The notes beneath the pieces are model-generated. The model searched no databases and was not told where the DNA came from. It saw nothing but the letters and a program-made list of their open reading frames with translations. The translations under genes were made by a program, and so were the position numbers. Shown piece after piece: positions 1 to 64,000 of a stretch of 64,000 nt of DNA. The stretch is from NCBI GenBank assembly GCA_947503525.1, contig CANNEA010000002.1, positions 186,001 to 250,000 of the forward strand, written 5' to 3'. Each line of letters starts with the position of its first letter. The stretch's first letter is position 1. Origin of the DNA: an uncultured Carboxylicivirga sp. Lineage in GTDB: Bacteria > Bacteroidota > Bacteroidia > Bacteroidales > Marinilabiliaceae.

Positions 1-2
1 AT

Positions 3-122
3 TTATTGGAGCTAAAAGGATACACAAGTTACGATATGTGGAGACCGAGCACAATGCGAAAACGATATTATTTGCTAATTAAAGGATTAAATATCTCTTT
101 GGAGAATCCTGAACAATCTTGA
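3..122 (+). CDS. 3' end of an unrecognised gene (partial)
   Basis: An open frame enters from the left edge and stops with TGA at 120-122, giving a 39-residue C-terminal piece containing SYDMWRPSTMRKRYYLL. It has a plausible coding composition (charged and aromatic residues, no early stops) but I do not recognise the family. It lies outside the leftmost att copy, so if real it is chromosomal, or part of a further element stacked at the same tRNA site. The first part of the protein is missing and the frame could be fortuitous. Confidence 0.3.
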   Translation, partial: LLELKGYTSYDMWRPSTMRKRYYLLIKGLNISLENPEQS

Positions 123-198
123 AAATGCCAATGAAAGCGTCTTTATCATTTTTTACTTCCCTGTAATTCGAAAGCAAGCTTTCTATTTAGGGAAATAA

Positions 199-225
199 AA
201 AATGCCCGGCAAAACCGGGCATTTT
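199..225 (-). terminator. Intrinsic terminator, probably the original tRNA-Ser terminator
   Basis: An 11-bp perfect stem (AAAATGCCCGG / CCGGGCATTTT) closes a 5-nt loop, with A/T-rich runs on both sides, so it could work in either direction. It sits just downstream, in tRNA orientation, of the leftmost copy of the tRNA-Ser 3' end. Before the two elements integrated, it would have followed the tRNA gene directly. Confidence 0.7.
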
Positions 226-230
226 CTTTT

Positions 231-251
231 GCGGAGAGAGGGAGATTCGAA
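231..251. other. attL of element 1 (copy of tRNA-Ser 3' end)
   Basis: These 21 bp are identical to the tRNA-Ser 3' end region at 60215-60235, including the T-loop GTTCGAA complement. The rest of the tRNA is absent, so this is a displaced att copy and not a tRNA gene. Its left flank is presumably chromosomal and its right flank is element 1. Confidence 0.85.
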
Positions 252-371
252 TGTTCCATTGAAGCACATTGAAACAAGTTATAAAAACATACTTTATGAT
301 CTCTATACTAGCTTTTTAAAAAATTTATGTGTTGAATAAAGTTGAAAGAAATGGAATATAATTGTATATTG

Positions 372-389
372 GTTGACTAATGGTTGACT
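372..389. repeat. Paired GTTGACT motifs, candidate integrase arm site (left)
   Basis: Two GTTGACT copies (372-378, 383-389) lie about 120 bp inside the left att core and 31 bp before the integrase start. The same pair recurs near the right end of the element (20393-20409). A position in both arms of the circular attP is typical of tyrosine recombinase arm-type sites. The pair may also allow the integrase to repress its own promoter. Confidence 0.6.
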
Positions 390-419
390 TATTTGTTTAA
401 AGCTTAAAAAATACTAGCC

Positions 420-1712
420 ATGGCAACTTTAAAATATATACTCCAAGGAACAAAATCAGTACGCAACATTTACGTTCGATTGTCGCTTGAACGAGGTAAA
501 GTTTTTAAGCGTAAAACAGCCTATTCAATTAATAAAGGTAGTTGGAGTATTAAAAAGGCGGAACCCATCCAGCGTGATGGGGAGTTGAAAGAATTAAAAA
601 GCAATCTTGACGAATTGAAGAATCATTTATATGATAAGATCAATGAAGCAACAGCAAACAAGGTTATTGTTGATGGGGCATGGTTACAATCACAATTAAA
701 TCTTTATCACGAGAAAGTACAAGAGGAGGATGAAAACCTTCTGGTCGTCCGTTTTGAACACTATATAAAAGAATTAAAATTTAAACGCCATCCCTCACGT
801 AATACTCCCATTACAAAAGCAACGATTACAAAGTATAATACGATTAAAAAAAAGTTGATTGCCTTTGAGAAATTGGAAAAGAAGTCATTTAGGGTAAGGG
901 ATGTTGATTTGGCATTCAGAACGAATTTTATAAGATATTTGGAAAATGTTGAAAAGATTAGCGATAATACCATTGGACGGTATATATCCGTAATCATAAC
1001 TGTATGTCGAAACGCTAAACTATACGGTATTCAAACAAATACGCAACTTGAAGCTGTAAAAGCTTTTAGCAATGAGGTAAATAAAATATACTTTTCATTT
1101 GAAGAATTGGAGAAAATCAGGCAAGCAGACCTCGACTCTTACGCTTTGAATAACTCTAGAGATTGGCTGCTGATTGGCTGTTTTATCGGGCAACGTGTTT
1201 CAGATCTATTAACCTTAACAACAACGAATATCGTTAATAAAAAGGGAATCACTCTGATAATGGTTCGCCAGCAAAAAACCCATAAGGATGTTTATATTCC
1301 ATTGCACCCAATTGTTCAGGAAATTTTAGATAAGCGTCATGGTCATTTTCCTGATCAAATAGCCGACCAGACTTTTAACATCAATATTAAAAAGGTTGCG
1401 AAACAAGCCGGCATAATAGAGCCAACTCATGGAGGTGTGATAGAAATGGTTGAAGTAAAAGGTAAGGCCAAGCCTCGCAAAATATATGGCGTTTATCCCA
1501 AGTGGCAATTGATTACGTCACACATTTGTCGCCGGTCCTTTGCATCAAATTTCTATGGAGAGATGCCCACTTACTTAATCAAGACTATCACTGGTCATGC
1601 TTCAGAAAATCAATTCTACAAATATGTCGGAAAGCCTCCGCTTGATCACGCGGAAGAAATGGCCAAATACTTGAATAGTATACATCAAAAACAAAATCAG
1701 ACAACAAGCTAA
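420..1712 (+). CDS. Tyrosine recombinase (integrase of element 1)
   Basis: A 430-residue site-specific recombinase. The N-terminal part has the layout of the Bacteroidota Arm-binding and SAM-like core-binding domains, and the catalytic domain covers roughly residues 225-410. Catalytic residues can be placed at R259 (GQRVSD), H368 and R371 (HICRR), H393 (TGH) and Y402 (FYKYV). It lies just inside the left att copy and reads away from it. It probably integrates and excises element 1 at the tRNA-Ser 3' end. Unlike the integrase at 58754-59968 it keeps the first catalytic arginine, so the two enzymes are not recent duplicates although they use the same target. Confidence 0.93.
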   Translation: MATLKYILQGTKSVRNIYVRLSLERGKVFKRKTAYSINKGSWSIKKAEPIQRDGELKELKSNLDELKNHLYDKINEATANKVIVDGAWLQSQLNLYHEKVQEEDENLLVVRFEHYIKELKFKRHPSRNTPITKATITKYNTIKKKLIAFEKLEKKSFRVRDVDLAFRTNFIRYLENVEKISDNTIGRYISVIITVCRNAKLYGIQTNTQLEAVKAFSNEVNKIYFSFEELEKIRQADLDSYALNNSRDWLLIGCFIGQRVSDLLTLTTTNIVNKKGITLIMVRQQKTHKDVYIPLHPIVQEILDKRHGHFPDQIADQTFNINIKKVAKQAGIIEPTHGGVIEMVEVKGKAKPRKIYGVYPKWQLITSHICRRSFASNFYGEMPTYLIKTITGHASENQFYKYVGKPPLDHAEEMAKYLNSIHQKQNQTTS

Positions 1713-1725
1713 AGTCCTTGATATT

Positions 1726-2484
1726 ATGCACAAAGATCAGAAGACATGCCAAGAATTATTGACCGAATTAACTATTTCAGCAATAGTATATGCCGAAAGT
1801 ATTCAAGATTGGTACGCTGCGGAAGACCCTGACCGTCCGCAATCGTTTCTAAGCCATGAACCCAATCTAGACTCTTTATTTATAACCCTTTATAAAAAGA
1901 GCCATAAAGAATCTTTTTTCTGGCAATATTGCACCATGTCTGTATATGAGGCTTATTATGAGACGCGATTAAAAGAATATCTGGAAGATTTCCCTGATTC
2001 AACAGAAATTACATTTATTGAAGAAGAATTACGGGACGTTAAAGCAGGTTTTTTGGCTGAAATTGACGATATCCGCATGTGTGTGGAGTTACCAATTGAA
2101 AGCAGATACTATTTACCAACACAGCAAAAGAAAATAGTTTATTTAAAAAAGAAGATGAATAAGCTAATCTTATCAATGGATGGTAAAGTAAAACATCCAT
2201 CTGAGGAGAAGTACATTAATATTGAAAAAAAAGAACAGATAGCTTACATGATGGAAATGGGGATTATTGATTTTCTAAAAAACTCGATGAATGGCATCGC
2301 GACTCCATCCAATCTCGGTAGGTTAGTTAGTAAGATAACAGGAATGAAACCAGGTACTGCTCAAAGGTATTTGGCTCTTTGGGAAGATAAGGATGAAGTC
2401 TACTTAAAGGAACAAAAATTAAGGGATATTAAGGAAGAAGTAAGTAAGATGAACCTCAATTCCTTTATGCCTGGATCAAATTAA
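1726..2484 (+). CDS. Unrecognised element 1 protein, 252 aa
   Basis: It begins 13 bp after the integrase stop and is probably co-transcribed with it. It is acidic in the first half, rich in Tyr and Glu, and mostly predicted helical, with no signal peptide or membrane segment. The last 80 residues (MNGIATPSNLGRLVSKITGM, then PGTAQRYLALWED) look like a small helical DNA-binding module. Position between an integrase and a HTH gene suggests a regulatory or mobilisation role, as for the accessory genes next to integrases in Bacteroidota elements, but I cannot name the family. Confidence 0.6.
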   Translation: MHKDQKTCQELLTELTISAIVYAESIQDWYAAEDPDRPQSFLSHEPNLDSLFITLYKKSHKESFFWQYCTMSVYEAYYETRLKEYLEDFPDSTEITFIEEELRDVKAGFLAEIDDIRMCVELPIESRYYLPTQQKKIVYLKKKMNKLILSMDGKVKHPSEEKYINIEKKEQIAYMMEMGIIDFLKNSMNGIATPSNLGRLVSKITGMKPGTAQRYLALWEDKDEVYLKEQKLRDIKEEVSKMNLNSFMPGSN

Positions 2485-2566
2485 TTTTTTTAGATTGCAT
2501 AGTTAGATTTGATTTTCAATCTATCTGCACTTATTTAGCTGGCATTAAATTCTAATCCAATTACAT

Positions 2567-2767
2567 ATGAAAAGAAAACAGCTAAATGAAGGTAACCTAG
2601 ATTTATTACCAAAACTTATCAGTCGTCAATACCTAGCAGATTATTTTGGTGTGGACATATCAACGATCCACAATTGGACAAAAAAAGGCATACTAAAGCC
2701 CATCAAAATCGGCAATAAGGTTTACTATAGGCTAGATGAAATAGAAAAGGCTTTGAAGCTATCATAG
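2567..2767 (+). CDS. Helix-turn-helix protein, excisionase-like
   Basis: A 66-residue protein made almost entirely of a winged HTH_17/MerR-type domain: SRQYLADYFGVDISTIHNWT, then a basic wing with KIGNKVYYRLDEIEKAL. This is the usual form of recombination directionality factors and small regulators in Bacteroidota elements. Its place after the integrase and before the putative replication initiator fits an excisionase or a regulator of the replication module. A second gene of this type serves element 2 at 24112-24393. Confidence 0.75.
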   Translation: MKRKQLNEGNLDLLPKLISRQYLADYFGVDISTIHNWTKKGILKPIKIGNKVYYRLDEIEKALKLS

Positions 2768-2841
2768 TTCTGCTATGGTAGTTTCAAATTGTGTTGTATC
2801 ACATTTCGAATAACCAAGTGTTGCACCTTAATTCTATTATC

Positions 2842-3156
2842 ATGAGTTTACAAATTAAACATTCACCCATTGCTGATTGTAATAAATCCAATGGAATAGT
2901 ACTATTGTTAGTAAAAGTTGGGAAGTATGGCACACGTATCTACAAAGACGCGAGACCCGGTGCCGCTAACCTTGAGGTCATAAAGAAGAAAATGGATAAA
3001 ACTAAGACTTATCAAATCTATCCATCCCAATCAGATTGGGGCAAATATGGTTTTACCTTTCCCTCACTTGAGTTGGCACTGTTAAAGTTCGATGAGATAG
3101 AAATGGATCAGCAATCCATTTTTGATCACAAGGAACCGATAAGGTTGCGCCTATAA
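2842..3156 (+). CDS. Unrecognised small protein, 104 aa
   Basis: The frame opens at 2791, but the ATG at 2842 gives a more natural N-terminus (MSLQIKHSPIADCNKSNGIV) without the hydrophobic leader encoded upstream. The protein contains a central VGKYGTRIYKDARPGAANLE segment and an acidic C-terminus. It lies between the HTH gene and the putative Rep gene. No family recognised; it may be a single-stranded-DNA or replication accessory protein, but the sequence does not show this. Confidence 0.5.
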   Translation: MSLQIKHSPIADCNKSNGIVLLLVKVGKYGTRIYKDARPGAANLEVIKKKMDKTKTYQIYPSQSDWGKYGFTFPSLELALLKFDEIEMDQQSIFDHKEPIRLRL

Positions 3157-3298
3157 TAGAAATAATGACTGGTCAATGATCTATCCAAATAATCTTTGAG
3201 CATTGATTCGTTATTATACCGAGCACTTCTACTAAAACGTTAGGTTTTGGCACATAAAAAGACCAGTAGGTCATCAACAATTAATTAAACAAACGGAA

Positions 3299-4600
3299 AT
3301 GATTGATTTTATGAAAGCCCAAATTGTGGGCCTAGATATTAACACCCTAAAAAGTAATCCAAATCTCAATTTCTGCGTGGAGGTTAATCCTGAAACAGGA
3401 GAGTTAAACACTTCTCTCAGAAATGGAAAAACACGTACCCCTCACTTAGAAGCTAAATATCAAAGTCTGATCTTTAAAGTGTATGATTCGGGTAGAGTTA
3501 TAATGCAAGGAAGCTTACATAAATTTTGGAATGATGGTGAGCATAATCACAATGATTTCACCATCGAAGCTATCGAAGAGTCATTAGTTAAAATCGAAGC
3601 ATTATTCGGTATAAAGGCTGAAAATATGGTATTACAAGGCATCGAGTTAGGTGTCAATATACGCCCAAGGCAGTGTGTAGATAAAATCCTAAAGCACCTG
3701 TTCTTCCATAAAAAACAACCTTTTTACAGGCAAAAGGTGAATGGCCAAGGAAACTATATTCAGGCTGAACATGATCAGTTCATTATTAAGATTTATAATA
3801 AAGGCAGGCAGTATGCACTCAAGGATAATCTATTAAGGATTGAATTAAAAATTAAGAAAATGGTGAAGTTGAAATGTAAACAAATGACTTTGCAGGGACT
3901 ATTTAACCATGGTTTACACAACTTTATTGGTCTACTTATTGATGAATGGAATGCTTCATTGCTCTATGACTTTACGATTCGAGCCACAAAAGGAATTCAA
4001 ATTAATTATTCCAATCCCCTTTATTGGGCTGGTCTGATAGAATCAGGCAGGGCATCGGCCTATAAGAAACATTTAGCCAAACATAAAGAAATCGTTGCAA
4101 AATATTCAGATGATATCAAATCACAAATAGCTAACTTGATCAGGGACAAAGCAACACAACTGGTAGGTTCAGATAGGGTATCCCATTTCACCAATACGTC
4201 AAAGCAAATATGTAGAAATAAAGGTATCCCATTTCACCAGGACTTACCATCAATAAAACCATTGCTAGGGTATCCTTATTCACAGTTCAATTATAGTATG
4301 AATAAGGTTACCCGTCAAGCCAAGCTTAATCGAAGATGTGTTGTGACTGGATTAGATATAAGCATGCAGAAGGAAGATAGCTTCTTACTTTCTATTAATG
4401 GCTTAAGATATTGTTATGAGACTGATCGTAAAACCTTCGAACAGGTCCAGCGCAGGTTCTTATCAAAGAAATGGCTTGATGCCCCCTTAGAAGTACAGAT
4501 AAACGAAATTTACCATGGCATTAGACATCGTTATGAAACCCTTTCCAAAAAGTATAAAAGATTATATCGGGAAGAGCAGTTGCAGTTGTTTAGTGTATAG
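3299..4600 (+). CDS. Putative rolling-circle-type replication initiator (phage gene II-like)
   Basis: A 433-residue protein with features of the phage/plasmid gene II-like replication family. There is an N-terminal strand-rich region with KVYDSGRVIMQGSLHKF, a central IIKIYNKGRQY motif followed by LLRIELKIKKM (the family usually has a KxYDK-like motif followed by LRxE), and a basic C-terminus (RHRYETLSKKYKRLYREEQL). Such proteins nick the origin and start rolling-circle replication. In an integrated element this would replicate the excised circle. Assignment rests on motif resemblance only. The start could also be the ATG at 3311. Confidence 0.5.
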   Translation: MIDFMKAQIVGLDINTLKSNPNLNFCVEVNPETGELNTSLRNGKTRTPHLEAKYQSLIFKVYDSGRVIMQGSLHKFWNDGEHNHNDFTIEAIEESLVKIEALFGIKAENMVLQGIELGVNIRPRQCVDKILKHLFFHKKQPFYRQKVNGQGNYIQAEHDQFIIKIYNKGRQYALKDNLLRIELKIKKMVKLKCKQMTLQGLFNHGLHNFIGLLIDEWNASLLYDFTIRATKGIQINYSNPLYWAGLIESGRASAYKKHLAKHKEIVAKYSDDIKSQIANLIRDKATQLVGSDRVSHFTNTSKQICRNKGIPFHQDLPSIKPLLGYPYSQFNYSMNKVTRQAKLNRRCVVTGLDISMQKEDSFLLSINGLRYCYETDRKTFEQVQRRFLSKKWLDAPLEVQINEIYHGIRHRYETLSKKYKRLYREEQLQLFSV

Positions 4601-4778
4601 AGTGGAAAGATTATAGGATGGGGAAATATTTCTTATTAGCTGCTTATTTATAATTGTTTAAAATTACAATACAATTTACGAAATACACCATCAAAAGAAC
4701 ATGGAATATGTTTAGAAAGTCTAACTTTTTTAATTCATATCACTATAGCAATAATCTAATAAGGTCAAATAAGTACAG

Positions 4779-5081
4779 TTAACGAAAATCATCCATCCCT
4801 TTTCGCTCCAACTCATTTATACCTTCAGTAATTATCTCACAATAACTGGCCAGTTTAACGGGATCCATAAACGTCATAGGCATAACCTTGGGGTCAAAAG
4901 GACGTTTTGCATTCATACGGATGGATAGGCACTTGGAACCTTCTCCATGAAAACAGTCTGCCATGTAGGTGCTGATCGTATTGCCAATAACGGCATATAC
5001 AGTTACACGCACGCGCATATCAATATTATTGGCACTGAACTCTTTCTCTAATATTCGTTTGATGGAATGTTCCATTATCAT
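4779..5081 (-). CDS. Unrecognised small cytoplasmic protein, 100 aa
   Basis: An isolated minus-strand gene convergent with the Rep-like gene. The product is soluble, with no signal peptide, and includes DMRVRVTVYAVIGNTISTYM, a Cys pair (DCFHGEGSKC) and an acidic, helical C-terminus. The third residue is an alternative Met start. It stands alone, divergent from the exported protein gene at 5177. No function can be assigned. Confidence 0.5.
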   Translation of the reverse strand: MIMEHSIKRILEKEFSANNIDMRVRVTVYAVIGNTISTYMADCFHGEGSKCLSIRMNAKRPFDPKVMPMTFMDPVKLASYCEIITEGINELERKGMDDFR

Positions 5082-5176
5082 TAATTACGGACTTGTTCTA
5101 AGCACGAAAATAGTTGCATTGTTCTGCACTTATACAAAAAAAGATACTTTTATAAATCTGACTAATTAAAAATGCA

Positions 5177-6016
5177 ATGAAATATACCATAATCCTGTTG
5201 ATGATCCTATCCTCACTTATTACTAATGGGCAGGATTTGAAGTATTTTGAATCGTCTTCTAACTTCGATTGGGAAGCACATGGATTCGAAACCATTGATC
5301 AGGAAAAACTAGCTAAGCTATCTTTTTTAAAGGAGCAATTCAATTTCATATATGACGAACACTGGGAGAAGAGCATAGGGCTGTTCCACTCGAAGGATAT
5401 TAACCAAGATGGCTGGGCTGATATCGTTTATAACGGATGGAATGGCGGTGAGGGTGAGATGGTACTTATCATTATTAATGATCAAGGTCAATATAATGTT
5501 ACTCATAATTTTATTGGGACTATTGTTGAATGGAAAGACTCGAACCAAGGGCCAGCATTTAAGCTTCTTGATTATGGGTGCTGTGGAGGATGGGTAGATC
5601 ATTTAGTAACTGTTAAGTACAGCAAAGAGACCCAACAATTCGATATTGTAGATGATGTGGCCAATATGGTCGTCATTGATTCCGCATTGAATTATATGGA
5701 CCCAATTCGTTTCGAAATAATTAATAATAAGTATAACCTTAGATATACGCCAGAAATTGAAACCGGGATACATAAAGATGATACACCTTTTGATGCCATT
5801 AATGGGCAAAATATTTCAGCTGTATATGCGAAAGGAGTTAAAGGGACAGCCTTGGCATCAACAGTGGACTCAACAGGTAGAGTGTGGTGGTTGGTTATTA
5901 TGGACAATGCTCCGGTAGGCGAAACTTTGTTCTACCAAGGAAATGACGAATACCCTAATTACAGACCTGTAAGTTGGATGAGTAGCAGGTATGTTAAAGT
6001 ACTTGACTCAAACTAG
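5177..6016 (+). CDS. Exported protein with SH3-like C-terminus
   Basis: A 279-residue protein with a cleavable signal peptide (hydrophobic stretch, then TNGQDL). The middle holds a Ca-loop-like DINQDGWADIVY, as in FG-GAP/EF-hand-like repeats, and a Cys pair (DYGCCGGW). The last 70 residues (KGVKGTALASTVDSTGRVWW, then SWMSSRYVKVL) resemble a bacterial SH3 domain, often used to bind cell-wall peptides. It is probably periplasmic or surface-exposed. Its neighbours at 6030-9118 are also exported proteins on the opposite strand, so this part of element 1 may encode an envelope function. Confidence 0.6.
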   Translation: MKYTIILLMILSSLITNGQDLKYFESSSNFDWEAHGFETIDQEKLAKLSFLKEQFNFIYDEHWEKSIGLFHSKDINQDGWADIVYNGWNGGEGEMVLIIINDQGQYNVTHNFIGTIVEWKDSNQGPAFKLLDYGCCGGWVDHLVTVKYSKETQQFDIVDDVANMVVIDSALNYMDPIRFEIINNKYNLRYTPEIETGIHKDDTPFDAINGQNISAVYAKGVKGTALASTVDSTGRVWWLVIMDNAPVGETLFYQGNDEYPNYRPVSWMSSRYVKVLDSN

Positions 6017-6029
6017 AATTGGTGCCACT

Positions 6030-6620
6030 TCACATTTCAGGTTCTCGTAAGGCCCCAACTCCATAGTATAATATGTTATCTGCAATTGTAATCGTATAGG
6101 TTACCTCACCTCTAATCCATTCAAGTTTATAGTTTAATTCATTACCCTTCATATCTTTTATTACTTCGTCCAAATTTTCGAAGGGTGTTGGCGTACCGGT
6201 TTCACCATAAATCGGATTCAGATATACATTGTCAGGTTCTTCATTAAAATTATATTCAAGCAGTTTTTCGAGGTGCTGAACAAGATCCGATCTGGTCTTA
6301 TCATCCTTTAATTTTCCTCGAAATAATACTGCTTTGGTTTCTGCATCTTCACCTTTTACAAACTTTCCCTCGTAAAAGACTTCGAGAGTGTAATTACCAG
6401 CCATTGTCTCAAAATCAAATTTACTAAGTAATATTATTTCGCCTTGATCTTCTTCAATTAGAAATTGTGAATAATTTGATTGAATTTCATTCGCAGACTT
6501 TCCTAATTGCGTTGAAAATTCAGCCATATCAATGTCTTGGTAATTTCGTTTAACATCATCCTTAGAACATGCGCTAAGTAGCAGTGCAAATAGCATTAGC
6601 CTGATTAAATAAATCTTCAT
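6030..6620 (-). CDS. Lipoprotein of unknown function
   Basis: A 196-residue protein with a lipobox (LLLSAC, lipidated Cys18). The mature part has alternating strands and ends in a YTITIADNILYYGVGALREP segment. It is the last gene of a compact minus-strand group (9118 to 6030), 10 bp after the outer-membrane-barrel gene. No known domain recognised. Confidence 0.65.
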   Translation of the reverse strand: MKIYLIRLMLFALLLSACSKDDVKRNYQDIDMAEFSTQLGKSANEIQSNYSQFLIEEDQGEIILLSKFDFETMAGNYTLEVFYEGKFVKGEDAETKAVLFRGKLKDDKTRSDLVQHLEKLLEYNFNEEPDNVYLNPIYGETGTPTPFENLDEVIKDMKGNELNYKLEWIRGEVTYTITIADNILYYGVGALREPEM

Positions 6621-6630
6621 ATAAGATTAA

Positions 6631-7338
6631 TTAGATTGTAAGACTTATTCCAGCCCTAAGTCTGAAGCCGGTCCAGCCAAGGCCTACCGTATTTCCTGTT
6701 TTGGGGTTTGTTAACTCCATATCATCCTCCCCATCAAGTTTTAATGGTTTTTGACCTGGTTGAAGGTGGTAGCCTGCGAATAGGAATAAATTAATAAATT
6801 TTACTGGGTATAAGGCTTTAAATCCCGGTTCAAAAAATACATCACTAGATTTAAATACAAATGATTCGGATTCTGATTGGTCGAATATGACTATTTCTTC
6901 ATGGAGATTCATCGTTGAGATATGAGCACCAATGGTGCCGCTGATGTATAGTTGAATCTTACTTTCATTAATCAAATATTCGCACCTAACACCTGGAGAG
7001 TGTGATTTTACATTCATCTTTAGATTATAGGAACCCGAATAATCTCCTTGTGATAAATGGTTGCCCGTTGATTGGAATCCATAGGTCAGTCCAATATTGA
7101 ACTTATTTAAATTTAATAACAGATCTGCATTATAATTCCAGTATACAGGAAAATCAGAAACAATTTCTACGGGAAAAACCAATTCTTCTTTGATGGTGTT
7201 CGTATATTCCTTTAATTGGTTCATTCGATAACTTCCTATTCCAGTGCCAAAGGAGAAGCTTACATTTTGTGCATTTGAAGATCTTACACCAAATACACCT
7301 AATGCCAATATTATAATTAAGTATTTATTATAGTTCAT
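6631..7338 (-). CDS. Outer-membrane beta-barrel-like protein
   Basis: A 235-residue protein with a signal peptide (cleavage after SNA, before QNVSFSFG). The rest is a series of alternating amphipathic strands ending in an aromatic/hydrophobic terminal strand (FRLRAGISLTI), typical of small 8-10-stranded Bacteroidota barrel proteins. Its start overlaps the end of the upstream lipoprotein gene by 11 bp, indicating translational coupling. It may anchor or receive the two neighbouring lipoproteins. Confidence 0.65.
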   Translation of the reverse strand: MNYNKYLIIILALGVFGVRSSNAQNVSFSFGTGIGSYRMNQLKEYTNTIKEELVFPVEIVSDFPVYWNYNADLLLNLNKFNIGLTYGFQSTGNHLSQGDYSGSYNLKMNVKSHSPGVRCEYLINESKIQLYISGTIGAHISTMNLHEEIVIFDQSESESFVFKSSDVFFEPGFKALYPVKFINLFLFAGYHLQPGQKPLKLDGEDDMELTNPKTGNTVGLGWTGFRLRAGISLTI

Positions 7339-9118
7339 ATTTTATACCACGAGTTGAATAAATTGTATTATTTATGATGCAGATGTCATTATTGAAGTAT
7401 CCTATTCCTAGATCACAAGGTATTCTATTTAATATTTCACCTGTATCAATATCAAAAACGATCAAATCATCATTAATGCTACCAAGACCTTTTCTTGAAT
7501 AGAAGTCAATGTGATTAACTGTATTTTTGACTTCAATTTGTTTAATGTATTTTTTTTGTTTTATGTCATATGCCTCAAGAAGTCCTCTGTATCCGTAGGT
7601 CCAAAAAACATGTGGATTTAGAGGATCAAAAGCTTCGTAATGATAGTAATCTTCGGGGTAATCAAATATTTTAACGAACCTACCACCTTGAATCTCATAC
7701 ATCGCCTCACTTGGTGAATAAACAAATACGTATTTTCCATCATGAGATATAAAAGATCTATGAACGTATGCATCGTTTAATCGATCTAAAACAGAATTAC
7801 TTTTCAAATCATATAATTCTATCCCATCCGAAGATATTTGACGCAAACAAATGTCCGTATTTGTTATTCGTATATTAGTGATATAACGAAAATCTTTTTC
7901 TATAAGCGGTGTTGATGAAAAGTTATTGGTGTTCCAAATCAATACCTTATCATTATCATTGTTAATATTACTTAGACGTTGGCCATCACCAGAGATCCAA
8001 AAACCATATTCACGATAGTAATCATATTCCAATGAGTCAACAATTCTATTAAGTGAATTTGAATACCTATAAACATGCTGATTTCTAATTATTAGCAAAT
8101 TATCCTCATTTATTTGCCAAAACTTGGTTATGTTTTGCTCATCAAAGGGATCACCAAGGTATCCTGATCGCGATCCATAAATCACATAGTCCTCTATTAG
8201 ATATTTGGGTTTATTCTGCAACTCGGCTCTAATGTAATAACGTCCACTACTGCCAAATGTCCCAGATATTTTTACGATGGTATCATTGATATCAGAAGTT
8301 TGATAAATTAATTCATCTTCTCCAAAATTAATCACCTTATAAACTAGCAGCTTTTTAAAGTTATTTGGAAATTTACATTTATTCCATTTCAAAAAATATT
8401 GACCTAATGCATTATTGTCAAATGTAAGATTGTACCCTTCATTATTAACTTTCCAAAGCTTATAGGTTCTACCATCTAAATCCCTCATTTCGATATTCCA
8501 ATTACTAATCTCTCCTATATTGAATTGGTCAATGAGCCAATTATCTTCTGTTTCAATAGTTTCAAGAATCCTACCTTGCGATGGGATAGTCTTTGTTATA
8601 ATGTATTTATCAAAACGTTCGTAGTTTATAGAAGGCCAGGTAAACTTATACATTCCCTCAACAGCCTCTTCTTTAATTAGTATATTACTAATGTTTCTTA
8701 TTCGTTTAACAATAAAGCTTCGTTTGCTAATATAGCTTTCTAACCCTAATTCATCAGCTATGGTTCCGTTGTTGGGTGATATTTCAAGTTCCAATTCAAT
8801 AGTATAAGGCGTATCACTATATGGCCAGGATTTTGTATTCATTACAAAATCATTCGAATAATGATTTTTCCCATTAATTTGAACAACATTCTTAACTATT
8901 TCATATTCACCGGCATCAATAATAATATCTGTTTCATATATTGCATCTATAAAGATTGTATCGCCATTAACTGGTGTATTTACAAAAGAAATAGGTGGTA
9001 TTTCTTTAGGACGTTTGATTTCCTTGAACACGATTTCATCTGAGTCGTATATACAAGAATTAAAAATCAAAACTATTAAGGTTATGCAAAATATTAATAT
9101 GTTTCTCATGTTCATCAT
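7328..9118 (-). CDS. Large lipoprotein with propeller-like repeats
   Basis: A 596-residue lipoprotein (LIFNSC, Cys22; start could be the fourth residue). The first half is beta-sandwich-like, with fibronectin-like segments. The second half has repeated short blade-like segments (NEDNLLIIRNQHVYRYSNSL; LWIN-type NDKVLIWNTNNF; HDGKYVFVYSPSE) suggesting a WD40- or YVTN-like beta-propeller. The gene starts 3 bp after hsdR ends and may be read through from it. It is coupled to the barrel gene downstream. Role unknown; a surface adhesin or receptor is possible. Confidence 0.6.
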   Translation of the reverse strand: MMNMRNILIFCITLIVLIFNSCIYDSDEIVFKEIKRPKEIPPISFVNTPVNGDTIFIDAIYETDIIIDAGEYEIVKNVVQINGKNHYSNDFVMNTKSWPYSDTPYTIELELEISPNNGTIADELGLESYISKRSFIVKRIRNISNILIKEEAVEGMYKFTWPSINYERFDKYIITKTIPSQGRILETIETEDNWLIDQFNIGEISNWNIEMRDLDGRTYKLWKVNNEGYNLTFDNNALGQYFLKWNKCKFPNNFKKLLVYKVINFGEDELIYQTSDINDTIVKISGTFGSSGRYYIRAELQNKPKYLIEDYVIYGSRSGYLGDPFDEQNITKFWQINEDNLLIIRNQHVYRYSNSLNRIVDSLEYDYYREYGFWISGDGQRLSNINNDNDKVLIWNTNNFSSTPLIEKDFRYITNIRITNTDICLRQISSDGIELYDLKSNSVLDRLNDAYVHRSFISHDGKYVFVYSPSEAMYEIQGGRFVKIFDYPEDYYHYEAFDPLNPHVFWTYGYRGLLEAYDIKQKKYIKQIEVKNTVNHIDFYSRKGLGSINDDLIVFDIDTGEILNRIPCDLGIGYFNNDICIINNTIYSTRGIKYEL

Positions 9119-9121
9119 TAT

Positions 9122-11968
9122 TTAAGCCGCTATTCCATTAACAAAGGTTTCGACGAAGTCTTTGATTTTGCTTACTATACGCTCGGCCACAGTTTTGCGT
9201 TCGCGAATACCAGGTTTCTTACCGTTTAGCATATCCAGCACATCTGATCTCAAAGGTTCACGGGAAGTATAAAGGTAATTGTCCAGTACTATTTTGAATT
9301 TATCCTGCACCAGGTCTTCATCCGTACACAGTTTATCAATGGCTAAGGCCTCTTCTTTTTGCCAATAGGCTTGGAAGGCCTCTGGTATTTCCTCGGCATC
9401 TTCAATGTGAGGTAGGTTTTCTTCGATGAAACGTTCGATCAATTCACGTTTGCTACGTAGTTTGGCCTCACCGCCCAACACATCTATGATCTGTTGTTTT
9501 TGTTTCTCCTTTTCTTTTACCCCGGTATCTTTTAACTTGGCTAATAAACGGAGTATATAGGCGACATTGACCTCGTCGCGGTGTATCAATTCCAATTCGA
9601 AGTCCACATCATTCAATATGGAAACCTTCTCCTTGGTCTTTTTGACTTTGTCAAACAAATCGAGATACTTACTCTTGTAATCCTCAAACTGCTGTTCGGT
9701 CATGGATAGATGATCCCAGCTAAAATCGGCAAAGGTGGCCAGTACATTTTTTGTTCGCATCAACTCTCGGAAGGCCATTACAAATTCAAGTTCCTTCTCT
9801 TCATCAGGTAAATGACTGACGCTATCAACGCTTGGTGCAATGGTGAGCACTGTTATAAATGCCTCATTGAATTTGGCCACATAATTCTCAATTGGTTCCA
9901 CAAAGATTACCTCTTTTGCTTCTTTGTTAGAGAATAGGGCAATGGCATCATCGGTTGCACTTTTTAGGTTTCGAAACGACAAAATATTGCCTTGCGATTT
10001 CTGTTCGTTAAGTATTCGATTGGTGCGTGAATAGGCCTGGATTAAACCATGATACTTCAGGTTTTTATCTACATATAAGGTGCTTAATGTAGGGCTATCA
10101 AATCCCGTTAGGAACATATTTACAACCAATAAGAGGTCTATGTCCCGGTTTTTAACTCGCTTAGCTATATCGTTGTAGTAATTGTAGAAACTCTGACTAT
10201 CTTTTGTTGTGAACTTGGTGTTGAACATGGTGTTGTAATCGCCAATACAAGCTTCCAGCTTATCGCGCGAATGGGCATTAACTTTGTAGGTGCCTTTTGA
10301 GTCAGCTGCTATTAGTACATCCTGTTCGTATAATCCGTTAGCATCCTTATCTTCTTCATTGGCGGCAAAACTGAATATGGTAGCCACCTTTAGTTCGTGT
10401 TTTCCTTCGATTTTACGTTCTTTAAACAACTCGTAATACTTGGTAAGCACTTCTATCGAACTTACACAAAACATACCTGTAAAAGCACCATTATGCGTCT
10501 TGCGTGCATGGTTGGCAATAATGTAATCTGTTATCTTCGAAAGACGGTGAGGCGATTCGAGTAATTCTTTGGTGTCGATATCTTCCACCTCAATGTCGAT
10601 ATCGTTATTGCTACCTTCCTTTTCCTTGTATTTGCCCACATATTCAATGGCGAACTTCAATACATTTTCATCACGGATGGCATCAGTGATGACATATTTA
10701 TGCAAGCACTCATCAAACAGATCCTTGGTGGTACGCTTGCCTAAAGCATTCTTAGCTGCATTATCAGCAAAGATAGGGGTGCCTGTAAATCCAAATAGCT
10801 GTGCCTTGGTAAAAAATTGTGTGATGCGCTGATGCGTTTCTCCAAACTGGCTACGATGACATTCGTCAAAGATAAAAATGATCCGCTCATTACTGGGTGC
10901 TTCCATCTTTCCCAGGTAGCGCTTATGGCTAATGGCATTGTTTAGCTTTTGGATGGTGGTAACAATCAGTTTGCTTTGATTACCAAAATTTTTTACCAGC
11001 ATACGAGTATCGTCAGTAGCATCCACACTACCTTTACTAAAGGCGTCGAACTCTTTTTGCGTTTGGTAGTCCAAGTCTTTTCGATCCACCACAAACACTA
11101 CTTTGTATACTTTTGGTAACTGAATTAATATTTGGCTGGCCTTAAATGAGGTGAGTGTCTTTCCGGATCCCGTGGTATGCCATATGTACCCGTTCTTACG
11201 ACTGTTCTTCACTCTATCAATCAATGCTTCTACGGCATAATACTGGTATGGGCGAAGCACCATTAGAATCTTATTCGCCTCGTTTAGCACAGTGTATTTA
11301 CATATCATCTTACTCAGGTGGCAAGGCTCCATAAAGTGATTAGCAAATGCCTCCAACTGGGTGATGGTCTTGTTATTCTTATCACTCCAATAAAAGGTTT
11401 GCTTAAACGATTGCTTTTTATTGTTGGCGTAGTATTTAGTGTTGACCCCGTTGCTGATGATAAACAGCTGCACATATTGGAATAAACCACTGGCGGCCCA
11501 AAAAGAATGACGTTGGTAACGGTTAATCTGGTTAAAGGCTTCCTTCAATTCGATGCCTCGACGTTTGAGTTCAATCTGTACCAGGGGCAGACCATTAATT
11601 AGGATGGTGACATCGTATCGGTTTTTATAGGAGCCTTCAATGGTGACTTGTTGAGTGACCTGGAATTGATTCTGACACCAATGTTCTTGTTGAATGAATT
11701 CGATATAACAGGAGGTGCCATCATCACGTGTCAATTGCATCTTATCGCGCAATACCTTGGCCCTTTCAAATACATTACCCTTATTCAGATGATTAAGGAT
11801 GCCTTTAAATTCAGCATCGGAAAAGGTTTTATCATTATGCTTCTCCAACTGGCTTTTGAGGTTAGCCAATAGATCGTGCTCATCCTTTATCTTCACCAAC
11901 TGGTATTTTAATCCGGTCAATTGCTTGACTAGATTATCTTCGAGTATTTGTTCGGGTTGTGAGGTCAT
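9122..11968 (-). CDS. hsdR: Type I restriction enzyme R subunit
   Basis: A 948-residue motor/nuclease subunit. The N-terminal nuclease site shows D119, E133 and K135 (YDVTILINGLPLVQIELK), the HsdR PD-(D/E)XK pattern. The SF2 helicase core follows, with Walker A near residues 266-270 (TTGSGKT), the DECH box (FDECHRSQFG), a TGTP motif III and motif VI (QAYSRTNR). The C-terminal helical region that docks on M/S follows. With HsdM and HsdS it cuts unmodified DNA after translocation. Length is typical. It is separated from hsdM-hsdS by two unrelated genes, but on the same strand. All key motifs are intact. Confidence 0.96.
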   Translation of the reverse strand: MTSQPEQILEDNLVKQLTGLKYQLVKIKDEHDLLANLKSQLEKHNDKTFSDAEFKGILNHLNKGNVFERAKVLRDKMQLTRDDGTSCYIEFIQQEHWCQNQFQVTQQVTIEGSYKNRYDVTILINGLPLVQIELKRRGIELKEAFNQINRYQRHSFWAASGLFQYVQLFIISNGVNTKYYANNKKQSFKQTFYWSDKNNKTITQLEAFANHFMEPCHLSKMICKYTVLNEANKILMVLRPYQYYAVEALIDRVKNSRKNGYIWHTTGSGKTLTSFKASQILIQLPKVYKVVFVVDRKDLDYQTQKEFDAFSKGSVDATDDTRMLVKNFGNQSKLIVTTIQKLNNAISHKRYLGKMEAPSNERIIFIFDECHRSQFGETHQRITQFFTKAQLFGFTGTPIFADNAAKNALGKRTTKDLFDECLHKYVITDAIRDENVLKFAIEYVGKYKEKEGSNNDIDIEVEDIDTKELLESPHRLSKITDYIIANHARKTHNGAFTGMFCVSSIEVLTKYYELFKERKIEGKHELKVATIFSFAANEEDKDANGLYEQDVLIAADSKGTYKVNAHSRDKLEACIGDYNTMFNTKFTTKDSQSFYNYYNDIAKRVKNRDIDLLLVVNMFLTGFDSPTLSTLYVDKNLKYHGLIQAYSRTNRILNEQKSQGNILSFRNLKSATDDAIALFSNKEAKEVIFVEPIENYVAKFNEAFITVLTIAPSVDSVSHLPDEEKELEFVMAFRELMRTKNVLATFADFSWDHLSMTEQQFEDYKSKYLDLFDKVKKTKEKVSILNDVDFELELIHRDEVNVAYILRLLAKLKDTGVKEKEKQKQQIIDVLGGEAKLRSKRELIERFIEENLPHIEDAEEIPEAFQAYWQKEEALAIDKLCTDEDLVQDKFKIVLDNYLYTSREPLRSDVLDMLNGKKPGIRERKTVAERIVSKIKDFVETFVNGIAA

Positions 11969-11980
11969 GTGAATAACTAA

Positions 11981-12484
11981 TTATCCTATAAATTCGTCTA
12001 TTTTTCTATTGCAGTAGTTGTGACCAATCTTATCAATCTCATGCATTACAATTTGCACAAATTCACTATCTGCCCAAACACAATCAAACGTTTCATCAAA
12101 ATTTGGATGATGACAAGCAGAGAGATAAAGCGTTAGAGTATAATAGTCATTTTGATTCTTATTTTTGATAGCTTCAATTTCTTGTTCACATATACCTTCA
12201 ATGAAATCATATTGTAATTGAAAGTACAAAGATTCTTGTGTTTGCCTTTGTGCGCAAAACTCATCCCAAACATTAAAATTTTGGAGATCATCACCCAGTA
12301 CCCTACAATCGTTTCCAGACTTTTGAACTTTTCTAATAATAATAGCAATAAGTTTTTCATAAAGTAGATTACCTTGTTTTTCGATCGCATTCCACGCTAA
12401 TTGCATGAAGTCTGGGTTTATTTCACTAACTAACATGTGACGTGCGTAAACAGATATAGAATTGCTTTTATTTAGGCGTATCAT
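11981..12484 (-). CDS. Unrecognised 167-aa protein within the hsd cluster
   Basis: A soluble, helical, slightly acidic protein with several Cys and His residues (SACHHPNFDETFDCVW near the C-terminus, HNYCNRK). It begins MIRLNKSNSISVYARHMLVS. It lies 12 bp upstream of hsdR and 33 bp downstream of the Hint-domain gene, so all three may share a transcript. No known domain recognised. Position suggests a cargo or accessory gene inserted between hsdS and hsdR. Confidence 0.55.
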   Translation of the reverse strand: MIRLNKSNSISVYARHMLVSEINPDFMQLAWNAIEKQGNLLYEKLIAIIIRKVQKSGNDCRVLGDDLQNFNVWDEFCAQRQTQESLYFQLQYDFIEGICEQEIEAIKNKNQNDYYTLTLYLSACHHPNFDETFDCVWADSEFVQIVMHEIDKIGHNYCNRKIDEFIG

Positions 12485-12517
12485 GAGTTTTGCTTTTTGT
12501 TTGTATTAAAATTGCGT

Positions 12518-13717
12518 TTAAATTTCCTCAACACCCACCAGAAAACCATTGGCACAAAAAATATTTCCAAGTCTTGTTTTCGATATCGTATAGGTCATTT
12601 GTTGACCTTCTAGGTAGACGATCTCCACTAGCTTATCAGTCAATTCAATTGTAGTAAAATCATCACCTACCATAATCTTATTTACCTCATTAAATGATTC
12701 GTACAATCTTGTTTTGTTTGGTTGCAATGAACACCACCCTTTACCATTTACCATAAATGGATGATCTTGTGTAGCGGTTATTGTGGCGCCACTTTCAAAT
12801 ACATAGGTAACCAGATTATTATGCACAACAGCTTCCACTTTTTCAACAGTGTCGGTGTTTTTGGCTTCCGATGGAGAACCTGGGGTGTAAATTAAATCGC
12901 CTGGTTTAACGTCTTCAATATTCTTCTCCGTTTTATCCGCCATCAGCACCTTGGTGCCGGCAGCAAAACAATGCACATCCAGACCATCGAAGTAGATTTC
13001 ACTAATGACTGTATCGTCGTACTTGTCGCCTTTGTATACGTCCAGTATTTCGAACTTCAGGGTCCAGTCAGGTTTGTCTTTCATCACTTCCCAATCCTGA
13101 CGCTCTTTGGTAGGTAAGGGGCCAATATCGAAGTGTTGCGCACTTCGTATGTCTTTTAAGTTGAGTATAGCATAGGGTTCATCATCCATGTAGACTTTAA
13201 GCTTCTTTACCCTGGAGTTGTTTTTATAGGCTGAGGGACTTTTAACGTAACCATTCACCACAATAATCTGATTAATGCGTGGTGATGGGCCTGGGAAAGA
13301 GTAGAGCAAATACTCACCAATGCCGTAACCATCCACACCTTCTACCCAGGCATTTTTATAGCTAAAGTCATGGGCATTTTTGGGCGTATAAGTACTGGTA
13401 CCTTGTGATTTTAGAAAACTCGAAGCAGTAATGTTTTTAACACTTCCCCCGCAATACCAGCTACATGCACTACCAACAGTTTCCCAATAACCTTTAGTTT
13501 CATCACCATGTTCAATAGCTTTCTTTTCAGCTGCCGATAGGTCATCGTACTTTACGCCATCCCATATTTTTTGAAAGGTGCCATCATAAAGCTTTGCACT
13601 CTGTTCACTCAAATTTAGTGGATGAACACTTGATGGTTGCAATTCCTTAATTTGTGCTTGCCCTAATTGGCATGCTATAAGTAAGCTTGTAATAATAAGG
13701 ATTAGTTGTTGTTTCAT
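12518..13717 (-). CDS. Secreted protein: discoidin/NADase-type glycan-binding domain plus Hint domain
   Basis: A 399-residue protein in three parts. A signal peptide comes first (cleavage near GQA-Q, about residue 22). Residues about 110-247 look like a NADase-type glycan-binding domain (YGIGEYLLYSFPG, IIVVNGYVKS, VISEIYFDGLDVH). A Hint (hedgehog/intein) domain runs from C250 (CFAAGTKVLMADKTEKNIED), with PGDLIY, a TQDHPF block and a C-terminal FCANGFLVG. Hint domains self-cleave at their N-terminal Cys. Here there is no obvious C-extein and no terminal His-Asn, so release of the N-terminal domain, rather than protein splicing, is the likelier outcome. An exported protein in the middle of an hsd cluster is unusual. 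Confidence 0.75.
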   Translation of the reverse strand: MKQQLILIITSLLIACQLGQAQIKELQPSSVHPLNLSEQSAKLYDGTFQKIWDGVKYDDLSAAEKKAIEHGDETKGYWETVGSACSWYCGGSVKNITASSFLKSQGTSTYTPKNAHDFSYKNAWVEGVDGYGIGEYLLYSFPGPSPRINQIIVVNGYVKSPSAYKNNSRVKKLKVYMDDEPYAILNLKDIRSAQHFDIGPLPTKERQDWEVMKDKPDWTLKFEILDVYKGDKYDDTVISEIYFDGLDVHCFAAGTKVLMADKTEKNIEDVKPGDLIYTPGSPSEAKNTDTVEKVEAVVHNNLVTYVFESGATITATQDHPFMVNGKGWCSLQPNKTRLYESFNEVNKIMVGDDFTTIELTDKLVEIVYLEGQQMTYTISKTRLGNIFCANGFLVGVEEI

Positions 13718-13801
13718 TTGTCTTTAACTATGATTAGGTTTGATTGGCATGATAACTATGATTGAGGTTTCATTACACGTTTTAATTGTAGTTCAAGACT
13801 T

Positions 13802-15058
13802 TTACACAAACATCTTCTGCAACAGTCCCTTCTTCCACTCCTTAGCCTTATCCAACTGTACACCTACCTGTTCTATTTTTTGGTCAATGCCGGATAGAAA
13901 GGAGGCTATTTTTTGTTGCTCTTCAGTGCTAGGTAGTAGAATGTTAAAATTTAAAAAAGTATCTGCATGAATTCTCTTTGCTTTCCTGCTACCATCAGCA
14001 GTTTCACCATTTCGTTTGTAAAAATCTTTTTGCTTAATTCTCTCTAATAGAAATGTAGGACTTATATTCTTATCAATGTCAAAACTTGGTAAATCAACTG
14101 TGGATTGATAGCCATCCAAGTTCTCTGGTATAATGCCAAAGGCACAATTAAGGAAGTCAAGTTTACTGTAAATAAATTGACCTGATTGTCTAATAAAGTA
14201 TTGTGTTTGAGCACTACCTTGTATCTTTTCATGTTTTTCAAACACTCCTTTTCCCCAAAGTTTTACCGTTACCTTTTTTGCTACATCCCCGCCATCTCCT
14301 TTTATCCTGCTTTCTTTAAGGTAATCCCCCAACTTTTTCTCTTCCCACTCCGGATAGTTATTGCCCTGTTCATTCTTAAAGCGAATCTCTTGTTTAAAGA
14401 TTTGTTGCATCACCCCTTTTTTGTATTGCTCCAGCAGTTCCTTTTTGCGTTTGAGGCCTTGTATTTTATCGTCCACTACGGTTAAAAAGGAAGCTATCTT
14501 TTGTTGTTCGGGGAGAGTGGGGAGAAAGAGTTTTATTTTAGCAAGCCTACTTGTAGCAAGTCCAAGCACCTTGGTGCCTTGTGCAATTGTCATAATTTGT
14601 TTTCTTACCTTCCACGATTGCATAAGATAACCGGCATATCCAATTACCATCTTACTTTTGTTAGGTCTTGCTAAAAATGTATGCAACCCGGCAAGTACTT
14701 TTTCACCATCAAGTGTCTTTAACTCAATAGCTTTTCCAATATCATTATAATCTTCAGATGCATCTGCAATTACTAAATCTCCTTGACGACAATAACACTC
14801 ATTCTTTATTTTATCTATACTTATATCCGTGTTTATATAAGGAACATCATGATCGCCGATATTGAATATTGTTGAATACTTAGTGTGAATGTCACCATAA
14901 TGAATATTTTTTACGCTACCATTTTCGTAATTAAGTTTATCTCTTGAAAAAGAGTTTGTAGAATAAAACGAGTAAATGTCTCCATACTTTACTTCATCAT
15001 AAACGTTTGCTATTCCAACAAACCTTAACTCGGGCACCATCTTTTTTTTCTCCTCCAT
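13802..15058 (-). CDS. hsdS: Type I restriction enzyme specificity subunit S
   Basis: A 418-residue S subunit with two target-recognition domains (residues about 10-160 and 225-365), each followed by a conserved helical spacer: LPEQQKIASFLTVVDDKIQG and EEQQKIASFLSGIDQKIEQ. The spacers set the gap between the two halves of the bipartite target. The gene starts 2 bp after hsdM stops. No second hsdS copy, inverted repeat or invertase is visible nearby, so there is no sign of phase variation by inversion. Confidence 0.94.
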   Translation of the reverse strand: MEEKKKMVPELRFVGIANVYDEVKYGDIYSFYSTNSFSRDKLNYENGSVKNIHYGDIHTKYSTIFNIGDHDVPYINTDISIDKIKNECYCRQGDLVIADASEDYNDIGKAIELKTLDGEKVLAGLHTFLARPNKSKMVIGYAGYLMQSWKVRKQIMTIAQGTKVLGLATSRLAKIKLFLPTLPEQQKIASFLTVVDDKIQGLKRKKELLEQYKKGVMQQIFKQEIRFKNEQGNNYPEWEEKKLGDYLKESRIKGDGGDVAKKVTVKLWGKGVFEKHEKIQGSAQTQYFIRQSGQFIYSKLDFLNCAFGIIPENLDGYQSTVDLPSFDIDKNISPTFLLERIKQKDFYKRNGETADGSRKAKRIHADTFLNFNILLPSTEEQQKIASFLSGIDQKIEQVGVQLDKAKEWKKGLLQKMFV

Positions 15059-15060
15059 AA

Positions 15061-16644
15061 CTAAAATGGTGCTTTAATTCCTAACTGTTGGCAGAAGTCG
15101 GCAATGGTATTGTCGGTGTCTTGCATGTCTTTCTCGAGTTCGACTAAGTCACCCGCTACCTGGTCAAGGTTTATTGGCTCCTCTTCTTCAAAGGTATCTA
15201 CATATCGCGGGATGTTGAGATTGTACTCGTTATCGCGCACTTCATCCAGTGTGGCCACATAACTGTACTTGTCAATGGTTTCGCGGCTGGCGTAGGTGTC
15301 GATAATGCGTTGCACATCTTCGTTGCGCAGTACGTTTTGGTTCTTTACCTTTTCAAAGTGCTGGCTGGCATCAATAAACAAGATGTTGTCGGCCTCTTCG
15401 CGGCACTTTTTAAATACCAATACACAAGTTGGTATGGAGGTGCCATAAAAGATGTTGGCCGGTAAACCAATGACGACATCCAGGTAGTTGCGGTCTTTAA
15501 TCAGGTACTGGCGTATATGCCCTTCAGCAGCACCACGAAACAATACCCCATGTGGTAATACAATGGCCATGGTGCCATTATCGTCCAGCTGATGGATCAT
15601 ATGCTGCACAAAGGCAAAGTCTGCCTTGGTCTTGGGGGCCAACTTACCATATTGGCTGAAGCGGTCATCTGTCATATGTAAAGGGGAGGCACTCCAGTTA
15701 GCTGAAAAAGGAGGGTTAGCCACCACCGCTTCAAAACGATCCTCGATATGCTGCGGATGTTCCAGGGTGTCTTCCTGCTTAATATCAAACTTGGCAAAAT
15801 GCACATCGTGCAATATCATATTCATACGGGCCAGGTTGTAGGTAGTCCGGTTCAGTTCCTGTCCGTAAAAATTAAATACCTCGCCACCTTTTTCCTTTAA
15901 CTCGCGCTGTACACGCAGCAACAATGAGCCTGATCCACAGGTGGGATCGTATACGGTCTTTAGCTTGGTTTTACCCATGGTCACCAACTTGGCCAATATC
16001 TTCGATACCTGTTGAGGGGTATAGAACTCACCCGCTTTTTTACCTGCACCACTGGCAAACTGTCCAATCAGGTACTCGTAGGCATCTCCCAACACATCGC
16101 TTTCACTGTTGGCCAATTGGAAGTCGATTTGATCAAGGTGTCCAAGTACTTTTACAATAAGTTCGTTCTTTTGCTTTTCAGTGCGTCCCAGTTTGGTACT
16201 GGTCAGGTCCAGGTCTTCAAATAACTTATTGAAGTCATCTTCACTTTCTGTACCCATCGTACTCTGTTCAATATGGTTGAGGATGGCTGCCAACTCATCG
16301 AGAATAAATTTGCTTTCTCCTTCACCATTACCTTTACCTCGGCGGGCCACTTCACTAAATAACTCTGATGGTTTAAGGAAGTAACCCAGATGCTCAAGCG
16401 CTTCTTCCTTTATCGCTTCAAGAAATTCCTGTCCCTCATCCGCACTTTCATCAATCTCCTGATATTTAATACCGTCTTCTACTAATATTTCATCGGCATA
16501 GATATGCATTTTCTCGGAGAGGTATTTGTAAAAGATAAAGCCAAGTATATAATCCCTAAACTCGTCCGCATCCATCTTCCCTCTTAGGGTATCTGCAATG
16601 TTCCACAGCTGGCGTTCAAGTTGTTTCTTCTGATCCTCACTCAT
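15061..16644 (-). CDS. hsdM: Type I DNA methyltransferase M subunit
   Basis: A 527-residue N6-adenine methyltransferase. An N-terminal HsdM_N helical domain (residues about 10-150) is followed by the catalytic domain, with the SAM-binding motif YDPTCGSGSLL (near residue 238) and the catalytic NPPF (near residue 311, VVANPPFSANW). It forms the M2S methylase with HsdS and protects host DNA from HsdR. It is first in the minus-strand hsd series and is divergent from the nuclease-like genes beginning at 16803. Confidence 0.96.
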   Translation of the reverse strand: MSEDQKKQLERQLWNIADTLRGKMDADEFRDYILGFIFYKYLSEKMHIYADEILVEDGIKYQEIDESADEGQEFLEAIKEEALEHLGYFLKPSELFSEVARRGKGNGEGESKFILDELAAILNHIEQSTMGTESEDDFNKLFEDLDLTSTKLGRTEKQKNELIVKVLGHLDQIDFQLANSESDVLGDAYEYLIGQFASGAGKKAGEFYTPQQVSKILAKLVTMGKTKLKTVYDPTCGSGSLLLRVQRELKEKGGEVFNFYGQELNRTTYNLARMNMILHDVHFAKFDIKQEDTLEHPQHIEDRFEAVVANPPFSANWSASPLHMTDDRFSQYGKLAPKTKADFAFVQHMIHQLDDNGTMAIVLPHGVLFRGAAEGHIRQYLIKDRNYLDVVIGLPANIFYGTSIPTCVLVFKKCREEADNILFIDASQHFEKVKNQNVLRNEDVQRIIDTYASRETIDKYSYVATLDEVRDNEYNLNIPRYVDTFEEEEPINLDQVAGDLVELEKDMQDTDNTIADFCQQLGIKAPF

Positions 16645-16802
16645 AGTGATATAATAAAAACTTTGTTTACGTATTTGTAGAACCTAAAAGTAGGAAAATT
16701 GGACGAGATGGGAATTATGATTAGCAAGGAAAGTTCCAACGAATTAGATTCAAGCCAATAGTAATGCATATCTTTAATACTTATAAATCAAGAGGAAAAT
16801 AT

Positions 16803-17081
16803 ATGATTCAACTTAACCCAGAACAAATCGTAAAGCCAATTGAAGAGAACTCATCTCAATTTTTCTATTTATTACATGATGGAGAATTTGAGCGATTTGT
16901 AAAAATGAGAAAGTATGATAGTCGGAATGAGACCAGCTTATTGGAACATGAAGGTTTTTGGGCAAACCTTCTGGTTGGTTATAAAGAAAATGATAAAGGA
17001 GAGAGGTTCTATGATTATTTAGGTCTGGATATAAAACTGGGTGTTAAGGGTCCGTTTAATTGGTATGTAAAATCAATATAA
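16803..17081 (+). CDS. Unrecognised 92-aa protein, first of the nuclease-like gene group
   Basis: The open frame reaches back to 16764, but the ATG at 16803 (MIQLNPEQIVKPIEENSSQF) follows an AGAGGAAAATAT stretch and gives the better start. The product is acidic with a DGEFERFVKMRKYDSRNE segment and ends FNWYVKSI. No domain recognised. It ends 5 bp before the next gene and is divergent from hsdM, so it probably begins the operon of nuclease-like genes. Confidence 0.5.
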   Translation: MIQLNPEQIVKPIEENSSQFFYLLHDGEFERFVKMRKYDSRNETSLLEHEGFWANLLVGYKENDKGERFYDYLGLDIKLGVKGPFNWYVKSI

Positions 17082-17086
17082 AATCA

Positions 17087-18001
17087 ATGGCACGTCTATT
17101 AAATCCCACATCGTTTAAAGGCATTTTAGAGGGTAAATTTAATCATCTTCTAAGGTATATAAGAAATGATAATACACTTGATCTTCAGATACGTGATAAT
17201 TACTTGAATATTTATTACCTCGGAGGAAACATCCTTAAGGTCTGTCCTAGCAAGGATAGTTACGACCTGCATTTCGATTACAAATACCTAAAGGCAGCAC
17301 CTTTTATTGAGCAAGATATTTTACACAACTATCTCAATAAAATGGACTGGTACAATTATATACCTCTTGCCAAACAAGCTATGGACTTCTACTTCTCAAA
17401 GCACCCGAAAGAGGAACGTGAGTTTCAGCAATTGGTAGTACGCGAAAATAACTATTCATCTGTCGCCAATTCAACAGATTACTTTATTATTGATATCGAG
17501 TACGACAATAGGGCTAATGCCCGTTTTGATCTGGTAGCATTACAATGGCCATCCGAATCTTCAGCCAGGAAGCTACTTAAAGACTTCAAACCTAAACTGT
17601 CTATTATTGAAATGAAGTATGGAGATGGAGCCTTAACCGGCACCGCTGGAATGCTGAAACACTGGCAAGACTTTAACAGCCTAATATCGGACTCAGAAAA
17701 GCTGAAAACGTTTAAATCCGAAATGCTTGATCTCTTTCAACAGAAGAGACAACTTGGATTAATACCATGTCTGTCGCAACTAAAGAATAACAACCAAGTA
17801 GTAGAGTTTGCTGAGGACGTGGATTTGATTTTCCTGATCGCTAATCACGATCCAGCAAGTACAAAGCTTACTAATGAACTCACGAAATTGAAGGATCAAT
17901 CAATTAAGTTCTGCTCCTCCAACTTTATGGGTTACGGTCTTTATCAGCAAAATATTTTCACCTTGGAGGAGTTCAACTCTCGATTTAAAGAACAGATATG
18001 A
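17087..18001 (+). CDS. PD-(D/E)XK-like nuclease family protein
   Basis: A 304-residue protein, taking the ATG at 17087 rather than the frame's first ATG, which overlaps the previous gene. The segment IEYDNRANARFDLVALQW followed by KLSIIEMKYGDGALTG places D148, E175 and K177 in the D-(n)-ExK pattern of PD-(D/E)XK nucleases, with a Glu/Gln-rich helix before it. Similar open-ended nuclease-like proteins occur in phage-defence islands. It overlaps the GIY-YIG gene by an ATGA, so the two are translationally coupled. Defence function is inference. Confidence 0.6.
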   Translation: MARLLNPTSFKGILEGKFNHLLRYIRNDNTLDLQIRDNYLNIYYLGGNILKVCPSKDSYDLHFDYKYLKAAPFIEQDILHNYLNKMDWYNYIPLAKQAMDFYFSKHPKEEREFQQLVVRENNYSSVANSTDYFIIDIEYDNRANARFDLVALQWPSESSARKLLKDFKPKLSIIEMKYGDGALTGTAGMLKHWQDFNSLISDSEKLKTFKSEMLDLFQQKRQLGLIPCLSQLKNNNQVVEFAEDVDLIFLIANHDPASTKLTNELTKLKDQSIKFCSSNFMGYGLYQQNIFTLEEFNSRFKEQI

Positions 18002-18801
18002 CTATAAAAGATATCCTTGCATTTGATGAGGCCATGATTAAAAATACAAAATTGCATCTGGCCATTGGGAATAAAGATAAGTATGAACCGTTGTATCAAT
18101 ATTATGCAGATGGTTTTAAACAATGGCAAGAGTCTCAGACCAAGAAGACTTTTGAAAGAGAGTATATTCTTTCATTGATCTATTTTGGAAAAGATGAATG
18201 GCTTTTTGCAGGTATATACACCCAAAGTGCATGTGTTGCAAATGGAAATGAGTATTTATACAATACCCAACTAGTGGATATGGCAACAAACCTAATTGGT
18301 AGGCTGGTAATCGGGTTTGAAAAGAAATTCCGTTATTCATACCCATACCTTGAAAATTGCATTAGCGATTTCAAACTATTGGAGATACGAAAAGAGCCAT
18401 ACTCAGTTCAACCGTTCCCAGGCTATGAAAACACTAATATTAAATACGACTTGCTGAAATCTATCTTCAAGAAGGAGGAAATATCGTGGAAAACAGCTTT
18501 GTCCAATATTAAGGGTGTTTACCTTATTTCGGATATGTTAACAGGTAAATTGTATGTAGGATCAGCTTATGGTGATAATGCATTCTGGAGTCGATGGTCG
18601 GAGTATATACACACTGGTCATGGTGGAAATAAATTATTAAAGGAAATAATTGTGAAAGAAGGTGTAGAATACGCTTCTAATTTTCAATATTCGATACTGG
18701 AGACAAGAAGTATGAACGCCGAAGATAGTGAGATTATACAACGTGAATCGTATTGGAAGGACTTGCTGCTAACCAGAGATTTTGGGTATAATGATAATTA
18801 A
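17998..18801 (+). CDS. GIY-YIG nuclease domain protein
   Basis: A 267-residue protein with an N-terminal region of unknown fold (about 1-165) and a C-terminal GIY-YIG domain: GVY at 173-175, YVG at 186-188, R199 (SRWSEY) and a later Glu in the DSEIIQRESYWK helix. The core residues of a metal-dependent nuclease are present. It is ATGA-coupled to the PD-(D/E)XK-like gene. The unusual N-terminus suggests a sensor or target-recognition module joined to a nuclease. Defence role is inferred from neighbours (type I restriction-modification, other nucleases). Confidence 0.8.
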   Translation: MTIKDILAFDEAMIKNTKLHLAIGNKDKYEPLYQYYADGFKQWQESQTKKTFEREYILSLIYFGKDEWLFAGIYTQSACVANGNEYLYNTQLVDMATNLIGRLVIGFEKKFRYSYPYLENCISDFKLLEIRKEPYSVQPFPGYENTNIKYDLLKSIFKKEEISWKTALSNIKGVYLISDMLTGKLYVGSAYGDNAFWSRWSEYIHTGHGGNKLLKEIIVKEGVEYASNFQYSILETRSMNAEDSEIIQRESYWKDLLLTRDFGYNDN

Positions 18802-18889
18802 GAAAATAAGATTGAACTTGAAAGACAAGCTAAACTCATGGAAGGTAGTTTGAACAGAAGGAAAGACAAAAATTAAGACTAGCTGGTAC

Positions 18890-19435
18890 ATGACAACATT
18901 TGATCAAATCGAGTTTTGGAGATATGCCTATTCCAATTTAAAAGATAACAGGAACCGATCTGCCTTCGCCGAGTATATGGTTGCAAAGGCTTTAGGAGTT
19001 TCAGAGCCACCCCTTACATCATGGGAATCATACGACATAAAAACAGCTTCAGGCGTTAAGGTTGAGGTTAAAACATCTGGTTATATACAGAGTTGGAAAC
19101 AAACAAAACCAACCATCCCTACCTTCGACATTAAGCAAAAACAAGGCTGGGCTGGTGAAACTAATGAATATGATGGAATTAAAGACCGTCAGGCTGATGT
19201 ATATGTATTTTGTCTTCACAATGAGAAAGACAAGGACAAGGCTGATCCACTTCAATCTGATCAATGGATCTTTTACGTTGTTAGTACTATAAGGATAAAT
19301 GAACTCCTGGAGGATCAAAAGACCGTTGGATTATCTACTATTGAAGAAGTTTTAGGAGCAAGAGCATTAAAATTTGAAGAAATTAAACAGGAAGTAATAA
19401 CATCCTATGGCTCTTCTACAAATGCTTCGCAATAG
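18890..19435 (+). CDS. Restriction-endonuclease-like protein (PD-(D/E)XK fold)
   Basis: A 181-residue protein with a clear active-site layout: E28 in AFAEYMVAKALG, D49 in SWESYDIKTASG and E59-V-K61 in VKVEVKTSGYIQSW. This matches the E...D...ExK arrangement of small restriction-endonuclease-like nucleases. No DNA-recognition domain or methyltransferase partner lies beside it. It follows the GIY-YIG gene by 88 bp on the same strand and probably belongs to the same defence group. Substrate unknown. Confidence 0.65.
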   Translation: MTTFDQIEFWRYAYSNLKDNRNRSAFAEYMVAKALGVSEPPLTSWESYDIKTASGVKVEVKTSGYIQSWKQTKPTIPTFDIKQKQGWAGETNEYDGIKDRQADVYVFCLHNEKDKDKADPLQSDQWIFYVVSTIRINELLEDQKTVGLSTIEEVLGARALKFEEIKQEVITSYGSSTNASQ

Positions 19436-19507
19436 CAATAGGCCTGATCGGGTATAAGATGCAAGAGGAGTGTTTTTTGCAAATTATCAGACCTAATCCA
19501 TAATCAT

Positions 19508-19993
19508 TTAATTATTTTCGGTTAAGTATTTAACTACAGCTTCCCAGTCAGGATACCTTGGTGTTCCAAAATGGATATGTTCCCCCTCAAATTGATCCAC
19601 ACCTCTTGCTGTTCTATCGTCTATAATATAATCACCTTTATTTAAATTCTTGTGATGAGATATAATTAGTCGTTTGTAACCGCTCTCCGGTAGATATTTC
19701 TTCACCCAATTTCTTTTATCAGTTAAAGCAGTTGGATTTTCCCAGGGTGCTGTTGTAAGAATGTAAATGTCAAACTGCTTTGCTAATAAATTAAAGCCTT
19801 CAATTGCTCCAGGCATGGGTTTCATAAGAGAAAAGAGATTTGGTATGTCATCCTCATGTCCTTCATATGCCTCTTTTACCGCGGAATCGATTTCATTAAG
19901 ACCTGAAGCAAAGTCAACTAAGACATTGTCCATATCTACATATAATGTCTTTTTTTTCAAGTTTGTTCTGATAGATTTTACCATTGTTAGCAA
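19508..19993 (-). CDS. 5'(3')-deoxyribonucleotidase-like HAD phosphatase
   Basis: A 161-residue HAD-superfamily protein of the NT5C type. Motif I is YVDMDNVLVDF (D20 nucleophile, D22). The TTAPWENP segment provides motif II, and the IIDDRTARG segment motif IV. The family removes phosphate from deoxynucleoside 5'-monophosphates. Length is close to the bacterial family norm. It is convergent with the nuclease-like genes at the right end of element 1. It could be plain cargo, or could alter nucleotide pools during phage infection; the second reading is speculative. The fourth residue is an alternative start. Confidence 0.8.
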   Translation of the reverse strand: MLTMVKSIRTNLKKKTLYVDMDNVLVDFASGLNEIDSAVKEAYEGHEDDIPNLFSLMKPMPGAIEGFNLLAKQFDIYILTTAPWENPTALTDKRNWVKKYLPESGYKRLIISHHKNLNKGDYIIDDRTARGVDQFEGEHIHFGTPRYPDWEAVVKYLTENN

Positions 19994-20164
19994 CCTCCAA
20001 TTAATCGACTCATACTTAATACAATATATGTAGAAAGGTAAGCTAAATAGTTGTAAATAGCTATTTGCAAAGATTAATTCGAATGTTCGTGTCGTTTTTC
20101 ACAATGGTTGAAGCCACGAACGAAGAATGTGTTAGATAAAGCGATAAAGACCTCCTTAATATCG

Positions 20165-20287
20165 ATGAAGGTAGTGCCTTTCTGTTTTACGAATAATGGA
20201 AAACAAAAAGGTATACCTTATAGTCATTCAAATTTGACAAGAAGTTGGCGTTTAATCATTGAACAATTAAAGCCAGTGAATACTTGA
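20165..20287 (+). CDS. Possible 40-aa open frame in the right-end region of element 1
   Basis: Between the nucleotidase and element 1's right end (19994-20467) there is no convincing gene. The only coding-like stretch is a 40-codon frame from 20165, with PFCFTNNGKQKGIPYSHSN then SWRLIIEQLKPVNT. It could be a short peptide or a gene remnant. No strong ribosome-binding site is visible. The rest of this region holds only the arm-site repeats and a terminator. Confidence 0.2.
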   Translation: MKVVPFCFTNNGKQKGIPYSHSNLTRSWRLIIEQLKPVNT

Positions 20288-20392
20288 CGAGTCTTTAAAA
20301 GATTGCTATCTTACCTTCTCCTTAAAATGCATCCAGCAAAACTTTCGTGTTTTCATTAATTTAATCACAGTAATCCCTAAATAATAACTTAG

Positions 20393-20409
20393 TTGACTAA
20401 TGGTTGACT
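20393..20409. repeat. Paired GTTGACT motifs, candidate integrase arm site (right)
   Basis: GTTGACT at 20393-20399 and 20403-20409 mirrors the pair at 372-389. It lies about 59 bp from the att core at 20468. In the excised circle the two pairs would flank the core on opposite sides. This is strong positional support for the right boundary of element 1. Confidence 0.6.
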
Positions 20410-20416
20410 AAAAACA

Positions 20417-20446
20417 AAACCCAAATTGCATAAGCAATTCGGGTTT
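20417..20446 (-). terminator. Intrinsic terminator at right end of element 1
   Basis: A 13-bp stem with one mismatch and an ATAA loop (AAACCC...GGGTTT). It sits 21 bp downstream, in tRNA orientation, of the att copy at 20468. It resembles in placement the hairpins beside the other two att copies, and would have ended tRNA-Ser transcription when element 1 alone occupied the site. Confidence 0.55.
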
Positions 20447-20467
20447 AACTCTTTATGAATTTTGTAA

Positions 20468-20482
20468 GCGGAGAGAGGGAGA
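20468..20482. other. Shared att site between elements 1 and 2
   Basis: The 15 bp GCGGAGAGAGGGAGA match the tRNA-Ser 3' end; after that the sequence departs (ACTG instead of TTCGAA). It is attR of element 1 and attL of element 2. The shorter match shows that element 2's own attP carries only about 15 bp of core, while element 1's carries 21 bp. Confidence 0.8.
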
Positions 20483-20537
20483 ACTGAAAATTAATTCCAA
20501 GTGCCCAATTCTCAATATTTTACGAATTCAATTTTTA

Positions 20538-20554
20538 AAGTCCTCTGTAAGTCC
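20538..20554. repeat. Paired AAGTCC motifs, candidate arm site of element 2 (left)
   Basis: AAGTCCTCTGTAAGTCC, two AAGTCC units 11 bp apart, lies 56 bp inside the att core. The same motif with two changed bases is at 60093-60109 beside the other integrase. Element 1 has the same architecture with a different motif. The remaining sequence from 20555 to 20802 shows nothing else I can name. Confidence 0.6.
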
Positions 20555-20802
20555 ACCAAAATTGGCTAAAAAATGCCCGATTCAAATGCGTTTTAATGAA
20601 CTCATTTCCTACCAAAAGTAGCAAAAAAGAACCGAACCTAAAAATGGATTAAATGTCAAGTTTTTGATCAGAAAACTTGACGTTTGAAATTGTGAAGATT
20701 TAACGAGAGTAAATATTGGCAAAATTTACACTCGTTATGTTTTGAAAGGTAAAAACTACTCTCCTTATGAGAATTAAATCTGATGTTTAAAAGAAATTAA
20801 AT

Positions 20803-22347
20803 TTAGCTTATAAAGATCTCCTTATAATTTTCCTCAATAATGAAAACTTCTTCTTCTGTAAGTTCTTCAAAATGATTTTCTCTCTTTTTCTTTGATAATT
20901 TTCCTTTGCTTTGGTTTAATAATTTAATGAGAAGGTCAACTTTTGTGTCCGGTAAATTAATAAAGGAATTTATTCTGTTAGTTAGCATGTCATACTTTTC
21001 CAGGTAATCAATTTCCTCCGGAATAATTCTATTAATTGTTTCTTCAACGCATTCATAAAGGAACTCTGCCTGACGGGTTAAATCAAAGTAACGATACAAA
21101 TCAATTGTGTCGTTTAGTATTTTTATATTATGGTCGGAAGTGGGTTCCCATTCAATCAAATCGATTCTTTGAGATGAGAAATCTTCTAATACATCCTGGT
21201 AATCACTAATTCGATCTAATATTGCTGATGAAACAGGGAATATCATGTCTCGTTTTGTATAACCCATCCATGTTAAGATGTGATGTATCAAATACCTGTG
21301 TATTCTTCCATTACCATCAGAAAGAGGATGAATAAACACAAAGCCAAAGGCGATGGTAGTTGCTGTAAGTATAGGATCGTATTTGCTGTTTTGAAGAAGA
21401 TTATTTGTGTTTAATAATCCATTCATTAGAGAGGTGAGATCTTTAGCTTTTGCGGATATGTGATCAGGGATTGGCGTAAAAGTTTCTCGGTCATGTTCGC
21501 CAATAAAGCCTTCACCCTCCCTGATGCCCATATTTTTTAATTTTTTAGAACCAATTACCACATGCTGGAGGCGTTCTATTTCTGATAATGTCAATGGTTT
21601 TTTACCTGCTTGTCCTATAGCTTTACCCCAGTTTCTGGCTCGCATGTTTGGAGGATATTCTCCTTCTATAGCAAAAGAGGCTTTTGAATCTTTTAATAAC
21701 AGGAATGCAGCAGTCCTTTTAATTAGCTCTTTATCTCTATTGTTTAATCCTTTATCTATGGAATCTCTAATGTTTGTAGAAATATATTTCTCAAGTTTTT
21801 GGGTCTTTCTAATTAGAGGGCAGAACTCAGGTGTTCCCGGTAAGTTATTTTTTATTCGATGTCTGGTAGAGTTTTCGGTTGGACCAGGATACTGTTGGTT
21901 TGGATTTAGTAATTCTACATAAGTACCTTTCTTCAAGTCAGGGATATCAAGTTTTATTCCAAATAACCACTCGTATAAAAACCAAATTTTTCTAGAGTAT
22001 TGTCCGGTTGGTTCGCTCAAAACATATTCCTTTATCTCCTCTTCGCCAATAAGTTGAAACATTGATTTTAGAATTAGTAAATCAATACCTTCGTATTTTA
22101 AAGCAAAGACAATATGACTTATAGGGTTATTATTGGGTTTGTGTCTCTTGGTGAACACTTGCCACGTTTTTGTACTATATCTTTGGTGTTTATCTGTAAT
22201 TATGGATAATTGCTTGGGGGTAGGTAAAATCTTGTTTTGGTTTTGCTCTAATTCTTGAAGCATAAAAGCATAACCAGCTAACATTCCTTCTTCAGGGAGT
22301 GGTTGTCCGTGAAAAATACTTATTTTTTGTGAAAAACGATTACTCAT
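20803..22347 (-). CDS. Fic-domain protein (probable AMP transferase) with N-terminal inhibitory motif
   Basis: A 514-residue Fic protein. The catalytic motif HPLSDGNGRIHR (340-351) keeps the catalytic His, the metal-binding Asp and the phosphate-binding GNGR; Leu replaces the usual Phe. An inhibitory helix motif S-F-A-I-E-G (224-229) lies before the Fic core, fitting a class II, self-inhibited enzyme whose Glu blocks ATP until relieved. The N-terminal 200 residues are an unassigned helical region and the C-terminal tail a winged-helix-like extension. Fic enzymes transfer AMP to protein Ser/Thr/Tyr. It is the first gene inside element 2 and stands alone. Possible toxin, regulator or anti-phage effector; target unknown. 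Confidence 0.88.
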   Translation of the reverse strand: MSNRFSQKISIFHGQPLPEEGMLAGYAFMLQELEQNQNKILPTPKQLSIITDKHQRYSTKTWQVFTKRHKPNNNPISHIVFALKYEGIDLLILKSMFQLIGEEEIKEYVLSEPTGQYSRKIWFLYEWLFGIKLDIPDLKKGTYVELLNPNQQYPGPTENSTRHRIKNNLPGTPEFCPLIRKTQKLEKYISTNIRDSIDKGLNNRDKELIKRTAAFLLLKDSKASFAIEGEYPPNMRARNWGKAIGQAGKKPLTLSEIERLQHVVIGSKKLKNMGIREGEGFIGEHDRETFTPIPDHISAKAKDLTSLMNGLLNTNNLLQNSKYDPILTATTIAFGFVFIHPLSDGNGRIHRYLIHHILTWMGYTKRDMIFPVSSAILDRISDYQDVLEDFSSQRIDLIEWEPTSDHNIKILNDTIDLYRYFDLTRQAEFLYECVEETINRIIPEEIDYLEKYDMLTNRINSFINLPDTKVDLLIKLLNQSKGKLSKKKRENHFEELTEEEVFIIEENYKEIFIS

Positions 22348-22446
22348 GTGTCTAAACTATGAATTATAGTTACGAAGATAACATGAAAAACAATTATTTT
22401 CCATGAAAAACGATTATTAATTAAATGTTTTTGTGAAAAATGATTA
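22330..22446. repeat. Four copies of a 13-bp repeat over the fic start
   Basis: TGAAAAACGATTA or one-base variants occur at 22330-22342, 22384-22396, 22404-22416 and 22434-22446, all in the same orientation. The first copy overlaps the first codons of fic, and the others lie upstream of it. This is the layout of an operator array for a self-regulated gene. From 22447 to 22736 nothing else is recognisable. Confidence 0.65.
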
Positions 22447-22736
22447 CAGAGGTATTGGGTATTCTTTAAGGGATAAGACTACGAATATATATTATACTTT
22501 TGTATTGCTATGAAATATAGATACATATGGCCATGTGCTAAAACTTCCATATCGCTATAAACTAAATATGATACATAGGTATATACTAAAAATGCTACAG
22601 AATTAGTTTGTTGCGATAATTAATTACAGTTTCTCCTTAAATGTATAATGTATATGAGATGAATGGATTATACCTTATCGGGTATAATTAGATTAATATT
22701 GTCATAGATTATCCCGAAAGGGTATTAAAAATAAAT

Positions 22737-22973
22737 TTAAAGACTTCCAAACTCTTCCAGACTAATACAAAAGTGTTCCAGAATAACTTCCAATTGCTTG
22801 TGTGTATAATAATGTGCTCTTTTATTTTTGGCTAATAAATCGAGTTTGGAGTTTAATTCCTGTGATAGTTTAATTTCCTTACGCAGCAATTGCATGGCGG
22901 AAGTTGTATTTGAACTTTGAGGGTATAGTTTAATAGCTAATTTTTGCTTTAGTATCGTTCGTGGTAATATCAT
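22737..22973 (-). CDS. DUF4248-like small protein
   Basis: A 78-residue protein with the DUF4248 layout seen in Bacteroidota mobile elements: an N-terminal KQKLAIKLYPQSS, a basic helix AMQLLRKEIKLSQELNSKLD and a C-terminal YYTHKQLEVILEHF helix resembling a HTH. Members are found near integrated elements and chromosomal edges; function is unknown, probably DNA binding. A broken paralogue lies at 23500-23736 in the same orientation. Confidence 0.6.
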   Translation of the reverse strand: MILPRTILKQKLAIKLYPQSSNTTSAMQLLRKEIKLSQELNSKLDLLAKNKRAHYYTHKQLEVILEHFCISLEEFGSL

Positions 22974-23499
22974 TGTATTGCGCTTAATATTATTCTACTT
23001 CATTTTCATGGCTGTAAAATTATGTTATTATTCACAAAATGAAATACTTGTAGGGTAGACAATATTGGACAAAACTTAGCCAATTGAAGACAAATAGAAC
23101 TTTTTTGACTTTTTAGCTCCATAAACTCTACAAATCGGCATCAAAGTATTAAAATTATACTAGCCAAAATCAAGCATGTTTAGGAAAGCACTACACTTGT
23201 TATTATCATTTTTGCAGCGATTTGAGTTAAGCACGATCGAAACTCAGCAAAGCGTTCTGAAAGCACTCTCATAAATTAGTAAAGAGCTCAACAAGCACTG
23301 TAATTATACTCTTCAAAATAAGCAACGCATTCAAAAGCAAGCACAGCATACTTTGGATATGGTCAATGTATTCTCATGAAGTACTCTGAAGCATAAGAGA
23401 GTACTCAAAAGTGGTCTGATTATTATCGTAGATAGTGCTTCTGTACTTGTTTTTGCGAGGTTTTTTATTTGCATTATCGTAATTTCTAATAAGATGTAC
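22974..23499. other. Gene-free stretch with recurring AAGCAC words
   Basis: No convincing gene. AAGCAC recurs five times in the same orientation (23186, 23229, 23261, 23293, 23339), with gaps of 43, 32, 32 and 46 bp. This could be a loose protein-binding array between the two DUF4248 copies, or chance in AT-rich DNA. Confidence 0.3.
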
Positions 23500-23736
23500 T
23501 TATAATAACTCAAATTCTTCCTGGCTAATACAAAAATGATCCAGGATAATCTCCAGCTCTTAGTGTGTATAATAATGAGCTCGTTTGTTTCTTGCCAATA
23601 AATCAAGTTTATTATTCAATTCAGGAGATAGTTTAATTTCTTTTCGAAGCAACTGCATAGCTGCATTTATATTTGAACTCTGCGGATATATTTTCGTTGC
23701 CAAATCTTGTTTCAAAATCGACCTTCTAAATGTCAT
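23500..23736 (-). pseudogene. DUF4248-like paralogue with an in-frame stop
   Basis: Translated from the ATG at 23736 this reads KQDLATKIYPQSSN, AMQLLRKEIKLSPELNNKLD, AHYYTH, then a TAA (23560-23562), then ELEIILDHFCISQEEF. It aligns along its full length with the gene at 22737-22973 and differs by point changes plus one nonsense codon where the intact gene has Lys. The upstream piece could still make a truncated protein of about 58 residues. A tandem duplication followed by decay is the simplest reading. Confidence 0.8.
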
Positions 23737-23980
23737 TTTTAGTCAGTTTTTAACGTAATAAAGTTTCAATTATAGGGAAATAGAACGCAATTAAAAGGAA
23801 TTATAGAACATGGTAACAAATCGTAATATACGCTAATAATATTAATGCTTCGATGCTTAAGAAATCGTGTTAATGTAAAATATATCCTGTTTGAAGGATG
23901 TTATTTTTTAGCATGTATTCAATGATATTTAATTGCGCTTAGTTAAGAACTTTCAAAACGATTAAATACGATACAAAACA

Positions 23981-24040
23981 ATCTTTTACTTGCCTTTACT
24001 CTCCTTTACACTCTTTTACTTTCCGTTACTATCTTTTACT
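23981..24040. repeat. Six tandem 10-bp repeats (iteron-like)
   Basis: Six consecutive 10-bp blocks share the pattern NNCYTTTACT: ATCTTTTACT, TGCCTTTACT, CTCCTTTACA, CTCTTTTACT, TTCCGTTACT, ATCTTTTACT. The exact 10-bp period puts each unit on the same face of the helix. The array lies 71 bp before the HTH gene of the replication/mobilisation module, within a gene-free stretch (23737-24111). It may be a binding array for that HTH protein or an origin iteron set. It is too short in period to be CRISPR. Confidence 0.7.
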
Positions 24041-24111
24041 AGGAGGCGTGTGCGCCGGATTGCTTAGGTTTGAAGTGTGAAAATAGATAATCAACTAAAA
24101 ATCTAATAAAA

Positions 24112-24393
24112 ATGAGTAAAACAGTAGTAATCGTAGATGAGCACCTTTTTAATAAGCTATTGGGAAAATTAGATCACCTAAACGACAAGATTGACAGTAT
24201 TAGCGTCTCTAAGAATGATGGGTTTAAAGATAGATGGTACGTAACAGAGGAGGTTTGCAAACTTTTAAATGTTAGCCGTAGAACCTTACAAACAATGCGA
24301 GATAATAAAGTTATAGCCTATAAAAAGACTGGTCGCAAAATCTATTATAAAGCTTCAGATATTGAGGCTTACTTGGAAAGTATTAATGAGTAA
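24112..24393 (+). CDS. Helix-turn-helix protein, excisionase-like
   Basis: A 93-residue protein with an N-terminal coiled segment (EHLFNKLLGKLDHLNDKIDS) and a C-terminal HTH_17 domain: WYVTEEVCKLLNVSRRTLQT then IAYKKTGRKIYYKASDIEAYL. In Bacteroidota elements such genes sit directly before DUF3987 genes, as here (14 bp gap). Probable directionality factor or regulator of the module. The tandem 10-bp array upstream is a candidate binding site. Confidence 0.78.
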   Translation: MSKTVVIVDEHLFNKLLGKLDHLNDKIDSISVSKNDGFKDRWYVTEEVCKLLNVSRRTLQTMRDNKVIAYKKTGRKIYYKASDIEAYLESINE

Positions 24394-24407
24394 TTCCTTG
24401 TGAGTAT

Positions 24408-25763
24408 ATGAAATCAATTATAAAAGATAATACGGAGCTAGGGAAGGCGCATCTAACTTATGGAAAACTGTCGCTTGAAGAAGCTAACGCCAGACTTAAG
24501 CAGGCAGGTGAGTCTGAATTTCCTTTAGGTATATTTCCAAGGTTTATTCAAGATACCATTCTTGAACTATATGATAATGGCAATTATAATATTGACTATA
24601 CCTCCGTTAGCATACTGACAGCTTTAGCGGGAATTATAGGAAACTCATATCACCTGCGAAAACACATCGAGTGGATAGAAAATCCATCTATGTGGGCTGT
24701 GTTGGTTGGTAAGTCAGGGCAGAATAAAAGTGCCCCATTAAAAACAGCTTTTAAAGCTGTGAAGAACCAACAGAAGCAATTTGATAAAGAATATGAGGCT
24801 GCTGTGTCCAACTTTGATCCTGATTCAGGAGAGAAAAAGCCAACAAAACGGAAACTCTATTCCACCGACCCTACTTTTGAGGCTCTAATCAATATGCATA
24901 AGCAAAATCCTAATGGAATGATATTGATGCCGGATGAGTTTAAAAGCTTTATATTAAATCTTATTGGATATAGTGGCGCATCAAAGCAGAGCCAGTTTTT
25001 ATCCATTTGGGATGGAGCGCCTATCTCGTTGGATAGAAAAGAAGCCGAAAGTTCATCATTAAGCATGCCTTGTGTTTCCATTGTTGGAAGCATACAAGAT
25101 GACGTGATTGCTTCCTTTAAAGCCAAAGATATAAAGGATGGATTTTTTGAACGTATTCTTTTTGCTATCCCATTGAAAATGGAGAAGAAATATGTGAAGC
25201 GGACAAATCCCAATGATTATTTGATTGAGCAGTTTCATTTAAAAATGAAAGATTTTCTTAATACCGTTGCTCAGAAGAATGGTACTGAAGAGTTAACATT
25301 ATCAGAAATGGCTGAAGAACTATTCATTAGTGAAGTCAATAAGCATGTGAAACCTTCAAATAAGGATGCTACAATTTCGGGTATCCTTTCAAAGCTGGAT
25401 AGGTACATCTTAAGATTTGCTCTTGTTCTGGAGGTTTCAAATAGTTTTTTCGATAATCTACCTATTGAATGTGTTGGGCAGGATGCGATGAAAAAGGCGA
25501 TTATGCTTAAGGATTACTTCTATACCAATGCTTTAAAACTTAATCATATGGTTTTGAATGTGTATGAGGATAACTCCAAAGAAGGTAAAGTTTTGCAAGT
25601 CATAAAAAAGATTGGAAAAAAGGAATTTACCAATAAAGAGTTCATTCAGATGGCAGACCAGATGGGTATTGCAAAAGAATCGTATGCCTACCAATTGTTA
25701 AGTAATACTAAGTTGGCTCATAAAGTGCAGAAGGGGCTTTATGAAACCGATGTTTTAAACTGA
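24408..25763 (+). CDS. DUF3987-family ATPase of mobile elements
   Basis: A 451-residue P-loop protein. Walker A-like VGKSGQNKSAP (around 100-110) and Walker B-like MILMPDEFKSF (D176-E177) mark an AAA+/RecA-like core. The C-terminal 80 residues look like a winged-helix module (IGKKEFTNKEFIQMADQMGI). The DUF3987 family is common in replication modules of phage and integrative elements, often next to a primase, as here. Likely a helicase or helicase loader for the excised element. Confidence 0.8.
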   Translation: MKSIIKDNTELGKAHLTYGKLSLEEANARLKQAGESEFPLGIFPRFIQDTILELYDNGNYNIDYTSVSILTALAGIIGNSYHLRKHIEWIENPSMWAVLVGKSGQNKSAPLKTAFKAVKNQQKQFDKEYEAAVSNFDPDSGEKKPTKRKLYSTDPTFEALINMHKQNPNGMILMPDEFKSFILNLIGYSGASKQSQFLSIWDGAPISLDRKEAESSSLSMPCVSIVGSIQDDVIASFKAKDIKDGFFERILFAIPLKMEKKYVKRTNPNDYLIEQFHLKMKDFLNTVAQKNGTEELTLSEMAEELFISEVNKHVKPSNKDATISGILSKLDRYILRFALVLEVSNSFFDNLPIECVGQDAMKKAIMLKDYFYTNALKLNHMVLNVYEDNSKEGKVLQVIKKIGKKEFTNKEFIQMADQMGIAKESYAYQLLSNTKLAHKVQKGLYETDVLN

Positions 25764-25780
25764 ATTATTGTAGAGTTTGC

Positions 25781-25967
25781 GGAGTTGTGGAGTGTGGTTG
25801 ATATAGAGTGTTTTATGTGTGTAGTTTGAGTGTAGTAAGTGTGGAGTACCGGAGTGAAATCAATCATCAAAAAAGAATGATGAATTTATATAATTGTGGA
25901 GTGAGTGGAGTTGTATGGAGTGATAAGTGTCTGAAAAACAATCATCCTACACAACTCCACAAACTCC
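25781..25967. repeat. GGAGT repeat cluster, candidate origin
   Basis: Seven GGAGT copies (25781, 25789, 25843, 25851, 25898, 25907, 25917) and two inverted ACTCC copies (25954, 25963) fill the 228-bp gap between the DUF3987 and primase-like genes. TTGTGGAGT...GGAGTTGT can pair with ACAACTCCAC...ACTCC to form a long imperfect hairpin around 25895-25967. The strand is strongly G-rich, unlike its surroundings. Possible replication origin or oriT. Confidence 0.55.
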
Positions 25968-25991
25968 ACTAAAACGAGAATATAGTCCAAG

Positions 25992-26978
25992 ATGCAAGAT
26001 GTTCGCTATTCCTTAGAAAAGTATAAAGATCGGTCAACACGGTATCATTGTCCTCAATGTCATCAACGGACTTTTACCAGGTATGTTGACAACCACATCA
26101 ACAAGCATTTGTCTGAATATACAGGAAGGTGTAATCGTGTGGAAAAATGTGCATACCATTTTACACCCAAGATGTACTTTGAGCGTAATGGCTATCAACC
26201 AGATCCAATTGATAAATCATATAAAAGACCCACAATAAAGATCCAATCACCTTCCTCTATTGATAAAAAGCTATTGATAGCTTCCCTTACTAGTTACCAT
26301 CAAAATAATTTTGCCTTAGGCTTATTCAGGTTCTTCCCAAAGCATATGGTTATCGAGGTATTACAAAAGTATTACGTGGGTACTGCCAAAGGGAATAAAA
26401 CCATTTTTTGGCAAGTAAACCGATTAGGACAAGTTCGAACCGGTAAGGTAATGCAGTATGATTCAGCCACATTAAAGCGTATAGGTTATATTAATTGGGT
26501 GCATCATATCACTAAACAAAAGGACTTCAATTTAAAACAAGTATTCTTTGGTGCACACCTGCTTATTGATAAAAGAGGACCTATTGCCATTGCCGAAGGC
26601 GAAAAGAATGCCATATTCGGAGCATTGTATTATCCACAATATAATTGGATTGCCGTTGGTTCAATAGAAATGTTGAATGTTAAAAAGCTAAATACCCTCA
26701 GAGGTTACCAGGTAACTTTATTTCCTGATAAAGGGAAAGCATATGAGAAATGGAGCAAAGTTGCAACAAGCGCTTGCTTTGATGTTCATGTAAATACAGT
26801 TTTGGAGTATACAGACTTAAATGAAGGTGATGATATCGCTGACTTGGTTATCTCTATCAAAAGGGAACAGTATTTGATAGGTCCAGATGCTATGATTAAG
26901 AAGTTCTCAAGGAAGAACAAGCATCTAGAGTTATTTATTGAGAAGTTTGATTTAGATATTCAGCAAAAGTATTATTAA
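25992..26978 (+). CDS. Toprim primase-like protein (DUF6371 type)
   Basis: A 328-residue protein with an N-terminal zinc-ribbon region (C20-x2-C23, C47-x5-C53, H56) and a C-terminal Toprim domain with IAIAEGEKNAI (E202, E204) and VTLFPDKG (D246). This is the layout of small primase-like proteins of Bacteroidota elements, which prime replication of the excised circle. It is preceded by the GGAGT repeat cluster and is the last replication gene before the PUL. Confidence 0.78.
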   Translation: MQDVRYSLEKYKDRSTRYHCPQCHQRTFTRYVDNHINKHLSEYTGRCNRVEKCAYHFTPKMYFERNGYQPDPIDKSYKRPTIKIQSPSSIDKKLLIASLTSYHQNNFALGLFRFFPKHMVIEVLQKYYVGTAKGNKTIFWQVNRLGQVRTGKVMQYDSATLKRIGYINWVHHITKQKDFNLKQVFFGAHLLIDKRGPIAIAEGEKNAIFGALYYPQYNWIAVGSIEMLNVKKLNTLRGYQVTLFPDKGKAYEKWSKVATSACFDVHVNTVLEYTDLNEGDDIADLVISIKREQYLIGPDAMIKKFSRKNKHLELFIEKFDLDIQQKYY

Positions 26979-27106
26979 GATGGTTAAAATTTAAAAGCTA
27001 ATCATCTGTTCAATTTTATGTTATACATTATCAGTGTTTTGTGTGACGTGAACAACAATCAAAACTCCTTGACCAGATATAAAACCACATCTTCTTAAGT
27101 GACAGA

Positions 27107-27114
27107 TATATTTG
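27107..27114 (+). promoter_or_regulatory. Candidate -7 element before the GH130 gene
   Basis: TATATTTG matches the Bacteroidota -7 consensus TAnnTTTG, about 60 bp before the GH130 start. No clear TTTG at the -33 position was found, so support is partial. It would begin the GH130, symporter and sulfatase transcript. Confidence 0.35.
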
Positions 27115-27176
27115 AATATTGAGTTTGGCATACTATCGCCAATCGATAAGGAAAATAACAATTAAAGAAGATAACG

Positions 27177-28190
27177 ATGAAGCTGAAGAAATTTGAAGGA
27201 AATCCAATTTTATCACCAAACCCTGAAAATGAATGGGAAAGTTTAGTAGCCACCAATCCGGCTGCCTGGTATGAAGATGGAACATTTTACTTATTATACA
27301 GAGCTGCAGGAGACGATAGAGAGCACCATATACATATTGGTTTAGCGAAGAGTACGGATGGATTTAATTTCAAGCGTGTTCAGGATAAGCCTGTCTTGAC
27401 ACCCGACCCGAATGGATATGATGCTGGTTCGGTCGAGGATCCGCGAGTGGTTAAGTTTGGTGATGAGTATTACATGACCTATGCTTTTCGTCCATACCCT
27501 CCGGGACAGTATTGGAAAAATGAGTACGATCAGATAGAAGCACCTAAGCTGAGCGAATTTGCACCTAAGTGTTTACGTGAAAATGTTGGTAATACTGCTC
27601 TGGCAATCTCTAAAGACCTGATTAATTTTAAGAAGGTGGGCAGACTAACCGAGCCAAGCCTTGATGACCGTGATGTTATTTTATTCCCGGAAAAGATTAA
27701 TGGTAAGTTTTATATGCTTCATCGTCCTAAGAACTATGTAGGTGATGAATATGGAACGGATGCACCTGCCATCTGGATCAAATCATCCGATGATATGATG
27801 TCGTGGAATGTGGAAAGTAAACTGCTTCTGAAAGGTGAAGAGTGGTGGGAGCCCAAAGTAGGCGGTAATACACCGCCTTTAAAAACAGATGAAGGCTGGT
27901 TAATGCTTTACCACGGCGTTGATAAGGATTTTACTTACCGACTGGGAGCATGTCTGTTAGACCTCGAAGATCCAACAAAAATTCTATACCGTACAAAGGA
28001 TTTTATTTTAGAGCCAGAGACAGATATTGAAAAGAATGGCTTATACAAATGGGGAGTTGTTTTCCCGACCGGTAATGTGATCGTTGATGATACTTTGTAT
28101 GTTTATTATGGAGCCTCTGATCAATGGTGTTGTGCAGCTACCGCTAATATTCATGAACTGGTACAGTTTATAAAAGATAATACGAAATAA
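27177..28190 (+). CDS. GH130 mannoside phosphorylase
   Basis: A 337-residue five-bladed-propeller enzyme without a signal peptide, so cytoplasmic. The catalytic Asp is D88 in VEDPR. Residues matching the phosphate-binding set recalled for the characterised phosphorylase Uhgb_MP (R150, R168, K212, H231) are present with the same spacing: R165 (DDRDV), R183 (LHRP), K227 (WEPKVG) and H246 (YHGV). This argues for phosphorolysis rather than hydrolysis. Such enzymes split beta-mannosides with phosphate to give mannose 1-phosphate. An insertion around residues 107-130 may alter the acceptor site. It heads the PUL beside a symporter, and ManA is encoded at the other end. Confidence 0.9.
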   Translation: MKLKKFEGNPILSPNPENEWESLVATNPAAWYEDGTFYLLYRAAGDDREHHIHIGLAKSTDGFNFKRVQDKPVLTPDPNGYDAGSVEDPRVVKFGDEYYMTYAFRPYPPGQYWKNEYDQIEAPKLSEFAPKCLRENVGNTALAISKDLINFKKVGRLTEPSLDDRDVILFPEKINGKFYMLHRPKNYVGDEYGTDAPAIWIKSSDDMMSWNVESKLLLKGEEWWEPKVGGNTPPLKTDEGWLMLYHGVDKDFTYRLGACLLDLEDPTKILYRTKDFILEPETDIEKNGLYKWGVVFPTGNVIVDDTLYVYYGASDQWCCAATANIHELVQFIKDNTK

Positions 28191-28221
28191 ATCAACTGTT
28201 TAATCTTTAAATAACTCAATT

Positions 28222-29856
28222 ATGAATATTAGTACAGTTGATATTATCATTCTTGTTGTTTTCCTGGTTGGAATAATATGGTGGGCATTAAAGAATGGTA
28301 AAAGTTCTGATTCAGACTCTTACTTTCTGGCAGGTAGAAATATGACTTGGCCGGTTATAGGCCTTTCATTATTTGCTGCCAGCGTTTCCAGTTCAACATT
28401 GATGGGGCATTCAGGAGAAGGCTTTATTAGTGGGATAGCGGTGTTTAACTATAACTGGATATCCGTTTTGGTAATGGTGTTTTTTGCCTTGTTCTTTTTA
28501 CCTTTTTACATCAAATCGGGCATTTTTACTATGCCGGAATTTCTGGAAAGGCGATTCGATAAGAAGTCGAGATACTATTTCTCCTTTATCACCATTTTCG
28601 GTAATGTGTTTTTAGATGCGGCAGCTACCTTATATACAGGAGCCTTAATAATAAAGTTGATATTCCCTGATCTGGAATTGTTTACTATTATTGTAATTAT
28701 GGCTGCAGTGGCCGGTAGTTATACCATTATAGGCGGATTGTCTTCCGCCATTAATGCCGATATGATTCAGGCAACGGTGCTTATTATCGGATCAGCGATC
28801 TTATATTTCTTTGCCCTTGATTCAATAGGTGGTTGGGAGGAACTGTACACACGCTTTAATGAGGGCGTATGGTTAAAGTTGACACGTCCCATGAGCGATC
28901 CGACAGTGCCATGGTTAGGCATGTGGATAGGCATACCTATCCTGGGTTTCTACTTTTGGGGAAATAACCAGGTAATGGTACAGCGTGTATTGTCGGCTAA
29001 AACAATTGATCACGGGCGTAAAGGGGTTTTATTTGTTGGTTTCCTGTACCTGTTTACACTGTTTATTTTTATTCTTCCGGGGTTAATTGCCCGAGGAATT
29101 GATCTGTTTGGAGTTGGGAACCTTCCGCTTGATATGATCGATGGAAGTACCTTAAAGTCAGGCTTTGGAATTAATACCGATCAAGTTTACCCCCGTATGA
29201 TCGTAAAATTACTACCGGTTGGGTTAATTGGAATTATTCTGGCTGCCATGATCTCGGCGTTGACCTCTACCTTAAGTGCCACTCTAAGTTCTGTATCAAC
29301 TTTATTCACCATGGACTTTTACAAACGCTTTCACCCCGATGCTGATGGTAAGAAGTTAGTCTGGGTGGGACGTATTACTTCCTTCCTGGTATTGGTATTT
29401 GCAGTGTTCTGGGCGCCAATCATCCAACAATTTGATTCGCTGGTTTCCTACTATCAGGAGGTAACATCTTACCTGGCACCTCCGATCGTCGGAACATTTT
29501 TTATGGGCTTATTCTGGAAACGTTCCAATGAGAAAGGAGCCTTTGCAGGCTTAATGTCAGGCTTATTTTTAGCTGCAGTAATAATGATTAGTAAATATGT
29601 ATTGGGTATGGATATACAACTTCACTTCCTATTGTTGGCACCAATTATTCTTGCAATGAGTGTTCTGGTTAATGTGGTTGTTAGTTTGGCAACTCACTTG
29701 CCGGATGAAGAAAAGGTAAAGCAAAATACCTGGACTCTGCAAATCTGGAAAAGCGAAACGGATGAACTAAAACATGTTGTTTGGTACAAAAATTTTAGGG
29801 TGTTATCTCTGCTTTTAGTCATTGCATGTTTCACCATGTACTTTATTTTCTTTTAA
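28222..29856 (+). CDS. Sodium/solute symporter (SSS family)
   Basis: A 544-residue inner-membrane transporter with about 13-14 hydrophobic segments and SSS family features: an N-terminal SYFLAGRNMTWPVIGLSLFA, then AASVSSSTLMG, and a middle GGLSSAINADMIQA. The family uses the sodium gradient to import sugars and other small solutes. It lies 31 bp after the GH130 gene and 14 bp before a sulfatase. In the pathway it would bring the desulfated sugar or oligosaccharide from the periplasm to cytoplasmic GH130. PULs more often use MFS transporters for this step. Confidence 0.93.
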   Translation: MNISTVDIIILVVFLVGIIWWALKNGKSSDSDSYFLAGRNMTWPVIGLSLFAASVSSSTLMGHSGEGFISGIAVFNYNWISVLVMVFFALFFLPFYIKSGIFTMPEFLERRFDKKSRYYFSFITIFGNVFLDAAATLYTGALIIKLIFPDLELFTIIVIMAAVAGSYTIIGGLSSAINADMIQATVLIIGSAILYFFALDSIGGWEELYTRFNEGVWLKLTRPMSDPTVPWLGMWIGIPILGFYFWGNNQVMVQRVLSAKTIDHGRKGVLFVGFLYLFTLFIFILPGLIARGIDLFGVGNLPLDMIDGSTLKSGFGINTDQVYPRMIVKLLPVGLIGIILAAMISALTSTLSATLSSVSTLFTMDFYKRFHPDADGKKLVWVGRITSFLVLVFAVFWAPIIQQFDSLVSYYQEVTSYLAPPIVGTFFMGLFWKRSNEKGAFAGLMSGLFLAAVIMISKYVLGMDIQLHFLLLAPIILAMSVLVNVVVSLATHLPDEEKVKQNTWTLQIWKSETDELKHVVWYKNFRVLSLLLVIACFTMYFIFF

Positions 29857-29870
29857 AAACCTGAATCAAG

Positions 29871-31355
29871 ATGATTAGACATATATTGTTTTTTTCACTG
29901 ACTCTTATTTTTGCAACAAGCTGTCAGTCGATTCCTGATAACACAAAGAAGCAACCCAACTTTCTGTTTGTGTTGGTTGACGATCAGCCATATGATGCAC
30001 TCGGTGTAAATGGACGTTACCCGTTTTTACAAACGCCCAATATGGATCGTTTGGCTAAAGAAGGGGTTTTATTCGAAAATTACTTTTGTACACAATCCAT
30101 TTGTTCGCCTTCGCGTGCCAGTTTTTTAACAGGTACGTATGCACATATTCATGGGGTGAACCAAAATAACCGCCATGTTGATCCGGACTGGAACCAATTT
30201 AAGCCATACACGCAATTGCTACAGGATGCCGGATACCAAACGGCTCATGTGGGTAAAATTCACATGGCTCATAAAAAAGGAGCAGAGCATATTCGTCCGG
30301 GTTTTGATTATTGGTTCAGTTTTAACGGACAAGGCGATTATTTCGATCCACAGGTAAATGATAATGGTCGTGAATACCAGGAGAAGGGATACATGACCGA
30401 TATTCTGACGGATAAAGCCATTACCTGGTTGAAAGAGAAACGTGATAAAGACAAGCCTTTTAGCCTTAACCTTTGGCATAAAGCAGTGCATGAGGATCAT
30501 TCACCAGCACCTCGGCATGATAGCCTTTATGACGATGAAAAACTGCCTGAACCACCGCATGGCATGCTTAACGAGACTTTTGCAGGTAAGCCGGAGTGGC
30601 AGCGCATTAAGGCAGCTGATGCCAAGTGGAAGGAGTATGTACCGGTTGATTCATTACCAATTAAAGAATGGCCGGTGAAAGGCGATAAGTTTATGCGCCT
30701 GTTGAAAACCTTAAAAGCAGTTGATGAGTCATTAGGTGAAGTAATGGCTACGCTTGAGGAGTTGGGAGAGTTGGAGAATACGGTTATCATTTATAGTAGT
30801 GACAATGGTTATTTTATGGGTGAACACGGTTACTGGGATAAACGTATTGCCTACGAAGCTTCTATGCGCATACCGATGTTGATTCGTTATCCAAAGTTGA
30901 TTCAGGCTGAAACACAGATTGAGGAGATATGCCTGAATGTGGATATGGCACCGACCATTCTGGAATTAGCCGGTGTTCAGCAGCCTGATTATATGCAAGG
31001 GGAATCAATGGTGAATCTGTTGAAACACCAAAAGGATGCAGAGTGGCGTAAATCTATGCTCTTCCAGTATTATGTGGATGATGAATATCCCTATGCCGGA
31101 CCTGATATGCTCGCTGTTCGCACAGATAAGTACAAGCTGGTGGATTGTTTCTTAGACCATGATATTGATGAACTGTATGACTTGGAAAACGATCCGGGAG
31201 AGATGATTAATCTGATTGGCCTTAAGGAATATGCCGAAGTGGAAGCTCAGTTACGCCAGGAAATCGAGCAATTGAAAGTACATTATAACTATAACCATGA
31301 CCGCGACTGGTGGTTAAGGCAAGTTAAGCCGGCTAAAAAAAGCAAGAAACATTAG
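29871..31355 (+). CDS. S1 sulfatase, lipoprotein
   Basis: A 494-residue type I sulfatase. Lipobox ATSC (Cys18) predicts membrane anchoring. Formylglycine precursor C78 lies in CSPSRASFLTG. Metal-binding D37-D38 (LVDDQ) and the SSDNGYFMGEHGYWDKR region complete the active site. The substrate cannot be read from sequence; the family hydrolyses sulfate esters of carbohydrates. It ends the GH130-symporter-sulfatase group. Confidence 0.93.
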   Translation: MIRHILFFSLTLIFATSCQSIPDNTKKQPNFLFVLVDDQPYDALGVNGRYPFLQTPNMDRLAKEGVLFENYFCTQSICSPSRASFLTGTYAHIHGVNQNNRHVDPDWNQFKPYTQLLQDAGYQTAHVGKIHMAHKKGAEHIRPGFDYWFSFNGQGDYFDPQVNDNGREYQEKGYMTDILTDKAITWLKEKRDKDKPFSLNLWHKAVHEDHSPAPRHDSLYDDEKLPEPPHGMLNETFAGKPEWQRIKAADAKWKEYVPVDSLPIKEWPVKGDKFMRLLKTLKAVDESLGEVMATLEELGELENTVIIYSSDNGYFMGEHGYWDKRIAYEASMRIPMLIRYPKLIQAETQIEEICLNVDMAPTILELAGVQQPDYMQGESMVNLLKHQKDAEWRKSMLFQYYVDDEYPYAGPDMLAVRTDKYKLVDCFLDHDIDELYDLENDPGEMINLIGLKEYAEVEAQLRQEIEQLKVHYNYNHDRDWWLRQVKPAKKSKKH

Positions 31356-31406
31356 TTGTAGAGGTATGAATAGGCTAAATTAAGTTGACGTTTAAAGTAC
31401 TTAGAT

Positions 31407-31637
31407 ATGAATAAGGTCCATATAAATAAAAATGAAATAGAGCATTTGTCAATTCATTTTAAGGACGGTGAGGCAATTAGCTGCTCAATTGACGAGTGCA
31501 TCAATCTTATTAAAAAAGAGTCGCTTAAATCGCTAATCGCACTTATGGTTGTTAATCTGACATCAAAGCAAATGCCTGTTATTTTTAAACCCTTAATTAA
31601 TGCTGGTTGTCTGGAAGAGTTTGTTAGTCTGGACTAG
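31407..31637 (+). CDS. Unrecognised 76-aa protein
   Basis: A short soluble protein (MNKVHINKNEIEHLSIHF...AGCLEEFVSLD), 51 bp after the sulfatase and followed directly by a strong terminator, which supports a transcribed unit. No domain recognised and no signal peptide. It may belong to the GH130 transcript. Confidence 0.45.
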   Translation: MNKVHINKNEIEHLSIHFKDGEAISCSIDECINLIKKESLKSLIALMVVNLTSKQMPVIFKPLINAGCLEEFVSLD

Positions 31638-31658
31638 ACATTTTAATAAATTAAAAGA

Positions 31659-31691
31659 AAGCCGTGTCAAATGATCTTGTCACGGCTTTTT
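31659..31691 (+). terminator. Intrinsic terminator after the GH130 operon
   Basis: An 8-bp stem AAGCCGTG / CACGGCTT followed by TTTTT. It ends the plus-strand group 27177-31637. From 31692 to 31923 nothing recognisable is seen. Confidence 0.75.
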
Positions 31692-31923
31692 CATTCGAAG
31701 CATTAAGTTGTTTCATTCTTCTTATACCTGAAAGACTAATCGTAGATATGAATATCAAAAACCAGTAGTATCCGACTAAAAATCACATTCAACTCCTCTG
31801 GCGATGTTCAATTAACTTCGGAGAAGTTTAATGTCTATAGAAGATTGAAAAGCGACCCCATAACCAACAATCCCAGAGGGATTGCATATCTATATTAAAA
31901 TTCAAATATTTCTTAATAGGCAT

Positions 31924-31954
31924 AAAAAAGTCAGACTGTATGCAGCCTGACTTT
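31924..31954 (-). terminator. Intrinsic terminator after the minus-strand sulfatase
   Basis: Stem AAAGTCAG...CTGACTTT with a short inner CTG/CAG pairing; on the minus strand it is followed by a T run (AAAAAA on the plus strand). It lies 21 bp beyond the stop of the sulfatase gene at 31976. Confidence 0.7.
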
Positions 31955-31975
31955 GATATTGAATACTTTATCTGA

Positions 31976-33553
31976 CTACGATTTGTACATGTACTTAACT
32001 TTCTGTCCTTTCCAACCCGTATTGTCTAACCAATTCTGCATGGCGTTTTCTAACTCAAGAATTTGCTCCTTGTAAGCGCTGTCATTGACCATGTTTTTCG
32101 TTTCATTCGGATCATTCTTTAAATCATAAAAAAAGCGATCCCCATCATGGTAGATGATTAACTTATATTGTTCATTACGAACCATAAACGACCCTTTGGC
32201 ATCTTCCAGCACCTCACGACTACCATTGAGGTTAGGTTTTATTCGCTCACAAAATGAATATTTAGGAGCTAGTGATCGATCCTTTTCCCCAGTGAGGAAA
32301 GGAATCAAATTGACGCCTGCCACATCTTGTTCAAACGCTGTTTCAGTTATTGATAGAATGGTTGGTTTCATATCTACAAGGCTGACATGAATGTCTGAAA
32401 CAACATGTTTTAGTAGCTTTGGGTAGCGTATTATGAAAGGGATAGTGGCCTGTTCTTCGTAAAAGGATTCATTCACCTTCCATACCATGCCGTGGCCTCC
32501 CACCATATCACCATGATCGGAGGTGAAGATGATGAGTGTTTCATCCATTACACCTTGTTTCTCCAGTTCCGCCAATATCTTACCTACCCTGTCGTCGAGG
32601 TATTTGACAGCACCATAATAGATACGCATAAACTCTTTAAGGCCTTCGTCTCCATAGCCTTTTACCATTCTTCGTGACCATGACTTATCAAACTTCTTAT
32701 CCGGAAATTGACTTGCAGGCATCTGTAACGAATCGGGATTAAACATGTCATAGTAAGGATCTGGGACAAAGTTAGGGTCGTGTGGCCAGATGAAAGAGGT
32801 CGTAATCATAAAAGGATCGTTATTGGATATAGCGCTTCGAATTCGATCAACCGTCAAATTAGCTAATTTATCGTCGATCCAATCCTCTTGTTCTAACCTC
32901 AGTCGTCCCATTTTAATAGGAAAGTCCTTATTCTCATGATCCGCCCATAAAGTTTCAAGATAGTCTCTCTTCTCTTTCATATAAGGACTCACTTCTACTG
33001 GCCAAAACTGATTGTAAAAATTCATCCAATCCTTACCATCTTCCTTAAATATGGTAAGTCCCTTTTCTTCCATTTCTTTTTTGTACTGATAGCCATAGTC
33101 GTACTGGTCGGTATAGTAAGGCAAATAATTTAAGGAATCGCTCTCAATGTGCCACTTTCCAAATTGATGGGTTTTATATCCCTTTTTATTCAATAATTTG
33201 CCAGTTGTCTCATCCTCAAGAGTGATGCCTTCTTTTTGCTTGAACCCCAGGTTATGGGCCACACCATGTTGGTGAGGATAAAGACCGGTTACAATAGATG
33301 CGCGAGAGGGGGAGCAAAAAGGAGTTGTGCTATAGGCTTTTGTAAATCGTACTCCTTCTTTGGCAATACGATCGATATTAGGCGTTGGCACAGGCCCGCC
33401 ATAGCAACTCAAGGCTTTATAATTCAACTGATCACACATGATGACTAATACATTGGGCTGCTTTCGCTTTTCTATACTCTTTGAGGGTTTACACGCAGCA
33501 CCCATAACAAGTAGGATTAGCCCTGCAAAACCAAATTTAAATGTTCTGTTCAT
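31976..33553 (-). CDS. S1 sulfatase, lipoprotein
   Basis: A 525-residue sulfatase. Lipobox GAAC (Cys21). Formylglycine Cys80 in CSPSRASIVTG; metal ligand D41 in MCDQ, where Gln replaces the second Asp, as in several S1 subfamilies. FTSDHGDMVGGHGMVWK supplies the distal metal ligands. It follows the esterase gene by 29 bp on the same strand, so desulfation and deacylation are probably co-expressed. Both genes run opposite to the rest of the PUL. Confidence 0.92.
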   Translation of the reverse strand: MNRTFKFGFAGLILLVMGAACKPSKSIEKRKQPNVLVIMCDQLNYKALSCYGGPVPTPNIDRIAKEGVRFTKAYSTTPFCSPSRASIVTGLYPHQHGVAHNLGFKQKEGITLEDETTGKLLNKKGYKTHQFGKWHIESDSLNYLPYYTDQYDYGYQYKKEMEEKGLTIFKEDGKDWMNFYNQFWPVEVSPYMKEKRDYLETLWADHENKDFPIKMGRLRLEQEDWIDDKLANLTVDRIRSAISNNDPFMITTSFIWPHDPNFVPDPYYDMFNPDSLQMPASQFPDKKFDKSWSRRMVKGYGDEGLKEFMRIYYGAVKYLDDRVGKILAELEKQGVMDETLIIFTSDHGDMVGGHGMVWKVNESFYEEQATIPFIIRYPKLLKHVVSDIHVSLVDMKPTILSITETAFEQDVAGVNLIPFLTGEKDRSLAPKYSFCERIKPNLNGSREVLEDAKGSFMVRNEQYKLIIYHDGDRFFYDLKNDPNETKNMVNDSAYKEQILELENAMQNWLDNTGWKGQKVKYMYKS

Positions 33554-33582
33554 AGATTTATTATTAAAATATTAATAGTCGT

Positions 33583-34485
33583 TTATTCCTTTTTATATCT
33601 GAACAGCCAATCGTAAATGCTCATATCAAAAGCATCAAAATTGGGATTGCCTTGCCCCATGCCGGAGCCATTGTATGTCATGGTCCAACAATCATGTCCA
33701 ACATTAGGGTAGAGTGTTAATTTAGGAGTGTATGTAATGTCAACGTCCAGTTCTTTAATGGCTTTTACCATATCAATGCTGCCATATACATCTACCGTAT
33801 TGTCTTCAACCCCATGAAAAGCCCAAACATGGATATTGGTAAACTGACTGGCTAAATCAGGGTTACCCTTACCGCATATGGGTATGATTGCAGCTACATG
33901 AGCATTGTTTCCATATTCCAGAATATAGCTCCAGGTGCCGAATCCTCCCATGCTGTTACCGGTTAAATAAATGCGTTGCTCATTAACCCGGTATGTATCC
34001 TTCAGGTATTGGATAAAGGCATGAACTTTCTTTGCATCCCAGTTGGTGGATGTAATTGGAGCCACCACAATGGCCGGGTATGTAGGATTCCATTCACCTT
34101 TCTTTATCAGGTTACTGGGGCCTAGCCAAAGCACTTTTTTCAAATCATCTAAATTAGTTCCATCACCTCTTTTCCCTGCTCCATGCAATGAAATGATCAA
34201 TGGGTATTCTTCGGTTCCGTGATGGTAAGCCGAAGGTGTATAGGCATAATAGCCGTAGTTGGCGGCAGTAGTCCCCTTCAGATAAGCAATTTGTTCTCCG
34301 CTGGTATCTGCAGGCAAGCTTTCAATATCGGAATAATCAGCTATTTTATCTTTATTTTCATTATTAGGCTTTTCCGCAGGTAGCTCTCCTTCTTCGATTG
34401 TTTTGCTTGAATCTTTATCACAGGCATTAAGCGAAAAGATAAAAGTGAGACCAATGCATGTTATGTAAAAAGTTAAATACTTCAT
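33583..34485 (-). CDS. Carbohydrate esterase-like lipoprotein (alpha/beta hydrolase)
   Basis: A 300-residue alpha/beta hydrolase. The ATG at 34485 is chosen over the frame's first ATG because it places a proper lipoprotein signal (FIFSLNAC, Cys22) at the N-terminus. The triad is visible as S178 (GNSMGG), D228 (HGVEDNT) and H264 (GHDCW); the oxyanion HG is at 101-102. It resembles CE1-type and PHB-depolymerase-like esterases that remove acetyl or aromatic esters from polysaccharides. It leads the minus-strand pair with the sulfatase, implying that the target glycan carries ester groups other than sulfate. Confidence 0.82.
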   Translation of the reverse strand: MKYLTFYITCIGLTFIFSLNACDKDSSKTIEEGELPAEKPNNENKDKIADYSDIESLPADTSGEQIAYLKGTTAANYGYYAYTPSAYHHGTEEYPLIISLHGAGKRGDGTNLDDLKKVLWLGPSNLIKKGEWNPTYPAIVVAPITSTNWDAKKVHAFIQYLKDTYRVNEQRIYLTGNSMGGFGTWSYILEYGNNAHVAAIIPICGKGNPDLASQFTNIHVWAFHGVEDNTVDVYGSIDMVKAIKELDVDITYTPKLTLYPNVGHDCWTMTYNGSGMGQGNPNFDAFDMSIYDWLFRYKKE

Positions 34486-34699
34486 GATAGATATTTTTTC
34501 TATTTGAATTGATAGATGCAAAATAAGTTTGCCAAAGCTGATTGAGGTTTGTATGCCTGTCAATTAGGTTTGCTTAAAGCTAAATTTGCCTTACATTGAA
34601 GTATTTGATAATGAAAATGACCAGTATTTACACCTTTGTGGATATTTTATAAACAAGGTTTTCAGAATGAAGAAGTAGTTTTATCATCAAAAAGAAATT

Positions 34700-36247
34700 A
34701 TGCGAAGAGTCTGTTTGTTAGCGATACTTTTATGGGCTTTGGGACTTGTGTCTTATGCTTTTTCTAAAGGCAAGCCTAATGTTTTATTCATCACTGTTGA
34801 TGATATGAACTGGAATTCTATTGGAGCTTATGGATGCCAGATACCCGAAATAACACCGAATATTGACCGCCTGGCTGAGGGAGGTATGCGTTTTGAGCAA
34901 GCCTATGTGCAGGCGTCCAACTGTTCACCTTCGCGCAATGTGTTTCAAACCAGCCGTTACCCACATCAAAGTGGCATGCGTGGTTTCTTTTATGTGGAGG
35001 CTGGTTTTAAAACCTTGCCCGAGGTATTAAAAGAGAGTGGATATATAACCGGAGTCATCAACAAGGCAGCCGATAGTAGTCTGAGTCCCGATTTTGAAAA
35101 GTATTGGGATGTTAACCTCAAGTTTAATGGAGCCGAGAAACGTTCCGCCATTTCTTATGGACAGCAAATGGAGAAATTTCTTTCCACTGTTGAGGAGGAA
35201 AAGCAAGCCTTTTATTGTGTGGTGAACGTGGCCGACCCGCATAAACCGTTTTTCAACGATATCAAATCTAAAAAGCAAGGATTTGATGCCTTTGCGCCAT
35301 CAAAAGTGTTCTCGATAGATGAGGTGGAGGTACCGGTTTTTTTGCCGGATGCACCAAAAGTAAAACAAGAGGTGCTTAATTACTACAACTCGGTGAAACG
35401 TGGCGATGATTGTGTGGGAGCTATTCTTGAGGTGCTGAAGAAGAGTCAATATCATGATAAAACCATTGTGATTTTTGTATCGGACCATGGTATGCCTTTA
35501 CCTTATGCCAAGTCATCAGTTTATCCCAATGGTATCCGAACTCCATGGATTATTGCCTGGCCGGGGGAGATTGAGGCAGGTGCCGTCAATACTGTTAATA
35601 TGATTTCGGCCATCGACTTTATGCCTACTGTATTGGATATAGCTGGCATAAAACAGCCATCAGGTGTTGAGGGACAATCGTTTTATCAGGCATTGAAAGG
35701 AAAAGAATTGACCAGCTCTGAATATGTGTTTGCCCAATTTGATGAGAATGCCGGTGGTGTGCCACGGCCTTCACGAACCGTATTGACAAAAAAATATGGT
35801 TATGTTTTTAATGCCTGGGCAACAGGTAAATATCCTTTTAAATGTTCGGCAGATGCTTATGCTACCCATAAGTATATGAAAGCACAAGCAAATTCAAATC
35901 AGCAAGTGAAAGAGCGCTACGTTCATTGGGTGTATCGCTGTGTTGAGGAACTCTACGATTACGAGAACGACCCAAATGCTTTAAATAACCTAATTGATGA
36001 TCCGGAATATAAAGACATCGCTAATCAACTGAGGACTGAATTGGAAAAGCAAATGCAGGCCACCAATGATTATTTGCTACCGGCGTTTAAAGTGCGCAAC
36101 AATAAGGAGGCATTGAATATATGGATGCAGGAAGAAGATCGGAAAGCCAAACAGCGTGCTGAGCAGTTGCAGTGGAAGCGCTATAAGAATCGAAGAGGTG
36201 CAACTAAGGGGCATATTCAATTGTATCAGTCGCACCTAAACGAATAA
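34700..36247 (+). CDS. S1 sulfatase, S1_8-like
   Basis: A 515-residue exported sulfatase with a cleavable signal peptide and no lipobox. D34-D35 (TVDDMNW) and formylglycine Cys75 (NCSPSRNVFQTSRYPHQSG) are present. The SRNVFQTSRYPHQSG continuation and VSDHGMPLPYAKSSVYPNGI resemble the S1_8/heparan N-sulfatase-like branch and differ from the other five sulfatases here. The C-terminus is long and basic. It sits alone directly upstream of the HTCS regulator. Confidence 0.9.
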   Translation: MRRVCLLAILLWALGLVSYAFSKGKPNVLFITVDDMNWNSIGAYGCQIPEITPNIDRLAEGGMRFEQAYVQASNCSPSRNVFQTSRYPHQSGMRGFFYVEAGFKTLPEVLKESGYITGVINKAADSSLSPDFEKYWDVNLKFNGAEKRSAISYGQQMEKFLSTVEEEKQAFYCVVNVADPHKPFFNDIKSKKQGFDAFAPSKVFSIDEVEVPVFLPDAPKVKQEVLNYYNSVKRGDDCVGAILEVLKKSQYHDKTIVIFVSDHGMPLPYAKSSVYPNGIRTPWIIAWPGEIEAGAVNTVNMISAIDFMPTVLDIAGIKQPSGVEGQSFYQALKGKELTSSEYVFAQFDENAGGVPRPSRTVLTKKYGYVFNAWATGKYPFKCSADAYATHKYMKAQANSNQQVKERYVHWVYRCVEELYDYENDPNALNNLIDDPEYKDIANQLRTELEKQMQATNDYLLPAFKVRNNKEALNIWMQEEDRKAKQRAEQLQWKRYKNRRGATKGHIQLYQSHLNE

Positions 36248-36287
36248 TGTTTTATTTTTGTTATTGAGATAACTAAAGAAGTGAATA

Positions 36288-39200
36288 ATGAAAGTAGTTA
36301 TTAGGTATTACACAGTTTTACTTTTTGCATTATTTTTTTTGAGCCAAACGTCAAATGCTTATGAAATTAAGCACCTAGGCGTTGAGGATGGATTAAGTAA
36401 TGGTTATGTCAATGACTTTGAGGTGGATTCATTGGGTTATATGTGGATTGCTACATCCAATGGCCTGAACCGTCACTCGGGGTATGAAATTCGCAACTAC
36501 ACTTTTAATCAAAAGAATAATAAATGGGGAAACAGAGTGATTGATTTGATCAATCACGAGGGTGAGCTTTTTGTTATTAACAGGGGAGGGAGTATTCACC
36601 GGTATCGTTATGAACACGATGACTTTGTGCTTATTGGTGAAGCGTATGGGCATGATTTTATATCCGCTTGTCTGGTGGATGGTAGCCATATGGTTATTGG
36701 TATGGTGAATGGCTTGTTGGTGTTCGATATTACTACCAAACGTTTTAGTAAAGTGCTTCACCCAGAGCTCACCTATAACCGTCATTTAAAAGCAAAAGAT
36801 GGTGCAGTGTATTTAGCCACATCTAAAGGTATTCATACCTTCCGGTTTCATAAAGGCCAACTTACAAAGAGCAAAGTGTATCTCATGAATATGGATATTA
36901 TTCACTTTGATATTGATGAAGGCAAGCGGCTTTGGGTAGGTACTGAAAATAAAGGATTGATCATTATTGATGACCAGGAGAAAGTCCATCGCTCTGATTT
37001 ATTTACATCAGCAGGTAGTTACAATACAGTAAGAGGCATTGCCTTCAACAAGCAAGGGGAAGCCATTGTTGCTGTTGATAGACTTGGCTTATTTGTTATG
37101 GATTCATCACTAAAGGTCAAACAGCAATTCGAACATAATCCGGATAATGCCAACAGCATCAGGCAGAATAGTATTCATGATATTTACATTGATGAGTTTA
37201 ATACGTATTGGCTGGCCTCAGGAGAGACTGGTATTGATATACTTTACAATACCAATCAACCATTTAGGAATATTGCACATATTCTGAATGAGAAAAATAG
37301 TTTACACAACAACAGTGTGCGATCAATCTGTGAGGATCATTATGGTAACATATGGTTTGGTACTGAAGATGGATTGAGTCGCTTATCGCCCGATGGTCAA
37401 TGGAAGGCCTTTAATCAATCCAGACACTTAACGGGCATTCCGGTCCTGTCCATTACTAACTACCGCGACCAACTATTATTAGGTAGCTATGGTGAAGGCC
37501 TTATGCAACTTAATCCGCAGAATGGCAGGCTTGTTTTTGATAAACAAGTTGAGAAACCACCTCATAACTTGGTATTTACAAGCTTTGTAGACGGAGATGA
37601 AGTGTGGTTTGGTGGTACTGATGGCCCTGTTATGTGTTATGTCAATGGTCAACTAAATCAAACCTATCCGGTCGGAAGTGCCAAATATTTTACTAAAGGT
37701 AAGGATGAAACCATGTTTGTTGGCTGTATGAATGGTGTTTTTAAGTTGAATAAGCGTAACGTCAGTCATCGTCGATTGACTTTTTCAACCGAAACAGCCA
37801 ATAACGTGCTGACCAATGTATTTGGTTTGTATTACGACCAAGAACATAACTTATGGATTGGTAATGACAGAGGCTTGTTTGTTTATGATATAGATACGGA
37901 CCAGGTAACGCAGTTAAGTCCTGAAAATAATAAGCAACTAGGTATTGTATATTCTATATTGGATGACCATCGCAATAATTTGTGGCTGGCAGCAAGCACG
38001 GGCCTCTGGAAGCTGGATGTTAAGATGGGCCACTTCAGACATTACGATGCTAAAGATGGAGTTATGGCCAACGAATTTGGCTTTGGGGCATCTGCTAAAT
38101 TAAAAAGTGGCGAATTGGCTTTTGGGGGACCTGATGGAGCTGTTATTTTTCATCCTGATAGTGTGAGGGAATATAAGAACACAGGAAAGCTTAGGGTATC
38201 AGAATTTCTCATTAACGGATTAAGGCCTGATAGCAATTTTATTGCAAAAGATATTAATTACCAGGATGAACTTAAGCTGACGTATAACCAGAATTCACTG
38301 TCGTTTGCATTTGAAGTGGTTGAATTACATGGTCCACGTAAAAGTATTTTTGAATGGCAGTTAATTGGCTATGATGAGCAGGTGATCAAGTCATCTGATA
38401 ACCGTATAGCGAGTTATAGCAAGCTCAGTCCAGGTGATTATCAATTGCTTGTCAAAGCTATTTCTCCTGATGGTAAATATCTTGATACCGATTATCATTT
38501 GAAGATTGAAATATTAAATCCGTTGTGGTTAAGATGGTGGGCTTTTGTTTTCTATGCCTTTGTTATTTTAGGCTTGATAGCACTGATAATAACTACAAAC
38601 CGAACCAAACAAAAGCAACGTTTTAGCGATGAAAAAATACGATTTTTTGTGAATGTAGCCCATGATATACGTACACCAATTTCGCTTATTCAGTTGTTAA
38701 TTGAGCAGCTACCAAAATCTGAGAAAAGCAAGGAGACCGTAGAGCTAATCATGCGAAATGCAGGAAGCCTTAATGAATATGTTTCGCAGTTATTGGAATT
38801 TCAAAAAGCAGAACGACAGAAGCTTAAGTTAAAAGTGCAAGAAGTAGATTTAAAGAAATTACTTAAATCAATATCGAATGATTTTCAACCACTTCTTGAG
38901 AAAAAATCAATGGATTTGGAGTTATCATCGCATGATGTCAATCTTTGGGTGGATAAAGTAAAAATCAGTCGTGTTTTCAATAATTTGATATCCAATGCCA
39001 TTAAATATGGCGAGGAAGGTGGAAGTATTAAGATAAAAACAGAATTACTGGAAGGTAAACTTAGAATCGATTTTATCGACAACGGAATGGGTGTGCCTGA
39101 AAAACAACAAAAGCAAATTTTTACCCGATTCTCACGAGCCGACAATGTGCGCTTAAGTGGTATTGCAGGTACTGGTATTGGATTGATGCTTGCTAAGCGA

Positions 39201-40118
39201 ATTGTTGAATTACATCAGGGGCATATCTACCTCAAGAGTCAGGAAAATATTGGGTCTACCTTTTCTGTTGAGTTGTTACTTGGTTCAGGACATTTTAAAG
39301 ATGACGAAATTATTATCAAAGACGAGCATGATAAGGCTGGTCATAAAGTTTCAGATATTATTGGCGAGAATAAGTTGGTATTATTGGTTGAAGATAATGA
39401 GGATTTAAGATCGACAATAAAAACGGAGCTTGAGAAAAGTTATCGTATAATTGAAGCTCCCAACGGTAAAGAAGGTTTGGTATTGGCTGTTGAAAAGAAC
39501 CCGGATTTAATCATTACTGATGTTATGATGCCACAGATGAGCGGCAAAGAATTGTGCCAGGTAATAAAGAGTAATTTCAAAACCAGTCATATTCCGGTGG
39601 TGATGATAACTGCACTTAGCGGTGTTGATGATAAAGTAGAAGGGCTAGAAGTGGGGGCCGATGCTTATGTTGAAAAACCCTTTAGTATAGAAGTATTAAA
39701 AGCCACGATTAATAATTTACTACGAACAAGGCAGGCGCTTGGACAGGAGGCTGATAAAGCGGAAGAGAAGAAAGCACATTATACATCTCCTGATGAAGAA
39801 TTCTTGTCAAATGCTGTTCAGCTTATAAAGGAGAACATAACGGACAGGGATTTTACCATTGATGTGCTTTGTGAACGATTAGGCTTTAGTCGTTCCAACT
39901 TATTCAGAAAGTTAAAAGGCTTAACGGGTATGACACCGTCTGACCTTATGATAAAAATAAAATTGAACCATGCCGTAGAATTGTTCAAATCAAATCAAAA
40001 TATGCGCATTGCCGATATTGCGTATGAGTCGGGTTTTCACGATCCTAAATATTTCAGCACAGTCTTCAAAAAGTTTCATGGGAAAACGCCAAAAGAATTT
40101 ATGGAAACATTGGATTAG
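36288..40118 (+). CDS. Hybrid two-component system regulator (HTCS) of the PUL
   Basis: A 1276-residue single-protein sensor-regulator. Signal peptide, then a periplasmic region of repeated Reg_prop blades (for example DSLGYMWIATSNGLNRHSG, YGNIWFGTEDGLSRL) forming two propellers, a Y_Y_Y domain, a membrane helix near residue 750, HisKA with H792 (NVAHDIRTP), an ATPase domain (GTGIGLMLAK), a receiver with D1078 (TDVMMPQM) and a C-terminal AraC HTH. HTCS proteins bind an oligosaccharide breakdown product in the periplasm and switch on the sus genes. It precedes the enzyme-SusCD operon at 40446, its likely target. Confidence 0.96.
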   Translation: MKVVIRYYTVLLFALFFLSQTSNAYEIKHLGVEDGLSNGYVNDFEVDSLGYMWIATSNGLNRHSGYEIRNYTFNQKNNKWGNRVIDLINHEGELFVINRGGSIHRYRYEHDDFVLIGEAYGHDFISACLVDGSHMVIGMVNGLLVFDITTKRFSKVLHPELTYNRHLKAKDGAVYLATSKGIHTFRFHKGQLTKSKVYLMNMDIIHFDIDEGKRLWVGTENKGLIIIDDQEKVHRSDLFTSAGSYNTVRGIAFNKQGEAIVAVDRLGLFVMDSSLKVKQQFEHNPDNANSIRQNSIHDIYIDEFNTYWLASGETGIDILYNTNQPFRNIAHILNEKNSLHNNSVRSICEDHYGNIWFGTEDGLSRLSPDGQWKAFNQSRHLTGIPVLSITNYRDQLLLGSYGEGLMQLNPQNGRLVFDKQVEKPPHNLVFTSFVDGDEVWFGGTDGPVMCYVNGQLNQTYPVGSAKYFTKGKDETMFVGCMNGVFKLNKRNVSHRRLTFSTETANNVLTNVFGLYYDQEHNLWIGNDRGLFVYDIDTDQVTQLSPENNKQLGIVYSILDDHRNNLWLAASTGLWKLDVKMGHFRHYDAKDGVMANEFGFGASAKLKSGELAFGGPDGAVIFHPDSVREYKNTGKLRVSEFLINGLRPDSNFIAKDINYQDELKLTYNQNSLSFAFEVVELHGPRKSIFEWQLIGYDEQVIKSSDNRIASYSKLSPGDYQLLVKAISPDGKYLDTDYHLKIEILNPLWLRWWAFVFYAFVILGLIALIITTNRTKQKQRFSDEKIRFFVNVAHDIRTPISLIQLLIEQLPKSEKSKETVELIMRNAGSLNEYVSQLLEFQKAERQKLKLKVQEVDLKKLLKSISNDFQPLLEKKSMDLELSSHDVNLWVDKVKISRVFNNLISNAIKYGEEGGSIKIKTELLEGKLRIDFIDNGMGVPEKQQKQIFTRFSRADNVRLSGIAGTGIGLMLAKRIVELHQGHIYLKSQENIGSTFSVELLLGSGHFKDDEIIIKDEHDKAGHKVSDIIGENKLVLLVEDNEDLRSTIKTELEKSYRIIEAPNGKEGLVLAVEKNPDLIITDVMMPQMSGKELCQVIKSNFKTSHIPVVMITALSGVDDKVEGLEVGADAYVEKPFSIEVLKATINNLLRTRQALGQEADKAEEKKAHYTSPDEEFLSNAVQLIKENITDRDFTIDVLCERLGFSRSNLFRKLKGLTGMTPSDLMIKIKLNHAVELFKSNQNMRIADIAYESGFHDPKYFSTVFKKFHGKTPKEFMETLD

Positions 40119-40143
40119 GTCTTGTTTAATTCTGAACAAATTA

Positions 40144-40181
40144 AATGCGGAATAGGCCATATGGTCTATTCCGCATTTTTT
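40144..40181 (+). terminator. Intrinsic terminator after the HTCS gene
   Basis: A long stem (AATGCGGAATA / TATTCCGCATT, with a further imperfect inner part around CCATATGG) followed by seven T. It ends HTCS transcription, so the downstream operon must start from its own promoter. The remaining 264 bp to 40445 should contain that promoter and the HTCS operator, but I see no clear consensus. Confidence 0.85.
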
Positions 40182-40445
40182 TATTGCTAACGATCCGAAT
40201 GTTATCAATTAAATAAGGGCGAATTTATTTTTAAAACCTGACTGATTGATGCTGTAAGTGATTGTATGTAAGCTGGTAGAGCTTGTGGGTTTGGGATTCA
40301 ACCTATCTGCACAGTAATTCAACCTCCCTTTTGTATTACTTTCTCATATTGCAATCGTGAAAGTGCATATTGATTAAATCAGAGGATTTAAATAACAGCA
40401 CAGAAAAGTAATGAGACTAAAATCAAAATAATTAAATCAAGTAAT

Positions 40446-41699
40446 ATGAAGATTATCTATGTTATCGTCGGTTTGGTGCTTTTAGCAAGTACTTTGGCAT
40501 TGACAAAACAGAAAACAGATGATGCCACTGAAAAAGTAATTAATGATTACAACTATGTAATCAGCACACAAACGGTTGGGTCGAAATATAAATTCACCGA
40601 AGAATCCATGTTGGTGGAAACGGCACGGCAGATAAAAGACATGGGCTCCAATCTGCTTAAATTCTCTATGCACCCACGATACTGCACTGAGAATTATGGT
40701 CTGCCTGAAAATAAAGAAATAACTTCTTTAACAAAGCTGGCACAATTAGAGCCATCAGTAAAAGAGGTGCTTAATATGGATTTTAAATATTACCACATCT
40801 GGGTGTATGGCTTTTCCCAATATTTGCCTGAACCTCCAGGACAGAAAAATGATACCACGCAAGTTAAGTTCATTGGTGGCTATGAAGATTGCTATGCTGA
40901 TGCATTGTATGATGAGTTATATGAACTGACCGCCTACATGTTGAAAGAGTTTAATAACTCCGGCAAGGTATTTTACCTGGGCAATTGGGAAGGTGACTGG
41001 CATTTACGTTGGCACTACGATCGCACAAAACCAGCTGATGAAGCTACATTGGAAGGTATCAAAAAGTGGTTTAAAATACGTCAGAAGGCCATTGATGATG
41101 CCAAGCGCGATATAGAGTATAAGAATGTTGAGATCTATCATTATATGGAGGTCAATCTCATACAGCGTGCTATAGATTTAGGTGATAAGGTATTAACCAA
41201 TTCAGTCTTGCAAGAAGTCAATCCTGATTATGTATCCTATTCAACTTACGATGTAACCAACCCGCCTAAAACAGAAGCTGAGTTGATTACGAAGCTGAAA
41301 AAGGCTTTGGATTACATTGAATCGCATCTGCCCGCAAAAGAAGGACTCCCTGAAGGTAAGCGAGTTTGGATAGGCGAATATGGTAGCCCATTCATCAGCC
41401 ATGGCGAAGATGTGCAAGATGAGCGTGCTAAATGGGTGATTAAAGCAGGCTTAGAGTGGGAGTCTCCTTTTATTCTTTTTTGGGAAATGTATAATAACGA
41501 GATTAAGAAGGAAACAGGCGAACAAGTGGGTTACTGGATGATCGATGATGAAGGTAAAAAACAGAAGATTTGGAAAACGCATAACAAGTTTTATAAAGAA
41601 AGTCAGCGTTTTGTAGAAGAGTACTATCAGGAACATAACAAGGTACCATCCTTAACTGCCTTTAAGGAAGCAGCATTAAATTTTAAAGCACTTAAATAA
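40446..41699 (+). CDS. Secreted putative glycoside hydrolase, unassigned family (paralogue A)
   Basis: A 417-residue protein with an N-terminal signal or anchor. It is a paralogue of the next two genes. Three Glu residues are invariant in all three: E182 (GNWEGDW), E235 (HYMEVN) and E311 (IGEYG). A terminal FWEMYNNE block resembles the last strand of a TIM barrel. IGE near the end and an earlier Glu are compatible with a retaining clan GH-A-like enzyme, but the usual Asn-Glu pair is absent (N-W-E). I cannot place it in a known family. First gene of the operon leading to SusCD, so probably a backbone-cutting enzyme in the periplasm. Confidence 0.7.
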   Translation: MKIIYVIVGLVLLASTLALTKQKTDDATEKVINDYNYVISTQTVGSKYKFTEESMLVETARQIKDMGSNLLKFSMHPRYCTENYGLPENKEITSLTKLAQLEPSVKEVLNMDFKYYHIWVYGFSQYLPEPPGQKNDTTQVKFIGGYEDCYADALYDELYELTAYMLKEFNNSGKVFYLGNWEGDWHLRWHYDRTKPADEATLEGIKKWFKIRQKAIDDAKRDIEYKNVEIYHYMEVNLIQRAIDLGDKVLTNSVLQEVNPDYVSYSTYDVTNPPKTEAELITKLKKALDYIESHLPAKEGLPEGKRVWIGEYGSPFISHGEDVQDERAKWVIKAGLEWESPFILFWEMYNNEIKKETGEQVGYWMIDDEGKKQKIWKTHNKFYKESQRFVEEYYQEHNKVPSLTAFKEAALNFKALK

Positions 41700-41705
41700 A
41701 TAGCT

Positions 41706-42914
41706 ATGCGTATTTTAATGGTTTTAATATTTTCAGTCCTCCCTTTTGCTTTGCTTAAAGGACAAAGCAAGGAAGGTGCTACCTATGATAAGGCGCCAAA
41801 GCTGGAGGATTATAATTTTGTATTAGGTACACAAGCCATAGGTGCTAAATATAAGTTTACAAAAGACTCTTATATCGTTGAGCAGGCCAAACATATACGT
41901 GGCATGGGCTCAAATATTCTAAAGGTTTCATTGGGTAAAAACTATACCAAGTCTTATGGTATGAAGCCGGTTTCAGGCATTAAATCAACGCTCGATTTGC
42001 TTAAGAAGAAAAAGGATTACCAAAAAGTGTTGGATATGGATTTTAAATACATATTCCTTTGGGTACATTCTTTTACCGAAGCCAAATGGCAGGATGGACT
42101 GGATGCGAATGAAAAACTGATGTTGTACCGCGAGATGTATGAATTAACCGAGTATATGTTGAAAACATACAGTGGTACTGGCAAAACCTTTTTGTTTGGG
42201 AACTGGGAGGGTGACTGGTTATTGCATGCAGGTTACGATAGAAAAAGTACCCCTTCAGATGAACGGATTCAGGGCATGATTGATTGGTTTAACATCCGTC
42301 AGATTGCGGTGGATGATGCTAAGAAAAACACGCCGCACGAAAATGTGGAGCTGTGGCATTATATTGAGTTAAATCTGGTGCTGAAAGGGATGCAGGGAGA
42401 GAAGTGCATTGTCAACAGTGTATTACCTAATATCAATCCCGACCTGGTCTCTTACTCCAGTTATGAAATCATCAAAAAGAAAGAGACCTACGAGGACTTG
42501 AAAAAGGCAGTAGGTGAGACGATGGATTATATTGAAAGTAAGCTACCGGCTAAAGAAGGTATTCCGTTTAAACGCCGTGTTTACATTGGTGAGTACGGCT
42601 ACCAAACCAATAAAAAACAGGATGATGACCAACAAAACTTCCTGACTAGACGAATGATGAAAGTGAGCCTGGATTTGGATTTACCTTTCTCATTGCATTG
42701 GGAGATGTATAATAACGAATATACAAAAGCAGGTGTTTCCAAAGGGATGTCGATGATTAGTGAAGAAGGTAAAAAGAAGCCGGTTTATTATCTGCACCAG
42801 AATTACTATTCCGAGATGAATGAGTACCTGAAAAACTATAAAAAGGAACACAAGACATATCCCGAATATGAAGTATTTAAACAGAAAGCGATTAAGGTGC
42901 TTGATAAGCTTTAA
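41706..42914 (+). CDS. Secreted putative glycoside hydrolase, unassigned family (paralogue B)
   Basis: A 402-residue protein with a signal peptide (cleavage near LLKGQ). It is close to paralogue A throughout: FKYIFLWVHSF, YELTEYMLK, GNWEGDW (E168), HYIELN (E221), NPDLVSYSSYE, IGEYGY (E296) and HWEMYNNE. It starts 6 bp after paralogue A. The Glu spacing is the same (53 and 75-76 residues), so the active site is probably shared while loops differ, suggesting different positions or decorations on the same glycan. Confidence 0.7.
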   Translation: MRILMVLIFSVLPFALLKGQSKEGATYDKAPKLEDYNFVLGTQAIGAKYKFTKDSYIVEQAKHIRGMGSNILKVSLGKNYTKSYGMKPVSGIKSTLDLLKKKKDYQKVLDMDFKYIFLWVHSFTEAKWQDGLDANEKLMLYREMYELTEYMLKTYSGTGKTFLFGNWEGDWLLHAGYDRKSTPSDERIQGMIDWFNIRQIAVDDAKKNTPHENVELWHYIELNLVLKGMQGEKCIVNSVLPNINPDLVSYSSYEIIKKKETYEDLKKAVGETMDYIESKLPAKEGIPFKRRVYIGEYGYQTNKKQDDDQQNFLTRRMMKVSLDLDLPFSLHWEMYNNEYTKAGVSKGMSMISEEGKKKPVYYLHQNYYSEMNEYLKNYKKEHKTYPEYEVFKQKAIKVLDKL

Positions 42915-42929
42915 ACCAAAGAAAGATTT

Positions 42930-45344
42930 ATGAAGAAATTTTTATACATACTGATTGGTTTATTCTGCGTAGTAAGCATCAGCGCACAGATTGACTTTTC
43001 CGGGGCAATTTACTCTGTTAAAAGTGGAAATTGGTCTGATGCGACGCTATGGTCGGGCGGTAAGGTTCCGGGAGCTGGTGATGATGTGCGAATTGAGAAT
43101 TATCATTCGGTTCATATCGATGTGCAGGGCAGTGTATCAGGCGAACGAGTGCCGCTTTGTCGTCATCTTAAAATCAAACAAACAGCCCGATTAAGCATGG
43201 GGCATGATACCGATAACTTTGCTAAAGACCTGGTGATTAACGGAAGCATCGAATGTCAGGGTACATTCTCGGCTGGTCGTTTGCAGCCAGGAGCTACAGG
43301 TGACGGTTCCTTGTACAAGTATAACAGCCGGATTTATGTGAACCTTCAGGACGCTACAACTTACTTAACAGGTAAGGGTTATTTTCATCCTGGTACCTTA
43401 AACATGTTTAGTGAGAGTGGCGAAAAAAATGTGATGATTGATTTGTATAACCTGGTATGCGATGAAAATCTGGTTGTAAAGTCAGATAACAGGGTAAGGG
43501 TAACCACCGAGCGATATTCGTACATCAATGTAAAAGGGACGCTGGGTTTAACTGGCAGTACTTATCAGTGGAGCTCAGCAACGGCTAAAGCCAATTTAAA
43601 TGTAAATGGCTTAATCGTTTGTAACGATATCAGTTTTTTTACTAAAAATACAGGAGTTGGAGAAAGTTCCTCTATTACCATTAATGATGGCGGCAGCATT
43701 TATACCCAAATGATTAATAATGGTAACCTGAACAAGAAATCAGAAGCGGCAGCCTTCAACTTGTCAATTGCCCCAAATGGTTTATTGCGTCTGGGGGAAG
43801 GTGTCAATTTTACCAACCTGACTTTGGATAACACTAACTTTGGTTTGGTAAATAATGGCGATGTTCGAGTTCATTATAGCGAAACCTTAACTCCTCCATC
43901 AGAGGTTCTTAATCTGGTTAATCAGTACAAGCCTTCGGTGAATAATGAAAAGGAGAGACTGCGTGATATTTTTGGAGCCTCGCACATTGCCGGGTGGTAT
44001 CATTTTACCGAAAAACCCTTTATGACGGAGGGCTTAGATTATTATGAAGAGTTTGGTTCAACTGCCATTAAAACAACTTTGTCGGCAATTAATGGAAAGA
44101 TGAGCTCTGCCTACCCGTTTAATCATAGCTGGAGCAATGTCAACCGGGTGGTGGAACTGCTAGATGTACCTGAGATACAGGATTTATATAGTCGTTCAAA
44201 TATCAAAACACATACTTTTTGGGTGACATCCAAAAATAAGGGAGACTATAAAGATGGACCCGATTTTCAGCATGCCTCTTATATAGATGAGGAGCAACAG
44301 TGGTATGAGCTAACGGTAAAACTGCTGGAGACCTATGGACACATGGATAAAACCTTTGTTTACCAAAACTGGGAAGGCGATTGGATGTTACGTGGACAGG
44401 GTATTCTATGGGAGAAGGATCCATCACTGATACCTGATGATGTGGAATGGACGATTGCAGGTATGGCACGTATGTTCAGAGCGCGTCAGCGTGGTACAGA
44501 ACGCGCACGTAATGAATTTCCGAATGCCACAGCAAGGGTGATGCATGGGATTGAATTTAATAAGTTATGGATGAAAGATAATAACGGCAATCGCCTGACC
44601 ATGATGGATAATAATACTCCGTGTTTGGCAGCTGACGTTATACCGCATTGCCGTATTGATCTGGCATCATGGTCGGCATACGACGGAGGATGGGAGAACG
44701 CAGAGTACCCTTTCCCATCGGCAATGTGGACAGGGCTGGAGATGGTTAATTACTACACTACAGAAACAGGGGAATATGGTGATATGTCTGTGCAAATTGG
44801 TGAATTCGCCATTAACGAAAATGCTCCGTACTCAAGTCATAGTCGTTCGCAGATTCGAACCAAGTATGATAAATTATGTGGTTTAGCTTTAGCCATGGAT
44901 TTACCTTATTTCTACTTGTGGAATTTATACTGTTCAGGTCAACAGGGTGCGCCTGACGGATTTACCTGGGAGAAGGGGGTTGAATATGAAACCAGTTTTC
45001 TTTACGAGTGGATGGATGGAAAATGGTTAATCGAACCGGATGGTACCTGGGGACATGCTGCAGAATTTTTGATGGAACAATTTGATACTACAACCAATGT
45101 AATGAATAATGGCATAGATGGATTAAGCTATCAAATTTCTCCAAACCCGGTAATTAATTACGCAAAAGTAAAAGGACTCCATAATGCTGAACTTAACATA
45201 TTTTCCTTAAGCGGACAATTATTAAAATCCTACACAAACTATAATAGTGAGCTAATTGATATGGGGCGATTGCCTGTTGGCACTTATGTACTCATAATTA
45301 ATAATAAGCAGGGCTCTGTCGCTTTAAAATTTATTAAATTGTAA
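42930..45344 (+). CDS. T9SS-secreted putative glycoside hydrolase with N-terminal beta-rich domain (paralogue C)
   Basis: An 804-residue protein. After a signal peptide, residues about 25-330 form a beta-helix-like region of the kind beginning SGNWSDATLWSGGKVPGAGD. Residues about 345-715 are homologous to paralogues A and B, with E482 (QNWEGDW), E542 (HGIEFN) and E625 (IGEFA) conserved; the last block is LWNLY instead of WEMY. Residues about 735-804 are a type A T9SS sorting domain (ISPNPVINYAKV, LPVGTYVLIINN). It is therefore probably on the cell surface or released, and would make the first cuts in the polymer. Some active-site surroundings differ from A and B. Confidence 0.75.
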   Translation: MKKFLYILIGLFCVVSISAQIDFSGAIYSVKSGNWSDATLWSGGKVPGAGDDVRIENYHSVHIDVQGSVSGERVPLCRHLKIKQTARLSMGHDTDNFAKDLVINGSIECQGTFSAGRLQPGATGDGSLYKYNSRIYVNLQDATTYLTGKGYFHPGTLNMFSESGEKNVMIDLYNLVCDENLVVKSDNRVRVTTERYSYINVKGTLGLTGSTYQWSSATAKANLNVNGLIVCNDISFFTKNTGVGESSSITINDGGSIYTQMINNGNLNKKSEAAAFNLSIAPNGLLRLGEGVNFTNLTLDNTNFGLVNNGDVRVHYSETLTPPSEVLNLVNQYKPSVNNEKERLRDIFGASHIAGWYHFTEKPFMTEGLDYYEEFGSTAIKTTLSAINGKMSSAYPFNHSWSNVNRVVELLDVPEIQDLYSRSNIKTHTFWVTSKNKGDYKDGPDFQHASYIDEEQQWYELTVKLLETYGHMDKTFVYQNWEGDWMLRGQGILWEKDPSLIPDDVEWTIAGMARMFRARQRGTERARNEFPNATARVMHGIEFNKLWMKDNNGNRLTMMDNNTPCLAADVIPHCRIDLASWSAYDGGWENAEYPFPSAMWTGLEMVNYYTTETGEYGDMSVQIGEFAINENAPYSSHSRSQIRTKYDKLCGLALAMDLPYFYLWNLYCSGQQGAPDGFTWEKGVEYETSFLYEWMDGKWLIEPDGTWGHAAEFLMEQFDTTTNVMNNGIDGLSYQISPNPVINYAKVKGLHNAELNIFSLSGQLLKSYTNYNSELIDMGRLPVGTYVLIINNKQGSVALKFIKL

Positions 45345-45360
45345 CTAAAGACATAATCAA

Positions 45361-48300
45361 ATGAAAAAATTACTAATCTTATTATTGTTCCTGGTGCCAA
45401 TAGGCCTTATTGCACAGGAACTACACATTTCTGGAAAGGTATTAGACAAGGATACAAATGAGCCTCTACCTGGTGTTACCGTCTATATTAAAGGAACAAC
45501 AAGTGGAACCATAAGTGGTAATTCAGGTGAATTTAATATAAAGGCAAAGCAATCAGACATATTGGTTTTCTCTTTTATTGGGATGAAAACAAAGGAATTA
45601 GTAGTAGGTAATGAAACTAGTTTAACCGTTTACATTGAACCGGAAATGTCTGAATTGGATGAAGTAGTAATTAGTGTTGGTTATTTTAATGTAAAGAAAA
45701 GTGATTTAACGGGGTCGGTAGCTCAGGTAACATCACATCAGATGGAAAAAGTGCGCACGAACTCGGTTGAGCGTATGCTGCAAGGACAGGTAGCTGGTGT
45801 TGTGGTAAATGAAAACTCAGAACCGGGAGGAGGCGTAAGTATTTCCATTCGTGGTACAAACTCAATGTTGGGAGGAACACAGCCATTATACGTAGTTGAC
45901 GGTATTCCTATTGATCCGATTCAGGATGCGCAAGGAAATGCCAACTCTGGGCAATCTCAAAGCTCTTTAAGCTTCTTGAATCCCAATGATATTGAGAAAA
46001 TGGAGGTGCTGAAAGATGCGGCCGCAACGGCTATCTATGGAGCCCGTGGTGCAAATGGGGTAGTGGTGATTACCACCAAGCAAGCCGATGGGAAAAGTAC
46101 AAGAGACCAACTCTCTGTAACTGCTGACTTTGCTATGTCGGAGCTCAACCAGCAAATTGATGTGCTTAACGGACCTGAATTCGAAGGATATATGAATCAG
46201 CGTACTATCAATCAATTGTATATTGATATTACCAACCCTGGTCGTGACGGAATGGTTTTCGATGGCACACAAGACTTAACACCTGAAAACTTTGAGGAGT
46301 TAGATGGTTATACCTTACCATATCCAACTACAACAGGCGTTAATACCAACTGGCAGGATGAGGTGTATCGTAAAGCATATTCCAAAATGTTTAATGTAGC
46401 ATACCGTGGAGGTGACCAAAACAGTAATCTATCAGTTAGTTTAGGTTTGTCTGATAATCAAGGGGTGATTATAAATACAGATTACAAGCGCGCCACTTTT
46501 AATATGAATGGCATGCGCAAGGCCTTTAATAAAAAGGTTGAGATTTATTCCAAAACCAATGCGTCATATGGAAAAGGAAGGGCATCATCAGTAGGGAATG
46601 GACAAATGTATTCTGACCGAAGTGTGGTATCCAATGCTTTACGTTTTCAGCCAATATTTGAGAAGTTGGAGCCAGGTCAGGATGATGATATTTATGCAGA
46701 ATTAAATGAGGGACAACTTTTGTCCAATCCATATACTTTGGCAAAATATGTAGAAGATGAAAAAACAGCTATTACCTTTAATCAGGCATTATCTGTTGTT
46801 GGTAAAATTACACCTCATTTGAGTGCTACTGCTAAGGGTGCAGTCAATTATCAAATGAGTTTGCGAGATAGTTATTATCCCACTTTTACAACTCGAGGTC
46901 GCCGTAATAATGGTGAAGCAACGCAATCCTACAATCAAAATATTAAAACGTATGCAGAAGCCAACTTGCATTATGTGAAGAAGTTTGGTCAGCATAAAGT
47001 AGATGCAATCGCAGTTGGAACCTATGAGGTCAATAATATCAGAGCCACTTTTAATAAGGCTTATGGATATGGTAGTGATATTACAACATATTATACTTTT
47101 GAATCAGCAACCGATATCATGGTTCCTGTAACACGATTTACAAGAGTTGGGTTATTATCAGGACTTTTTAGAGTTGGTTATAACTACAAAGGGAAGTATT
47201 ACGTGGATGTTAATGCGCGTATGGATAGCTCTTCCAAGTTTGCAGAAAATAAAAAGAGTGCTTTTTTCCCTTCTGTAGCCATAGCCTGGAGAGCATCTGA
47301 AGAGCCATTCTTAAAAAATGTAGAATCTATCTCAAATCTTAAGTTTAGAGCGTCATATGGTAAAACAGGTAGTAACCCAATTGCAGCCTTCCAATCATTA
47401 GGTGTAATGTCACCAATACGCTACAATTTCAATAACCAGGTGACAGTGGGTTACTTTGAACAAAATCTGGCTAACCCTAATTTGACATGGGAAACAACGG
47501 ATCAATATAATGCGGGTGTAGATTTCAGTATGTTTAATTCACGCTTAAATATGACATTTGATGCCTACTATAAGTTGACTCACGATTTATTGCAATTAGT
47601 AAACTTGCCTGCTTCGAACGGATACGCTACCAAAGTGGATAATTTTGGAGAAGTGGAAAATAAAGGTATTGAGCTGACCATAGGAGGAGATATTATTCGC
47701 AATAAAGACTGGAATTGGAATGTACTTGGAACCTTTAGTGTTAATAGAAATAAATTGGTAAAGCTGAATTCAAATCTTGAATACCAATTAGGACCTGCTG
47801 TTGGTTATGACAAAACCTATCCATCTATGTTTATGGAAGGTCAACCATTAGGTATTTTCTGGGGAGCTCAAACGGATGGTATATATGCCGATTGGGATGA
47901 GGCTGCAGCCAGTGGAATTAATGACGCAGCAGCTGGTGAGATTAAGTACATTAACCACTCTGTTGATTACGATGAAGAAGGTAATGCATTGGATGTTCAA
48001 ACCATTAACTTCGATGATTATGTGCAAATTGGTGATCCAAACCCTGACTTTACGGCTTCAATAAATAATACTGTGAGCTATAAAAACTGGGATTTAAGCA
48101 TCTTGTTTACCGGCCAGAAGGGTGGCGACATACTATGGGTTGATTCATGGCCCTTAAATGCCTTAAAGAAAAGTACCAATGTAGCAACTGATGCCTACAA
48201 TGATTCGTGGAAAGCACCATTGACTGTAACACCAGTTTATGATGAGGTACTGGAAGACTATACCTACGAGGTAGCTTATAACCCGACTGTAGGTCAAACC

Positions 48301-48606
48301 TCAGGAGTAGCCAATCCAGCAGCTGCAACCGATGGAGGACAGCGAGCAATCGTTTCTGATCGTCAGATTTACGATGGTTCGTTTATCAAATTAAAAAACA
48401 TCAATGTGGGTTATACCTTCCGATTTAAAGATAAAAAGAGCCTGAGACTATATGCTTCAGGACAGAATTTATTTACCTGGACCAACTACCCTGGTTATGA
48501 CCCTGAGGTGCAGGCTTTCAATAAAGACCCACAGCGAAGAGGAATAGACTTCGGAGCTTTTCCTGGAACGAGAAACTATGTGTTTGGTGTTAAACTTGAT
48601 TTCTAA
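45361..48606 (+). CDS. susC: SusC-like TonB-dependent outer-membrane transporter
   Basis: A 1081-residue SusC-family protein: signal peptide (GLIAQ), carboxypeptidase-D-like domain (about 22-100), plug domain (about 115-235, with SIRGTNSMLGGTQPLYVVDG) and a 22-stranded barrel ending NYVFGVKLDF. It forms the oligosaccharide import pore with SusD at the outer membrane, powered by TonB. It lies 16 bp after paralogue C and 18 bp before susD in a continuous operon. Substrate specificity is not readable. Confidence 0.96.
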   Translation: MKKLLILLLFLVPIGLIAQELHISGKVLDKDTNEPLPGVTVYIKGTTSGTISGNSGEFNIKAKQSDILVFSFIGMKTKELVVGNETSLTVYIEPEMSELDEVVISVGYFNVKKSDLTGSVAQVTSHQMEKVRTNSVERMLQGQVAGVVVNENSEPGGGVSISIRGTNSMLGGTQPLYVVDGIPIDPIQDAQGNANSGQSQSSLSFLNPNDIEKMEVLKDAAATAIYGARGANGVVVITTKQADGKSTRDQLSVTADFAMSELNQQIDVLNGPEFEGYMNQRTINQLYIDITNPGRDGMVFDGTQDLTPENFEELDGYTLPYPTTTGVNTNWQDEVYRKAYSKMFNVAYRGGDQNSNLSVSLGLSDNQGVIINTDYKRATFNMNGMRKAFNKKVEIYSKTNASYGKGRASSVGNGQMYSDRSVVSNALRFQPIFEKLEPGQDDDIYAELNEGQLLSNPYTLAKYVEDEKTAITFNQALSVVGKITPHLSATAKGAVNYQMSLRDSYYPTFTTRGRRNNGEATQSYNQNIKTYAEANLHYVKKFGQHKVDAIAVGTYEVNNIRATFNKAYGYGSDITTYYTFESATDIMVPVTRFTRVGLLSGLFRVGYNYKGKYYVDVNARMDSSSKFAENKKSAFFPSVAIAWRASEEPFLKNVESISNLKFRASYGKTGSNPIAAFQSLGVMSPIRYNFNNQVTVGYFEQNLANPNLTWETTDQYNAGVDFSMFNSRLNMTFDAYYKLTHDLLQLVNLPASNGYATKVDNFGEVENKGIELTIGGDIIRNKDWNWNVLGTFSVNRNKLVKLNSNLEYQLGPAVGYDKTYPSMFMEGQPLGIFWGAQTDGIYADWDEAAASGINDAAAGEIKYINHSVDYDEEGNALDVQTINFDDYVQIGDPNPDFTASINNTVSYKNWDLSILFTGQKGGDILWVDSWPLNALKKSTNVATDAYNDSWKAPLTVTPVYDEVLEDYTYEVAYNPTVGQTSGVANPAAATDGGQRAIVSDRQIYDGSFIKLKNINVGYTFRFKDKKSLRLYASGQNLFTWTNYPGYDPEVQAFNKDPQRRGIDFGAFPGTRNYVFGVKLDF

Positions 48607-48624
48607 TCAGCAAAACTGTAAGCA

Positions 48625-50214
48625 ATGAATAATTTAAAATATATCACACTATTACTATTGGGTATTGTTGTTTTTTCTTCCTGCGAAAGCTGGTTAGAAG
48701 AAGAGCCAAAAACTCAAATTGGAACCGATTACTTCTATCAGGATAAAGATCAGGCCTTAATGGCATTAACAGCAGCTTATGCGCAATTAAAAACAGGTGC
48801 TGGTTATTATAACCAGCAGTTTTTATCCAATGTATATGCTTCATCCGACCAGGGCACATCCAGTTGGAAACATGGTGATTTCAATAAAGGAATTTTGACG
48901 TCTACCAACGGTACTTTGCCAGAGACATGGAACCAGATTTACGTATCCATACGTGATGCCAACAATGTGATTTACAATGTGGCCGATGTGGATATGGATG
49001 AAACAATCAAAGCCCGTATTATTGGAGAAGCTAAGTTTTTACGTGCACTGCACTACTTCAATCTGGTGCGTTGCTGGGGTGAAGTGCCATTACGAACCTT
49101 GCCTGTTCAACCGGGTGAAGAAGGTGGATTACCTGTTTCATCAAGAACGGATATTTATAATGTAATTATCAGTGACTTGAAATATGCCTCGGAGTTTTGT
49201 TGGGGGCGCGGCGAAGTTCGCCTGGGCGAAACGAACGATTTAGGTCGTGCTACTGATGCATCAGCACAGGCTTTATTGGCTCGTGTGTATTTACATATCG
49301 CCTCATCAGCGCGTTGTGCAACAGAGGGAAGTGAAGGTTGTGCACCATATGCTGAATTTGGTTCTGATTACAAAGCCTATTACGATTCATGCAGTGTAAT
49401 GTGTGATTCAGTAATAACGCAGCCAGGTTATGCTTTGACAACATCAGTAGAAGAATGGCAAACTATTTTTGATGCAGATAAAGGTAACAATCCGGAGATG
49501 TTATTTGATATCCAGGGATCATCAGCAACAGGACAAGGTACTGCTGTTTCTAACCTCTTTAGCCCACGTAATGCCGGATTAAGTGGCGGTGGTTGGGGCG
49601 GTACCAATAAAATGGTTGCCGGCTTTACGCAAAACAGTGTTGATTTCTCTGATGTACGCTTTGATAATGGCATCATACACTATTACGAGGATAATACTTA
49701 TCGTTATGAGTTGTTACCTAACTATAATGGTTATGCACGTTATATTCTAAGTTCAGGTAATCGAAAAGGCTCCGTTTGGACCGTTTTTACTGCGAAATAT
49801 ATAGACAGCGATGCGACTACCGAATACACCAGTCAGCAAAACTGGCATGTGATTCGTTTGGCTGATGTTTATCTAATGCGCGCTGAAGCTTTAGCGGAAA
49901 TTAATGAAGATCCTGCAATAGCTAATTCTGATGTTAATATGCTTCGTACCCGTGTAGAAATGGCTGGTTTGGATTTTACAGGCTTGACCATGGATGAATT
50001 CCGCGAAGCGTTATTGCGTGAACGAGCAGCTGAATTTTTCATGGAAGGTCAGCGCTGGTTTGACCTGACTCGTCTGGGAGTTTATGAAGAGAAGTGTAAG
50101 ATTGCTTTTGATCCTAATAATCAAGGTAAGATTCAAGGGATACGTGGGCCGGAGGATTATATCTGGCCAATTCCTATCACGGAGACTTCGGCAAATGATA
50201 ATATTGACGAATAA
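48625..50214 (+). CDS. susD: SusD-like surface glycan-binding lipoprotein
   Basis: A 529-residue lipoprotein (VVFSSC, Cys20) with SusD features: the N-terminal WLEEEPKTQIGTDYFYQD, TPR-like helices (AKFLRALHYFNLVRCWGEVP) and a C-terminal RERAAEFFMEGQRWFDLTRLG. It caps SusC and delivers oligosaccharides to it. Directly downstream of susC and 11 bp before a sulfatase. Confidence 0.96.
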   Translation: MNNLKYITLLLLGIVVFSSCESWLEEEPKTQIGTDYFYQDKDQALMALTAAYAQLKTGAGYYNQQFLSNVYASSDQGTSSWKHGDFNKGILTSTNGTLPETWNQIYVSIRDANNVIYNVADVDMDETIKARIIGEAKFLRALHYFNLVRCWGEVPLRTLPVQPGEEGGLPVSSRTDIYNVIISDLKYASEFCWGRGEVRLGETNDLGRATDASAQALLARVYLHIASSARCATEGSEGCAPYAEFGSDYKAYYDSCSVMCDSVITQPGYALTTSVEEWQTIFDADKGNNPEMLFDIQGSSATGQGTAVSNLFSPRNAGLSGGGWGGTNKMVAGFTQNSVDFSDVRFDNGIIHYYEDNTYRYELLPNYNGYARYILSSGNRKGSVWTVFTAKYIDSDATTEYTSQQNWHVIRLADVYLMRAEALAEINEDPAIANSDVNMLRTRVEMAGLDFTGLTMDEFREALLRERAAEFFMEGQRWFDLTRLGVYEEKCKIAFDPNNQGKIQGIRGPEDYIWPIPITETSANDNIDE

Positions 50215-50225
50215 GAATTGATGAG

Positions 50226-52082
50226 ATGATGAAATTTGTGAGTATAGCTGTATTAAGTCTGGTGTTATGGCCAGGCTTGGTACAGGCCAAGAAGAAGAAA
50301 AAACAGAATGAGCGACCTAATGTGGTGTTTATTATCTCTGATCAACATAAGAAAGATGCTTTGGGTTGTTATGGCGATGAACTGGTGATTACGCCTAACA
50401 TTGATGCACTTGCCAAAGAAGGTGTTCGTTTAACCAATTGTTATGTTGCTGCACCGGTATGTGCACCTAGTCGGGCAGCTTTGGTTACGGGTATGTATCC
50501 TTTTGCCAATGGAGCGCCTTATCATAAGGCACCTGTTCAAATGACTAATGGTAAAGTAAAACATTTGGGTTCGGGATTCTTACGAGAAACAGGATACCAT
50601 GAGGGTATTGTAACCATCGGTGAGGCTTTTCAAGCCAATGGTTATATCACTGCTTCACCCGGTAAAATGCATGTGCATGGTGAGTTGCAGAAGAATGTAG
50701 ATGAGGATCATCCCGATGGTAACGATTTGGGCTGGGATGAAATCAATACCCGTTACTATACACATTTTCCGGGAGGACATTACCAGGATGAGGTGGGCGA
50801 AGATGCTTACCAACGTTATCGTCAGTTTAAAAAATATGCTAAGGTGTATAAAGGAGGACCAGGCCATCTGAATGAAAAATACGAGCCAGCATTGGTCAAG
50901 AAAGATGAAGATAACTTTGACATGGTCGTGGCTCGCAAATCGGTGGAGTTTATCAAAAAACGTGGTAAAGATGGTGAAAACTTCTTCTTGCACGTTGGCT
51001 TTGAAAAGCCACACCCACCTTTCACAACCACTCAGAAGTATCTGGATATGTATGATCCGGCTGACTTCACTTTGCCTGAGACAGCTACCGAATGGCATCA
51101 AAATGGTAAATACCCCTGGATACCGGATTGGATTCATTCAGGCTGGCCTAATAAATACCCGGGAGCAACAAAAAATATGATGGCCTCTTATTATGCCTGT
51201 GTTACACAGGTGGATGATATGGTAGGGCGCGTGGTTAATGCACTAAAGGAAAATGGATTGTATGATAATACCATTATTGTTTATACTACCGATCATGGCG
51301 AGCATTTGTTTGAACACGGTTTACGCGGTAAGCACTGTATGCTGGAAGATGCCGTGAATGTGCCTTTTATCATCTCCTATCCTAAGGAATTTCCGAAAGA
51401 TGAGGTCAATGATATGTTAGTGAGTTTTGTTGATATCATGCCTACACTTTGTGAGCTAACAGGAGCCGAAGTGCCGGAAACGGCGCAGGGTATTTCTGTT
51501 GTAAATAACCTGAAGAATGGTACTCGCCTGCTTAATCGACCGGTTTTATCAGAGTATCGTAGCGGTAACTACAATGGTTTCAAGAATATTAAAAATTTGC
51601 CATCGCGTATGTTTCGCATGGATGATTACAAGTTTATTTATACGCATGGAATCATTGATCAGCTTTATAATGTGGTGAATGATCCGGACGAATTAAATAA
51701 CCTGGTACTGGACCCGGCTTATAAGGATATGGTACGCGATTTCTGTTTCCATACCTTGGTAGATAAGCCAATTTTGGAATATAAGAATCTGGATCTATCC
51801 ATTAAGTATCGAACCATTATCTGGGAAGCTTTTGATCAGGCTGATAGCTATGCTGTTTATTATGCTCCGGAATACAACCCCGGAGCAGCAACAATGATTG
51901 CTGAAGGATTAACGGAATTAACTTACAAAGTGCCTAAGCAAGGTTTTTACTGGGTAATGGCGAAGCCTAAATACACCAGAACATCACCTCGACTGGGAGA
52001 GCTGCCTGTTTACCTGGAAGAATACACCTACCAACTGCCCATAACAGATGCAATTGAGTTTGTACCTAAGGAGAAGAAGTAA
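50226..52082 (+). CDS. S1 sulfatase with C-terminal extension
   Basis: A 618-residue exported sulfatase with a signal peptide (VQA-K). D39 (ISDQH) and formylglycine Cys79 (VCAPSRAALVTG, a CxPSR variant with Ala) are present, with TTDHGEHLFEHGLRGK as the distal metal site. Beyond the sulfatase fold, about 100 C-terminal residues (from roughly 520) look like a fibronectin-like beta domain (SYAVYYAPEYNPGAATMIAE). It closes the susCD operon and is followed by a terminator, so it should be expressed together with SusCD and the three paralogues. Confidence 0.92.
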   Translation: MMKFVSIAVLSLVLWPGLVQAKKKKKQNERPNVVFIISDQHKKDALGCYGDELVITPNIDALAKEGVRLTNCYVAAPVCAPSRAALVTGMYPFANGAPYHKAPVQMTNGKVKHLGSGFLRETGYHEGIVTIGEAFQANGYITASPGKMHVHGELQKNVDEDHPDGNDLGWDEINTRYYTHFPGGHYQDEVGEDAYQRYRQFKKYAKVYKGGPGHLNEKYEPALVKKDEDNFDMVVARKSVEFIKKRGKDGENFFLHVGFEKPHPPFTTTQKYLDMYDPADFTLPETATEWHQNGKYPWIPDWIHSGWPNKYPGATKNMMASYYACVTQVDDMVGRVVNALKENGLYDNTIIVYTTDHGEHLFEHGLRGKHCMLEDAVNVPFIISYPKEFPKDEVNDMLVSFVDIMPTLCELTGAEVPETAQGISVVNNLKNGTRLLNRPVLSEYRSGNYNGFKNIKNLPSRMFRMDDYKFIYTHGIIDQLYNVVNDPDELNNLVLDPAYKDMVRDFCFHTLVDKPILEYKNLDLSIKYRTIIWEAFDQADSYAVYYAPEYNPGAATMIAEGLTELTYKVPKQGFYWVMAKPKYTRTSPRLGELPVYLEEYTYQLPITDAIEFVPKEKK

Positions 52083-52098
52083 TTTTTCAATATTTGAC

Positions 52099-52134
52099 AG
52101 CAGGCATCTATTATTTATAGGTGCCTGCTTTTTA
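52099..52134 (+). terminator. Intrinsic terminator ending the paralogue-SusCD-sulfatase operon
   Basis: Stem AGCAGGCA-TCTA / TATA-GGTGCCTGCT with a short loop, then TTTTT. It lies 17 bp after the sulfatase stop, before the next sulfatase gene. Confidence 0.8.
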
Positions 52135-52145
52135 ATAAATAGATA

Positions 52146-53459
52146 ATGAAAAGAGTTCTGTTTTTGTTTGTTGCCTTTATTTGTGCTTTTGTCTCGCTTG
52201 CCCAACAACCCAATATCGTATTCATCCTTGTCGATGATCTGGGTTATGGTGATTTATCCTGCTATGGAGCCAAAGACCTTTATACACCTAATATTGATGA
52301 GCTTTGCGAGGATGGGGTAAAGTTTACACGTGCCTATGCCAATAGTACAGTTTGTTCGCCTAGTCGTGCAGCTATTCTTACAGGTGACTATCCCGATATG
52401 GTGGGTGTTCCCGGAGTTATTCGTGATATGCCTCATAACACCTGGGGCAACCTGTCGGATACAGCTATTTTTTTGCCTGAAGAATTAAAAGCCTTGTCGT
52501 ATAATACAGCACTGATTGGAAAATGGCACCTTGGCTATGAAAGTCCTGATTTACCCAATGACAGAGGTTTCGATAATTTCAAAGGATTTGTGGGTGATAT
52601 GATGGATGATTATTACACCCATCTGCGAGCAAATGTTAACTGGATGAGGGAAAATACTACTGAGATTATTCCTCAAGGTCATGCAACCGATCTCTTCTCT
52701 AGGTGGGCAAGTGATTATATCCTTCAACAATCAGAAACAGAAGATCCTTACTTTTTGTATTTGGCTTATAATGCACCGCACGATCCGGTTCAGCCACCTG
52801 TTGTATGGTTGGAAAAAGTTCAGGAAAGAGAACCACAAGCCAGCTTGAAGCGGCAGAAAATGATTGCTTTTATTGAACACCTGGATGCTAGTGTTGGTCA
52901 AGTATTGAATGCAATTGAAAAAAGTGGAGAGGCTGAGAATACCATTGTCATATTCACCTCTGATAATGGTGGCGCTTTAAACTATGGTGCCAGCAATGCC
53001 CCACTAAAAGGAGGCAAGGGTGATCTTTATGAAGGCGGCATACGTATTCCTTGCATAGTTTCCTGGCCGGGAATGATTGAACCAGCAGTTGTTAAACAAC
53101 CAATTATTTTAATGGATTTCTACCCAACTTTAATTGAATTGGCTGGAGGTGATCTTCAACACGAACTTCCCTCTTTGAGTATAGGCAACTTATTAAAAGG
53201 TAAATCAGTTAATGTTGAGAACAGAGAATTGATTTTTATGCGTCGTGAAGGGCATCGTTATGGAGGACGTATTTATTATGCCATCATTGATGGAGAATAC
53301 AAGTTGATGCAAAATTCACCATTTGAACCCTACCAATTGTTCCAACTAAAAGAAGATTCAATGCTTGAAGAACTGGTTGATCATCCTGTTAAAAGAAAAG
53401 AATTGCTTAAAAGCTTAACCAAACATATTCAGAAAACTGGAAGAATTAAGTGGCAATAA
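52146..53459 (+). CDS. S1 sulfatase, arylsulfatase A-like
   Basis: A 437-residue exported sulfatase (signal peptide ending SLA-QQPN). D30-D31 (LVDDLGYGD), formylglycine Cys70 (VCSPSRAAILTG), GKWHLGY and TSDNGG are all classical arylsulfatase A/GALNS-type motifs. It is the shortest sulfatase in the locus. It follows a terminator and precedes a 128-bp gap, so it may have its own promoter. Confidence 0.93.
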   Translation: MKRVLFLFVAFICAFVSLAQQPNIVFILVDDLGYGDLSCYGAKDLYTPNIDELCEDGVKFTRAYANSTVCSPSRAAILTGDYPDMVGVPGVIRDMPHNTWGNLSDTAIFLPEELKALSYNTALIGKWHLGYESPDLPNDRGFDNFKGFVGDMMDDYYTHLRANVNWMRENTTEIIPQGHATDLFSRWASDYILQQSETEDPYFLYLAYNAPHDPVQPPVVWLEKVQEREPQASLKRQKMIAFIEHLDASVGQVLNAIEKSGEAENTIVIFTSDNGGALNYGASNAPLKGGKGDLYEGGIRIPCIVSWPGMIEPAVVKQPIILMDFYPTLIELAGGDLQHELPSLSIGNLLKGKSVNVENRELIFMRREGHRYGGRIYYAIIDGEYKLMQNSPFEPYQLFQLKEDSMLEELVDHPVKRKELLKSLTKHIQKTGRIKWQ

Positions 53460-53587
53460 ATCATTGTAATAAAGATTGTTAACAGCATTTAAACCCATCT
53501 GACCGATATGTCAACCTTAATTTCAGGCTCAATAAATACTTTTGATTTTGAAGTATAGAATTAAATCGAAAGCTAAATAAAATTGAT

Positions 53588-55075
53588 ATGAAAAAAACGT
53601 TTACACTTTTAGTTTTAGTAATGGCAATGACTTCAGCTATTGCCCAGACCGTTAAAATAGGTGGTACCACCTATAATACAATTACCGAAGCGATAACTGC
53701 TGCAGTTGATAACGATGTAATTGATATTACAGGTCTACATACTGAAGCAATAACAATTAATAAAAACATAACACTTCGTGGGACAGATCCAATTACTGAT
53801 ATTATTCAGGCTGCAGCTGATCAGGCTTCGGCAACATCACGTGTAGTCTATGTTGACGGACAGAGCGGAGCCTTAACTGTTACCATTGAAAATTTGACAT
53901 TCAGAAACGGAAACGCAACTGATCATGGTGGTGGTGTTTTTGCTGATAAAGTAACCGGATTATTGACACTTGAAAATGTGACAATAGAGAACAATGCCAC
54001 CACAAAAAACGGTGGAGGAATGAGCACAGGTGGTTCCAATGTCAATATAAATAATTGCACCATTAAGAATAATTCATCGACGTTAACAGGTGGTGGACTG
54101 CATATTGTGCCAAACAATGGTGCGGCAATTGATGCAGTTGTTAATGTTAGGAATTCATTAATCACTAACAATGAAAGTACTTCAAAAACCGGTGGTGGAT
54201 TTATTGTAAATGGTAATCATCAGTATGGTGATAAATATACCATCACGGCTAATTTCGAAAATGTAACAATTACATACAATTTTGCTACCGTTTCTGGTGG
54301 AGGAGGACAGACTTTGGGTGTAGATCATGTAGCAGGAGGTAGTGAGTCTGTTACCATAGGCGACACAAACACTAGTCTTACTATGGTGCATTGTACTGTT
54401 GCTTATAATACTTGTGATGACATTGGCAAGGCGGGACTTGCCTTTGCAAATGGAGCTGCTACAACTGGTCCTCACTTTAACCTATACAATTCAATTGTTG
54501 TAAGTGATGACGATGTAGCTAATAAGGCACTAAACTTTGCTGCATGTAATCCTCATGATATTATCAACAACATGCTTGGAGGATTAAATGCCTTCCCGAG
54601 TAGTCAGGATGGTAACAACAATACAAAAGGGAAAACAGCTACGTTTGCCGGAATTGCTACAAATTTAACAGATGAAGGTGGTAAAGTAAAGGTATTGGCA
54701 TTGACTGATGGAGCTAATTCTATTGATTATTGTACGACTGTTACTGGTATTGCGTTACCAACAATAGATGCTAGAACTTATTCAAGAGATGCATCTCCGG
54801 ACGCTGGAGCCTATGAGTATGATGGTGTTCCAACAAGTTTAGGAAAAGTTTCTGCATTAGAAGTAAGCATTAGTCCGAACCCTGCCAATGATTATTTCAG
54901 AGTAGCAGGAAAAGATGAAGTAAATAGAATTAATATTTATTCATTAGGAGGTAGCCTGATTAAATCTGAAACGTATGTGTCACAAGTTGATGTTTCCGAA
55001 TTAACAAAGGGTGTTTATCTTGTACAGATTCAAGGTGAAAAAGGCGAAGCCATTAAGAAGTTAGTTGTAAAATAG
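53588..55075 (+). CDS. T9SS-secreted right-handed beta-helix protein
   Basis: A 495-residue protein with a signal peptide (AIAQ), about nine repeats of a parallel beta-helix (for example TLENVTIENNATTKNGGGMS, VRNSLITNNESTSKTGGGF) like pectate-lyase and CASH-type proteins, and a C-terminal T9SS sorting domain (ISPNPANDYFRVAGKDEVNR, LTKGVYLVQIQGEKG). Beta-helix folds include lyases, epimerases and adhesins. No lyase catalytic residues can be picked out, so a binding or structural role is as likely as catalysis. Expected on the cell surface. Confidence 0.8.
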   Translation: MKKTFTLLVLVMAMTSAIAQTVKIGGTTYNTITEAITAAVDNDVIDITGLHTEAITINKNITLRGTDPITDIIQAAADQASATSRVVYVDGQSGALTVTIENLTFRNGNATDHGGGVFADKVTGLLTLENVTIENNATTKNGGGMSTGGSNVNINNCTIKNNSSTLTGGGLHIVPNNGAAIDAVVNVRNSLITNNESTSKTGGGFIVNGNHQYGDKYTITANFENVTITYNFATVSGGGGQTLGVDHVAGGSESVTIGDTNTSLTMVHCTVAYNTCDDIGKAGLAFANGAATTGPHFNLYNSIVVSDDDVANKALNFAACNPHDIINNMLGGLNAFPSSQDGNNNTKGKTATFAGIATNLTDEGGKVKVLALTDGANSIDYCTTVTGIALPTIDARTYSRDASPDAGAYEYDGVPTSLGKVSALEVSISPNPANDYFRVAGKDEVNRINIYSLGGSLIKSETYVSQVDVSELTKGVYLVQIQGEKGEAIKKLVVK

Positions 55076-55094
55076 TCTGTTTTATAAATTTATG

Positions 55095-55128
55095 AAAGCA
55101 CTTTGACGTTTGTTAAGGTGCTTTTTTT
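55095..55128 (+). terminator. Intrinsic terminator after the beta-helix gene
   Basis: Stem AAAGCAC...GTGCTTT with a loop of about 20 bases and a run of seven T. It separates the beta-helix gene from the last sulfatase, 12 bp before its ATG, so the terminator hairpin and the next gene's leader nearly overlap. Confidence 0.7.
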
Positions 55129-55139
55129 AGTCTGTTTGT

Positions 55140-56705
55140 ATGCAAAGGATTGTGTTTCTGCTGGGGATGACCCTATTGATGTTTCTATCGTTTGGATGTA
55201 GTAAAAAGGTAGATAAGCCAAATATTATTTTTATCATGACCGATGACCATGCCAGTCATGCCATATCGGCTTACGGTGGAATTTATAGTGAGATAGCACC
55301 CACACCTAATATCGATCGATTGGCCAATGAAGGGGTGCGTATGAATAATACCTTTTGTACCAATGCCATCTGCGGACCAAGCAGGGCGGCCATATTAACC
55401 GGTAAATACAGCCATGTGAATGGCTACCTGAAGAATTACAAAGGTGGCCGCTTCGATAACACGCAATGGACATTTCCCAAAGAATTACAGGCCAATGGCT
55501 ATGAAACAGCTATTGTTGGAAAGTGGCACTTGGCATCGGAGCCAACAGGTTTTGATTACTATAAATACCATGTTGCAAGGGGTGAGCAGGGCTTCTATTG
55601 GAATCCTATTTATAATGACAATGGCGATACAGTCAGAGTGAATGGCTATGCTACTAACTTAACCACTGATTTTGCACTTAATTGGTTGGATAAACGGAAT
55701 GAGGATAATCCTTTTTGCCTGATGCTACAGTTTAAGGCGCCACATCGCCCATGGCAACCCGATTCCATTTATCAGCATCTTTTTGATGATGTTGAATTGC
55801 CCTATCCATCAACTTTTAATGATGATTATCAAGGAAGAGAATTAACAGCTGGTAATACGGAAATGACTATGAATGATTTTAGTCGGGAGGATATGAAGCT
55901 AACACCACCTGACTCACTTAAAGGTAAACAACTTCGTAAATGGACTGATTTTGGAATTAAACGACATGAAAATGTGATTCCTGTAGAAGGAATGAGTGAA
56001 GAGGATGCACGTAAGTGGAAATACCAGCGCTACATGAAAGATTATCTGGCAACAATTCGTTCTGTTGATGATAATATTGGAAAAGTTTTAGCCTATCTTG
56101 ATAAGAAAGGGTTAACAGATAATACCATTGTTATTTACACATCCGACCAGGGCTTTTTCTTAGGCGACCATGGTTGGTTCGATAAACGCTTTATGTATGA
56201 ACATGCCTTAAGAATGCCTTTTCTGGTTCGCTATCCCGATGTAATTAAAGCAGGCAGTGTTTACGAGGATATTGTGACCAATATTGACTTTGCACCAACT
56301 ATACTAGAAATGGCAGGAATTAATGCACCAAAAGAGGTTCAAGGGAACAGCTTCTTCAGCAATTTAAAGGGACAAACACCTGAAAACTGGCGTCAATCAA
56401 TGTATTATCATTATTACGAATATCCTTTCTGGCATCATGTGCAGCCACATTATGGAATTCGCAACCAGCGCTATAAACTCATTCATTTTTATTATGATGT
56501 GGATGTGTGGGAGTTTTATGATCTTCAGAATGACCCCAACGAGCTAAATAATCTGATTGATTCTCAAAAACACCAGAAATTAATCGGTCAAATGGAAACA
56601 GAGCTTGAGCAAGTAAAAAGAGAGTATGGAAACACCAAAACGCTTGATGAATTAAGAAGTATTTCAGATACTGATTTCGGAGGTTTGGAATCTGGCAAGC
56701 ACTGA
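55140..56705 (+). CDS. S1 sulfatase, lipoprotein, GlcNAc-6-sulfatase-like branch
   Basis: A 521-residue lipoprotein sulfatase (SFGC, Cys20). D35-D36 (MTDDHASHAI) and formylglycine Cys78 (ICGPSRAAILTGKYSHVNG, with Gly after Cys) are present. KAPHRPW and GDHGWFDKRFMYEHALRMPF resemble the S1_11-type branch that includes exo-acting 6-O-sulfatases. The subfamily call is by pattern only. The AraC gene starts 16 bp later and is probably co-transcribed. Confidence 0.9.
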   Translation: MQRIVFLLGMTLLMFLSFGCSKKVDKPNIIFIMTDDHASHAISAYGGIYSEIAPTPNIDRLANEGVRMNNTFCTNAICGPSRAAILTGKYSHVNGYLKNYKGGRFDNTQWTFPKELQANGYETAIVGKWHLASEPTGFDYYKYHVARGEQGFYWNPIYNDNGDTVRVNGYATNLTTDFALNWLDKRNEDNPFCLMLQFKAPHRPWQPDSIYQHLFDDVELPYPSTFNDDYQGRELTAGNTEMTMNDFSREDMKLTPPDSLKGKQLRKWTDFGIKRHENVIPVEGMSEEDARKWKYQRYMKDYLATIRSVDDNIGKVLAYLDKKGLTDNTIVIYTSDQGFFLGDHGWFDKRFMYEHALRMPFLVRYPDVIKAGSVYEDIVTNIDFAPTILEMAGINAPKEVQGNSFFSNLKGQTPENWRQSMYYHYYEYPFWHHVQPHYGIRNQRYKLIHFYYDVDVWEFYDLQNDPNELNNLIDSQKHQKLIGQMETELEQVKREYGNTKTLDELRSISDTDFGGLESGKH

Positions 56706-56720
56706 TTTAAAAAGAACTGT

Positions 56721-57578
56721 ATGGACTCAGTAATACGTGAAGTCTCACCACTAGCCAATGATGATTTCTTTTTGGTTTGTCATGTAAAGCAGTATATGGC
56801 AGATGAACCATTGCATACTCATGATAATTTTGAATTGAATCTGATTATCAATGGGAATGGGAAAAGGAATATTGCAGGATCTGTTTCTCCTTTTGGTCCT
56901 ATTGAATTAGTCTTAGTGGGGCCAGATACACCTCACACATGGCAAGGGGAATTTAGTAATTCTGAGATTATTAAGATTCAATTTCATTCAGATTTTTTGG
57001 AAGAACAGTTTCTTTCCAGAAGTGCCGCTATACCAATAAAAGAACTCCTGCAAAAGGCCAGTAAAGGCATTTCTTTTTCTCAATCAACGACAGAAAATGT
57101 CAAAGATAAGTTGCTTTTACTTACTAAGCAGCAAGGTTTTGATTCCATTTTGTCTTTGTATTCTGTACTTTATGATCTGGCAGTCTCAAGAAATATGGTT
57201 CTAACATCTGGTTTTGAGGGAGAGCCGAAGTGTGATGAGGAAAAAACCAGAAAAATCAGTAAAGTAGAGCAATACCTCGAAGATAATTTACAGCGGAATA
57301 TTAAGATTGAAGAGGTCGCTAACTTATTAAATATGTCAGAATCTGCATTTAGTCATTTCTTCAAAAAGTATCGACGCATATCATTTACAGAATACCTTAC
57401 ATCAATCAGAGTTGGAAGAGCCATAAGACTGTTACATGATTCAGAACATAGTATTTCTGAGGTTAGTCGAAAATGTGGTTTTAGCAACCTATCAAATTTT
57501 AACAGGGTATTTAAGAGTGTTCAAGCCTGCACGCCAACTGAATATAAAAACAAAGGGTTGAACTACACTTTCTTCTAA
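56721..57578 (+). CDS. AraC-family regulator with cupin sensor
   Basis: A 285-residue regulator: an N-terminal cupin (about 20-100, LHTHDNFELNLIINGNGKRN, DTPHTWQ) and a C-terminal double HTH (about 185-280, EVANLLNMSESAFSHFFKKY, CGFSNLSNFNRVFK). The family senses small sugars in the cytoplasm and controls their use. With the membrane HTCS at 36288 this gives the PUL two regulators, one for periplasmic oligosaccharide and one perhaps for cytoplasmic mannose or its phosphate. It precedes manA. Confidence 0.92.
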   Translation: MDSVIREVSPLANDDFFLVCHVKQYMADEPLHTHDNFELNLIINGNGKRNIAGSVSPFGPIELVLVGPDTPHTWQGEFSNSEIIKIQFHSDFLEEQFLSRSAAIPIKELLQKASKGISFSQSTTENVKDKLLLLTKQQGFDSILSLYSVLYDLAVSRNMVLTSGFEGEPKCDEEKTRKISKVEQYLEDNLQRNIKIEEVANLLNMSESAFSHFFKKYRRISFTEYLTSIRVGRAIRLLHDSEHSISEVSRKCGFSNLSNFNRVFKSVQACTPTEYKNKGLNYTFF

Positions 57579-57658
57579 ACTATCTGATGGATCAATACTG
57601 TAAAAAAGATAGCATTAAATTAAAAATGCTGCAACTTTAGATTAGTAATTAAAATAAT

Positions 57659-58645
57659 ATGCAACAATTATATCCTTTAAAATTCAACCCCATTCTTAAA
57701 GAAATGATTTGGGGAGGTATTCAAATACCTGAAGCGCTTGATTTGCCCTATAACAATGATTCAAAAATTGGAGAATTATACGCCATATCAGGATTGAAAT
57801 CAGATAATTCAGTTGTGGAGAATGGGTCACTTTCTGGTAAAAACCTATTCGAACTGATTAAGGTTTATGGTGCCAATCTGCTTGGCAGAGATGTACATGA
57901 TAAATTCGGTGAGGAATTTCCCTTGTTAATTAAGTTTATTGATGCCAATGATGATTTGTCTATTCAGGTACACCCCAACGATGAGCAAGCAAAATTCATT
58001 CAAGATGGAAATGGTAAAACGGAGATGTGGTACTTCATAAAATGTGGTGAAGACTCAAAATTAATCTCGGGTTTTAAGAAGCCTGTTTCGAAGGAGGTAT
58101 TTACTGACTATTTCAATAATGGTAGATTGATGGAGTTAATGGGAGTAAATGATACGCATGAAGGTGATGCATTTTTTATCCAGGCAGGGAAAGTACATTC
58201 TATTGGAAAAGGGAATCTCATTGCAGAAATTCAGCAAACATCTGATATTACCTATCGCATTTACGACTTTGATAGGATTGATAAAAATGGTAACAAACGT
58301 GAACTTCACCATCAGCAAGCTCAAGAGGTTATAAATTATGCAGACGCTGATTCAGGAAAAGTATCTGTTAAATATGGTGAGGATGGTATCGCAAAACTTG
58401 TTGATTGCCAATATTTCTCAACACAGCTGATTGAGCTGAAGGGATCACTTCAGCGGGATTATTCCAGTCTTGATTCATTCGTGATCCTGATGAATACAGG
58501 TTCAGCCTGTACAATAATTTGTAATGGTGCAGAACATTCGCTTAAGCCTCTTGAGACTATTCTTTTACCTGCCTGTATTGATAAAATTAAAATAGAATCT
58601 GTAATTAGAAGTCAATTATTGGAGGTGTATTATTCTAATTATTGA
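57659..58645 (+). CDS. manA: Mannose-6-phosphate isomerase, class I
   Basis: A 328-residue cytoplasmic zinc cupin enzyme. Zinc ligands are Q103, H105 (QVHPND), E122 (TEMWYF) and H180 (AGKVHSIG). The catalytic-site TYRIYDFDR is intact. It interconverts mannose 6-phosphate and fructose 6-phosphate. Its presence in the PUL, together with a GH130 phosphorylase, is the main evidence that mannose is the sugar released. Kinase and phosphomannomutase are not in the window. It is the last PUL gene before the integrase. Confidence 0.94.
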   Translation: MQQLYPLKFNPILKEMIWGGIQIPEALDLPYNNDSKIGELYAISGLKSDNSVVENGSLSGKNLFELIKVYGANLLGRDVHDKFGEEFPLLIKFIDANDDLSIQVHPNDEQAKFIQDGNGKTEMWYFIKCGEDSKLISGFKKPVSKEVFTDYFNNGRLMELMGVNDTHEGDAFFIQAGKVHSIGKGNLIAEIQQTSDITYRIYDFDRIDKNGNKRELHHQQAQEVINYADADSGKVSVKYGEDGIAKLVDCQYFSTQLIELKGSLQRDYSSLDSFVILMNTGSACTIICNGAEHSLKPLETILLPACIDKIKIESVIRSQLLEVYYSNY

Positions 58646-58753
58646 TGAGTAATTTATCCAACATATAATTTATTCTATATGAATATAATTCAGACAGAAG
58701 AGAAGCCATGAGTAAATATCACGATATGCGATATTTACTCTAAATGATATGGT

Positions 58754-59968
58754 TTAATACAAATCCTTAATCTTCTCCATGTTCTTTTGAATCAAAGCTT
58801 CCGTTGTTCTGGCATAGCGCTGAGTCATTTTGGTACTGGAATGACCTAAAGTCTTTGATACAACTTCCAAAGGCATATCGTTTTCTAAGGCAACGGTTGT
58901 TGCAAAAGTATGTCTGGCTGTATGGGTTGATATAGGTTTGTCAATACCACATATGATTCCTATTTCTTTCAAGTACGCATTCATTTTTTGGTTACTGAGA
59001 ACGGGGAGGACTGCACCTTTATCAATAAGTTCCGGTTCATATTCATACTTTGCCATTAGCTTTTTGGCAGCCTCTATAACAAAGATGGTACTCATCTGGT
59101 CTGTTTTAGTGCGTTTTTTATGAATCCAGGTAATTCCGTTTCCATCAGTTGTAATATGTTCTCGTTTTAATGACTTGGCATCGGAGAAAGCCAGCCCGGT
59201 AAAGCAACAAAATACAAAAACATCACGCACTTGTCTTAATCGAGCTATGCTTATTTCCTTATTTATAACAGTATCTAACTCTTCTTTGGTTAGATAAACT
59301 GCATCAACAGGTTTAAGTTTGAATTTAATGGTAGCAAATGGATCTTTCTTCATCCATCCGTTGGCCAATGAAATGCGAACAATCTTTTTGAAGTTCTTCA
59401 AATACTTAATAGTAGTATTGTGGGAGCATTTACGCTCGGTTTTTAGGTATAACTCATAATTGCGTACAAACTGATGATTCAGATCTTCCAAGGCCATGTC
59501 TTCACGTTGATAATGCCATCGAATAAAATCATTAGTATGCATATAGGAAGTTTCGTAGCGCTGAACTGTATCAGGAGCGAAGTCTATACCAATTAGTTTC
59601 CTGGCATTGTCATTATGCTCCTGGAATACTTTTAGGATAGTTCGCCTGTTTTCTTTTTTACCCACTAGTTTTTCCTGGATAATTCGAGCTGTGACTATTT
59701 GATTATCCAGGATCATAAAATCAATATAGGATAGTATCTTCCTTTCGTATTGGTCGATGAACTCATTGAGTTCTACAATTTCAGGGATTCGGCCTTTAGC
59801 TCTTTCTTTTTTGTCATCCCAATTTTTAGGGTTAACATGTTTTTTAAGTGAGAACTCTGTTCGTTCCTTGTTAATAGTGATTCTGACGAAGATTGTTGCA
59901 TCTCCACTTTTGGTAAGTTTTGTTCTTTTAATGAAGAACAGGATTTTGACATTTTCAAGTCCACTCAT
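58754..59968 (-). CDS. Tyrosine recombinase (integrase of element 2), CTnDOT-like
   Basis: A 404-residue integrase with an Arm-binding domain (about 10-95), a SAM-like domain (about 105-205) and a catalytic domain. H349 and R352 (HTARHTF), H376 (LGHSS) and Y385 (TQRYART) are present, but the first catalytic Arg is replaced: the motif reads TGLAFSD, with A260 at that place. IntDOT of the Bacteroides element CTnDOT is known to lack the same Arg. It reads away from the adjacent tRNA-Ser and is 125 bp from the paired AAGTCC motifs at 60093-60109. It is the likely recombinase for element 2. Confidence 0.93.
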   Translation of the reverse strand: MSGLENVKILFFIKRTKLTKSGDATIFVRITINKERTEFSLKKHVNPKNWDDKKERAKGRIPEIVELNEFIDQYERKILSYIDFMILDNQIVTARIIQEKLVGKKENRRTILKVFQEHNDNARKLIGIDFAPDTVQRYETSYMHTNDFIRWHYQREDMALEDLNHQFVRNYELYLKTERKCSHNTTIKYLKNFKKIVRISLANGWMKKDPFATIKFKLKPVDAVYLTKEELDTVINKEISIARLRQVRDVFVFCCFTGLAFSDAKSLKREHITTDGNGITWIHKKRTKTDQMSTIFVIEAAKKLMAKYEYEPELIDKGAVLPVLSNQKMNAYLKEIGIICGIDKPISTHTARHTFATTVALENDMPLEVVSKTLGHSSTKMTQRYARTTEALIQKNMEKIKDLY

Positions 59969-60069
59969 AATGATAAATTTTAGTGTTAAAATTATTTCTA
60001 TGAGTCCATTTTCGAACGATTCAAAACCGAGTAATAGAGCGCAATACAGAGTGTTTTATAACTGTCAAT

Positions 60070-60109
60070 CGAGGACTTTTTTAGAGAAAATTAAGTCCTC
60101 GATAAGTCC
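60070..60109. repeat. AAGTCC arm-site pair of element 2 (right), with inverted copy
   Basis: AAGTCCTCGATAAGTCC (60093-60109) matches 20538-20554 except at two bases. An inverted CGAGGACTT (60070-60078) lies 14 bp to its left, so a hairpin could also form. The pair is 106 bp from the att core, between tRNA and integrase. The gap 59969-60157 holds nothing else recognisable. Confidence 0.6.
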
Positions 60110-60157
60110 GCTCAAAAACTGCGTTTTTTTGCATCTTTTTGCAAAATATTGCGCATT

Positions 60158-60187
60158 AAAAAACCCTGTAAGTATTGACTTACAGGG
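60158..60187 (-). terminator. Intrinsic terminator at element 2 right end, serving tRNA-Ser
   Basis: A perfect 9-bp stem CCCTGTAAG / CTTACAGGG with a six-base loop, and an A run on the plus strand that is a T run in tRNA direction. It now ends transcription of tRNA-Ser and is supplied by element 2. Confidence 0.8.
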
Positions 60188-60215
60188 CTTTACTTTAAAT
60201 TGCTTTCGCGCTCAG

Positions 60216-60304
<89 letters not shown>

Positions 60305-60341
60305 AGTTATTTAATAATGAAAACTTTCCAAGTCATGCACT

Positions 60342-60355
60342 CCCGATAGCCATCG
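60342..60355. repeat. CCCGATAGCCATCG palindromic repeat, copy 1
   Basis: CCCGATAGCCATCG, continuing to GGGA here so that it can form a small hairpin. A second copy without the closing bases is at 60630-60643, beyond tRNA-Trp. Short hairpins of this type are dispersed in many Bacteroidota genomes. Confidence 0.5.
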
Positions 60356-60363
60356 GGACGTAA

Positions 60364-60379
60364 ACTCTGTCACCTCTCC
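60364..60379 (-). pseudogene. tRNA-Ser 5' fragment
   Basis: ACTCTGTCACCTCTCC repeats the first 16 nt of tRNA-Ser (acceptor and start of the D-arm) about 77 bp beyond the intact gene. No T-arm or anticodon arm follows. It is a remnant, perhaps of a second serine tRNA lost by recombination. Confidence 0.7.
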
Positions 60380-60533
60380 ATTACTCATTTACTGGTGTAT
60401 CTCTAATCCTAAATATCGCAAGAAACACCACTTTATCTGTTCTCACCTTTGTGAGCTATAAATATAGGAACTTATTCCAAGTAATAAAGTTCACTAGCAA
60501 AAATTACAAATCCCGACCTAAGTCAGGATTTTG

Positions 60534-60606
60534 CACGGGAGGAGAGGCTCGAACTCCCGACACCTGGTTTTGGAGACCAGTGCTCTACCAACTGAGCTAC
60601 ACCCGT
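60534..60606 (-). tRNA. tRNA-Trp(CCA)
   Basis: A 73-nt tRNA: acceptor ACGGGTG/CTCCCGT with one T-T mismatch at 6-67, D-arm AGCTCAGTTGGTAGAGC, anticodon loop TCTCCAAA with anticodon CCA, T-arm GGGAG-TTCGAGC-CTCTC with one G-U pair, and discriminator G. Lies just right of tRNA-Ser on the same strand. Confidence 0.92.
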
Positions 60607-60629
60607 ATTCTTTAATCTTTGCAATGCAT

Positions 60630-60643
60630 CCCGATAGCCATCG
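60630..60643. repeat. CCCGATAGCCATCG repeat, copy 2
   Basis: Second copy of the 14-bp sequence at 60342-60355, in the same orientation and without the closing GGGA, so the hairpin is weaker. Confidence 0.5.
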
Positions 60644-60797
60644 TTAGCAAATGCGGATGCAAAAATAGGACAAAATTTATTAATTCAAATTCTTTATTCA
60701 TAAAATTGAAATTTAACTTTAAGCTTACGCCGTATGTGCCTCAACTCTTGTTCTTACGCGCTTTTGCTCGTATCTTAGCCATCTGAAAAGAAACATT

Positions 60798-61682
60798 ATG
60801 ACCATGAAGATGATGAAGAAAATACTATTTATAAGCCTGAGTATATTATTTGTAGCCTGTAATCCTTTGGCTAAATTACCTGGATTACAAAGCTCTGCTG
60901 ATACTGCCTTTGATCAGGGTAATTTCCAAACAGCTTACGATTTATACAAGCAATATGTTGATTTATCCAATTCAAACGCTGCCGAAGTAAGTGATGACAT
61001 CTATACAAATCTGGCTTTGGCAAGTGCGAATCTGGACCTGTTTGATGAGGCAGATGCTTTGTTTGGTAAACTACTTAAGAACCCTGAAAATGCCAGTTTA
61101 GCTCTTGATTATGCCCAAATCCTTCAAAGTAAAGATAAGGCTCAGGAAGAGCTAGCGCTTTGGGATCAATATTCTTTTGAGGACGCTAAGCTTAATGTCC
61201 GTAAAATCGAGCGTCAGGTAGCACTGAATAGTCAGACTGAACAATTTGATGCAAGCATTGCAGCCTATGAGGCGAAAGGCGATTTACTGCTTTCTAAAGA
61301 AACCACCATGTCGTATATCAAAGCTCTTGAAGCTACGGGTAAAGGACAGGAAGCTTTAAAGCTTAGTTCCACCTTAATAAAAACGGAGCCTGAATATACG
61401 GAAGTGAAAATATGGAAGGCTAAGTACTTATACGAAAGAGCTGATAAGCGTTATAAGTATGAAATGGCTAAGTATAACAAAAACAAAAATGCCACGACTT
61501 ATGCCTATCTGCGACGCGATTTAAAAAAGATATCATCTGATTTCAGGGCATCACGCGATTTATTTGAGCAACTGCATAAGCAGAACCCGGAAGAAAAGAT
61601 GTATATCAAATATCTTAAAAATTGCTACCTCCGATTGGAGCAAAAAGCTGATGCAGCCAAGATGGATAAGTTACTCAAGTAA
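60798..61682 (+). CDS. TPR-repeat lipoprotein
   Basis: A 294-residue lipoprotein (LFVAC, Cys21; alternative starts at the third, fifth and sixth residues). The mature part consists of tetratricopeptide-like helical pairs (TAFDQGNFQTAYDLYKQYVD, ALASANLDLFDEADALFGKL, YLKNCYLRLEQKADAAKM). It is probably a periplasmic-facing scaffold protein. It stands alone in the chromosome beyond the island and ends in a strong bidirectional terminator. Confidence 0.8.
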   Translation: MTMKMMKKILFISLSILFVACNPLAKLPGLQSSADTAFDQGNFQTAYDLYKQYVDLSNSNAAEVSDDIYTNLALASANLDLFDEADALFGKLLKNPENASLALDYAQILQSKDKAQEELALWDQYSFEDAKLNVRKIERQVALNSQTEQFDASIAAYEAKGDLLLSKETTMSYIKALEATGKGQEALKLSSTLIKTEPEYTEVKIWKAKYLYERADKRYKYEMAKYNKNKNATTYAYLRRDLKKISSDFRASRDLFEQLHKQNPEEKMYIKYLKNCYLRLEQKADAAKMDKLLK

Positions 61683-61703
61683 GCATTATCATATAGCATA
61701 TTA

Positions 61704-61749
61704 AGGATCGCATCTTTCTTTCATGATTGAATTAAAGATGCGATCCTTT
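61704..61749. terminator. Bidirectional intrinsic terminator
   Basis: A perfect 14-bp stem AAGGATCGCATCTT / AAGATGCGATCCTT with T runs in both directions. It lies between the converging TPR lipoprotein and LytTR genes and probably ends both. Confidence 0.85.
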
Positions 61750-61751
61750 TA

Positions 61752-62465
61752 TTATAAAAAATTCTTATTGATATACTCCTGAAATGGCTCTTTATATTGA
61801 TCGCTTACGGGAATATATACATCCTTATCAAAGATGATACGATGGCGCTCGATGGTCGTAATCTGATTAAGATTAACGATAAATGAGCGATGCACGCGCA
61901 TAAACCAATCAGGCAGTCGCTCTTCGAGACTCTTCATACTTAGCAAGGTCATTATAGGCTTGTCATTGGCTAAATGGATACGCACATATTCACGCATTCC
62001 TTCGATGTATTTGATATCGGCCAACTTTATACGTACCAGTTTATACTCCGACTTAATAAATAAAAAGTCATCGTCACTACGCACTTCTTCCTGTTGTCCT
62101 TGCTCCAATTGAAACTGCTTTAAAGCCTTATTGGCGGCCTTTACAAAGGCGGCATAATCGATGGGCTTCAGCAAATAATCCAAGGCATTCACCTTAAAGC
62201 CTTCAATGGCATATTCAGAATGTGCAGTTGTAAATACGATCATGGGTGGCTTATCCAATGATTTAACCATCTCCACTCCATTCAGATCGGGCATATTGAT
62301 GTCAACAAACATCACATCAGCCTCATTTGACTTAAGCCACTCCATGGCTTCAAAGGCATTGGAACATGAACCTGCAAGTTCAAGAAATGGTGTCTTTTTT
62401 ACGTAAGCGCTTATTTGCTTAAGGGCCAAAGGCTCGTCATCAATAACCAAACTTCTAAGTTGCAT
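61752..62465 (-). CDS. LytTR-family response regulator
   Basis: A 237-residue regulator: receiver domain (1-120) with phospho-acceptor D55 (MFVDINMPDLNG), K at the KPID motif, and a C-terminal LytTR DNA-binding domain (about 135-235, YIEGMREYVRIHL, MRVHRSFIVNL). The start overlaps the end of the sensor kinase gene by 11 bp, so the two are translationally coupled and form a pair. Target genes unknown. Confidence 0.94.
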   Translation of the reverse strand: MQLRSLVIDDEPLALKQISAYVKKTPFLELAGSCSNAFEAMEWLKSNEADVMFVDINMPDLNGVEMVKSLDKPPMIVFTTAHSEYAIEGFKVNALDYLLKPIDYAAFVKAANKALKQFQLEQGQQEEVRSDDDFLFIKSEYKLVRIKLADIKYIEGMREYVRIHLANDKPIMTLLSMKSLEERLPDWFMRVHRSFIVNLNQITTIERHRIIFDKDVYIPVSDQYKEPFQEYINKNFL

Positions 62466-63615
62466 TTATGGGTATTTTTAAGTTGACAGTGTATGCTTTA
62501 TCTTCCGATAATTCTTCTAATTCATATTTTCCCTGAAACAGTAATTCCAGTCGTTGGCGCGAATTCACCAGGCCAACACCTGAGGATTTAATCTCTTCAG
62601 GTTCCTGTATCGGAAAGTTACTGTTACTAATGTGAAATTGAAGGTGCTTTTCAACCACATTAAACTTCAAGTTAATAAATGATTCTCCTCTCGGGTTGAT
62701 TCCATGTTTAAAGGCATTCTCGATATACGAGACAAACAGAAAGGCCGGAATTATAATGTCCGATTCAATGCTCGGATAATCTTCGCTTATTTTAACCCGT
62801 TCCTCAGGGTAACGAATACGCATCAGGTCCAAAAAGCTCTGCGTGAATTCTATTTCTTTACGAAGTGTTGTCATTCCATTCTCTGACTCGTACAACAGAT
62901 AACGCATCATGCGAGACAGGCGGATAATGGCTTTCTTGGCATCTTCCGAATCAATATCCACAAGGGCATGAATATTATTTAAAGTATTCATAAAGAAGTG
63001 TGGACTGATTTGATGCTTTAGAAAATCCAGTTCCGTTTTTAACTGTTGCTTCTCCAGATCCGATCTAATCTTTTCACTCTTCGACCAACGAAAGGCAATT
63101 CGAAAACCGGTATCGAATCCAAGGATAAGAAAAGCTATAAGGAGCGAATTCAAACGTGCCGGCAATCCACCTGGTCTTGGACCATCCTGATGACCTTGTT
63201 GCCTTTGGTGATCTTCGAATCGTGGCGGAGGTCCAAATTCATGAGGAGGCCGTTCAGGTCGATGTTCAACACCTGGCCGTCTTCTCCCCTCTGGCTCCGG
63301 ATTTTTAATAGTTGATAATAGAAAGGAAAATGCAATTAATACAATAAGTGCCAACGCGAAATAAGCCTTCTTCTGCCCCTTAAAAAACAAATAAGGCAAG
63401 AGTACAAAATGATTTATTATCGTCAGGATCAGAAAAGGAAGCATACGCCCCCAGATATCCAATACCGAACCCCAGTCATAGTTTTCATTTCCGCTTTCAA
63501 CAATCACCGGATTGATAAAAACAATCAACCAGAGCACTATTAATATGAATAGCTCTGTATGTTTCAGTAAGAGTTGTTTTAAACGCATATGACAAATATA
63601 TGTATTAATGGTCAT
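62455..63615 (-). CDS. LytS-type sensor histidine kinase with Pro/His/Arg-rich loop
   Basis: A 386-residue membrane kinase of the His_kinase/HATPase_c type. There are four hydrophobic segments (about 20-38, 58-78, 84-102, 155-172), then the phospho-acceptor H206 (QISPHFFMNTLNN) and an ATPase domain (NAFKHGI, SSGVGLVNSRQRL). Between segments 3 and 4, residues about 105-150 are very rich in Pro, His, Arg and Gln, as for a metal- or anion-sensing loop. The tenth residue may be the real start. Pairs with the LytTR regulator downstream. Confidence 0.9.
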   Translation of the reverse strand: MTINTYICHMRLKQLLLKHTELFILIVLWLIVFINPVIVESGNENYDWGSVLDIWGRMLPFLILTIINHFVLLPYLFFKGQKKAYFALALIVLIAFSFLLSTIKNPEPEGRRRPGVEHRPERPPHEFGPPPRFEDHQRQQGHQDGPRPGGLPARLNSLLIAFLILGFDTGFRIAFRWSKSEKIRSDLEKQQLKTELDFLKHQISPHFFMNTLNNIHALVDIDSEDAKKAIIRLSRMMRYLLYESENGMTTLRKEIEFTQSFLDLMRIRYPEERVKISEDYPSIESDIIIPAFLFVSYIENAFKHGINPRGESFINLKFNVVEKHLQFHISNSNFPIQEPEEIKSSGVGLVNSRQRLELLFQGKYELEELSEDKAYTVNLKIPINAT

Positions 63616-63628
63616 GTTTAATCATCAC

Positions 63629-64000
63629 TTAATCCAAATAAGTGCTCAATTGCGAGCGTCTCGAAGCAACATGGGATTTTAATGTATTTATTCCATTATC
63701 AAAATCCGAGTTGGAGTTTAAGAAACTATAGCCGCTTTCTTCAGCATAGGCATAATCCTTTAACAAGTTATAATACTCGTCATATAAACTCTGCATTTTA
63801 CTCACAGTAAACACTTCATCGGCAAATTGCCTAAGGTAGCTTTCGTATTGTGTTTGGTATTCCTCAACATCCATTAAGTATGAAATCAATGGCCAATTAT
63901 TGCCCACTTCGTTTAATGATAAACTTAATGCCCCGCCTTGCTTGCCATCCTGTAAGCTCTCGTTACCATCCCATGGTATCCAGGTTAACTTTTGAGTAGA
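63629..64000 (-). CDS. CotH-like protein, C-terminal end (partial)
   Basis: The frame is open to the right edge of the window, giving the last 123 residues. TWIPWDGNESLQDGKQGG resembles the PWD-containing segment of CotH kinase-fold proteins, and the following PLISYLMDVEEYQTQYESYL helix and C-terminal MQSLYDEYYNLLKDYAY fit that family. CotH proteins are exported kinase-fold proteins; the rest, including the active site, is outside. It ends 13 bp before the kinase gene. Family call rests on this piece only. Confidence 0.65.
   Translation of the reverse strand, partial: STQKLTWIPWDGNESLQDGKQGGALSLSLNEVGNNWPLISYLMDVEEYQTQYESYLRQFADEVFTVSKMQSLYDEYYNLLKDYAYAEESGYSFLNSNSDFDNGINTLKSHVASRRSQLSTYLD

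Follow-up and report, generated by a model that had tools for sequence, protein, structure and literature searches.

Results

Three homologous genes in a sulfatase-rich locus

The window, a 64,000-nucleotide stretch from an uncultured Carboxylicivirga sp., contains three tandem genes, here called A, B and C, among the following features.

27177..28190, + strand: GH130 phosphorylase-like gene (PF04041, E 5.9e-50); no signal peptide seen
28222..29856, + strand: sodium:solute symporter (PF00474, E 3.4e-80)
29871..31355, + strand: sulfatase 1 (PF00884); recurs with the family in other loci
31976..33553, - strand: sulfatase 2 (PF00884)
33583..34563, - strand: alpha/beta hydrolase, possible esterase (weak Pfam/NCBIfam matches)
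34700..36247, + strand: sulfatase 3 (PF00884)
36288..40118, + strand: hybrid two-component regulator (HTCS)
40446..41699, + strand: gene A, 417 aa; hydrophobic N-terminal segment without Cys, GH-A-like barrel; clade A
41706..42914, + strand: gene B, 402 aa; signal-peptide-like N-terminus, GH-A-like barrel
42930..45344, + strand: gene C, 804 aa; signal peptide-like N-terminus, all-beta region, barrel, T9SS tail
43008..43874, + strand: all-beta region of C, residues about 27-315 (secondary structure of the model and weak G8 similarity)
43962..45074, + strand: GH-A-like barrel of C, residues 345-715, bearing E482/E542/E625
45135..45338, + strand: C-terminal T9SS type A sorting domain of C (TIGR04183, E 1.4e-9, 37.8 bits, cut-off 23)
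45361..48606, + strand: SusC-like TonB-dependent transporter
48625..50214, + strand: SusD-like protein (PF07980)
50226..52082, + strand: sulfatase 4 (PF00884); 58% identical to a sulfatase part joined to the family in locus L066
52146..53459, + strand: sulfatase 5 (PF00884)
53588..55075, + strand: T9SS-tailed beta-helix-like protein (choice-of-anchor Q); homologous domain fused to a C orthologue in locus L009
55140..56705, + strand: sulfatase 6 (PF00884)
56721..57578, + strand: AraC-type regulator (PF12833)
57659..58645, + strand: mannose-6-phosphate isomerase, type I-like (PF20511, E 2.6e-12)

The three ORFs lie where an earlier note on this DNA had placed them, and their homology, also claimed there, was borne out by an ORF check and by BLASTP. 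A and B are 40% identical over 416 columns (E 1e-101), B and C 25% (E 8e-23), and A and C 21% (E 1e-14). These are the three family copies of the genome at E <= 1e-3; one more match, at E 0.57, is at chance level. In a tree, A, B and C fall into three distinct clades, and judged from these comparisons they are long-diverged members of one family.

A and B are predicted, from the N-terminus only, to be periplasmic, and C is predicted to be at the surface or secreted. The all-beta region of C is probably a beta-helix with a binding or stalk role. Its G8 match (E 0.036) is under the Pfam cut-off, as is that of the L009 protein (E 0.0026).

Predicted fold and catalytic residues

AlphaFold2 models of B (pLDDT 94.6, pTM 0.90) and C (pLDDT 86.4) are (beta/alpha)8 barrels. 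Among the matches listed, the folds nearest to both models are clan GH-A type enzymes, with modest Foldseek TM-scores (0.42-0.56 on the query against the chains listed). Structure prediction, proposed in the earlier note, thus gave a GH-A-type glycoside hydrolase fold in which Glu residues occupy the barrel positions expected of it. What had been described as a TIM-barrel-like ending does belong to a barrel, but it is part of a whole barrel in the models and not an ending.

Enzymes of clan GH-A are retaining, and their acid/base and nucleophile are about 5 A apart. In the model of B, E168 stands three residues past beta4 (161-165), E221 at the end of beta5, and E296 within beta7 (292-297), at the strand end. 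E482 and E625 have the same beta4 and beta7 placement in the model of C. All nine Glu named earlier are at the residues given, in NWEGDW, HxxExN and IGE contexts. The codons in A and B are these.

40989..40991, + strand: A E182, aligned with B E168; predicted acid/base
41148..41150, + strand: A E235, aligned with B E221; accessory Glu
41376..41378, + strand: A E311, aligned with B E296; predicted nucleophile
42207..42209, + strand: B E168, after beta4; predicted acid/base
42366..42368, + strand: B E221, beta5 end; conserved accessory Glu
42591..42593, + strand: B E296, beta7 end; predicted nucleophile

In the models, E168 and E296 (B numbering, used below) occupy the GH-A acid/base and nucleophile places, and they are most likely the catalytic pair.

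Conservation of the three Glu

Family loci, 78 in all, were gathered by the patterns [GQ]NWEGDW and [IV][GA][ASG][KW]Y[KH]FT[EK]. Because the first of these includes NWEGDW, the 78-locus set was in part selected for having E168; neither E221 nor E296 entered the selection. An alignment of 118 near-full-length rows was made by removing 13 of 138 matches as own-genome or duplicate loci, then 8 of 125 as partial, and also identical sequences. All three Glu are kept in every row (118/118). They are also kept in 8/8 further near-full-length relatives recovered by profile and without the NWEGDW pattern; a ninth, partial relative shows only E296. The description of the three Glu as invariant therefore holds for these two sets, and no loss was seen in close homologues, which the earlier note had named as evidence against its proposal. 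It fails for three haloarchaeal relatives: Ser replaces E221 in a nearly identical pair of Halomontanus proteins, and one Halobaculum protein carries Gln in place of E168. In view of these losses, the middle Glu looks like an accessory residue.

These data bear on two other readings of the active site. An inverting enzyme with E221 as base, or another unusual pair, might be suggested by the invariance of E221 and N223 (118/118 rows), but E168 and E296 are modelled at beta4 and beta7 as in retaining GH-A enzymes and Halomontanus has Ser at E221, and we give this reading hardly any credence. It is also very unlikely that one paralogue, or two, would be a transglycosylase or glycan-binding pseudoenzyme and not a hydrolase. 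Three diverged copies in a single operon do suggest a division of roles, and the haloarchaeal losses of E168 and E221 point the same way; against this, the three Glu and a Trp after beta8 are kept in A, B, C and all 118 rows.

Relationship to described families

The A, B and C barrels had no Pfam, NCBIfam or PDB-sequence family match, which, within those three collections, supports the earlier statement that no described family was recognised. None of the three window barrels had a Pfam match above gathering score, and TatD, DUF1481, PocR and similar Pfam/NCBIfam matches were rejected as under cut-off. PF00150 (GH5) and PF01229 (GH39) were absent from window-protein matches at E up to 10, and from the 25 of 48 families listed for 95 family members, among which the best E was 0.002. 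In a profile search of PDB sequences, one GH5 chain (3zmr) appeared at E 2.3, and none of the eight sequences listed was a GH168/sulfated-fucan family chain; no other result favoured a GH168 or fucanase assignment either. GH157 and GH164 have PDB entries, none of which appeared at E up to 10 with profile A2.

Profile alignments set E296 onto a Glu of GH39 and GH5. That with GH39 is partial, covering the second half only, and that with GH5 places WEGDW on a stretch ahead of the GH5 NE motif. GH2 itself belongs to clan GH-A, and a profile of the neighbouring GH2 genes failed to align with the family (0.1%), so sequence-level GH-A kinship rests on GH39 and GH5. In clan GH-A an Asn usually stands directly before the acid/base Glu. 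In the family motif N-W-E the Asn is two residues ahead of it, and we therefore file the family as GH-A-like, with clan membership provisional. Kinship with GH99 was rejected (hhalign probability 0.8% against a GH99-type profile of 11 ORFs from loci L195-L209, mostly weak PF16317 matches), and a WbsX profile did not align with the family.

Some recent CAZy families have no Pfam model, and the proteins could belong to an existing family for which Pfam and NCBIfam offer no model and no structure has been solved; GH195, for instance, was in print in 2026 (PMC13063451). We regard this as improbable given the Pfam results for the window barrels and the 95 members, the failure of the GH99-type profile to align (GH195 is described as a relative of GH99), and the lack of any occurrence of NWEGDW in the open-licence PMC papers searched. 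No description of the family was among the literature matches listed from such papers.

Distribution, fusions and gene neighbourhood

The labels of family records, many of which are MAGs, span at least eight bacterial phyla, and haloarchaea are also among them. Carriers include Sphingomonadaceae, Verrucomicrobiota MAGs, Legionella and haloarchaeal plasmids; B matched three haloarchaeal plasmid records, and no phage record matched A. The family thus extends beyond marine sulfated-glycan loci. In L009 a C orthologue is fused to a domain homologous with the T9SS-tailed beta-helix-like protein of the window locus (BLASTP E 3e-96, 44% over 399 columns), and in L066 the family is joined to the sulfatase part resembling sulfatase 4.

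The 78 loci were first counted apart; merging the overlaps L011/L018, L015/L016, L042/L062 and L053/L063 left 74 contigs. A GH130 or GH2 gene is found close to relatives on 34/74 contigs versus 1/40 control stretches, counts that favour family loci because the counting profiles were built from genes in those loci; the controls came from 9 Bacteroidota genomes only, and family loci are not independent. Sulfatases lie near relatives on 35/74 contigs. The other 39 show no sulfatase, and 40/74 have neither GH130 nor GH2, in some cases because the contigs are short. SusC is weakly enriched near the family (p 0.02) and HTCS is not (p 0.12). In a PDB comparison of two GH2 neighbours, the nearest entry was a beta-mannosidase for that of L014 and an exo-beta-D-glucosaminidase for that of L022. 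The window GH130 is nearest to a 1,2-beta-oligomannan phosphorylase in the PDB (E 9e-59) and is below curated equivalog cut-offs, scoring 232.6 bits with the beta-1,2-mannobiose phosphorylase model (cut-off 450).

The linked GH130 and GH2 genes argue for a beta-mannoside glycan in preference to a fucan. Many different beta-glycans are substrates of GH-A enzymes, and the backbone might instead be a xylan, galactan or rhamnan, for instance, in sulfated form, with GH130 and the isomerase handling a mannose side group only. The 40 contigs with neither GH130 nor GH2 are consistent with this, and a CBM2 fused to the member in L043 (which also has a sub-threshold GDSL match) and a GDSL esterase domain fused to that in L077 suggest multiple substrates. 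However, GH130 is a repeated neighbour of the family, in Bacteroidota, in Verrucomicrobiota MAGs, in one Sphingomonas MAG and in one MAG labelled Haloplasma, and GH130 alone was found in 0/40 controls. We consider a non-mannan backbone in the same GH-A-like family unlikely.

Discussion

We think that A, B and C probably represent an unclassified GH-A-like glycoside hydrolase family whose members are retaining beta-glycanases acting on a sulfated beta-mannoside glycan, with C extracellular and A and B periplasmic. Each barrel would cleave an equatorial (beta) glycosidic bond with retention, by double displacement; E296 would be the nucleophile and E168 the acid/base, with E221 in an accessory role. 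The data show that the genes are homologous, what fold is predicted, which residues are conserved, that a gene neighbourhood recurs and that two domain fusions exist, whereas the catalysis, the retention, the substrate and the places in the cell are inferred.

We postulate that T9SS-secreted C could cut the sulfated polymer outside the cell and that the oligosaccharides would be imported via SusC/SusD. Periplasmic A and B, together with the sulfatases, might then shorten them until a small mannoside could enter the cytoplasm via the symporter. There, GH130 would phosphorolyse it, and the product could reach glycolysis via the mannose-6-phosphate isomerase. Somewhat more tentatively, we suggest that this would be a new GH-A-like family with three old subfamilies that act one after another (surface endo-cutter C, then periplasmic A and B), and that it might supply the backbone cutting so far missing from a sulfated beta-mannan pathway that finishes with phosphorolysis by cytoplasmic GH130.

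If so, a recurrent sulfatase-rich locus otherwise without a backbone-cutting enzyme would gain one, and proteins labelled hypothetical in the plasmid records found here would gain a family name. The sulfated beta-mannan question becomes directly testable, with three enzymes to assay, catalytic residues predicted and a limited set of substrates.

Clan GH-A enzymes (GH39, GH5_18, GH1, GH164, GH53 and PslG) share 7-14% sequence identity with the family in the matches listed, with no family-level sequence match. They have an NE motif, whereas the family has NWEGDW and an extra conserved Glu on beta5.

The GH195/GH92 pathway of Polaribacter is described as degrading sulfated alpha-1,3-mannan (PMC13063451). 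Like the window locus, it combines a marine Bacteroidota host with sulfatases, and, as proposed here, it has a T9SS endo-enzyme acting outside the cell, more enzymes in the periplasm and mannose as its product. GH195 is described there as distantly related to GH99 and acting on an alpha-linked substrate; that description and the non-aligning GH99-type profile set the family apart from it. In contrast to that pathway, the window locus and its flanks had no GH92 match in 20 scanned proteins, and both its GH130 and the GH-A-like fold suggest beta-linkages. The beta-mannan PULs of North Sea Flavobacteriia share GH130 and SusCD with the window locus (PMC6298971). These PULs pair GH130 with GH26 and have non-sulfated beta-mannan as their described target, whereas the window has six sulfatases and, as candidate endo-enzyme, a member of an unclassified family.

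Three tandem paralogues of an apparently unclassified family

The earlier note had described three open reading frames and nine glutamate positions in them, and translation and BLASTP confirmed both as described.

40446-41699, A, candidate glycoside hydrolase
41706-42914, B, paralogue of A
42930-45344, C, paralogue with a T9SS tail

A and B are 40% identical (E 1e-101), and residues 347-667 of C match B (25%, E 8e-23) and A (21%, E 1e-14). The 6.56-Mb genome of origin held these three only, plus one chance-level match (E 0.57). Neither A nor B had a Pfam match that reached the cut-off, and the sole match of C above a cut-off was its T9SS tail (NCBIfam TIGR04183, 37.8 bits, cut-off 23), which scored 26.2 bits in Pfam against a cut-off of 27. 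A Pfam scan of 95 relatives (E up to 1) touched 48 families, with a best E of 0.002 among 25 listed, and a profile of these 95 searched against PDB sequences (E up to 10) gave eight matches, the best at E 0.27 and one of them a GH5 chain (E 2.3). By these comparisons, the A/B/C family appears to be unclassified in the Pfam, NCBIfam and PDB sequence libraries.

The residues E168, E221 and E296 (B numbering; the predicted acid/base, a probable accessory Glu and the predicted nucleophile) are Glu in 118/118 near-full-length rows of the alignment, three of which come from the window. F162, W167, D170, N223, S251, G295 and W332 are also invariant there, and eight new near-full-length relatives from a profile search each keep all three Glu. 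The proposal that the three are invariant thus holds for these sequences but fails in two Halomontanus proteins (Ser at 221) and one Halobaculum protein (Gln at 168), and E296 is the only one present in every examined sequence covering its position. The substituted proteins are haloarchaeal plasmid relatives (L179, L180 and L181); a GH99-like gene and a recombinase lie near the one in Halobaculum.

Distribution

A scan of genome contigs with an A/B/C alignment found 151 encoding stretches, of which we kept 78 loci on 74 contigs. The record labels, which for MAGs may be wrong, are Bacteroidota, Pseudomonadota (Sphingomonadaceae, Gammaproteobacteria), Verrucomicrobiota, Planctomycetota, Armatimonadota, Lentisphaerae, Bacillota, one Mycoplasmatota MAG and one Myxococcota-labelled MAG; three haloarchaeal plasmid records carry further relatives. 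The family is rare within each group (1/395 phylum genomes, 4/393 order genomes, 7/119 relatives' genomes and 7/194 genomes in the phylum of genome G800, centre genome included each time). It occurs in 4/14 same-genus genomes among those listed, own included. Two Legionella records have one relative each (L072, L074), and the map of L072 has no other recognised window gene type nearby.

Gene neighbourhoods

The window locus opens with GH130 and a symporter, followed by sulfatases 1 and 2, an esterase-like gene, sulfatase 3 and a hybrid two-component regulator (HTCS). A, B and C come next, then SusC and SusD, sulfatases 4 and 5, the T9SS beta-helix-like protein, sulfatase 6, an AraC regulator and, last, mannose-6-phosphate isomerase. 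The gap from HTCS to A is 327 bp, and those from A through sulfatase 4 are 6, 15, 16, 18 and 11 bp. Three features flank the locus.

20803-22347, Fic/DOC family protein, upstream
24408-26978, DUF3987/DUF6371 genes, left
58754-59968, phage-type integrase, right

Because of the integrase and the DUF3987/DUF6371 genes, the locus may lie within or beside an integrative element.

Gene maps were drawn for 37 of the 78 loci. HTCS-A-B-C stand in direct order in ten (L005-L008, L013, L023, L024, L026, L028, L029) and with one intervening gene in L012; the order in L009 is rearranged. In the Flavobacteriaceae loci L013, L023, L024, L026 and L029, GH130-symporter-sulfatase 1 lies immediately upstream of HTCS and SusC immediately downstream of C; in Carboxylicivirga and Labilibacter loci, the GH130 position would fall outside the fetched flank. 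Four drawn Verrucomicrobiota loci (L038, L050, L053, L070) pair the family with a GH130 48-52% identical to that of the window. In Polaribacter L045, GH130 (93%) and symporter (91%) are closer to the window's than A is (only 75%), which suggests that part of the locus was recently exchanged laterally.

Compared per contig with 40 control stretches, family contigs were enriched for sulfatase (35/74 versus 5/40, Fisher p 1e-4), GH130 (18/74 versus 0/40, 2e-4), GH2 (18/74 versus 1/40, 0.0015), GH130 or GH2 (34/74 versus 1/40, 2e-7), symporter (10/74 versus 0/40, 0.011) and, weakly, SusC (25/74 versus 6/40, 0.024), with HTCS at 26/74 versus 9/40 (0.12), the p values being indicative only because the counting profiles were made from family loci, the loci are interrelated and the controls come from nine Bacteroidota genomes. 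As a separate yardstick, 20 carrier genomes of 3-10 Mb have 0-5 Pfam GH130 matches each, about 0.01 per 20 kb.

Predicted substrate and partners

Beta-mannosides are described as GH130 substrates (PMC6298971). The window GH130 is closest to beta-1,2-mannoside phosphorylases, yet under curated cut-offs. The closest PDB entries of two GH2 neighbours compared are a beta-mannosidase (L014, E 7e-57) and an exo-beta-D-glucosaminidase (L022, E 7e-66). Given this evidence, the six sulfatases and the mannose-6-phosphate isomerase, our best guess is that the substrate would be a sulfated beta-mannoside glycan.

Fusions may also point to partners. The 1390-aa C orthologue of Marinoscillum (L009; 42% identical to C) matches, at residues 816-1209, the T9SS-tailed beta-helix-like product of 53588-55075 (44% over 399 columns, E 3e-96), and, judging from this fusion, the window protein and C probably work together in one surface machine. 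In L066, a single ORF (10447-11979) fuses the latter half of a B-like domain (50%) with part of a sulfatase (58% to sulfatase 4). The family gene there is split across two ORFs, so this copy may be broken.

The predicted fold and likely mechanism are of kinds already known; what appears new, judged by the libraries searched, is the family itself.
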